NCBI GenBank assembly: GCA_947454355.1
Contig: CANGKR010000010.1
Location: 1 to 33,121 of the forward strand
Length of the DNA: 33,121 nt
Direction: 5' to 3'
Source of the DNA: Comamonadaceae bacterium
GTDB lineage: Bacteria > Pseudomonadota > Gammaproteobacteria > Burkholderiales > Burkholderiaceae_C
Below, piece by piece: positions 1 to 33,121 of the stretch (position 1 is the first letter of the stretch; each line of letters starts with the position of its first letter). A model generated the notes under the pieces. It was given only the letters and a program-made list of their open reading frames with translations, ran no database searches and was not told the DNA's origin. The translations under genes were made by a program, and so were the position numbers.

Positions 1-654
1 TAGGCCTGAATTGTGGGACAGCTCAGGGACATAGACAAAACTGAAATCAATGCCATCTGGAAATATTCTTCTGAAACAATTAATGCAATTGCCTCTCAGA
101 ACCGCCTCAAATTCGAGATCTGACAACGATACGTTTTTCAACAGGAATCGTGATATTTCTCCATCCGATGCTGGCTCTTCTTCATGCGACCAGATAGAGA
201 TCGCATCTTTTCCTCTCAACCCCCTTTGCGCGTCGTTAGAAAGCTCTTGGTTATGCAGAATCACAAGATTCTTCAGAGCACTTCGAATATCTGCTTCACC
301 CTGTGATGAATATGAATTCTTCAGTACATCGGAAAAAGGCTGGATTACTTTTAGATAGTTTGACGGGGTTCCTCTTTTTGCCAGAACATTTTCAACATGC
401 TCAGGTATCTTTGCCCCCAACATGAATAGTCCCGGCCAACCGAGACGCAAGTTAATTTCCTTGAAAAATCTCAATCGGTAGTGATAAGGATAGAAAGATC
501 CTGGATCCAGAGAGGTTAGACCTAAATCATTCAGAAAATTCTTGCCCAACCTGTCTATTTCCGACAGTGTTTCAATCGCAATATTCAGGGAAAAACCCAA
601 CACCTCAGCAGAAGTTTCCTCTGGTGAACTCAAACGACCATCCATCTTGCTCAT
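1..654 (-). CDS. Unrecognised protein, 5' part only (runs off the left edge)
   Basis: Read on the minus strand, the frame is open from an in-frame stop near 676 to the window edge. It begins with ATG at 654 (MSKMDGRLSSPEE...) and gives about 218 residues with no stop, so the C-terminus lies outside the window. A second ATG three codons later is an alternative start, and no strong ribosome binding site precedes either. The middle holds a Tyr/Phe-rich stretch followed by LGWPGLFMLGAKIPEHV. The visible end has a paired-cysteine segment (RGNCINCFRR) and then FVYVPELSHNSG. This pattern weakly recalls soluble sensor domains of the V4R / heme-NO-binding type that precede signalling domains, but I cannot assign it. 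The base composition is clearly more AT-rich than the rest of the window, which hints at acquired DNA. That it is coding is well supported by the long open frame; its function is unknown. Confidence 0.72.
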   Translation of the reverse strand, partial: MSKMDGRLSSPEETSAEVLGFSLNIAIETLSEIDRLGKNFLNDLGLTSLDPGSFYPYHYRLRFFKEINLRLGWPGLFMLGAKIPEHVENVLAKRGTPSNYLKVIQPFSDVLKNSYSSQGEADIRSALKNLVILHNQELSNDAQRGLRGKDAISIWSHEEEPASDGEISRFLLKNVSLSDLEFEAVLRGNCINCFRRIFPDGIDFSFVYVPELSHNSGL

Positions 655-739
655 ACAAAGTGCATCACTTTCTAAAGTTTAAACAGCTTGTCATGTACAA
701 CAATCAATATCGCAAAAATGCCCCTGACGCTTTCACTGA

Positions 740-907
740 AGTCCATCATCGCAAAATGAACTATTTGAAAAGCCTCAAGAGCGGTCTCGTGCTCTAGTGA
801 CTCAGCCCTTGCAGAACCGCAGTGACGCCTCAAAACGAGGCTATTACGTGATGGCGTTGATTGAGTTGGGCCAATCGGTGGCGTGTGAGTTCAAGTTTAA
901 GCCCTGA
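740..907 (+). pseudogene. Possible coding remnant without a start codon
   Basis: A stop-bounded plus-strand frame of 55 codons ends in TGA at 905-907. It reads as plausible protein (for example RGYYVMALIELGQSV near the end) and uses codons like the window's own genes, unlike the AT-rich gene to its left. It has no convincing start: the frame opens just after a stop at 737-739, and the only ATG lies about 18 codons from the end. It may be the 3' tail of a gene whose front was lost when the AT-rich segment arrived, or chance. I do not recognise the family. The rest of 655-925 shows no other feature I can support. Confidence 0.2.
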
Positions 908-925
908 TCAGTCCGACCACTGCCG

Positions 926-1588
926 TCAGTTCATCAGGTGTCCTGTCTTCACAAAGATGGTGCACCCCTCTTGACTGAAAGGCTGGTGCAAGCTCATGTG
1001 AGGACTTCTGATCCATGAGCCTGCTGGATAGCGGCCATGCTCATCTTCAAACACGCCATCAATCACAAAGATTTCTTCGCCGCCATAGTGCCTGTGTGGA
1101 TTGAAGTAAGTTTGAGGCGCCCACCTGACCAAAGTCGATCCAGTGCCCTGTTGCATGAGTGGCATGACGTTCAAGCCAGGCACCATGCCTGGATACCAGG
1201 GTGCTGTTGCGGTATTCAACACTTCTCGCTCCAATGAATCAGTCCCTAGGTGGCGTAGCTTTACAAAAAGAAGGCAGCCGGATTGGCTGAAAGGCGCATG
1301 AGAAGATCCGGGTGGATTCATGATGTAAGTGCCCGCAGGATATTCGCCAAATTCGTCACCTAAGACGCCATCCAGCACCAAGATCTCTTCACCCATTGCA
1401 TGGGAGTGCGTTTGAAAGCGTGACCCAGGCTGATAACGAACAATGGAAGTTGCTTTGGCGATCTCTTCGCCAACGCGCTCCAACATCCGCCGGTCAACAC
1501 CGGCTGCCGGGCTCGGCACCCAAGGCAATTCATGGTGGTTCACCACGATTCTTTGACTGTAATCCGCGTTGATATCCATAGGTGGCAT
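926..1588 (-). CDS. Double-cupin (ChrR-like) protein
   Basis: This protein has two consecutive cupin beta-barrels, about residues 45-112 and 148-215 of a 220-residue protein. Each repeats the same plan: an HxH pair followed by a GEE or GGEE glutamate, then a later histidine. In the first these are H61, H63, E67/E68 and H97; in the second H165, H167, E171/E172 and H201. Both barrels therefore keep a full metal-binding set. It resembles the cupin part of ChrR-type anti-sigma proteins, but no zinc-finger anti-sigma domain and no ECF sigma gene lie beside it, so a free-standing dioxygenase-like or sensor role is as likely. The frame is open further upstream, to 1672. I place the start at ATG 1588 (or 1579) because the conserved sequence begins at MDINADYSQR and the extension looks like noncoding sequence. 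It is divergent from the gene at 1723. Confidence 0.8.
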   Translation of the reverse strand: MPPMDINADYSQRIVVNHHELPWVPSPAAGVDRRMLERVGEEIAKATSIVRYQPGSRFQTHSHAMGEEILVLDGVLGDEFGEYPAGTYIMNPPGSSHAPFSQSGCLLFVKLRHLGTDSLEREVLNTATAPWYPGMVPGLNVMPLMQQGTGSTLVRWAPQTYFNPHRHYGGEEIFVIDGVFEDEHGRYPAGSWIRSPHMSLHQPFSQEGCTIFVKTGHLMN

Positions 1589-1722
1589 TTCAGAAATGTT
1601 AAGCAAACAGGCCAAAGCATAGCGAGTAAATACATCAAGCATGCAGACTGCTCTCAAGCCACTTGCAGCCATCCGCCAGGATTCAGCGGTATCCTTGGCT
1701 GGCTATAAGGCCATCCAAGCTC

Positions 1723-1944
1723 ATGAACCCTCTGAACCCCAAAAAATTGCTCTTGACCAAATGGACAGCAGCCTATCCCTTGAAAAAACAAAAGCACTTT
1801 TTGGTCAGCAAGGTCATCAAACCGGAGTTGCCTAACGATCCTGTCGAATGGGTGGAGATTGAATCCGTGTTTTCGAAATCAACGCAGATCATTCGATGGC
1901 GTGATTTGCAAAACGATGAGGTCTGGCGGCAAGGCTGGGTTTGA
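1723..1944 (+). CDS. Short tryptophan-rich conserved protein (TIGR02450-like)
   Basis: A 73-residue protein with five tryptophans (W14, W43, W59, W68, W72). It has the layout of the TIGR02450 family: NPKKLLLTKWTA near the start, KHFLVSKV in the middle, and a RWRDL...WRQGWV ending. The role of the family is not known. The longer open frame from 1663 overlaps the region upstream of the cupin gene and lacks family features, so I start at ATG 1723, with a weak AAGG about 11 bases upstream. It is transcribed away from the cupin gene. The 150 bases that follow show no clear terminator or promoter. Confidence 0.75.
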   Translation: MNPLNPKKLLLTKWTAAYPLKKQKHFLVSKVIKPELPNDPVEWVEIESVFSKSTQIIRWRDLQNDEVWRQGWV

Positions 1945-2098
1945 TCTGAAAATCAATAAAAAGCAGTGTGTTCAAACAAGTCTTAGCGTTGATACCCAAT
2001 AGGATCTCTAGAACTTAAGCCATAGAACGTATTTCATATTGGCTGAATGCCCGCATGTTCATAGCATTGTCACCATGCGAATGAATCATGAGGCTGAT

Positions 2099-2437
2099 AT
2101 GAAGCCACTGTCCAAATCCCTCCTCCGACCGCTTTTTTTTCTTCAGCTCACTGTCTTGTGCGTGTCGATGTCGCAAGGCTTAGCTTGGGCCGCCAAGCTT
2201 TCCAAGGCCACCATGGCCCTGGGCAATGACGATACCGAATTTGTGTTTGCAGGCAAATGCCCCAATGGTGAGCCTTACCGTATATTTGCCTACAGCCAAC
2301 CCATTCAAGGCCAAAGTGCTTCGATGTATGACTACTCTGGGCCAGCGGGCCAAGGAACCATTCGATCCAGCACCCCGCCCCGAACACTGGCTGTACGTGT
2401 ATGCCGCCAACAAGCAGAGATCATTGACGATCAATGA
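2099..2437 (+). CDS. Small secreted protein of unknown function
   Basis: A 112-residue protein with a classic signal peptide: basic start (MKPLSKSLLR), hydrophobic core (PLFFLQLTVLCV), and likely cleavage after AWA at about residue 31. The mature part is about 80 residues with two cysteines, C54 in GKCPNGEPYRI and C102 in AVRVCRQQAEI, which could form a disulfide in the periplasm. Start ATG 2099 is chosen over 2039 and 2081 because TGAGG sits six bases upstream and the signal peptide begins there. The gene is 86 bases upstream of the response regulator and on the same strand, so it could belong to the stimulus sensed by that pair, but this is conjecture. I do not recognise the family. Confidence 0.6.
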   Translation: MKPLSKSLLRPLFFLQLTVLCVSMSQGLAWAAKLSKATMALGNDDTEFVFAGKCPNGEPYRIFAYSQPIQGQSASMYDYSGPAGQGTIRSSTPPRTLAVRVCRQQAEIIDDQ

Positions 2438-2489
2438 CAAAGTGGGCGAGCTCCACTGGAACCCTTACCCTACAACCTAAGTTTTATTG

Positions 2490-2514
2490 CCGCCACCCCC
2501 TACATGGCGGTAGG
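2490..2514 (+). promoter_or_regulatory. Overlapping hairpins at the ribosome binding site of the response regulator
   Basis: CCGCCA (2490-2495) can pair with TGGCGG (2505-2510) around a nine-base loop. Alternatively CCTAC (2499-2503) can pair with GTAGG (2510-2514) around a six-base loop. Both options tie up the purine-rich GGCGGTAGG that precedes the probable start at 2524. Pairing is seen directly; a role in translation control is inference. Confidence 0.3.
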
Positions 2515-2523
2515 ATGCATTGC

Positions 2524-3174
2524 ATGGATGTATCCCGTAAACACTCTGTACTGATCATTGATGACCACCCGGTCTACAGGGAGGCTTTGACCGAGCGCTT
2601 GGCCAGCGAGTTCCTACCCGAAGGCATCGCGGTTTTGGGCGCTTGCAATGCGAATGAAGGGCTGGACCTGTTGAGCCGGACCGATCAACACTGGGTGATT
2701 CTGCTGGATATCCTGATGCCCGGCTTGAGTGGACTGGCAGGCATCAAGGTGTTCAAGAACATGACCCCTGTGGCACATGTGGTGGCCATCTCGGGCTTGG
2801 ACGAACAAGCTTGGGAGCCTCGCTCCGTGGCGGCGGGCGCTACGATTTTCCTGTCTAAAAATAACACGTCGGAACACATCATCTCCAAGATCAGGCCGTT
2901 GCTTGAAACCGAAAACGTCCTCACCATTGCAACCAACACACCTGAAGCCAAAGAATTCAGGCTGACCCAGCGCCAATTGGAAGTCTTGCATTTGATTTCT
3001 TTAGGCCATCCCAACAAGATCATTGCCGATCTGCTCGAAATCAAAGAGCAGACCATCAAGATTCACATCAATCAGATTTTCAAAGAGTTACGGGTTTTCA
3101 ACCGCACTCAGGCTGTCTTGAAAGCGCAAAAATACAATTTGCTTTCTGGCGGGCAGATTGCTCTGAACGATTGA
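2524..3174 (+). CDS. LuxR/NarL-family response regulator
   Basis: A 216-residue DNA-binding response regulator. The receiver domain (about 7-128) has the acidic pair D13-D14 in LIIDDHP, phospho-acceptor D62 in LLDILMPG, S90, and K112 in FLSKN. The C-terminal LuxR-type helix-turn-helix (about 147-205) starts LTQRQLEVLHLIS and contains KIIADLLEIKEQTIKIHINQIF. It probably switches transcription when phosphorylated by the kinase encoded 31 bases downstream. The frame is open back to 2434, but the leading 30 residues are not domain-like. ATG 2524 has TAGG nine bases upstream, while ATG 2515 touches that sequence and is unlikely to be used. A pair of mutually exclusive hairpins overlaps this site. 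Confidence 0.9.
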   Translation: MDVSRKHSVLIIDDHPVYREALTERLASEFLPEGIAVLGACNANEGLDLLSRTDQHWVILLDILMPGLSGLAGIKVFKNMTPVAHVVAISGLDEQAWEPRSVAAGATIFLSKNNTSEHIISKIRPLLETENVLTIATNTPEAKEFRLTQRQLEVLHLISLGHPNKIIADLLEIKEQTIKIHINQIFKELRVFNRTQAVLKAQKYNLLSGGQIALND

Positions 3175-3205
3175 GCAATTTCAGCTCACCTTTTTGAAAT
3201 TTCGC

Positions 3206-4978
3206 ATGAGCCCTGTCATCCCCCGAGAACATTTTGCACGCGCCTCTGAGCAGCATCTCAACGAGCAAGTGGCGATTGAAAAAATCAGCTACATGCACAC
3301 CTTTGCGAAATCCAGCACAGTGGCCACCATTGTGGCGCCCTTGCTGTGCATTCCGCTGTATGACACGGTCGAATTCGGGCAAAGGTTCTACATCTGGTTA
3401 GCCTTGATGACGGTTGCTGTGGCTGTGCGGATTTATTTGATTCAATCCATTCGTTTAGACAACCAGATCAGCACCAATTTCACCAAATTGAATTGGGCCG
3501 TCGGCATCGTGACTTTTGTCTGGGGCATCGGCTGGCTGATGCTCGTGCCCAACATGGAATGGGTCAATTATTTACTCTACCAAATCATTTCACTCACAGT
3601 TCTGTATGTGGGCATGGTGGGTTATTGCGTCAATTGGAAAACGTTTTACAGCTTTGCTCTACCACTCAAAATTCCTGAGTTGCTGTTCATCATGCTGAAT
3701 TTTCAGTTCATCATTTGGCCCATTGCCATCGGGTCGATGGTGACTTTTTACCTGGCCTTGCGCATGGGTTTTTTATTTGCGAAGTCATGGGAAAAGTCCA
3801 TTTCACTTCGCTATCGGAACGATCAACTGTTTGAAGAATTGACCCGAGAGAAAGACGCCTCGGTGGCTGCCAATGTGGCCAAGTCTGAGTTCATCGCCAC
3901 AGCCAGTCACGACTTGCGTCAACCCATGCAGGCAATCAACATCTTCATCGAGTTGGTCAATTTCAATCATTTGGCCGAGAGAGAACGGTCCATATTCCAT
4001 AAAATGCGCTCGAGCATCACGGTCTTGAACAAAATGTTCAACACCCTGCTGGACATCAGTAAACTGGACTCCAACCTCACCACATTCCATGAAGATTTTG
4101 AACTGTCATCGGTGGTCAAAGATATCGCACTGACATTCACACCCTTGGCCATTGAGAAGAATTTAAGTCTGCAATTCCTTGATTCGAACTTCCGCATTCA
4201 TGGCGACAGAAATCTGACCGAGCAAATCCTGCGCAACCTGTTGGCCAATGCCATCCAATACACCAACTCCGGCGGGGTCACAGTTCAGTTCAGCGACGTC
4301 CAAGGTCGATTGACCTTATCTGTCAAAGACAGCGGCTGTGGTATCCCCCAAGAAGATCTGCCCTACATTTACAAAGAATTTTTCCGCTCGCAACACTCAC
4401 GCTCGCAGCATGATGGCCTGGGGCTTGGATTGTCCATTGTGAGCCGTATCGTAGAAAAATTGGGGGGCAGCATGTCGGTAGATACACAGCCCCAGCTGGG
4501 AACGGAATTCAAGGTCGACACCCGATTCCCCATCAAGGGTGTTTCAGAAGGCTTGACCGTTCAGCCCAAGGCACTGGCCATTGTTCAGCCCGATCTGTGG
4601 TCGGAGACGGTTGCGGTCAAGCATCTGGGTATTTTGGAAAATGACCCTTCCCTTCTCAATGCTTACATAAGCTATTTCGAAAGCTTGGGTTATGAAGTTC
4701 ACCCCATTCCCCACACGGAACCCGAATTCAAGAACTCACTCTTGAGCATTCCACCTTTGGATTTCATATTGAGTGACTTTCGCTTAGGCGCTCAAGATGG
4801 TGTGTACTTCATTGAAACACTGCGCGAAGAATTCAACGAAAACATTCCCGCCTGCATCGTGACGGCAGACACCTCACCGCAACATCTGAGCATGTTCAAA
4901 GAACTGCAGATTGAGGTGTTGTACAAACCCATCGACATCCACAGCGTCTCTGAGTTCATAGCCAATCGCCTTCGCTGA
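3206..4978 (+). CDS. Membrane hybrid histidine kinase with C-terminal receiver
   Basis: A 590-residue sensor kinase. The N-terminal 190 residues hold five or six hydrophobic segments with short loops and no large periplasmic domain, so it may sense within or at the membrane. HisKA follows with H235 in ATASHDLRQPMQ. The ATPase domain shows an N box (LRNLLANAIQYTN), a G1 box (DSGCGIP) and a G2 box (GLGLGLSIV). The C-terminal receiver has D480, phospho-acceptor D524 (SDFRLG) and K574 (YKPID). It probably phosphorylates the LuxR-type regulator just upstream, with the attached receiver as a relay or phosphate sink. No histidine phosphotransfer protein is nearby. The start is uncertain: a TTG four codons upstream (3194) is also possible, and neither has a clear ribosome binding site. 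The gene ends five bases from the convergent hydrolase. Confidence 0.9.
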   Translation: MSPVIPREHFARASEQHLNEQVAIEKISYMHTFAKSSTVATIVAPLLCIPLYDTVEFGQRFYIWLALMTVAVAVRIYLIQSIRLDNQISTNFTKLNWAVGIVTFVWGIGWLMLVPNMEWVNYLLYQIISLTVLYVGMVGYCVNWKTFYSFALPLKIPELLFIMLNFQFIIWPIAIGSMVTFYLALRMGFLFAKSWEKSISLRYRNDQLFEELTREKDASVAANVAKSEFIATASHDLRQPMQAINIFIELVNFNHLAERERSIFHKMRSSITVLNKMFNTLLDISKLDSNLTTFHEDFELSSVVKDIALTFTPLAIEKNLSLQFLDSNFRIHGDRNLTEQILRNLLANAIQYTNSGGVTVQFSDVQGRLTLSVKDSGCGIPQEDLPYIYKEFFRSQHSRSQHDGLGLGLSIVSRIVEKLGGSMSVDTQPQLGTEFKVDTRFPIKGVSEGLTVQPKALAIVQPDLWSETVAVKHLGILENDPSLLNAYISYFESLGYEVHPIPHTEPEFKNSLLSIPPLDFILSDFRLGAQDGVYFIETLREEFNENIPACIVTADTSPQHLSMFKELQIEVLYKPIDIHSVSEFIANRLR

Positions 4979-4983
4979 AGGTT

Positions 4984-6132
4984 TTACTGCGCAGGCAGAT
5001 GCTCTAAGCGCAGGCCCACTGCGGTTCGGTTCGGAAAGCCCTTCCAATACGTGTGCTCCGGCTTGAAGCTGCCGTCCGGGTTAGCCGCCCACTTGCCTTG
5101 CTTGGCATATTCGAGCACATCCAAGTGCGCGGCTTTGACATTGTCTTTGTCCAGATGCTTGCCCAAGAAAGCCGTGATGAAATGCTGAGAGATGTTGTTC
5201 ATGCGCACGTTGTCCCACACCGGGTCGATGTAATGGGCCGCCGCAATCAGGTTGTTCAACCACGGCACAGGCTTCCAAGCTTCCTGGGGTGGGGGCATGG
5301 GGGCGCCCGCATTGTGGTTGGCATTTTCAAAGGTCAGCAAATATCGGTCGGCGTTGACGCTGCCCTCGTACAAATTGCGCACGCCCGGTGAATAGCCCGA
5401 TACATCGTCCACACTGCCAGCTATGTAGAGCATGGGTGTGCGAATACCTTTGAGGCCCTCAGCATCCCAGAAGCCTTGGTTCCAACCCCAAGGACCGAAC
5501 GCCACTGCAGCCAGAATGCGGGGGTCGCGCCGCTTGGCAAAGTCGGGGTTGGCACTTTGAAGGGGTTTGAGCGCTTCGGGGGGAACGCCTGGGAATTGCG
5601 CTGCCTTTTCGCTGTAGCCGCCGCCCAGTTTGTTGATGACACCATATCCGCCCATGGAGTAACCGATCAAGCCGATTCGGTTCTCATCGATCATGCTTTT
5701 CAAAGGGCTGTTGGCATCGCGGTTGATCTTGACCATTTCATCGATCACAAAAGACACGTCGATGGATCGGTGCCGCAAGGTGCTGGCAAAAGCTGCTTGA
5801 TCCGAATACGTGCTGTCGGTGTGATCGATTGAGACCACTACATAGCCTTTGCTGGCCAGGTTTTCTGCAATGGGGCTGAGCAAAAACCGATTACCCGGAT
5901 AGCCATGAGACACCACGACCAAAGGGTAAGGAGTAGTGCCACGCTGGGGTTTGGCATCGCGTAGTGCTTTGCCAAATAGGCTGATCTGGGTTTTGCCGTC
6001 CCGGAAGAAAGCTTTGTATTCACCGGGATTCACGGCAGACGCATCGGTCTGACCGGGGTACCAAATTTCCACCGTCAAGGGGCGATCGTACAGCGGAACA
6101 GGCTGGCCCGGCTTGGCATTGACGTGTCCCAC
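4984..6132 (-). CDS. Alpha/beta hydrolase (dienelactone hydrolase / PAF-acetylhydrolase-like), N-terminus displaced by a frameshift
   Basis: The catalytic body of a serine esterase, counted from GTG 6132. Nucleophile S159 lies in GLIGYSMGGYG, the acid is probably D242 or D243 in AGSVDD, and the histidine is H273 in NANHNAG. The oxyanion region is SHGYPGNR at about 75-82. The reading frame opens only in the middle of the expected first strand (PLYDRPLTVEIWYP), with no normal start. The missing piece, a signal peptide plus about 30 residues, is present immediately upstream in another frame. One missing base near 6131 (for instance a G in CAG-GTG) would join them into a secreted protein of about 445 residues. 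Either the gene is broken, the base is a sequence error, or a shortened cytoplasmic form is made from the GTG. The substrate is unknown. Confidence 0.75.
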   Translation of the reverse strand: MGHVNAKPGQPVPLYDRPLTVEIWYPGQTDASAVNPGEYKAFFRDGKTQISLFGKALRDAKPQRGTTPYPLVVVSHGYPGNRFLLSPIAENLASKGYVVVSIDHTDSTYSDQAAFASTLRHRSIDVSFVIDEMVKINRDANSPLKSMIDENRIGLIGYSMGGYGVINKLGGGYSEKAAQFPGVPPEALKPLQSANPDFAKRRDPRILAAVAFGPWGWNQGFWDAEGLKGIRTPMLYIAGSVDDVSGYSPGVRNLYEGSVNADRYLLTFENANHNAGAPMPPPQEAWKPVPWLNNLIAAAHYIDPVWDNVRMNNISQHFITAFLGKHLDKDNVKAAHLDVLEYAKQGKWAANPDGSFKPEHTYWKGFPNRTAVGLRLEHLPAQ

Positions 6133-6320
6133 TGTTGCGGATTTTTGAACTGCGCTGTCGTCACGCCAATGCTTTGGGGCCCGTAAGCCGCCAGGGCCGG
6201 TGCATCCGAACGAATGGTATCAATCCGGTTGGTTTGTGCCCATGAGGCTGTGGCAATAGCGCTGGCACACAGCCAGAGCAAGGGCTGGACCCAGGGAAAA
6301 AGTCGATCAGTTGAAGGCAT
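6131..6320 (-). pseudogene. Displaced N-terminal segment (signal peptide) of the hydrolase gene
   Basis: From ATG 6320 this frame gives a good secretion signal (hydrophobic PLLWLCASAIATASWA, cleavage before QTNRID). It continues with AYGPQSIGVTTAQFKNPQQ, which matches the usual lead-in of this hydrolase family. It should continue into DRPLTVEIWYP but loses that frame at about 6131 and would run to an unrelated stop at 6075. It is best seen as the front of the gene at 4984-6132, separated by one missing base. A GGGTAAAG stretch precedes the ATG. Confidence 0.65.
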
Positions 6321-6399
6321 GGCACTTTACCCGTCATGTGGTTGGAACAATCCCTCCAACATAAGGGCAAGGCGCTTGCAAGCCGGTCATGCGCGCGAC

Positions 6400-7374
6400 T
6401 CAGGCAGATTGCGGCATCAAAAACTCGCGGCTGATACGCCCGCCCAAGGTGTTGACGCGCTCCAGAAACTGAGTCAGGAACGCATGCAGTCCAGTGGCCA
6501 GGATTTCATCAATGCGGCCATAAGCCAACTCGGCGCGCAGCTTGCCGGCATGGCGCAAGGTCTCACTGCCCGTATCTGCAGCGACCAAATTGAGGTTGGA
6601 CACCACTTCATTCAAGCTCGCATGCAATGAGCGCGGCATGTCGGGCCGCAAAATCAGCAGCTCCGCAACCCGGTCTGGTCGAATCACATCGCGGTAGACC
6701 TTACGGTAGACCTCAAATCCGCTCACACTGCGCAAGATGGCGCTCCAATGGTAGAAGTCGTATTCTTGCTCGGCCTGGGCCACAGAGGGCGGCTCCATGG
6801 GCGTGAAGTCATCGCTGCCGACGGCGTGAAACTTAACGTCTACCAAACGGGCGGTGTTGTCAGCACGCTCTAAAAAAGTCCCCAAGCGCATGAAATGCAA
6901 GGACTCGTCCATCAACATAGTGCCCACTGTCACGCCGCGTGAAAGGTGTGATCGGAATTTGACCCATTCAAAAAATTTGCCCGGATCCCGCTCGAACTCA
7001 CCGCTGCGCATCATGCGGTTCACTTCCAGCCAGGTCTGGTTTTGGGTTTCCCACAGTTCGGTGGTGAGGGTTCCGCGAACAGCGCGGGCATTCTCACGAA
7101 CCGCACGCAAACACGACATGATGGACGAAGGGTTTTGCGTATCCTTGACCATGAAATCCATCACCCGGGCGGGCGTGACCTGACCATGCTTGGACAGATA
7201 AGCGGGGAGCAATTCGCTGATGGACAGCAGGCCTTCCCAACCGGCTTGGGCCGAGGCGGCCGATTGCGGCAAGAGCGAAGTCTCATAGCTCACATTGAGC
7301 ATGCGGGCGGTGTTTTCGGCCCGCTCGGTATAGCGGGACATCCAGAAAAGGTGGTCAGCGGTGCGGCTCAGCAT
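6400..7374 (-). CDS. Alpha-E domain protein (DUF403)
   Basis: A 324-residue, all-helical alpha-E protein, recognised by the opening MLSRTADHLFWMSRYTERAENTARML and by the Arg/Glu/Asp-rich helices that follow (FLERADNTARLVDVKFH near the middle, RPDMPRSLHASL later). Alpha-E proteins are found almost only beside circularly permuted ATP-grasp and transglutaminase-like genes and are thought to act with them in peptide bond formation or tagging; no biochemical role is established. It starts 31 bases after the stop of the ATP-grasp gene on the same strand, so the two are almost certainly one transcript. A second alpha-E domain is fused to an ATP-grasp at 14951-17539. Confidence 0.9.
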   Translation of the reverse strand: MLSRTADHLFWMSRYTERAENTARMLNVSYETSLLPQSAASAQAGWEGLLSISELLPAYLSKHGQVTPARVMDFMVKDTQNPSSIMSCLRAVRENARAVRGTLTTELWETQNQTWLEVNRMMRSGEFERDPGKFFEWVKFRSHLSRGVTVGTMLMDESLHFMRLGTFLERADNTARLVDVKFHAVGSDDFTPMEPPSVAQAEQEYDFYHWSAILRSVSGFEVYRKVYRDVIRPDRVAELLILRPDMPRSLHASLNEVVSNLNLVAADTGSETLRHAGKLRAELAYGRIDEILATGLHAFLTQFLERVNTLGGRISREFLMPQSA

Positions 7375-7405
7375 AGGGGTTCCATTCGGTTCGGTGTCCA
7401 GTCCT

Positions 7406-8857
7406 TCAGGCTTGCAAAATCCAGGTGTCTTTGGTGCCGCCGCCTTGGCTACTGTTGACCACCAAGGAGCCCTCTTTCAAGGCCACGCGGGTCAGACCGC
7501 CTGGCACCATTTGCACTGTGCGGCCGCTCAGCACAAAGGGCCGCAGATCAATGTGGCGCGGCGCAATTCCACTGTCCACAAAGGTCGGGCAGCTGGACAA
7601 ACTCAGGGTGGGCTGCGCGATGTAGCCCTCAGGGTTGGCCAGCAGTGCGCCGCGGAAGCGCTCGATTTCATCCTTGGTCGCAGCCGGGCCGACCAGCATG
7701 CCGTAGCCGCCTGCGCCATGCACTTCCTTGACCACCAGGTCTTTCAGATTGGCCAAGGTGTACTGCAAGTCATCGGGCTTGCGGCACTGAAATGTGGGCA
7801 CATTCTTAAGGATCGGCTCCTCGCCCAAGTAAAACTTGATCATGTCGGGCACATAGGGGTAGATTGACTTGTCGTCGGCCACGCCTGTGCCCACCGCGTT
7901 GCAGATCGCCACATGCCCCGCCTTGTAGGCCTCCATCAGGCCTGCGCAGCCCAGCGTCGAGGTGGGTCGGAACACATTCGGGTCCAAAAAGTCGTCGTCC
8001 ACACGGCGGTAGATCACGTCCACCCGCTTGGGGCCGCGCGTGGTGCGCATGTAGACAAACTTGTCTTTGACGAACAGATCTTGGCCTTCGACCAGTTCCA
8101 CACCCATTTGCTGCGCCAAAAAGGCGTGTTCAAAGTAGGCGCTGTTGTACATGCCGGGTGTGAGTACCACCACCGTCGGCTCGGCTGTGGTCGCAGGGCT
8201 GCTGGCACGCAAAGTTTCCAGCAACAGATCGGGGTAATGCGCCACCGGAGCCACGCGGTGCTGGCTGAAGAGGTCTGGAAAGAGCCGCATCATCATCTTG
8301 CGGTCTTCCAGCATGTAGCTCACACCACTGGGGACACGCAGGTTATCTTCGAGTACGTAGTACTCGCCGTTGCCAGCGCTGTCAGGGGCGCGCACGATGT
8401 CGATGCCGCTGATGTGCGAATAAATTTGGTTGGGCACGTCCACCCCCACCATCTCGGGACGGAACTGGGCATTGCCTTCGATTTGCTCGCGGGGGATGAT
8501 GCCCGCCTTCAGGATCTCTTGGTCGTGGTAAACGTCATGGATGAAGCGGTTGAGCGCAGTGACGCGCTGCACCAGACCGGCTTCCATATCGGACCATTCT
8601 TGCGCGGCGATCACGCGGGGGATCAGATCAAAAGGGATCAAACGCTCTGTTCCAGCGCCGTCTTCGTCCTTGTCGCCATAGACGGCAAAGGTGATGCCCA
8701 CGCGTCGAAAAATCATTTCAGCTTCTTCGCGTCGAGCGGCCATCACTTCGGCGCTTTGCTGAGAAAGCCACTGGGCATATGCCTGGTAATGCGCCCGGAC
8801 CGGACCGCCAACGCCCGCCTCGGGCAGTTGTTCATACATTTCGTCAAATTTGCGCAT
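7406..8857 (-). CDS. Circularly permuted ATP-grasp protein (DUF404/DUF407 type)
   Basis: A 483-residue protein of the circularly permuted ATP-grasp family (COG2308-like), predicted to use ATP to activate a carboxylate and form an amide or peptide bond. Typical blocks are VYGDKDEDG, ERLIPFDLIPRVI, VLEDNLRVPSGVSYMLEDR, TPGMYNSAYFEHAFLA, IYRRVDDDFLDP, KEVHGAGGYGM and RHIDLRPFVLSG. The acidic EDN and the DLRPF aspartate are both kept, so it is likely catalytically competent. The start at ATG 8857 is preferred over the GTG at 8875 because AGGAGA lies eight bases upstream and the family starts MRKFDEMYEQL. It lies 81 bases downstream of comEC and directly upstream of the alpha-E gene. The pair resembles a split version of the fusion at 14951. 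Confidence 0.9.
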   Translation of the reverse strand: MRKFDEMYEQLPEAGVGGPVRAHYQAYAQWLSQQSAEVMAARREEAEMIFRRVGITFAVYGDKDEDGAGTERLIPFDLIPRVIAAQEWSDMEAGLVQRVTALNRFIHDVYHDQEILKAGIIPREQIEGNAQFRPEMVGVDVPNQIYSHISGIDIVRAPDSAGNGEYYVLEDNLRVPSGVSYMLEDRKMMMRLFPDLFSQHRVAPVAHYPDLLLETLRASSPATTAEPTVVVLTPGMYNSAYFEHAFLAQQMGVELVEGQDLFVKDKFVYMRTTRGPKRVDVIYRRVDDDFLDPNVFRPTSTLGCAGLMEAYKAGHVAICNAVGTGVADDKSIYPYVPDMIKFYLGEEPILKNVPTFQCRKPDDLQYTLANLKDLVVKEVHGAGGYGMLVGPAATKDEIERFRGALLANPEGYIAQPTLSLSSCPTFVDSGIAPRHIDLRPFVLSGRTVQMVPGGLTRVALKEGSLVVNSSQGGGTKDTWILQA

Positions 8858-8865
8858 TGAACTTT

Positions 8866-8871
8866 TCTCCT
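8866..8871 (-). promoter_or_regulatory. Ribosome binding site deciding the ATP-grasp start
   Basis: AGGAGA on the minus strand lies eight bases before ATG 8857. It favours this start over the in-frame GTG at 8875. Confidence 0.7.
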
Positions 8872-8938
8872 GCACTGTGTTTTAGCAAGATGCGTACCCA
8901 ATCAGAACACATTCCGCCTCGGCTTCTCAGCGAGAACT

Positions 8939-11434
8939 TTAGGGTGCTTTGTGGTGCCAATAGCGATACAGGTCCCGCTCACAATGGACCTGGTCGGGCC
9001 GATCGCTGCGCCAATGCATCGCACCGCAATGCACCGAGTCCAGCAGCTGGATCTGTCGCTGGCGGTAGCGTTCCACCACAACAGAAGCGGGATGGCCGAA
9101 ACGATTACGGTAACCCGCTTGCACCCAAGCCCAGCGCGGGGCAACGGCATCGATGAAGCCATCGGTCGATGAGGTTTTGCTGCCGTGGTGCGGCACCAGC
9201 AGCACATCGGCTTTCAATGCGGGTGCAGCGCGTTGGAGCAAAGCCAGTTCCTGCGGAGCTTCGATGTCCCCTGTCAAAAGCACTGTTTGAGAGCCATTGC
9301 GGATGCGCAGTACACAACTGAGGGCGTTGCTGCGAGCGTGGGGCACATCATCGGTTGCTGCCGGATGCAAGACCTCAAACTGCACACCGTCCCAGGCCCA
9401 GCTTTGGCCGGCCGCGCAGCGCTGAGAGCCCGCAGCCGCCAAGTGCAACGGGTGCTCAGCCTCCAATGAACTCAGCAGGGGCAGATCGTTTTGCTGGGCC
9501 AGCAAGGCGGCTGCGCCGCCAGTGTGGTCGCTGTCGCGGTGACTCAACACCAAGAGGTCCAAGCGCTCATGCCATCGTCGCAGCCATGGCACGATCACCC
9601 GATGGCCCGCGTCGCTGTCGATCGAATAACGCGGTCCCGCGTCATACAACAGGCTGTGCCTGGCCGTGCGCACCCAGACCACATTGCCCTGCCCCACATC
9701 GGGGGCCCAGACCTCAAAATGCCCCATCATGGGGCGCGGCACCTGCCAACCCAGGGCCGGTACCAGCAAAGGAATGCCCAAACAACGCAGCCGCCAAGGC
9801 CAAGGCAGCGCCATCCACAAACCACCCGCCAAAGCCAGCAAGGCCACCCCCATTGGCGGTTGCGCCACTTGCAAGCTGGCACCTGGGACGGCTGCCAACC
9901 ACTGCAACAGTGCTTGCAAGGGCTGCAAGGCCCATACAGCCACTGTCCAAGCTCCAGACCACAATACGCCCAACATGGCCAAGGGCGTGACCACCAAGGT
10001 CACCCAAGGTATGGCCACCAAATTGGCCAATAAACCTACTACCGACATCTGACCAAAGAACAACACAGACAAAGGCGTGAGCGCCCAAGTCACCACCCAC
10101 TGCTCGCGCAGCAGACCCCAGAATCGCCTGAATCCTCCGCTTTGGTGCATACATTCCAACCATGGAGATCCCTTACCAGTAAAACGCACCAAAATAGGGG
10201 CATCACTCATCGGGACCGAGGTGGCCAACAACACCCCCACAGCGACAAAACTCAACCAAAAGCCAGGCTGGTACAAGGCCCAGGGGTCCCAAGTCACCAT
10301 AACGCCCAAAGCGAGCAACCATACCCAGGGCCAAGGCCACATCCGGCCCGTGGCACGCAACAGGCCCACGAGAGCCAGCATCCACACCGTGCGTTGGGCG
10401 GGCAAGCCCCAACCACTGAACAGTGCATAGGCCGTGGCCAACAGCACGCCGCCCACCCAAGCGGCCTGCGGCGCAGGCCAGAGGGCGCACCAGCGCCAAC
10501 CCCACAAGGCTGAGCGGCGCCAGACCGCACCAATGAATGCCGAAGCCAACCAAGCGAACAAAGTCACATGCAAGCCTGAGATGCTCATCAAATGCGCCAC
10601 ACCCGTGGCACGGAACACATCCCAATCGTTGCGCTCTATCGCGCTTTGATCGCCGGTCACCAAAGCGGCCACCACCCCACCCAAGGCGGCATAGTCGCCG
10701 GATGGACCGCCTGAAGAAAAGCGGTCCATGATCGCATCACGTACCGATTGACGGGCCCATTCCACAGGATGGCTATGGGTCTGACCTGTCCGCACAGGCA
10801 AGGGATCCTGGGCGCCCGTGCGCACATACCCAGTGGCTTGCAGGCCTTGCTCCCACAGCCATAATTCGTAATCAAAACCGCCCGGGTTCATATGGCCGTG
10901 CGCTGCTTTCAGGCGCACTCGCCATTGCCAGCGCTCGCCTGCCTGCAAGGGTGGCACCGCTCGAGGGGCTCCTTCCTGCCCCCAGGCCGAGCCGGCATAC
11001 CAAGATAAATACACCTCATGCGGCACCTGTACCTTGCGGCCCTCCAGTTGGGCCGACTCCACGGTAAATCGAAAGCGCAGACCCGATTCGCCGCGCTGGG
11101 GCATGGCCGAGACCACACCCACCACATCCAAACTGCGACCTTCCAGCTCAGGCGGCATGCGCTCTTGAAGGCGCAACTGGGCAAGTCCAGACACCATGGC
11201 AAAGGCCATCCCTGCCGCCCACAGGGCCCAGCCCACCCGCAACAGATACACAGACCAGGATCTTTTGCGCAGTGCGCACAAAACCCAAGCCATGCTCAAT
11301 AAGGCGGCAGTGAACCCGGCCCATGCGGGCACAGGCCAAAGTTCTTGCTGTTGCAATTGCAAGGCCGTGCCGACAATCCAGCCAGGCACGATCACGCGCC
11401 AGGCATGCAATGGGGTAAGGTGTGCATCACTCAT
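8939..11434 (-). CDS. comEC: DNA uptake channel protein ComEC/Rec2
   Basis: An 831-residue inner-membrane protein that carries single-stranded DNA into the cytoplasm during natural transformation. Order of domains: early membrane helices and a DUF4131-like region (about 40-210), the Competence channel domain (about 258-530, including GDQSAIERNDWDVFRATGVAHLMSISGLHV split around position 271), and a metallo-beta-lactamase domain (about 575-810). The last has DVGQGNVVWV, LLYDAGPRYS and the metal motif SHRDSDHTGG (631-640), and is thought to degrade the non-transported strand. Length is normal and no break is visible. AGGGAGAC lies close before the ATG. It is divergent from the transglutaminase operon (120-base gap) and upstream of the ATP-grasp and alpha-E genes. 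No other competence gene is in the window. Confidence 0.95.
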   Translation of the reverse strand: MSDAHLTPLHAWRVIVPGWIVGTALQLQQQELWPVPAWAGFTAALLSMAWVLCALRKRSWSVYLLRVGWALWAAGMAFAMVSGLAQLRLQERMPPELEGRSLDVVGVVSAMPQRGESGLRFRFTVESAQLEGRKVQVPHEVYLSWYAGSAWGQEGAPRAVPPLQAGERWQWRVRLKAAHGHMNPGGFDYELWLWEQGLQATGYVRTGAQDPLPVRTGQTHSHPVEWARQSVRDAIMDRFSSGGPSGDYAALGGVVAALVTGDQSAIERNDWDVFRATGVAHLMSISGLHVTLFAWLASAFIGAVWRRSALWGWRWCALWPAPQAAWVGGVLLATAYALFSGWGLPAQRTVWMLALVGLLRATGRMWPWPWVWLLALGVMVTWDPWALYQPGFWLSFVAVGVLLATSVPMSDAPILVRFTGKGSPWLECMHQSGGFRRFWGLLREQWVVTWALTPLSVLFFGQMSVVGLLANLVAIPWVTLVVTPLAMLGVLWSGAWTVAVWALQPLQALLQWLAAVPGASLQVAQPPMGVALLALAGGLWMALPWPWRLRCLGIPLLVPALGWQVPRPMMGHFEVWAPDVGQGNVVWVRTARHSLLYDAGPRYSIDSDAGHRVIVPWLRRWHERLDLLVLSHRDSDHTGGAAALLAQQNDLPLLSSLEAEHPLHLAAAGSQRCAAGQSWAWDGVQFEVLHPAATDDVPHARSNALSCVLRIRNGSQTVLLTGDIEAPQELALLQRAAPALKADVLLVPHHGSKTSSTDGFIDAVAPRWAWVQAGYRNRFGHPASVVVERYRQRQIQLLDSVHCGAMHWRSDRPDQVHCERDLYRYWHHKAP

Positions 11435-11554
11435 TTGTCTCCCTGATGATCGCGCTCTGGTGTTGGCGCGTCTTTTGCTTTGTTTTTAACTGCCAGTTTA
11501 GAGCGCCCAAGCTGCCCTGTCTAATGCAGCCTCTGTTGTGCCACCCGAGGTCCC

Positions 11555-14500
11555 ATGTCCATTCACGTCGCTCTGCATCACGTCACCCATTACCAATACG
11601 ACCGGCCCATCCAGTTGGGCCCGCAAGTGATCCGACTGCGCCCGGCGCCGCACAGCCGCAGCCGCATCCTGTCCTACAGTCTGACGGTGGAGCCGGGCGA
11701 GCACTTCATCAACTGGCAGCAAGACCCCTTTGCCAATTACCAGGCGCGCTTGGTTTTTCCGAAAAAAACCACCCAATTCAAAGTCACCGTGGATGTGGTC
11801 ACCGAGATGGCGGTGTTCAACCCGTTTGATTTTTTTCTGGAGCCTTCGGCCGAAGAAGTACCTTTCAAGTACAGCGCTGGCGTCAAAGAAGAATTGCAGT
11901 CTTATTTAGACAAAGACAGCAAAACCCCTTTGTTCAAAAAGTATCTGTCCACCCTTGACCGCCAGCGCCAACGCACCATCGATTTTTTGGTGAATATCAA
12001 CCAGCGATTGCACCAGGACATTCGTTACACCATTCGCATGGAGCCAGGGGTTCAAACCCCCGAAGAAACACTCGCGCTGAAAAGCGGCTCCTGCCGCGAC
12101 ACCGCCTGGCTGCTGGTGCAATTGTTTCGGCACATGAACATCGCCGCCCGATTTGTGTCGGGCTACCTGATCCAACTGGCCCCCGATGTGAAGTCGCTGG
12201 ACGGGCCCAGCGGCACTGAGGTGGATTTCACCGACCTGCATGCTTGGTGCGAGGTTTACTTGCCCGGCGCGGGCTGGATCGGCCTGGACCCGACCTCAGG
12301 CTTGCTTGCGGGCGAAGGTCATATTCCCTTGGCTTGCACGCCCCAACCGTCAGCGGCAGCGCCCATCGAAGGCTTGATGGACAAAGCCGAAGTCGAGTTT
12401 TCACACGAAATGAAGGTTACGCGCATCCACGAGTCCCCGCGTGTCACCAAGCCCTACACCGATGAACAGTGGGCGCAAGTCCTGGAGCTGGGTGAACAGG
12501 TCGATGCCCAATTGCAAGCGCAAGACGTGCGTTTGACCATGGGCGGAGAGCCCACCTTTGTCTCCATACAAAACCGTGACGCCCCCGAGTGGAACACCGA
12601 TGCTCTGGGCCCTACCAAACGCGGCCTGGCTACCGAGTTGGTTCACAAACTGCGAGCTGAATACGGGCAAGGCGGCTTTTTGCATTTTGGCCAAGGCAAG
12701 TGGTACCCCGGCGAGCAATTGCCACGATGGGCCTTGAATATTTACTGGCGTGCCGATGGGCAGCCCTGCTGGCAAGACCCTGCATTGTTTGCCGACGAAA
12801 GCGCACCTTCGCAATTACAAGCGGCCGATGCACGACGCTTCATGGACAGATTGTGCGGACATCTGGGCCTGCAGACTGACACCGTACTGGCCGGCCATGA
12901 AGACACCTGGTACTACCTCTGGCGTGAACGCAAATTACCGGTGAACGTCGACCCCTTTGATGCCCGCTTGGACGATGAACTGGAGCGCAATCGCTTGCGC
13001 CGGGTCTTCAGCCAAGGCCTGGCCCAAGAGATCGGTTATGTCCTGCCCTTGCAGACCACCGAATGCCAACAGGGCCAGACCGTTTGGCAAACCGGTCGCT
13101 GGTTTGTGCGCGATGAACGCATGTACCTCATCCCCGGCGACTCCCCCATGGGTTGGCGCTTACCGCTGGACTCACTGCCCTGGACAGCGCCAGGCGATCG
13201 GCAACACACCATCGAGCAAGACCCCTTTGCACCGCGCCAGGCTTTGACCGCTCCCATCATCACCGCGCAATCGCGCACGGGGCCAGCGCGGCCGCACACC
13301 GAGATCCCTACCAAACACAAGTCAGCTACCGACGTGGTGCGCACCGCTTTGTGCGTGGAAGTGCGTGACCCGCGCCGCGCCAACGGGGCCCAAGTAGAAG
13401 CACAGGCTTTGGCAGATGGCGATACGCGCGGCGTGCTGTATGTGTTCATGCCGCCCCTGGCCGATGTGCAGGACTATTTGAATTTGCTCGCTGCTGTGGA
13501 GGCCACGGCCCGTCAATTACAGATGCCCATCGTGCTCGAAGGCTACCCGCCTCCGCGCGACCCGCGCCTGCGGCTCTTGCAGGTCACCCCCGACCCGGGC
13601 GTGATTGAAGTGAACATCCATCCCGCTCACCACTGGCATGAGCTGGTAGCGCACACCGAATTCTTGTACCAAGCCGCTTTCGAGACCCGGTTATCGGCTG
13701 AAAAGTTCATGACCGATGGCCGCCACACTGGCACGGGTGGTGGCAATCACCTGGTCATGGGCGGGGCCACGCCCGCAGACAGTCCTTTCCTGCGTCGGCC
13801 TGAACTTTTGGCCAGTTTGCTGCTGTATTGGCACAACCATCCGTCCTTGAGTTATTTGTTCAGCGGCATGTTCATTGGCCCGACCAGCCAAGCGCCTCGT
13901 GTCGATGAAGCGCGTAACGATCAGGTGTACGAGCTGGAAATCGCCTTGCAAGAAATCATGCGCAATCGGATCGAATATGGTCAGGACATGCCGCCATGGT
14001 TGGTGGACCGCACCTTACGCAATATTCTGGTAGACGTGACTGGGAACACGCACCGCAGTGAGTTTTGCATCGACAAAATGTATTCGCCCGACTCCAGTAC
14101 GGGGCGCTTGGGCCTGCTGGAATTGCGCGCTTTTGAAATGCCACCGCATGCCCGCATGAGTATCGTGCAGCAGTTGCTGTTGCGTGCCTTGGTGGCTCGG
14201 TTCTGGGACACCCCCTACACTGCGCCCGTCACCCGTTGGGGTACCGAGTTGCATGACCGTTTCTTGCTGCCCACCTTTGTGCGGATGGACTTTGACGATG
14301 TTCTCACAGAGTTGGGCGACGCCGGCTTCCATTTCGATCCAGGTTGGTTTGCGCCACACTTTGAGTTCCGCTTTCCGCTGGTGGGTCAGATCACTTCGGA
14401 TGCGGTGCAAGTGACTTTGCGCAACGCTCTGGAGCCCTGGCACGTGATGGGCGAAGAAGGATCAGCTGGCGGCACAGTCCGTTATGTCGATTCCTCACTA

Positions 14501-14929
14501 GAGCGTCTGGAGGTGCATGTCACCGGCCTGAACCCAAGCCGTTACAGCGTCACCGTGAATGGTCGCCCCCTGCCCTTGCAGCCCACGGGTACCGTGGGCG
14601 AATACGTGTCCAGCGTACGCTACAAGGCATGGAATCCGCCTTCTGCACTGCACCCCTCCATTGGTGTGCATGCGCCTCTGACCTTGGACGTGGTGGACAC
14701 CTGGATGAAGCGCTCCTTGGGTGGTTGCCAGTACCATGTGGCCCACCCCGGCGGGCGCAACTATGACACCCTGCCAGTCAATGCCTACGAAGCCGAGAGC
14801 CGCCGACTGGCGCGCTTCTTCCGCATGGGCCACACACCCGGCCCTCTGGCGGTGCGCTCGCCCAACATCGGTCTGGCGGCCAGTGCGGAGTTTCCTTTCA
14901 CATTGGATTTGCGCCGGCAAACCCTTTGA
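11555..14929 (+). CDS. Large transglutaminase-like protein with DUF2126 region
   Basis: A 1124-residue protein. Residues 1-90 match the bacterial transglutaminase N-terminal domain (MSIHVALHHVTHYQYDRPI). The papain-like transglutaminase core follows with C180 in SGSCRDTAW, H229 in DLHAWCEVY and D245 in GLDPTSG, a complete catalytic triad. The long remainder (about 320-1115) is the DUF2126 region, with WNTDALGPTKRGLA, GGGNHLVMGGATPADSPFLR and LLELRAFEMPPHARMS. The core probably makes or breaks amide bonds to glutamine or isopeptide linkages; the DUF2126 function is unknown. GAGG stands six bases before ATG 11555. It begins an operon: the ATP-grasp/alpha-E fusion starts 22 bases after its stop. 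The family usually occurs with these partners, supporting a shared peptide-modifying pathway. Confidence 0.93.
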   Translation: MSIHVALHHVTHYQYDRPIQLGPQVIRLRPAPHSRSRILSYSLTVEPGEHFINWQQDPFANYQARLVFPKKTTQFKVTVDVVTEMAVFNPFDFFLEPSAEEVPFKYSAGVKEELQSYLDKDSKTPLFKKYLSTLDRQRQRTIDFLVNINQRLHQDIRYTIRMEPGVQTPEETLALKSGSCRDTAWLLVQLFRHMNIAARFVSGYLIQLAPDVKSLDGPSGTEVDFTDLHAWCEVYLPGAGWIGLDPTSGLLAGEGHIPLACTPQPSAAAPIEGLMDKAEVEFSHEMKVTRIHESPRVTKPYTDEQWAQVLELGEQVDAQLQAQDVRLTMGGEPTFVSIQNRDAPEWNTDALGPTKRGLATELVHKLRAEYGQGGFLHFGQGKWYPGEQLPRWALNIYWRADGQPCWQDPALFADESAPSQLQAADARRFMDRLCGHLGLQTDTVLAGHEDTWYYLWRERKLPVNVDPFDARLDDELERNRLRRVFSQGLAQEIGYVLPLQTTECQQGQTVWQTGRWFVRDERMYLIPGDSPMGWRLPLDSLPWTAPGDRQHTIEQDPFAPRQALTAPIITAQSRTGPARPHTEIPTKHKSATDVVRTALCVEVRDPRRANGAQVEAQALADGDTRGVLYVFMPPLADVQDYLNLLAAVEATARQLQMPIVLEGYPPPRDPRLRLLQVTPDPGVIEVNIHPAHHWHELVAHTEFLYQAAFETRLSAEKFMTDGRHTGTGGGNHLVMGGATPADSPFLRRPELLASLLLYWHNHPSLSYLFSGMFIGPTSQAPRVDEARNDQVYELEIALQEIMRNRIEYGQDMPPWLVDRTLRNILVDVTGNTHRSEFCIDKMYSPDSSTGRLGLLELRAFEMPPHARMSIVQQLLLRALVARFWDTPYTAPVTRWGTELHDRFLLPTFVRMDFDDVLTELGDAGFHFDPGWFAPHFEFRFPLVGQITSDAVQVTLRNALEPWHVMGEEGSAGGTVRYVDSSLERLEVHVTGLNPSRYSVTVNGRPLPLQPTGTVGEYVSSVRYKAWNPPSALHPSIGVHAPLTLDVVDTWMKRSLGGCQYHVAHPGGRNYDTLPVNAYEAESRRLARFFRMGHTPGPLAVRSPNIGLAASAEFPFTLDLRRQTL

Positions 14930-14950
14930 TGCGGTGACAATAGAGACACT

Positions 14951-17539
14951 TTGGAACCGAATCAAGACTTGCCCATCCCAGCGCCGCGCACACCTTTTGC
15001 ACAAGCCCAAACCGCCCCCGCTGGGCATTGGGACGAATTGCAAGGGGGCGTGCCTGCGGCCGCTGGCACGCCGTCCTTCAGCCCCTTAAGCGCCGCTTGG
15101 TCGGACTTCATGCAGCATCTGCCCGATGTGAGTCCAGCCGCTTTGAATGCCCGCAGGGCTCAGCTGGAGCGGCAGGTCCACGACAACGGCATTTCATACA
15201 ACGTGTATGCCGATGCAGATCGTCCCCAGCGCCCCTGGTCTCTCGACCTGTTCCCCTTGATGGTGGACACCCTGAGTTGGCAGCAAATCGCCACCGGGGT
15301 GCTCCAGCGCATGCGCTTGCTCGAACACATCATGGCTGACACCTATGGCCCTCAAAAGCTGCTACGGGGCGGTCAATTGCCAGCTGCGCTGGTGCAAGGA
15401 CATCCGGGGTATTTGCACGCCATGCAAGGGGTGCCGCCCGTGGGCGGGCAGTACCTCAGTTTGGCGGCTTTTGACCTCGCCCGAGGACCCGATGGCTGCT
15501 GGTGGTTGCTTTCGCAAAGGATGCAAGCGCCTTCAGGCCTGGGCTATTTGCTGGAAAACAGGCAACTGGTGTCCAGGCAATTTCCGCAAGCCTTTGAAGC
15601 CATGCCGGTGCAGCGCTTGGCCGATGTGTACCGCCAATGGATCGATGGCATCAAGCAACGCTCGCCAGCAGGCGCGGATGCACACATCGCCCTGCTCACC
15701 CCGGGGCCCTACAACGAAACCTATTTCGAGCACGCTTACCTCGCCCGTTACTTGGGCTTGACGCTGGTGCAGGGATCGGACTTGACGGTGCGCGACTCGC
15801 GCGTTTTTCTCAAGACCTTGCAAGGACTGCAACCGGTGCACGGTTTGATCAAGCGGGTGGACGATGTGTGGCTGGACCCTTTGGAGTTGCTTGCCGAGTC
15901 GACCTTGGGCGTACCTGGCTTGTTGCAAGCTGTGCGCAGCGGCAATGTGCTGGTGGCCAATGCGCCCGGCTCGGGTTTTCTGGAGAGCAACGCGCTGCTG
16001 GGCTTCATGCCGTCGCTGGCGCAATCGCTGCTCGGTGAAACCTTGCACCTACCCGCTATCCCCAGCTGGTGGTGCGGCGAGCAAGCCGCGATGCAAGATG
16101 TGTTGCCGCGCTTGAGTGAATGCGTGATCAAGCCCACCTACCCTGCATTTTCTGGACGCAGCAACTTCGAGCCAGTCATCGGCGCAAACCTGTCACAGCG
16201 AGAGCGCGACGAATGGTCCGGCCGCATCATGCGGGATGGGCAAGCCCACACTGTGCAAGCATTTTTACCTTTGTCTCACACCCCCACATGGCAAAGCAGT
16301 GAAGGCAGCGGCCAGGTCAGCTCGCGTCCCTTGATCTTGCGAGTCTTTGCCCTGGCCGATGCGCAAGGCGGTTGGCAAGTCCTGCCCGGCGGTCTGGCTC
16401 GCTTGGGCACGCGCGAAGGCATCGCCTCGATGCAGCGCGGCGGTGGCAGTGCCGATGTGTGGGTCTTGGGCCCGGCAGCATCACTGTCGCCAAAATCGCC
16501 CACCCCAGCCACCCAATTGCCGCTGATGGCGCCCCTGGTGGCCAGCCAAGTGCAGCGCCAAAGGCTGGCCACCAGCCGCGCGGCCGAAAACTTGTTCTGG
16601 ATGGGTCGCTACACCGAGCGCTGTGAAAACACCCTGCGCCTGTCGCGCCTGACGCTGGATGTTCTGGGCAGTGAAGACCAAACCTGCGGCCCCTTGGTGG
16701 ACTGGCTCAATCGACTGGCCCTGAGCCAGGGCCTGGTGGCGCCTGGCGTTCCTGCGGCCTTGCAATCGCGCAGGGTGTTCGAGCGCACGCTGGTGGCCGG
16801 CTTGTGGGATACGCAAGTGACAACCGGTGTGGGCTACAACCTCAAGGCCATCCATCTGGCCGCGGCCAATGTGCGTGAGCGTCTTTCACCCGAACACTGG
16901 CGCTTGATCGAGCAGGCTCAAACCGCGTTTTTCCATGCGTCCCCGAAAGCACCCCATGACGCCATCCAGGCGCAGAGGGTGTTAGCGCAAACCAGTCAAT
17001 TGCTGGCCGCCATGACCGGCGCCCAAACCGACCGCATGACCCGCGACGACGGCTGGCGCTTGATGTCGATTGGCCGTCACATCGAGCGACTGGATTTCTT
17101 GTCGCTCGCCATGCAAATGGCCTTGCAAGGTGAGACCCTGCAAACGCAAGCTGGCTTTGATGGTGTGCTGGCCCTGTTTGACAGCACCATCAGTTTCCAT
17201 GCGTTGTACCAGCAAAGTCGAACCGTCAGTGCCCTGCTGGAATTGATCATCGTCAACACAGATAACCCCCGTTCCCTGGCCTGGGTGGCCAACACCTTGC
17301 GCGGACGATTGGCGCGTATGGGCCACTTAGCCGAAGGTCGTACCGAAGAACTGTCGCATCACATTCCCCGCTTGATAGGCAGGGATGTAAACGAACTGTG
17401 TCCCGATGGGCTGCGCACCACAACCGCATTGACCGATCTGCTGTTCGAGTGCCGCCAAGCAGCTCGCCAAACATCAGACCAGTTGAATACCTTGTTTTTC
17501 AGCCACAGCGTTCTGGCAGGCCAGGTTGTGAGTGCGTGA
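14951..17539 (+). CDS. Circularly permuted ATP-grasp / alpha-E fusion protein
   Basis: An 862-residue two-part protein. Residues about 25-515 are a circularly permuted ATP-grasp (HWDEL, ISYNVYADADRPQRPW, APSGLGYLLENR, TPGPYNETYFEHAYLA, LIKRVDDVWLDP). Residues about 538-855 are alpha-E (SRAAENLFWMGRYTERCENT, later DNPRSLAWVANTLRGR). It joins in one chain what the minus-strand genes at 7406-8857 and 6400-7374 make separately. In the ATP-grasp half, the EDN of the free-standing copy reads SQR and the DLRPF aspartate reads ILRVF, so its ATP or metal binding may differ. The start is a TTG at 14951 with only a weak AGAGA before it. The next internal ATG lies beyond the conserved HWDEL block, so TTG is likely right. 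It overlaps the next gene by one base (TGATG). Confidence 0.9.
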   Translation: MEPNQDLPIPAPRTPFAQAQTAPAGHWDELQGGVPAAAGTPSFSPLSAAWSDFMQHLPDVSPAALNARRAQLERQVHDNGISYNVYADADRPQRPWSLDLFPLMVDTLSWQQIATGVLQRMRLLEHIMADTYGPQKLLRGGQLPAALVQGHPGYLHAMQGVPPVGGQYLSLAAFDLARGPDGCWWLLSQRMQAPSGLGYLLENRQLVSRQFPQAFEAMPVQRLADVYRQWIDGIKQRSPAGADAHIALLTPGPYNETYFEHAYLARYLGLTLVQGSDLTVRDSRVFLKTLQGLQPVHGLIKRVDDVWLDPLELLAESTLGVPGLLQAVRSGNVLVANAPGSGFLESNALLGFMPSLAQSLLGETLHLPAIPSWWCGEQAAMQDVLPRLSECVIKPTYPAFSGRSNFEPVIGANLSQRERDEWSGRIMRDGQAHTVQAFLPLSHTPTWQSSEGSGQVSSRPLILRVFALADAQGGWQVLPGGLARLGTREGIASMQRGGGSADVWVLGPAASLSPKSPTPATQLPLMAPLVASQVQRQRLATSRAAENLFWMGRYTERCENTLRLSRLTLDVLGSEDQTCGPLVDWLNRLALSQGLVAPGVPAALQSRRVFERTLVAGLWDTQVTTGVGYNLKAIHLAAANVRERLSPEHWRLIEQAQTAFFHASPKAPHDAIQAQRVLAQTSQLLAAMTGAQTDRMTRDDGWRLMSIGRHIERLDFLSLAMQMALQGETLQTQAGFDGVLALFDSTISFHALYQQSRTVSALLELIIVNTDNPRSLAWVANTLRGRLARMGHLAEGRTEELSHHIPRLIGRDVNELCPDGLRTTTALTDLLFECRQAARQTSDQLNTLFFSHSVLAGQVVSA

Positions 17540-18462
17540 TGCCCCTACCCGCCCGCACTTTGCGCATCACCCACACCACGCGCTACGACTACAGCGCTCC
17601 GGTGGACATGGCCCAGCATGTGGCGCATTTACAGCCACCCCATACACCTTGCCAAACCTGCCATCAACACCATTTGCTGATTGACCCAGAGGGGGCGCAG
17701 GTGAGTTCGAGCCTGGATGCCTTTGGTAACCACCGCGTCTACTTTGCCTTGCCGATGGTGCATGCCCAATTGCATGTGCAAGCCCAAAGTATCGTCACCA
17801 CTCGCCAGCTCAGCCAAGCCAGCAGCATCCTGAGTTGGGAAGAAGCCCGCGCAGCCTTGACTTACCCCTCCAGCGTGTCTCGCCATCCTGCCGCTGAATT
17901 TGTCGTGGCTTCACACCATGCACCCATGGACGAAGTCTTCGCCACCTATGCGCGCCCCAGCTTCACACCGGGTAAGTCTTTGGTGCAGGCGGCAACTGCT
18001 TTGACGCAGCGCATGCACCGTGATTTCACTTACGCATCACAAAGCACCGACATCAGCACGCCTGCTGCCCAGGCCCTAGCGCAGCGGCGTGGTGTGTGCC
18101 AAGACTTTGCCCACATCCTGATCGCCTGCCTGCGCAGCATGGGCTTGGCAGCGCGCTATGTCAGCGGCTATCTGCTGACCGAGCCACCACCGGGCCAGCC
18201 ACGCTTGATCGGCTCGGATGCCTCTCACGCCTGGGCGTCGGTTTGGGTGCCCGATGTGGCCAGCGCAGACCATGCCAGTGGCGGCTGGCTGGACCTGGAC
18301 CCCACCAACGACCGCTGCGGCTGGGCCAGCCCAGGTACAGACTATCTGCGTTTGGCCATTGGCCGCGATTTTGCTGATGTGTCCCCCTTGCGCGGGGTCT
18401 TACTTGGTGGGGCTTCTCATACCCTGGACGTTGGCGTTACAGTGGAGCCCTTTGAACTGTAA
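17539..18462 (+). CDS. Transglutaminase family protein
   Basis: A 307-residue transglutaminase-like protein. The N-terminal beta domain (RTLRITHTTRYDYSAPV) is followed by the papain-like core with C187 in RRGVCQDFAH, H230 in ASHAWASVW and D254 in WLDLDPTND, so the triad is intact. It lacks the DUF2126 extension of its larger neighbour. ATG 17539 overlaps the stop of the fusion gene as TGATG, which implies translational coupling and comparable amounts of both proteins; the frame is open back to 17398, but that part only shadows the fusion gene. No signal peptide is seen, so it is cytoplasmic. Likely a protease-like or amide-exchanging partner of the ATP-grasp protein. The substrate is unknown. 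Confidence 0.92.
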   Translation: MPLPARTLRITHTTRYDYSAPVDMAQHVAHLQPPHTPCQTCHQHHLLIDPEGAQVSSSLDAFGNHRVYFALPMVHAQLHVQAQSIVTTRQLSQASSILSWEEARAALTYPSSVSRHPAAEFVVASHHAPMDEVFATYARPSFTPGKSLVQAATALTQRMHRDFTYASQSTDISTPAAQALAQRRGVCQDFAHILIACLRSMGLAARYVSGYLLTEPPPGQPRLIGSDASHAWASVWVPDVASADHASGGWLDLDPTNDRCGWASPGTDYLRLAIGRDFADVSPLRGVLLGGASHTLDVGVTVEPFEL

Positions 18463-18486
18463 GCCTTTGCATTTGAAGTCCCTGCC

Positions 18487-18942
18487 ATGAACATCTATGA
18501 CCGCCTGACGGCACTGAACATCTCCCTGCCCCCTGTGTCCACACCAGCTGCCGCTTATGTGCCTTTTGTACGCACGGGTCAATTGGTTTTTTTGAGCGGT
18601 CACATTGCCCGAAAAGATGGCAAAGTGTGGGTCGGCCAACTGGGTCTGAACATGACCACCGAAGAAGCCAAATTGGCTGCACGCGCTGTGGCCATCGACC
18701 TCTTGGGCACCCTGCATGCGGCGGTGGGCGACCTCAACAAAGTCCAACGCATCGTCAAAGTGATGAGTTTGGTCAACTCGGCCAGCACCTTCACCGAGCA
18801 ACACCTGGTGACCAACGGCTGCAGCGAACTGATTGGCGATATTTTTGGTGACAAAGGCGCCCACGCCCGCAGCGCCTTTGGCGTGGCACAACTGCCCATG
18901 GGCAGCTGTGTGGAAATCGAATTGATCGCCGAAGTGGCTTGA
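18487..18942 (+). CDS. RidA (YjgF/YER057c/UK114) family protein
   Basis: A 151-residue protein of the longer RidA-like subgroup. It shows the usual start (YVPFVRTGQLVFLSGHI), the central LGTLHAAVGDLNKVQRIVKV, and the end HARSAFGVAQLPMGSCVEIE. R128 is the arginine that in RidA enzymes holds the imine or enamine substrate, and E143 lies at the conserved acidic position. RidA members hydrolyse reactive 2-aminoacrylate-type intermediates, but members of this subgroup are less well studied, so deaminase activity is inferred. It starts 24 bases after the small transglutaminase gene on the same strand, and could be read through from that operon. The ribosome binding site is weak. Confidence 0.88.
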   Translation: MNIYDRLTALNISLPPVSTPAAAYVPFVRTGQLVFLSGHIARKDGKVWVGQLGLNMTTEEAKLAARAVAIDLLGTLHAAVGDLNKVQRIVKVMSLVNSASTFTEQHLVTNGCSELIGDIFGDKGAHARSAFGVAQLPMGSCVEIELIAEVA

Positions 18943-18979
18943 ACCCAAGCCAAACACTTTTTTAACTGAGGAATTTCCC

Positions 18980-19495
18980 ATGACCATTTCCATGTCCAGT
19001 GCTTCCCTGCCCGTGTGCACCCGCATGCTCACCAACCTGAGTCACATCCTGAGCAAGGCAGAGCAATTCGTGGACGCCAAAAAAATCGATCCTGCAGCGC
19101 TGACCTCTTACCGCTTGTCCCCCGACATGCTGCCCTTCACACGACAGATCCTGATCGCCTGCGATGCGGTCAAGAACGGCGTAGCGCGTTTAAGTGGCGT
19201 CGAAGCGCCAAAATTTGAAGACACCGAAACCACCCTGGGGGAACTGAAAGAGCGGATCCAAAAAACCCTGGACTTCATCGCCACCGTGCCTGCGGCCACC
19301 TTGGACGGCACCGAAGACAAAGAGATCACCTTTCCTGCCGGTCCGGGAAAAACCCGAACCCTGAGAGGCCAGGACTACCTGAACGGCTGGATGATGCCCA
19401 ACATGTATTTCCACATCACCACAGCCTATGCGATCTTGCGCCACAACGGTGTTGAAGTGGGCAAGATCGATTACCTGCTGGGCGCGCAGGGCTAA
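18980..19495 (+). CDS. DUF1993 family protein
   Basis: A 171-residue protein matching DUF1993, a DinB-like helical family of unknown function. Supporting blocks are the opening SLPVCTRMLTNLSHILSKAEQF, the central LSPDMLPFTRQILIACDAVK, and the closing MPNMYFHITTAYAILRHNGVEVGKIDYLLG, each partly quoted here. Size is typical. GAGGAA lies shortly before ATG 18980. The gap to the RidA-like gene is 37 bases, so these two probably share a transcript. It ends six bases from the convergent tannase-like gene, leaving no room for a normal terminator. No signal peptide is present. Confidence 0.85.
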   Translation: MTISMSSASLPVCTRMLTNLSHILSKAEQFVDAKKIDPAALTSYRLSPDMLPFTRQILIACDAVKNGVARLSGVEAPKFEDTETTLGELKERIQKTLDFIATVPAATLDGTEDKEITFPAGPGKTRTLRGQDYLNGWMMPNMYFHITTAYAILRHNGVEVGKIDYLLGAQG

Positions 19496-19501
19496 GACCC
19501 T

Positions 19502-21091
19502 TCAGCGGCAACTGAAGTTGCTGGCATTTTCTGTGTCGCCTGTGCCTTTGTAATGCGCATGCTGGGGATAGGCACACAGAGGCCTTGAACGGCCGGGAAA
19601 GACCGCCGTACCATTGGCCACCAAGCTTTGCGGGGCTTGACCTTTCTCTACCCAATCGACCAAAGCGCCCAAACCATCGATGCTGTCGGTGGCTGCACCG
19701 CCTGCGCAGTGGCCCATGCCAGGTACCAAAAACAGTTTTGCAAAGTCTTCAGTGCGGGCACCGTTGTGGGCCCTCAGGCGCTGGTAATAGTCGATCATTT
19801 CATGTGGCGAGAAAATCGGATCGGCCAACCCATGGATGAACATCAGCTTGCCGCTGCGAGCCTGAAAGCCTTTGAGCTGCACATCCTCTGCGGTGTTGAA
19901 AATCCAAGCGTGCGCGTCCATACGCAGGGGATCTCGGTCAAAGTTGAATTGGTAGATGCTCAAGCTGCGATCAGGCGGCGTGACAAAGTAGCCTTGCAGC
20001 GCGTCTTCCATCAAAAACACATGGCGCGAATTGGCTTTCTCGGTAGCAGAGTTGCCCAGTTTCCACATACGCCAATCGTTGGCCGGATGCCCCATGCCAG
20101 GATCCCAGGGCCATGAGAAATACAAGGGCTGGCCGCTGGAAGTTTTCGCTCCACCGAACATTTTTTTCAATGCATCCACTTGCCCAGGGGCTAAACACGC
20201 ATCGGTTTTGGCGCCTGTGCATTGCAAAGTGCTCACATCGAAACTGCATGCGGCGGGGTTCGACACCACGCCATCGGTCACGCCATCCAAGGCATCACAT
20301 TGGCTCAAAATGCTTTGACGCACCAGCCCCAGGTCTTTCTCGCTCAAGGCTTGACTGAGCACTGGTTTACCGTTTGCGCCCGTGGGTGCGATGGCTTGCA
20401 AGGCCTGGGTATCCCAAGCCGCGGCGATGGTCGCACCTTTGGACACCCGCATGGCAGGGGCCATGGCGATCACTCCGTCAAAGTAGGATGGGAAACGTTG
20501 GGTGAACATCATCCCCTGGCGACCTCCACCAGAGCATCCGATGAAATAGGCGCGGTCTGCAGGTTTGCTGTAGTAGCGCTGCACCAGTTCTTTGGCGGTG
20601 ACAGCGACTTTGTCGTGCGCGTTATAGGCATTGTCGGTGCGGGCGATTGGATCGAAGCCGAAATCTGCCGTGGGCCCTTGGTGCCCTGCATCGGTGGTGA
20701 CCACGGCAAAGCCGCGATTAAGGGCATAGCCCGGTGCTGCTTGAGGCCCCACGGCTGGGCGCACCACGCCATCGTTGCCCCCGCCGCCTTGGTAGAGGAG
20801 CCTGCCATTCCAAGCGGTAGGCAAACGCATTTCAAAACCAATGTGATAGGCCTTGCCATCTTGCCCCATGCGCTCTTGCATGCGTCCAGTGAGCTTGCAG
20901 TGGGCGATCAACATCGGGCCGGCATTCATGCCTGGGGGGCGCTGCGTGTCACCCGCAATCCATTCGGTTTGCAAGCTCATGCCATGGGGCGCGGCTTGCG
21001 CGAAGGCAGCGCAATCAGATGTTTGGGCCCCAGCGGTCTGGCAGGCCGCCCACAACAAGCCCAGACCCACACTGAATTTAAATTGACTCAT
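19502..21091 (-). CDS. Secreted tannase/feruloyl esterase family protein
   Basis: A 529-residue esterase of the tannase family, which cleaves esters of gallic, ferulic or similar aromatic acids. It has a signal peptide (KFSVGLGLLWAACQTAGA, cleavage before QTSDC). The family's CS-D-HC arrangement is complete: C186-S187 in FIGCSGGGRQG, D424 in HGLADPIFS, and H461-C462 in VPGMGHCAGG, where the two cysteines bridge serine and histidine. A CDALDGVTDGVVSNP segment matches the calcium-binding lid region. AGGAG precedes the ATG. The second enzyme of the same family lies directly upstream (start of this gene 12 bases after that stop), so the two form an operon. The actual substrate cannot be read from sequence. 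Confidence 0.9.
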   Translation of the reverse strand: MSQFKFSVGLGLLWAACQTAGAQTSDCAAFAQAAPHGMSLQTEWIAGDTQRPPGMNAGPMLIAHCKLTGRMQERMGQDGKAYHIGFEMRLPTAWNGRLLYQGGGGNDGVVRPAVGPQAAPGYALNRGFAVVTTDAGHQGPTADFGFDPIARTDNAYNAHDKVAVTAKELVQRYYSKPADRAYFIGCSGGGRQGMMFTQRFPSYFDGVIAMAPAMRVSKGATIAAAWDTQALQAIAPTGANGKPVLSQALSEKDLGLVRQSILSQCDALDGVTDGVVSNPAACSFDVSTLQCTGAKTDACLAPGQVDALKKMFGGAKTSSGQPLYFSWPWDPGMGHPANDWRMWKLGNSATEKANSRHVFLMEDALQGYFVTPPDRSLSIYQFNFDRDPLRMDAHAWIFNTAEDVQLKGFQARSGKLMFIHGLADPIFSPHEMIDYYQRLRAHNGARTEDFAKLFLVPGMGHCAGGAATDSIDGLGALVDWVEKGQAPQSLVANGTAVFPGRSRPLCAYPQHAHYKGTGDTENASNFSCR

Positions 21092-21103
21092 GCTAGTCTC
21101 CTT

Positions 21104-22822
21104 TTATTGGCAAGCAAAGTTGCGGGCGTCTTCCACTGAGCCACTGCCTTTGTAGGTGGCCACCGTGGGGTATGCACACAAGGGACGGGTGCGCGTAGCC
21201 GACCAATCGGCGGGCAACTCAGGATTGGCACCACCTGGATGGCCTGCGCCTCGCACACTGGCCAACACGGCTTGCGGTGCCTCGCCCTGCTCCACCCATT
21301 TCACCAAGGGCAAGAGCAAATCGAACTGGTCGGTGGCCATGCCTGCATTGCAATGGTTCATGCCCGGCACTGGAAAGTAACGCGCAAAGTCTGACCCTGG
21401 GTTGGCGTTCACGCGGTTCAAGCGCTCCATCCATTGACGGGTATCTTCGGCTGAGAAAATTGCATCGCTTACGCCATGGAACATCACCACCTTGGCGCCT
21501 CGGTTGCGCAGGGCCCGCATGGCGGTGGGGTCGGCTTCGCCAGGGGGAGTCATCAGCGACCAACCCGATTCGCGGTAAATGTCGTTGGTGGCACTGAACA
21601 TAGCGAGTCGTTGAGTGACGTTGTCCGTCAGTGCTTGTACGGGTGTTGGGGGCACGCTGAAAATAGTGCCAATGGCCAGCGGGTCACGTATCAATGCATC
21701 CACAAATTTCCAGGTGCCCCAGTTCGCACCCGCGATCCCGGTGTCATACGGAAAGCTGCTGTAAAAGGTCTGTCCATTGGCAGTTTTGGCACCTGTAAAA
21801 ATACTCGCAACCACCTGCTTTTGGGCATTGGTTAAACAGGCGCCATTGCGTTCACCCGTGCAAGTAGGCACATCGGTTTGCACCTGGAAACGGGCCTGAC
21901 AAGCCTGGGTAGCCTGCACCATACCATCACGCACACCGTCCAGTGCATCGCAGCGCTCGGCAATGGCGCGAGCCACGGTTTGGCGCTCTTGCAGGGTGAA
22001 GGCGCTGCTCAGGTCTGGCAAACTGCCATTGGGGTTCATGGGGTTCTTGACGGTGGCGCCGGGTGTGGCAATGGTGGCCCATTGCTGGGCACCCCAGATT
22101 TGCGTCAACGCCGCATAAGGCAAGCGGTAACCCGGAGCGCCCACCAAATAGCCGTCGTACTGATCGCCACCGCGTGCAGCGGCCACCATGGCGTGGCGAC
22201 CTCCGTTCGAGCACCCGCCAATGTAGGAGCGGTCAGGGCCTTTGCCATATGCACCTTGGATCAACTGCTTGGCCATGGGGGTGAGTTTTTCTACTGCTTG
22301 GTAGCCGTAATCCAATCTGGCTTGCGGCTCCAGGCCGAAGAAAGGTGTCTGAGGTCCGCTGTGGCCCGCGTCTGAACTGATCACCGCAAAGCCCTGCATC
22401 AAAGCGCCTGTGAGGGGCCCACCGCCCAGCGCCCCCAGGGCGGGTACCACTGCGCCGTCCAATCCACCATTGCCTTGGTAATAAAACCTGCCGCTCCAGT
22501 CGCGTGGCAACCGCATTTCAAAACCGATGGCATAGTCGCGCCCGTCACTGCCCTTGCGCTCATGCATGCGGCCCTTGACCAGACAATGCGCTGGGACAGA
22601 CCGGTCGCCCATTTTCACGACCCCATCTGCCACCCAGGCTGAAGACTCGAGGCGCGTGTTCGCCAATTGCAAGCGACTGGCAAGGCCATCGCATTCAGCA
22701 AGGGAAGCTCCCGTGGCTGCAGCCAATCGGGGGGCGGCACCTTCGGGCCGTGTGCCGCAAGCGGTCAGCACACTGGCCAAGGCGATAACGGCCAGCGCCA
22801 AGCGGGCGCGAATTTCGATCAT
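21104..22822 (-). CDS. Tannase/feruloyl esterase family lipoprotein
   Basis: A 572-residue relative of the downstream tannase-like enzyme, but with a lipoprotein signal: hydrophobic LALAVIALASV followed by lipobox LTAC with C22 as the lipidation site, so it is probably membrane-anchored. The CS-D-HC motif is kept (C204-S205 in IGGCSNGGRHA, D453 in HGVSDAIFS, H490-C491 in VPGMNHCNAG), as is CDALDGVRDGMV. AGGAGAC precedes ATG 22822, the same leader as in its neighbour. The two paralogs are clearly diverged, suggesting different substrates or locations rather than a recent duplication. It is divergent from the crotonase gene with a 137-base gap in which I see no confident promoter. Confidence 0.9.
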   Translation of the reverse strand: MIEIRARLALAVIALASVLTACGTRPEGAAPRLAAATGASLAECDGLASRLQLANTRLESSAWVADGVVKMGDRSVPAHCLVKGRMHERKGSDGRDYAIGFEMRLPRDWSGRFYYQGNGGLDGAVVPALGALGGGPLTGALMQGFAVISSDAGHSGPQTPFFGLEPQARLDYGYQAVEKLTPMAKQLIQGAYGKGPDRSYIGGCSNGGRHAMVAAARGGDQYDGYLVGAPGYRLPYAALTQIWGAQQWATIATPGATVKNPMNPNGSLPDLSSAFTLQERQTVARAIAERCDALDGVRDGMVQATQACQARFQVQTDVPTCTGERNGACLTNAQKQVVASIFTGAKTANGQTFYSSFPYDTGIAGANWGTWKFVDALIRDPLAIGTIFSVPPTPVQALTDNVTQRLAMFSATNDIYRESGWSLMTPPGEADPTAMRALRNRGAKVVMFHGVSDAIFSAEDTRQWMERLNRVNANPGSDFARYFPVPGMNHCNAGMATDQFDLLLPLVKWVEQGEAPQAVLASVRGAGHPGGANPELPADWSATRTRPLCAYPTVATYKGSGSVEDARNFACQ

Positions 22823-22959
22823 GATTGTCTCCTGCTGTGTTGTGAATTCAGTTTAAGCGCAATACAGCGACTGACAGTGCAGGTCTTCAGTTGCATCGGT
22901 GACAGCCTAATGCAGCCATCGGGGTCATATTGATGGCATCTTTTGAGTGAGCAAATGAC

Positions 22960-23760
22960 ATGACCCCTGAACTTGAAGAAACCCTGGTGGACGGCATTGC
23001 CACCTTGACCCTGAACCGCCCTGCTTCACGCAATGCGTTGACTGCAGACATCCTGTTTGAACTGGCTCAAGCCATGCCGCGCCTGGCGCAAGACCCTGCC
23101 GTTCGCTTGGTCGTGTTGACCGGCAAAGGCGGTGCTTTTTGCGCTGGCGGTGATGTCAAAGGTTTTGCCAGCCGCGCTGCCGACAGCAGCAACGCACCGA
23201 CCTTTGAGCAAAGCGCGCAAATGTTGCGGGCCCGCATGGAAGTGAGTCGCTGGTTACATGAAATGCCCAAACCCACGCTGGCGGTGATCTCAGGGCCGGC
23301 TGCAGGCGCTGGCTTGTCGCTGGCTTTGGCATGTGACATGCGCATCGCGGCAGATGATGCCAAGCTCACCACCGCTTTTTCGAAAGTAGGTTTGTCGGGC
23401 GACTTTGGCGGCAGCTATTTCTTGACGCAAATTTTGGGTGCAGCCAAAGCGCGTGAAATGTATTTCACCGCCGAAGTGATTTTGGGCAAGGAAGCGGCAC
23501 GCATTGGCTTGGTCAACCGCTCGGTGCCAGCCGATCAATTGGCGCAAGCTGCAGCGGACTATGCACGTGAACTCGCCAGCCTGCCCACGATTGCAGTCGG
23601 CTACATGAAGCGCAACCTCAATGCGGCGATGCAAAATTCATTGAGCGAAGTGCTGGACCTGGAAGCCACACACATGATCCGCACCTTTGCCACCCACGAC
23701 CACAAAGCGGCAGCCCAAGCCTTTGTGGAAAAACGTGCACCGAAGTTCGAAGGCCGCTGA
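22960..23760 (+). CDS. Crotonase-fold protein (enoyl-CoA hydratase/isomerase family)
   Basis: A 266-residue crotonase acting on an acyl-CoA. The oxyanion-hole segments are GGAFCAGGDVKGF (about 58-69) and SGPAAGAGLSLALACD (about 111-126). The two glutamates of true enoyl-CoA hydratases are absent: S120 and F140 occupy those places. Instead D148 in LSGDFGGSYFL lies where PaaG-like isomerases carry their catalytic aspartate. An isomerase-type reaction is therefore more likely than hydration, although automatic annotation would call it a hydratase. GAGTGAG lies ahead of ATG 22960. It converges on the acyl-CoA dehydrogenase, six bases away. The substrate is unknown; a link to aromatic or fatty acid breakdown is inference. 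Confidence 0.9.
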   Translation: MTPELEETLVDGIATLTLNRPASRNALTADILFELAQAMPRLAQDPAVRLVVLTGKGGAFCAGGDVKGFASRAADSSNAPTFEQSAQMLRARMEVSRWLHEMPKPTLAVISGPAAGAGLSLALACDMRIAADDAKLTTAFSKVGLSGDFGGSYFLTQILGAAKAREMYFTAEVILGKEAARIGLVNRSVPADQLAQAAADYARELASLPTIAVGYMKRNLNAAMQNSLSEVLDLEATHMIRTFATHDHKAAAQAFVEKRAPKFEGR

Positions 23761-23765
23761 AGCGT

Positions 23766-24926
23766 TCAGGCCGAACGCTGGTCGCGCAAGACCAATTTGG
23801 CAATGTTCATTTGGTGAATCTGGCTGGTTCCTTCATACAACCTGAACAAGCGCACATCTCGGTAATAGCGCTCGATGGGACTGAAGTCGGCCACATAGCC
23901 TGCGCCGCCGAACATCTGCACGCAACGGTCAGCCACACGGCCACACATCTCAGAGGCGAAGTATTTGCACATGGAGGCGGTCAAGGCCACATCTTCACCC
24001 CGATCGCGGGCGCGGGCAGCTTCCAGAATCATGGACTTTGCCGCGAAGATCTCGGTTTGGCTGTCCGCCACCATGGCTTGCAGCAATTGAAAGTTACCCA
24101 CAGGTTGACCAAACTGTTGCCTTTGTTGGGTGTGTTCAATCGCCAACTCCAGCATGCGAATGGCAGGCCCGGTGCACAAGGCAGATAAGTGCAGTCGCTG
24201 CTTGTTGAGCACCTTCATGATGGTCTTGAAGCCCACGCCTTCCTGGCCACCAATCACGTGGTCGGCCGGAATACGGCAGTCTTCGAAATACACGTCCGAA
24301 ACAGGCGAGCCCGCCTGGCCCATTTTTTTGTAGGCCGGCCCGGTGCGCAACCCGGGCGAGCCGCGTTCCACAATGAAAGCCGACAAACCCGAACTGCCTT
24401 GGCTGCCCGCATCGGTTTGGGCTACGACGGTGAACACATCGGCAATCGGTGCGTTGGTGATGTAGCACTTGCGGCCATTCAAGACATACTCGTCGCCTTC
24501 TCGCCGAGCGGTAGTTTGCACATTGCTGGCTTCCGAGCCGGCATCGGGCTCGGTCAAAGCTAAGCATCCGGTCAATTCGCCAGTGGCCATGCGGGGCAAC
24601 CACTTTTGTTTTTGCGCTTCGGTGCCATCGGCGACCAGGGCCTCAGAGCCAATGCCAGTATTGGTGCCCACGCGGGCGCGAAGAGCCACCGAAGCCTGCG
24701 ACAGCTCAAAGGCCGCCAAAATCAACTCTTCGGTACTCAAACCCAGGCCGCCATAGGCCTCGGGAATGCTCCAGCCAAAGTAGCCGCGCTGACGCAGTTC
24801 TTGCACGACGTCGTCGGGCACATGGTCCATCTGCTCGACGGTGTTTTCCATCGGGTGCCAGCGCTCACGCACAAAGGCGCGCACATCGGCCAACAGGGTT
24901 TGAATTTGTTCAGGATTTCGGATCAT
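23766..24926 (-). CDS. Acyl-CoA dehydrogenase
   Basis: A 386-residue flavoenzyme that oxidises an acyl-CoA to the 2-enoyl-CoA. Helical N-terminal domain (about 1-120), beta domain with GCLALTEPDAGSEAS and KCYITNAPIAD, then the C-terminal helical domain with QRQQFGQPVGNFQLLQ and MFGGAGYV. The catalytic base is E365 in RLYEGTSQIHQ, the usual place for short- and medium-chain enzymes. It begins six bases after the parC stop, with GTGGAG overlapping that stop, so it is very likely translated from the topoisomerase IV message. This is an odd partner, since the functions are unrelated. It converges on the crotonase gene. Confidence 0.93.
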   Translation of the reverse strand: MIRNPEQIQTLLADVRAFVRERWHPMENTVEQMDHVPDDVVQELRQRGYFGWSIPEAYGGLGLSTEELILAAFELSQASVALRARVGTNTGIGSEALVADGTEAQKQKWLPRMATGELTGCLALTEPDAGSEASNVQTTARREGDEYVLNGRKCYITNAPIADVFTVVAQTDAGSQGSSGLSAFIVERGSPGLRTGPAYKKMGQAGSPVSDVYFEDCRIPADHVIGGQEGVGFKTIMKVLNKQRLHLSALCTGPAIRMLELAIEHTQQRQQFGQPVGNFQLLQAMVADSQTEIFAAKSMILEAARARDRGEDVALTASMCKYFASEMCGRVADRCVQMFGGAGYVADFSPIERYYRDVRLFRLYEGTSQIHQMNIAKLVLRDQRSA

Positions 24927-24932
24927 GTCAAT

Positions 24933-27293
24933 TCACTCCACACGGGTCACACGGTTTGGCTTGAAGCCCAGATCGGCCACTTTGCCCTTCTTGGCACGCG
25001 CGACTTTGGCGTTGTTCAGGCTGCGGATCTCCAGCATTTCTTCGCGCTCTTTGCCACCGCGGCCAACGCCAGCGATCTTGACGCTGCGGGTGTAGGCCGC
25101 CGCACCTGCCAAGCTGTCTTTGGCTTCGAGGTCGATGAGCATCAGGCCCCGGCCGCCTTTTTCCATGGTCTTGAGTTCACCTATTTCAAAAGTCAGCACC
25201 CGGCCCCCCGTGCTGGCGCAGCACACGCTGGTCGCCGCGGGCATGGCTTGCTTGTCGGCGGGTACGGTGGCACTGCTGCCGCTCACATGGCTGGGGGTGC
25301 AGAAGGTTTCACCGTCACCTAAGCTGATGAAAGCCTTGCCCGCTTTGTTGCGCGAAATCATGTTCTCGACCGAGGCCATGAAACCATAACCGCCAGAGCC
25401 GCTGAGCAGCAGCGTGGCGTTGGCCGGGCCTGCAAAGTAGTGTGCAATTTGCGTGGTGGGTTCCAGCTCGATGAGTGTGGTCACCGGCTGGCCGTCGCCC
25501 CGGGCTCCGGGCAGTGTAGCCACGGGCACGCTGTAGATGCGGCCGTTGCTGCCGAAGATCAGCAGCGTGTCCACCGTGCGGCATTCAAAGGTGCCATAAA
25601 GCCCATCGCCCGCCTTGAAGGCAAAGCTCGTCGCGTCGTGGCCGTGGCCCGTGCGGGCACGCACCCAGCCTTTTTCCGAGACGACCACCGTCACGGGTTC
25701 GTCCACCACCTTGACTTCGGCCACGGCTTTTTTCTCTTCCTGAATCAGCGTGCGGCGTGGGTCGGCAAAGGTCTTGGCATCGGCTTCGATCTCCTTGATC
25801 ATCAGGCGGCGCAGCGCGGCGGGGCTGCCTAAAATTTCTTCGAGCTTGCCCTGCTCGCCGCGCAGCTCACTCAGCTCTTGCTCGATCTTGATGGCCTCCA
25901 AACGGGCCAGTTGGCGCAGGCGAATCTCCAGGATGTCTTCGGCTTGGCGGTCGCTGAGCTGGAAGGCTTCGATCAGCGCGGGCTTGGGCTCGTCGCTGTG
26001 TCGGATGATGCGGATCACCTCGTCAATGTTCAGCAAGACCAGCTGACGGCCTTCCAAAATATGGATGCGGTCCAGCACCTTGTTCAGGCGGTGCTGGCTG
26101 CGGCGGGTGATGGTGATCTGGCGGAAGCTGATCCACTCGACCAGCATCTGGCGCAGCGACTTCTGGATGGGCTTGCCGTCGATGCCCACGGACGTCATGT
26201 TGATCGGCGCGGACGTTTCCAGGCTGGTGTGCGCCAGCAAGGCGGTGATGAGTTCGCTCTGTTCGATGCGGCTGGTTTTGGGCTCGAACACCAGACGCAC
26301 GGCGGCGTCTTTGCTCGATTCGTCACGCACCACGTCCAGCACATTCAAGATACTGGCTTTGAGCTGGACCTGATCGGCGCTGAGCGCTTTTTTACCCGCT
26401 TTGACCTTGGGGTTGGTGAGTTCTTCGATCTCTTCAAGCACGCGCTGGGAGCTCACGCCTTGCGGCAACTCGGTCACCACCAGTTGCCATTGGCCCCGGG
26501 CGAGTTCTTCGATCTTCCAGCGGGCACGCACTTTGAGGCTGCCGCGACCGGTGCGATAGGCATCGGCAATATCGCCGGCCGGGCTGATGATCTGGCCGCC
26601 CCCGGGGTAGTCGGGGCCGGGGATGATGGCCATCAGCTCGCTGTCGCTCAGCTTGTCATTACGGATCAAGGCCACGCAGGCATCGGCCACTTCGCGCAGG
26701 TTGTGGCTGGGGATTTCGGTGGCCAGGCCCACGGCAATGCCGCTGGCGCCATTGAGCAAGCTAAAAGGCAAGCGGGCAGGCAGCTGGCGCGGCTCTTCGG
26801 TCGAGCCGTCGTAGTTGGGGATGAAGTCCACCGTGCCCATGTCGATCTCATCCAGCAACAAGCTGGTGATGCGCGACAAACGAGCCTCGGTGTAACGCAT
26901 GGCGGCCGCGCCGTCACCGTCGCGCGAGCCAAAGTTGCCTTGACCGTCGATGAGCGGGTAGCGCTGCGAAAAGTCTTGCGCCATGCGCACCAGTGCGTCA
27001 TAGGCGGCCGTATCGCCGTGCGGGTGGTAACGACCCAGCACATCGCCCACCACGCGGGCGCTTTTGACGGGTTTGGCGGCGGTGTTGTTGTTCGGGCCGC
27101 TGTACGACAAACCCATGCGGTCCATCGAATACAAAATGCGCCGCTGCACGGGCTTCTGGCCGTCGCACACATCGGGTAAGGCGCGGCCTTTGACGACGGA
27201 CAGCGCGTATTCCAGATAGGCCCGCTGGGCGTAGGCGCCTAAGTGGTCGCCTTCAGGAGCGTCGGTGGTAGGGGTCAACAAGTCAGTGGTCAT
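24933..27293 (-). CDS. parC: DNA topoisomerase IV subunit A
   Basis: A 786-residue type IIA topoisomerase subunit that cuts and rejoins DNA to unlink daughter chromosomes. The N-terminal region shows [20 protein letters not shown], the QRDR ([16 protein letters not shown], with T95 and D99 in the positions linked to quinolone response), and catalytic Y134 in [11 protein letters not shown]. The C-terminal part is the beta-pinwheel DNA-wrapping domain. GyrA has a similar plan, but the pairing with an adjacent parE-type gene and the length and pinwheel style favour ParC. The frame opens with a TTG at 27317; ATG 27293 is chosen because the family starts there and GGAACGAA precedes it. It follows parE by 20 bases. 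Confidence 0.93.
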
Positions 27294-27313
27294 GGATTCG
27301 TTCCGATGCGGCT

Positions 27314-29296
27314 TCAAACATCAATTTCAATGCTGTCGCCGTGCAGTTCCATCAGCTCGCGGCGGGCGGCGGCTTCGCCTTTGCCCATGAGCTGGGTCAT
27401 GAGGCTTTCGGTGCCCGCGTTGTCCAGCGGGCCCAGCTCAATGGGCAGCAGGCGGCGCGTGTCGGGGTTGAGCGTGGTGTCCCACAACTGTTCAGCGCTC
27501 ATCTCGCCCAGGCCCTTGAAGCGGCTGATGCTCCAGCCGCCTTCTTTGACGCCGTCTTTGCGCAGTTTGTCGATGATGGCCGTCAGCTCGCCCTCATCCA
27601 ACGCATAGGCTTTAGACGCAGGCTTTTTCCCGCGTGCGGGGGCATCAACCCGGAACAGCGGTGGCCGTGCGACATACAAATGCCCGGCTTCGATCAGCTT
27701 GGGAAAGTGGCGGAAAAACAAGGTGAGCAAAAGCACCTGGATGTGCGAGCCGTCCACGTCCGCGTCCGACAAGATACAGACCTTGCCGTAACGCAGGTTG
27801 CTCATGTCGGGGTTGTCGTTGGGCCCGTGCGGGTCCACGCCAATGGCCACCGAAATGTCGTGGATTTCGTTGTTGGCAAACAAGCGGTCGCGGTCCACTT
27901 CCCAGGTGTTGAGCACCTTGCCACGCAGGGGCAAGATGGCCTGGCACTCTTTGTTGCGGCCCATTTTGGCGCTGCCGCCAGCCGAGTCGCCCTCGACCAG
28001 AAACACTTCGTTGTGCAGGATGTCTTTGCTCTCGCAATCGGTGAGCTTGCCGGGCAGCACGGCCACGCCGGAGCTCTTGCGCTTTTCGACCTTCTGGCCC
28101 GCTTTCTGGCGGGTTTGTGCGGCCTTGATGGCGAGTTCGGCCAGTTTTTTGCCGTAGTCCACATGCTCGTTCAGCCACAACTCCAAGGCCGGACGCACAA
28201 AGCTGGAGACCAGCCGCACCGCGTCGCGTGAATTCAACCGTTCCTTGATCTGGCCCTGAAACTGCGGGTCGAGCACTTTGGCACTCAGCACATAGCTGGC
28301 ACGTGCAAACACGTCTTCGGGCATGAGCTTGACACCCTTGGGCAGCAGACCATGCAGCTCGATGAAGCTTTTGACGGCGGTGAACAGGCCATCGCGCAAG
28401 CCGCTGTCGTGCGTGCCGCCAGCGCTGGTGGGGATCAGGTTGACGTAACTCTCGCGCACTGGAGCGCCGTCTTCGGTGAAAGCCACGGCCCACGAAGCGC
28501 CCTCGCCTTCGGCAAAGCTGTCGTGGTTGGCATCGGCAAAACCTTCGCCTTCAAACAGCGGGATGACCGGGTCGCCATTGAGCGTTTGCGTCAGGTAATC
28601 GCGCAGACCGGCTTTGTATTGCCACTGCTGGGTTTCTTTGGTTTTTTCATTGACCAAGGTCACCGTCACGCCGGGCATCAGCACGGCTTTGCTGCGCAGC
28701 AGGTGCGTCAGCTCGTTCATGGGCAACGCGCTGGATTCAAAGTATTTGGCGTCAGGCCACGCGCGCACGGTGGTGCCTTGTTTGCGGTCGCCCTCGCCTG
28801 TGGCGCGTTTGACCAGCGGCTCGGTCACGTCGCCACCCGAGAACACCAGTGTCGCCACTTGGCCCTCGCGGTAGCTGGTGGCTTCCAGGCGCTTGGACAG
28901 CGCATTGGTCACCGACACGCCCACGCCGTGCAGGCCGCCCGAGAAGCTGTACGCGCCGCCCTTGCCCTTGTCAAACTTGCCGCCCGCATGCAGCCGGGTG
29001 AACACCAGCTCGATCACCGGGGCGTTTTCTTCAGGGTGCAAGCCGAAGGGAATGCCCCGGCCATCGTCTTCGATGCTGACCGAGCCATCGGCGTGCAAGA
29101 TGACTTTGATCTTTTTGCCGTAACCCGCCAACGCCTCGTCGGCGGCGTTGTCTAGCACTTCTTGGATGATGTGCAGGGGGTTGTCGGTGCGGGTGTACAT
29201 GCCCGGGCGTTGCTTGACGGGCTCGAGGCCCTTCAAGACGCGGATCGAGCCTTCGGAGTACTCATTAGAGGTTTTGACAGTTGATTGGGTGACCAT
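27314..29296 (-). CDS. parE: DNA topoisomerase IV subunit B
   Basis: A 660-residue ATPase subunit of topoisomerase IV. The GHKL ATPase region carries [11 protein letters not shown], the DDGRGIP loop (about 79) and [16 protein letters not shown]. The TOPRIM region has [12 protein letters not shown] (about 430) and the metal-binding [11 protein letters not shown] (about 507). It works with ParC, encoded 20 bases downstream. The length fits ParE rather than the longer GyrB. ATG 29296 is preferred to the frame's upstream start at 29359, because the conserved sequence begins [19 protein letters not shown] and the extra residues lie in the divergent intergenic region. It is divergent from the short-chain dehydrogenase gene. 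Confidence 0.93.
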
Positions 29297-29414
29297 GGAC
29301 GCCGATTGTAGTGGGAATGCGCCCCAACCACTGGATGCAATCACAGTTCGCGTTTTCAAACATGAGGCCCGCGCTTAAACTGCAGGCTTCAGCATTGCGG
29401 TCAAAAGGGGTGTC

Positions 29415-30227
29415 ATGCCAGTCATCATCATCACAGGGGCCTCAGACGGCATCGGAGCCGAAATGGCCAGGCAACTGGCCGTCGGCCCAAACGTCCAGTT
29501 GGTGTTGGCGGCCCGCAAACAAGCCATCCTGCATGACGTGGCCCGCCAATGCCAAGCCCTGGGGGCTCAGACTCTGGTGGTGCCCACCGATGTCCGGGAA
29601 CAAACCCAATGCCAGGCATTGATCGACGCCGCTGTGCAGGCCTATGGCCGCATAGACACCCTGATCAACAACGCAGGCGTGTCGGCGCAAGCCCTGTTTG
29701 CCGATGTCCAAGCCCGTGACTTGCATTGGTACGAAGACCTGATGCGCGTCAACCTGTGGGGCAGCGTATGGTGCACCCATGCAGCCTTGCCGCACCTGCG
29801 TGCCAGTCAAGGCCGTTTGGTCGCAGTGTCGTCGCTGGCCGGTCTGGCGGGTGTGCCCGGGCGCACCGCCTACAGTGCCACCAAGTTCGCCATGGTCGGT
29901 TTTTTTGAAGCCTTGCGCACCGAAGAACGTGGTCAGGGCGTGAGCGTGACCATCGCCTACCCGGGGGTGGTGGCCACACAAATTCGCTATCACGGCCTGA
30001 ATGCCCAAGGCGTGGCGGCTGGCGCCAGCGGTTTGAAAGAGGACAAGGCCATGAGCGTGGAAACCTGTGCCCGTCTCATTGTGCAAGGCCTGCAGGCCCG
30101 CAAACGAGAGGTGGTCATGACCGCCGCAGGCAAAATCGGCCGATTCCTGAAGTTGTTCGCCCCGGGCCTGGTCGAAACCTTGATCTTGTCCGCTCTCAAA
30201 GAAGACGTCAAACCTCGACGGGACTGA
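29415..30227 (+). CDS. Short-chain dehydrogenase/reductase
   Basis: A 270-residue Rossmann-fold oxidoreductase. It has the cofactor motif TGASDGIG (7-14), NNAG (85-88), N113, active-site S139 or S140 in AVSSLAG, and Y153-x-x-x-K157 in YSATK, a complete catalytic set. A basic residue pair after the second strand (LAARK) suggests NADP(H), which is an inference. The C-terminal LKLFAPGLVETLILSALKE is a hydrophobic or amphipathic tail that could touch the membrane. The methyltransferase gene follows after four bases, so both belong to one transcript. The substrate cannot be told. Confidence 0.9.
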   Translation: MPVIIITGASDGIGAEMARQLAVGPNVQLVLAARKQAILHDVARQCQALGAQTLVVPTDVREQTQCQALIDAAVQAYGRIDTLINNAGVSAQALFADVQARDLHWYEDLMRVNLWGSVWCTHAALPHLRASQGRLVAVSSLAGLAGVPGRTAYSATKFAMVGFFEALRTEERGQGVSVTIAYPGVVATQIRYHGLNAQGVAAGASGLKEDKAMSVETCARLIVQGLQARKREVVMTAAGKIGRFLKLFAPGLVETLILSALKEDVKPRRD

Positions 30228-30231
30228 TCAG

Positions 30232-30777
30232 ATGACCCCCTTGCAAGGCACACAAGCACCTTCGGCCTGGATACAAAAATGGGCGCCATTGATTGCACCT
30301 CACGGCAGCGTGCTCGATGTGGCCTGCGGGGGAGGACGGCACATGCAGTACCTCGCTGAGCAAGGTCACGGGGTGACCGGCATTGACCGCTCACCCGAGG
30401 CCATTGAGGCCGCCCGCGCCTGGGGCCATGCCGTGCTGGCCGACATTGAAAACCACGCTTGGCCCCTGCCAGGCTTGAGTTTTGATGCGGTGGTGGTGAC
30501 CCATTACCTGTGGCGTGACTTGATGCCCACCCTGATCGAGGCCCTGGCTCCGGGCGGGGTATTACTGTATGAAACCTTTACCCAGGGCAATGAAACCGTG
30601 GGCAAACCCTCTCGGCCTGATTTTTTGCTGCGCCCGGGCGAGTTGCTACAAATGTGCGGGGAGCTGCGGGTGGTGGCCTACGAGGATGGCTTTTTGAACG
30701 GACCCGAGCGCTACATCCAGAGGATTGCAGCAGTGCGCGAAAGACCGCACCAGCATGCCGCGCGATACCCTTTGTGA
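30232..30777 (+). CDS. Class I SAM-dependent methyltransferase
   Basis: A 181-residue methyltransferase. The SAM-binding motif I is VLDVACGGGRHMQYLA (about 27-42), with D52 of motif II in GVTGIDRSPEAI and a motif-IV-like VVVTHYLWRDLMPTL, then APGGVLLYETF. The size and the GRHMQYLA/GIDRSPEAIE features recall small TehB-like methyltransferases, but the substrate is not determinable. It starts four bases after the short-chain dehydrogenase stop. The 76 bases between it and dapA hold a TAGAAT at 30820-30825 that could be a -10 element, although no matching -35 was found. Confidence 0.88.
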   Translation: MTPLQGTQAPSAWIQKWAPLIAPHGSVLDVACGGGRHMQYLAEQGHGVTGIDRSPEAIEAARAWGHAVLADIENHAWPLPGLSFDAVVVTHYLWRDLMPTLIEALAPGGVLLYETFTQGNETVGKPSRPDFLLRPGELLQMCGELRVVAYEDGFLNGPERYIQRIAAVRERPHQHAARYPL

Positions 30778-30853
30778 CGCTTGAAAGTCCGGGTTCAGCG
30801 CCGGGGCGGCTTCAGTCGTTAGAATGCTCTTTTCCCGTCAAAATTCATTGGCC

Positions 30854-31750
30854 ATGACCACCACATTCCAGCCGATCAAAGGCAGCATTCCCGCATTGGC
30901 CACGCCCATGCTTTCAGATGGCAGCGTGGACTACCCCACCTTGCGCAAACTGATCGATTGGCACATTGCCGAAGGCACCGATTGTTTGTGCGTGGTGGGC
31001 ACCACGGGGGAGTCTCCCACCGTGAGCGTGCAAGAGCACCGTGAGATCATCCGCGTGGCGGTCGAGCAGGCTGATAAACGTATCCCCATCATGGCCGGTT
31101 GCGGCGCCAACGCCACCTCCGAAGCCATCGAGCTGGCGCAATTTGCTCAAAGCGTGGGGGCAGACTGTCAATTGCAAGTAGTGCCCTATTACAACCGTCC
31201 CACCCAAGAAGGGCTTTACCAGCACTTCAAGGCAATTGCCGAAGCCGTACCGGGACTGCCCATCGTCATGTACAACGTGCCGGGCCGTACCGTGGCCGAT
31301 ATGCAGCACGATACTGTCATCCGCTTGGCGCAAGTTCCGGGGATCGTCGGCATCAAGGAAGCCACAGGCAACCTCGAGCGGGCACAGTGGCTGATCCGAG
31401 ATGTGCCTGCCGGTTTTGCCGTGTATTCCGGTGACGACCCGACCGCAGTGGCCACCATGTTGTGCGGCGGCAGCGGCAACATCAGCGTGACAGCGAACAT
31501 TGCCCCGCGTTTGATGCACGAGTTGTGCATGGCGGCTTTGGCCGGCGACATTGCCAAGGCCATGGCGATTCAATTCAAACTCATGCCTGTGCATAAAAAC
31601 CTGTTTGTCGAAGCCAACCCCATTCCAGTCAAATGGGCCATGCAGCGCATGGGCTTGTGCAATGGCACACTGCGCTTGCCTTTGACCCCTCTGTCTCCCT
31701 CATTTGAACCCGTGGTCGAGGCCGCTTTGCGTGCCAGTGGCTTGATCTGA
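30854..31750 (+). CDS. dapA: 4-hydroxy-tetrahydrodipicolinate synthase
   Basis: This enzyme condenses pyruvate with aspartate semialdehyde in the lysine and diaminopimelate pathway, feeding cell wall synthesis. The 298-residue TIM barrel shows T50-T51 in GTTGESPT, Y113 in [16 protein letters not shown]140 and R145 in YNVPGRT, and the Schiff-base K168 in [10 protein letters not shown], a full match to the known catalytic set. ATG 30854 is used; the open frame begins at 30824, but the first ten codons are not family-like. Its stop overlaps the bamC reading frame (an ATG shares the A of TGA at 31750). The dapA-bamC order is also seen in Escherichia coli. Confidence 0.95.
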
Positions 31751-31765
31751 TGACGATCCCCTTTC

Positions 31766-31770
31766 AGGAA
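31766..31770 (+). promoter_or_regulatory. Ribosome binding site for the bamC GTG start
   Basis: AGGAA lies six bases before GTG 31777. It favours this start over the ATG at 31750, which sits inside the dapA stop. Confidence 0.6.
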
Positions 31771-31776
31771 AAACCC

Positions 31777-32880
31777 GTGAATCGTTTTGCAACTCCCGCC
31801 CGCACCCTGACCGCGCTGGCTTTGGCCGCGAGCTTGGCCGCTTGCTCTTCGCTTGAAGAAGACAAAATCAACTACAAAAGCGCCAGCAAAGCGTCCACAT
31901 TGGAGGTGCCGCCCGACCTGACTCAATTGCGCAAGGATTCGCGCTACATTTTGGATAGCAACTCGGCTGCCGCTTCGGGTTTTCAAGGCGCTTCCGTCAA
32001 AGCCGCCGACAACGGCACCGCCAGCAATTCGGCAGGCGATGCCCGCATGGAGCGCTCAGGTAACCAGCGCTATCTGGTCGTCAACCTCCCTGCCGACAAG
32101 GTGTGGAGCGTGCTGCAGGACTTCTGGAAAGACAACGGTTTCACCCTCTCCACCGACCAAGCTGAGCTGGGCATCATGGAAACCGATTGGGCTGAGAACC
32201 GCGCCAAACTGCCACAAGACTTCATCCGCCGCACATTGGGCCGTGTACTCGACTCCATCTATTCCACGGGTGAGCGCGACCGCTTTCGCACCCGCATCGA
32301 ACGCAATGCCCAAGGCGGCGTGGAAATCTACATCAGCCACCGCGGGATGATTGAAAACTACAAAGGCCAGTACAAAGACCAAACCATCTGGGAGCCACGC
32401 CCCGCTGACCCTGAACTCGAAATCGAGTTCATGCGCCGACTGATGCTCAAGTTCGGTGGCGCTACAGCCCCTGTGACAGCGTCTGCGAAGGCCACTCCAG
32501 CTGTCACCGTGGCCGGTGCTCAGGTCACAAAAGTCAACAACCAGCCCGTCATTGAAGTGAACGACGATCTGGACCGCACCTGGCGCCGTCTGGGCGTAGC
32601 TTTAGACCGCACCAGCTTCACGGTGGAAGACCGTGACCGCAGCAAAGGCGTTTATTTTGTGCGTTACGTACCGGCCGGCAGCGTAGGCAAGGAGCCTGGC
32701 TTCTTTGCCAAGCTGTTCAGCAGCACCGACAGCTCAGCGCCTGCCTTGACCCGTTACCGCATCACCTTGACAACGGCAGGGGGTGTATCGCGCATCGCGG
32801 TCCAAAACGCCGAAGGTGCGTCGGACGCCTCTGAAAACGCCGAAAAAATCCTCAAACTGATCGCTGGCGAATTGAAGTGA
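31777..32880 (+). CDS. bamC: Outer membrane protein assembly factor BamC
   Basis: A lipoprotein of the BAM complex that inserts beta-barrel proteins into the outer membrane. From GTG 31777 it is 367 residues: basic start NRFATPAR, hydrophobic LTALALAASLAA, and lipobox cysteine C23 followed by SSLEEDK. The unstructured segment with EVPPDLTQL matches the part of BamC that binds BamD. Two helix-grip domains follow (about 80-220 and 250-367, the latter starting NDDLDRTWRRLGVALDRTSF). A start at ATG 31750 would add nine residues before the basic region. It is translationally close to dapA. A strong terminator follows at 32957. Confidence 0.9.
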   Translation: MNRFATPARTLTALALAASLAACSSLEEDKINYKSASKASTLEVPPDLTQLRKDSRYILDSNSAAASGFQGASVKAADNGTASNSAGDARMERSGNQRYLVVNLPADKVWSVLQDFWKDNGFTLSTDQAELGIMETDWAENRAKLPQDFIRRTLGRVLDSIYSTGERDRFRTRIERNAQGGVEIYISHRGMIENYKGQYKDQTIWEPRPADPELEIEFMRRLMLKFGGATAPVTASAKATPAVTVAGAQVTKVNNQPVIEVNDDLDRTWRRLGVALDRTSFTVEDRDRSKGVYFVRYVPAGSVGKEPGFFAKLFSSTDSSAPALTRYRITLTTAGGVSRIAVQNAEGASDASENAEKILKLIAGELK

Positions 32881-32956
32881 AATGGGTCGTCAAGGCCGTG
32901 GGCAACATCACCTTGCCTGTGGCCAACCCCAAGCGTCCACACTCATAGGCAAGACG

Positions 32957-32986
32957 AAAAAAAACCCCGCTCAGCGGGGTTTTTTT
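32957..32986. terminator. Bidirectional intrinsic terminator
   Basis: CCCCGC (32965-32970) pairs with GCGGGG (32974-32979) across a three-base loop, flanked by a run of A on the left (32957-32964) and T on the right (32980-32986). It suits bamC on the plus strand and the Ala/Pro-rich gene on the minus strand. Confidence 0.9.
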
Positions 32987-32992
32987 GATGGC

Positions 32993-33011
32993 TGCCTGAA
33001 TGAATCAGGCA
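32993..33011. repeat. Inverted repeat beside the terminator
   Basis: TGCCTGA (32993-32999) and TCAGGCA (33005-33011) form a seven-base stem around ATGAA. There is no T run directly after it, so it may add to the terminator on the minus strand or be incidental. Confidence 0.5.
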
Positions 33012-33027
33012 ACGATCAGGTGAAGAA

Positions 33028-33121
33028 TTACTTCTTCTCAGCAGCAGGAGCGGCTGGAGCAGCAGCGTCAGCTGGCTTGGCGTCAGCAGCAGGAGCGGCT
33101 GGAGCAGCAGGAGCCTCAGCA
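33028..33121 (-). CDS. Ala/Pro-rich C-terminal end of a gene entering from the right edge
   Basis: On the minus strand a frame is open from the window edge to TAA at 33028-33030, giving about 30 residues that read as repeated APAAPAA blocks separated by DAKPADA and ending in AEKK. This is a flexible, low-complexity tail of the kind found at the end of nucleic-acid-binding or cell-envelope proteins. The main domain lies outside the window, so no function can be named. The terminator at 32957-32986 lies just downstream. The tail carries a perfect internal DNA repeat. Confidence 0.75.
   Translation of the reverse strand, partial: AEAPAAPAAPAADAKPADAAAPAAPAAEKK
33038..33110. repeat. Perfect 28-bp direct repeat with 45-bp period
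   Basis: Positions 33038-33065 and 33083-33110 are identical over 28 bases. The 45-base period is 15 codons, so changes in copy number keep the frame. The repeat encodes the APAAPAA blocks of the tail. Confidence 0.9.

Follow-up and report, generated by a model that had tools for sequence, protein, structure and literature searches.

A two-module ATP-grasp, alpha-E and transglutaminase cluster with nitrogen-type promoter elements and an apparently inactive ligase paralogue

Results

We read the gene cluster described here, with moderate confidence, as a two-module peptide ligation/cleavage system of the alpha-E/CP ATP-grasp/transglutaminase/Anbu kind that would act under nitrogen limitation. 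The core module would comprise one active-type split ATP-grasp ligase and an alpha-E partner, and the accessory module a transglutaminase-DUF2126 protein, an ATP-grasp/alpha-E fusion and a second transglutaminase-like protein (TG2). Systems of this kind are already known, having been proposed by Iyer et al. 2009 (as related in PMC6376114 and PMC5666114); what the present sequences add is an apparently dead ligase within the cluster and nitrogen-type promoter elements ahead of it.

Layout of the locus

The cluster lies in a window of 33,121 nucleotides, the whole stretch of DNA that was analysed, with the following features:

6400..7374, minus strand: stand-alone alpha-E protein, 324 aa (Pfam PF04168, E 9.8e-97)
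7406..8857, minus strand: split CP ATP-grasp ligase, active-type (PF14403, CP_ATPgrasp_2/_1, E 1.1e-165); longest ORF from 8875
8884..8899, minus strand: sigma-54-like element GGGTACGCATCTTGCT, its first base 42 bases ahead of the ATP-grasp ATG; differs from the consensus at two positions
8939..11434, minus strand: comEC/rec2 (TIGR00361, 329.8 bits)
11464..11479, plus strand: sigma-54-type element TGGCGCGTCTTTTGCT, its first base 91 bases ahead of the DUF2126 ATG
11555..14929, plus strand: 1124-aa protein joining a transglutaminase-like domain to DUF2126 (PF08379, Bact_transglu_N; PF01841, Transglut_core; PF09899, DUF2126, 1339 bits)
14951..17539, plus strand: ATP-grasp/alpha-E fusion, 862 aa (PF14403, PF04174, PF04168)
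17539..18462, plus strand: TG2 (PF08379, PF01841), start codon overlapping the fusion stop (TGATG)
18487-18942, plus strand: Rid-family protein (Pfam PF14588/PF01042)
18980-19495, plus strand: DUF1993 protein (Pfam PF09351)

The earlier note had described five proteins around comEC, a split pair on the minus strand and a three-gene set on the plus strand, and very strong Pfam matches bear out both positions and families. The split ATP-grasp and alpha-E genes are adjacent, 31 bases apart. Judged from the sequence, the most likely start codons are the ATG at 8857 for the split ATP-grasp and, for TG2, the ATG at 17539 in the TGATG overlap rather than 17398. A role in phage defence was considered and rejected, with no PADLOC match to any of the five proteins. 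The source bacterium is a relative of Limnohabitans.

The two modules occur together across genomes

Every genome carrying DUF2126 also carried alpha-E (66/66 in a family sample of 100 genomes and 39/39 in a phylum sample of 120, counts that are uncorrected for shared ancestry). The fused form tracks DUF2126 in turn: in the phylum sample 34 genomes hold both, 5 DUF2126 only, 2 the fusion only and 79 neither, so that the fusion is present in 34/39 DUF2126 genomes versus 2/81 others. At the level of gene order, the fusion lies at most 3 kb behind DUF2126 in 68 of the 72 related loci that are long enough (8 further loci end too early), and TG2 also follows the two in 67/72; because so many loci repeat the order, the DUF2126-fusion-TG2 arrangement is not a product of chance. 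The system is also widespread, with alpha-E in 69/120 phylum-sample genomes.

A survey of co-occurrence had been proposed in the earlier note, which held that the five proteins form one ligase/cleavage pathway. No random distribution of the halves was seen: DUF2126 falls within alpha-E genomes, the fusion tracks DUF2126, and Anbu tracks alpha-E. Co-occurrence thus upholds the part of that claim by which the proteins belong together; the part that assigned them two ligases fared otherwise, as described below.

The same counts bear on whether the window instead holds two separate neighbouring systems, the split pair with Anbu and the DUF2126/fusion/TG2 set, with nothing but nitrogen control in common. 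The core does occur without DUF2126, in 20/86 alpha-E genomes of the family sample and 30/69 of the phylum sample, and in the present layout each module has a promoter element of its own. Against such a division, no DUF2126 genome lacks alpha-E, and the split gene or genes stand 5' of DUF2126 in a single co-directional run in 14 loci. In 5 others they are divergent from it without comEC, and in two loci (L005 and L009) a single divergent control region, which holds tandem NtrC-like sites, serves both modules. We therefore consider two independent systems unlikely and retain a single two-module system as the favoured reading.

Among 49 loci with one or both split genes, comEC lies between the halves in 27; L040 and L081 also have it, 5' of the split ATP-grasp and on that gene's strand. 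It was not found beside the split genes in the other 20/49, some of which end at contig ends, and is therefore probably a neighbour and not a component of the system. We accordingly set comEC aside as a functional partner, although its adjacency is kept in part of the order.

The fused ATP-grasp has apparently lost its active site

The split ATP-grasp matches the solved structure 3n6x, a putative glutathionylspermidine synthase that represents the split type, with 711 bits over residues 8-488. To compare the two forms we used proteins of at least 75% of the window protein's length and a set of 12 candidate metal/ATP residues, picked after the residue loss in the fusion had been noticed. The set is complete in 37/38 split ATP-grasp rows; in the remaining row, L059, the first 8 residues are present and the last four are gapped. 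Its members include E176, N178, D443 and N474, which we presume to be catalytic from ATP-grasp motifs.

The fusions present a different picture. Among 74 from Burkholderiales, E176, N178, H441, D443, N474 and K482 (split numbering) are retained in none, the glycine-rich loop is mostly lost, and no protein has more than 4 of the 12 residues. Among 20 fusions from other Pseudomonadota (20 of the 36 fused-form phylum-sample genomes, none from the window's family, with frames chosen by BLAST), E176, N178, D443 and N474 are again retained in 0/20. D159 persists in 74/74 and K383 in 48/74, together with fold residues that include G184, R291, D293, D294, D298 and R445, and the fusion's ATP-grasp still matches 3n6x with 250 bits, without the lost residues. 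By sequence, then, the fused ATP-grasp is apparently a catalytically dead pseudo-enzyme. Its divergence is wide and extends beyond the active site; 94 of the split form's 213 conserved columns are kept in fewer than 20% of fusions, and 54 in none.

The earlier note had assigned "two ligases for different steps", and two active ATP-grasps, split and fused, serving different steps of one peptide synthesis would indeed fit the strong CP_ATPgrasp_2 matches in both proteins. An altered yet working site in the fusion is conceivable given the residues that it retains, and its divergence affects many columns outside the presumed active site as well. Set against this, the six residues are gone in 74/74 fusions along with most of the glycine-rich loop, the count within the 12-residue set (chosen after the fact) never exceeds 4, and the wider fusions repeat the loss. 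Because the fused ATP-grasp has lost its presumed catalytic residues, the two-ligase claim is unsupported, and we regard two active ATP-grasps as very unlikely. The note had also stated that its proposal would fail if most orthologs lacked the catalytic residues; such loss appears in the fused ATP-grasp and not in the split one, with residue roles presumed from motifs.

All the aligned fusions (74 plus 20) lack these residues, yet the protein tracks DUF2126, which suggests a pseudo-enzyme partnership. Conservation of a dead paralogue implies a structural or regulatory role. For purification, the target would probably be one ATP-grasp ligase plus its dead paralogue.

The alpha-E partner of the split ligase carries two ER motifs, RYTERAENTAR and FLERADNTARLVDVK, whose residues are invariant. 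Its AlphaFold model is wholly helical (pLDDT 88.7), and Foldseek comparison of the model with PDB folds gave no match at E<=0.001. A known fold for alpha-E was accordingly rejected: the best E was 0.13, and TM was at most 0.36 among the best 50 of 304 matches.

Conserved cysteine triads and a putative second ligase

In the transglutaminase-DUF2126 protein, Cys180, His229 and Asp245, which by motif we presume to form the catalytic triad, are invariant in 81/81 sequences, and the Cys, His and Asp of TG2 are invariant in 70/70. The recovered genome (85% complete) encodes two Bact_transglu_N proteins, both in the window and none elsewhere.

With the fused ATP-grasp apparently dead, any second ligase would have to be DUF2126, whose putative amidoligase identity is an unconfirmed Pfam label. 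Aligned to GCS2 with hhalign, the DUF2126 profile gave E 0.29, which is no better than four unrelated control alignments drawn from the cluster (best E 0.15 to 0.5). With profiles as shallow as these two (Neff 2.4 and 3.4), the result does not disprove the label. The DUF2126 structural model is weak (pLDDT 67.2), with no PDB match at E<=0.001; the sub-threshold matches include beta-sandwich proteins, among them superoxide dismutase and antibodies.

Anbu is encoded elsewhere in the genome

The earlier note had found no Anbu gene in the window and had advised a search of the genome. Its absence holds for the window; in the genome, the search located Anbu on contig C84 beside mutS, its start 18 bases behind that gene. 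The protein matches 5loy, a solved designed Anbu, with 306 bits, and the catalytic Thr1, Asp17 and Lys32 are present here and in 20/20 family loci. Anbu tracks alpha-E in 80/81 genomes of the family sample and 42/43 of the phylum sample. It was not detected in 5/66 DUF2126-positive family-sample genomes, and among the 23 phylum-sample genomes holding both, it lies less than 900 bases from the DUF2126 match in 11.

The window's genome thus resembles the system of Iyer et al. 2009 in its protein families and in having Anbu, but differs in that Anbu is detached beside mutS, comEC sits between the modules, and the genome, at 85% completeness, has only two Bact_transglu_N proteins. All parts are present here, although not as a four-gene operon that includes Anbu. 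No sigma-54-type element was found in the 300 bases upstream of this lineage's Anbu (0/20). Because of this, and because the gene starts so close behind mutS, Anbu may not be co-induced with the cluster.

Sigma-54-type elements precede both modules

The TGGCGCGTCTTTTGCT element is the best of the 200 listed among 224 sigma-54-type matches in the window. A perfect TGGCRC-N5-TTGCW stands 5' of DUF2126 in 32/80 loci, where 0.1 would be expected, and occurs elsewhere at 21 sites in 3.3 million positions; the block is conserved in the alignment. Outside the Comamonadaceae sample the element is rare: a perfect one precedes DUF2126 in 1/29 (that one from the same family) and one with at most one mismatch in 3/29, against shuffle means of 0.01 and 0.22; three of these 29 starts are unsure.

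For the split ATP-grasp, upstream regions came from matches of more than 55% identity starting near the start codon (46 loci plus the window). GG-N8-TTGC occurs within 300 bases in 45/47 of them (shuffle mean 4.6, maximum 10; opposite strand 16/47), and at -48..-39 in 32/47 (shuffle mean 0.17, maximum 2). Both transcription units thus have -24/-12 elements at the right place for sigma-54 use. The split pair's element is weaker than that of DUF2126.

NtrC-like sites were found 5' of the split pair in 11/47 regions, against 0.4 expected. The scan 5' of DUF2126 covered regions with a sigma-54 site of at most one mismatch (43/81, being 42 loci and the window). Sites with at most one mismatch appeared in 7/43 versus 7.1 in shuffles, and perfect sites in 2/43 versus 0.4 (maximum 4); both of these regions, from L005 and L009, carry a tandem pair. 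In the window itself, no NtrC-type site with at most one mismatch was found up to 300 bases from the start of the split ATP-grasp or up to 250 bases from the DUF2126 element; six one-mismatch sites fall inside comEC, a number not compared with chance. No palindrome of some other activator was visible in the alignment of the Limnohabitans-like group, which shows the promoter element and, downstream of it, a further block.

The genome encodes rpoN and an ntrC match above cut-off. Since both units have sigma-54-type elements and relatives have NtrC-like sites, nitrogen limitation probably turns the system on; we further infer that the promoters are used and that NtrC is the activator in this genome. 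Nitrogen limitation, perhaps via sigma-54, is therefore when to seek the product.

Nitrogen control in related clusters

Two published clusters resemble this one. B. cenocepacia I35_5080-5083 encodes DUF404/407, DUF403, a transglutaminase and a large transglutaminase protein, and the NtrC/sigma-54 regulon reported there includes the DUF404/407 and DUF403 proteins together with two transglutaminase proteins, all of them lowered 6.0- to 9.4-fold by an ntrC mutation (PMC5491218). P. putida PP_2685-2688 encodes Anbu, a transglutaminase, a type-2 CP ATP-grasp (PP_2688) and a further hypothetical protein. By the column order of Table 1 in PMC7801951, PP_2686-2688 are 11 to 15-fold up in the nitrogen-limited wild type, and are assigned there to NtrB/NtrC, but are also 14 to 20-fold up in a nitrogen-limited rpoN mutant; for PP_2685 (Anbu) the values across the three strains are only 1.1-, 4.8- and 1.5-fold. 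Induction in the rpoN mutant disfavours a strict need for sigma-54 in P. putida and lowers our confidence in the favoured reading. Expression of PP_2685 and PP_2688 is higher with nitrate than with ammonium, and the PP_2685 promoter is described as nitrogen-agnostic in a reporter (PMC8050072). In both clusters nitrogen control is known from expression, whereas here it is read from promoter-like elements alone. A word search of the main texts of M. smegmatis and Azoarcus nitrogen transcriptomes, and of Acidovorax citrulli ntrC and P. stutzeri NtrC studies, found none of the cluster genes.

Nitrogen control would also suit a scavenging breakdown pathway, in which Anbu and the transglutaminase-like proteins would work as amidases or peptidases that free nitrogen from peptides, and the ATP-grasps only activate or re-ligate small fragments. 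The sigma-54 and NtrC-like elements and the conserved cysteine triads are compatible with it, as is a co-variation with domains of urea metabolism that is reported for marine metagenomes (PMC3597751). An ATP-consuming ligase whose active site is fully conserved would, however, be an odd core for pure degradation, and we hold this reading to be quite unlikely.

A proposed mechanism

Returning to ligation and cleavage by two modules, the split ATP-grasp would form an acyl-phosphate and couple it to an amine, while the fusion, as a dead paralogue, would serve the active pair as a scaffold, hold its substrate or regulate it. Cutting or transfer of the amide would fall to the Ntn-hydrolase Anbu and the two transglutaminase-like domains with cysteine triads, and DUF2126 may contribute a second ligation. 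The direction of the reaction, its product and the role of the pseudo-ligase are likewise conjectural, and the literature searched establishes no substrate. For relatives, ATP-grasp of Y. bercovieri is reported to free phosphate from ATP, and for Anbu the same source reports no detected peptidase activity and no specific binding to other operon proteins (PMC6376114).

The fullest form of such a scheme would be a Gram-negative counterpart of Pup tagging: under nitrogen starvation the active ATP-grasp/alpha-E pair, which its dead paralogue holds or gates, attaches a small peptide tag, DUF2126 serves as a second, possibly glutamine-synthetase-like ligase, the transglutaminases edit, and Anbu consumes the tagged material so that amino acids are recycled. 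The Pup-proteasome system of actinobacteria unites a proteasome-like peptidase, a ligase and nitrogen starvation, and the likeness lies in these three elements; we think the full analogy improbable.

Downstream, the Rid and DUF1993 genes possibly belong to the same transcript as TG2 and are candidate members of the system only; a Rid gene follows closely behind TG2 on the same strand in 27/80 loci.

A conserved cluster with a core and an accessory module

The genome that holds this window (contig C10 of a 2.69 Mb assembly in 222 contigs, estimated completeness ~85%) comes from a Limnohabitans-like member of the Comamonadaceae, since its transglutaminase-DUF2126 protein finds its best matches, at 83–84% identity, in a Comamonadaceae metagenome-assembled genome and in Limnohabitans genomes. 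The gene cluster itself is a real, conserved and previously proposed system; what we add is an apparently dead paralogue, a hierarchy of modules, an Anbu gene in trans, and promoter evidence. Its genes lie on both strands:

11434–8939, minus strand: comEC, first in transcription order
8857–7406, minus strand: circularly permuted ATP-grasp, split form, second in transcription order, after comEC
7374–6400, minus strand: stand-alone alpha-E, third in transcription order
11555–14929, plus strand: transglutaminase-DUF2126
14951–17539, plus strand: ATP-grasp/alpha-E fusion
17539–18462, plus strand: second transglutaminase (TG2)

Because only 21 bases separate DUF2126 from the fusion, and the fusion stop overlaps the TG2 start (TGATG), these three genes very likely form a single transcript.

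We compared gene order in the best 80 of at least 590 confirmed Burkholderiales relatives. The fusion lies no more than 3 kb behind DUF2126 in 68 of the 72 loci with room (8 further loci end too early), and TG2 is also present behind the two in 67 of the 72. One or both split genes share the locus with DUF2126 in 49/80, with comEC between in 27, co-directionally upstream in 14, divergently without comEC in 5, and downstream in 3. comEC also precedes the split ATP-grasp gene on the same strand in loci L040 and L081, and is thus a recurrent companion of that gene (29/49). We nonetheless read it as a neighbor rather than a component, because it was not found beside the split gene in the remaining 20/49 loci and because a promoter-like element lies between them. 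In two rearranged Limnohabitans loci, L005 and L009, the modules have no intervening comEC, DUF2126 and the mutS-linked Anbu gene converge, and fusion and TG2 lie beyond the split pair.

Co-occurrence was surveyed in 100 genomes from the family (86 with alpha-E, 81 with Anbu and 66 with DUF2126) and 120 from the phylum (69, 43 and 39, respectively). DUF2126 never occurs without alpha-E in either sample (0/66 and 0/39), and Anbu does so once in each (1/81 and 1/43). Two or more alpha-E genes are present in 63/66 DUF2126 genomes of the family sample versus 6/34 others. The fused form, which we sorted ourselves by an alpha-E match below 240 bits in a frame of ~800 residues or more, is present in 34/39 DUF2126 genomes of the phylum sample versus 2/81 others. 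Fisher p-values for these pairs (3e-8 to 3e-22) and for Anbu with DUF2126 (1e-4 and 5e-4) ignore shared ancestry and therefore overstate the associations. Taken together, the picture is of a core of ATP-grasp and alpha-E, often with Anbu, on which an accessory module of DUF2126, fusion and transglutaminase would depend. Gene order and co-occurrence thus bear out the earlier note's proposal that the five proteins belong together.

Beyond TG2 come a Rid-family and a DUF1993 protein (18487–19495); Rid closely follows TG2 on the same strand in 27/80 loci. Further along are two tandem tannase/feruloyl-esterase family genes (19502–22822, minus strand) and a gyrA/gyrB-family (topoisomerase IV-like) pair with a four-base overlap (24933–29359).

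The fused ATP-grasp is apparently dead

We aligned 38 split and 74 fused ATP-grasp sequences, window included, numbering residues from the longest split ORF. Throughout the 38, the split enzyme carries an invariant LEDN-x-R...PSG stretch together with a glycine-rich loop, KE-x-x-G-x-GG-Y-G; H441, D443, N474 and K482 are also invariant, save for gaps in one row (L059). E176, N178, H441, D443, N474 and K482 are each kept in 0/74 fusions, while D159 is retained in 74/74 and K383 in 48/74. For a 12-residue set, picked after the loss in the fusion had been seen, no fusion (n = 74) keeps more than four, versus all 12 in 37/38 split rows. E176, N178, D443 and N474 are likewise absent from all 20 fusions outside the window's family (30–39% identical to the window's). 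The E-x-N pair, which binds metal in glutathionylspermidine synthetase, is a candidate metal site here. On these residues, the two ATP-grasp ligases acting at different steps, as first proposed, are probably wrong, and the fusion appears to be a dead paralogue.

Divergence is broad: of the 213 columns that the split enzyme conserves, 94 are retained by <20% of fusions, 54 by no fusion, and 59 by ≥90%. Because many fold residues stay invariant, the fused domain is probably maintained for some role other than catalysis. The Pfam note on alpha-E already mentions inactive ATP-grasp domains alongside active ones; what is new here is the residue counts, not the idea. Available literature text on DUF2126, COG4196, COG2307, COG2308 and "inactive ATP-grasp" contained nothing on this point.

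In the alpha-E half of the fusion, E169 and R170 remain while the second ER motif (residues 171–181) is mostly lost. Two similar ER motifs suggest that alpha-E arose by internal duplication. The predicted model of stand-alone alpha-E (6400–7374) is confident and all-helical (pLDDT 88.7), and Foldseek returned no PDB match at E ≤ 0.001. The presumed Cys/His/Asp triad is invariant in the transglutaminase-like domain of the DUF2126 protein (81/81) and in TG2 (70/70); these domains may be hydrolases or transferases. DUF2126 gave a weak predicted model without structural match, and its profile matched GCS2 no better than unrelated controls did, leaving its "amidoligase" label unconfirmed.

Anbu is encoded in trans

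The earlier note's statement that no Anbu gene is present holds for the window but not for the genome, which has one on contig C84. The 275-residue protein matches a solved designed Anbu at 306 bits and carries Thr1, Asp17 and Lys32, the catalytic residues of Anbu in the available text of PMC6376114. The same text reports phosphate release by the ATP-grasp of the Anbu operon and no detected peptidase activity of Anbu; hypotheses on the operon appear there and in the text available of PMC5666114.

The gene starts 18 bases past mutS, and mutS lies inside the 1.5 kb flank of Anbu in 16/20 best family loci, its own counted. This placement of a 275-residue Anbu near mutS (1501–2325 of locus L084) is a stable Comamonadaceae arrangement, distinct from the ~245-residue Anbu matches adjoining alpha-E in, for example, genomes G002 and G048. 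Although absent in the source genome, physical linkage of Anbu and DUF2126 recurs: the two directly adjoin in L005 and L009, and lie <900 bases apart in 11/23 phylum-sample genomes with both.

Promoter-like elements point to probable nitrogen control

A sigma-54-type element, TGGCGCG-N4-TTGCT, has its first base 91 before the DUF2126 start. Perfect TGGCRC-N5-TTGCW sites starting 29–150 bases upstream of DUF2126 occur in 32 of the best 80 of at least 590 loci, versus 0.1 expected, given only 21 other perfect sites per 3.3 million positions. Two counts weigh against such control: the element is essentially a Comamonadaceae feature (perfect in 1/29 phylum-sample loci), and solitary Anbu lacks it (0/20 loci).

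Upstream of the split ATP-grasp gene, GG-N8-TTGC occurs in 45/47 regions (shuffle mean 4.6, maximum 10; opposite strand 16/47) and at −48 to −39 in 32/47 (shuffle mean 0.17, maximum 2). In the window, the copy departs from the full consensus at two positions. Perfect GCAC-N7-GTGC, which we take to be the NtrC-like consensus, precedes the split gene in 11/47 regions versus 0.4 in shuffles, none of whose 200 rounds gave more than 3. All these shuffles preserve nothing but base composition, and the loci compared in this section are related and hence not independent. The two promoter elements of L005 and L009 point apart, and tandem perfect NtrC-like sites fill the space that separates them. In the window, no such site was found near either element, which also weighs against such control. 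The source genome has both rpoN and an above-cut-off ntrC. The cluster's neighbors at 2434–4978 are a hybrid histidine kinase and a response regulator; the latter has a LuxR-type (GerE) domain and no match to a sigma-54 activator domain.

As far as the available text of the following papers goes, nitrogen control is partly in print already, given reports from B. cenocepacia, P. putida and further work. The homologous B. cenocepacia cluster is under NtrC and sigma-54 control (PMC5491218). P. putida PP_2685 and PP_2688 transcripts are nitrogen-induced, with a nitrogen-responsive PP_2688 promoter and a nitrogen-agnostic PP_2685 promoter (PMC8050072). Induction of PP_2686–2688 reaches 11 to 15-fold in the wild type, an rpoN mutant still shows 14 to 20-fold, and the values for PP_2685 are only 1.1 and 1.5-fold (PMC7801951); this fits nitrogen control rather than a strict sigma-54 need. 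Predicted sigma-54 targets include the proteasome-type protease COG3484 (PMC12316311), and the system co-varies with urea domains (PMC3597751).
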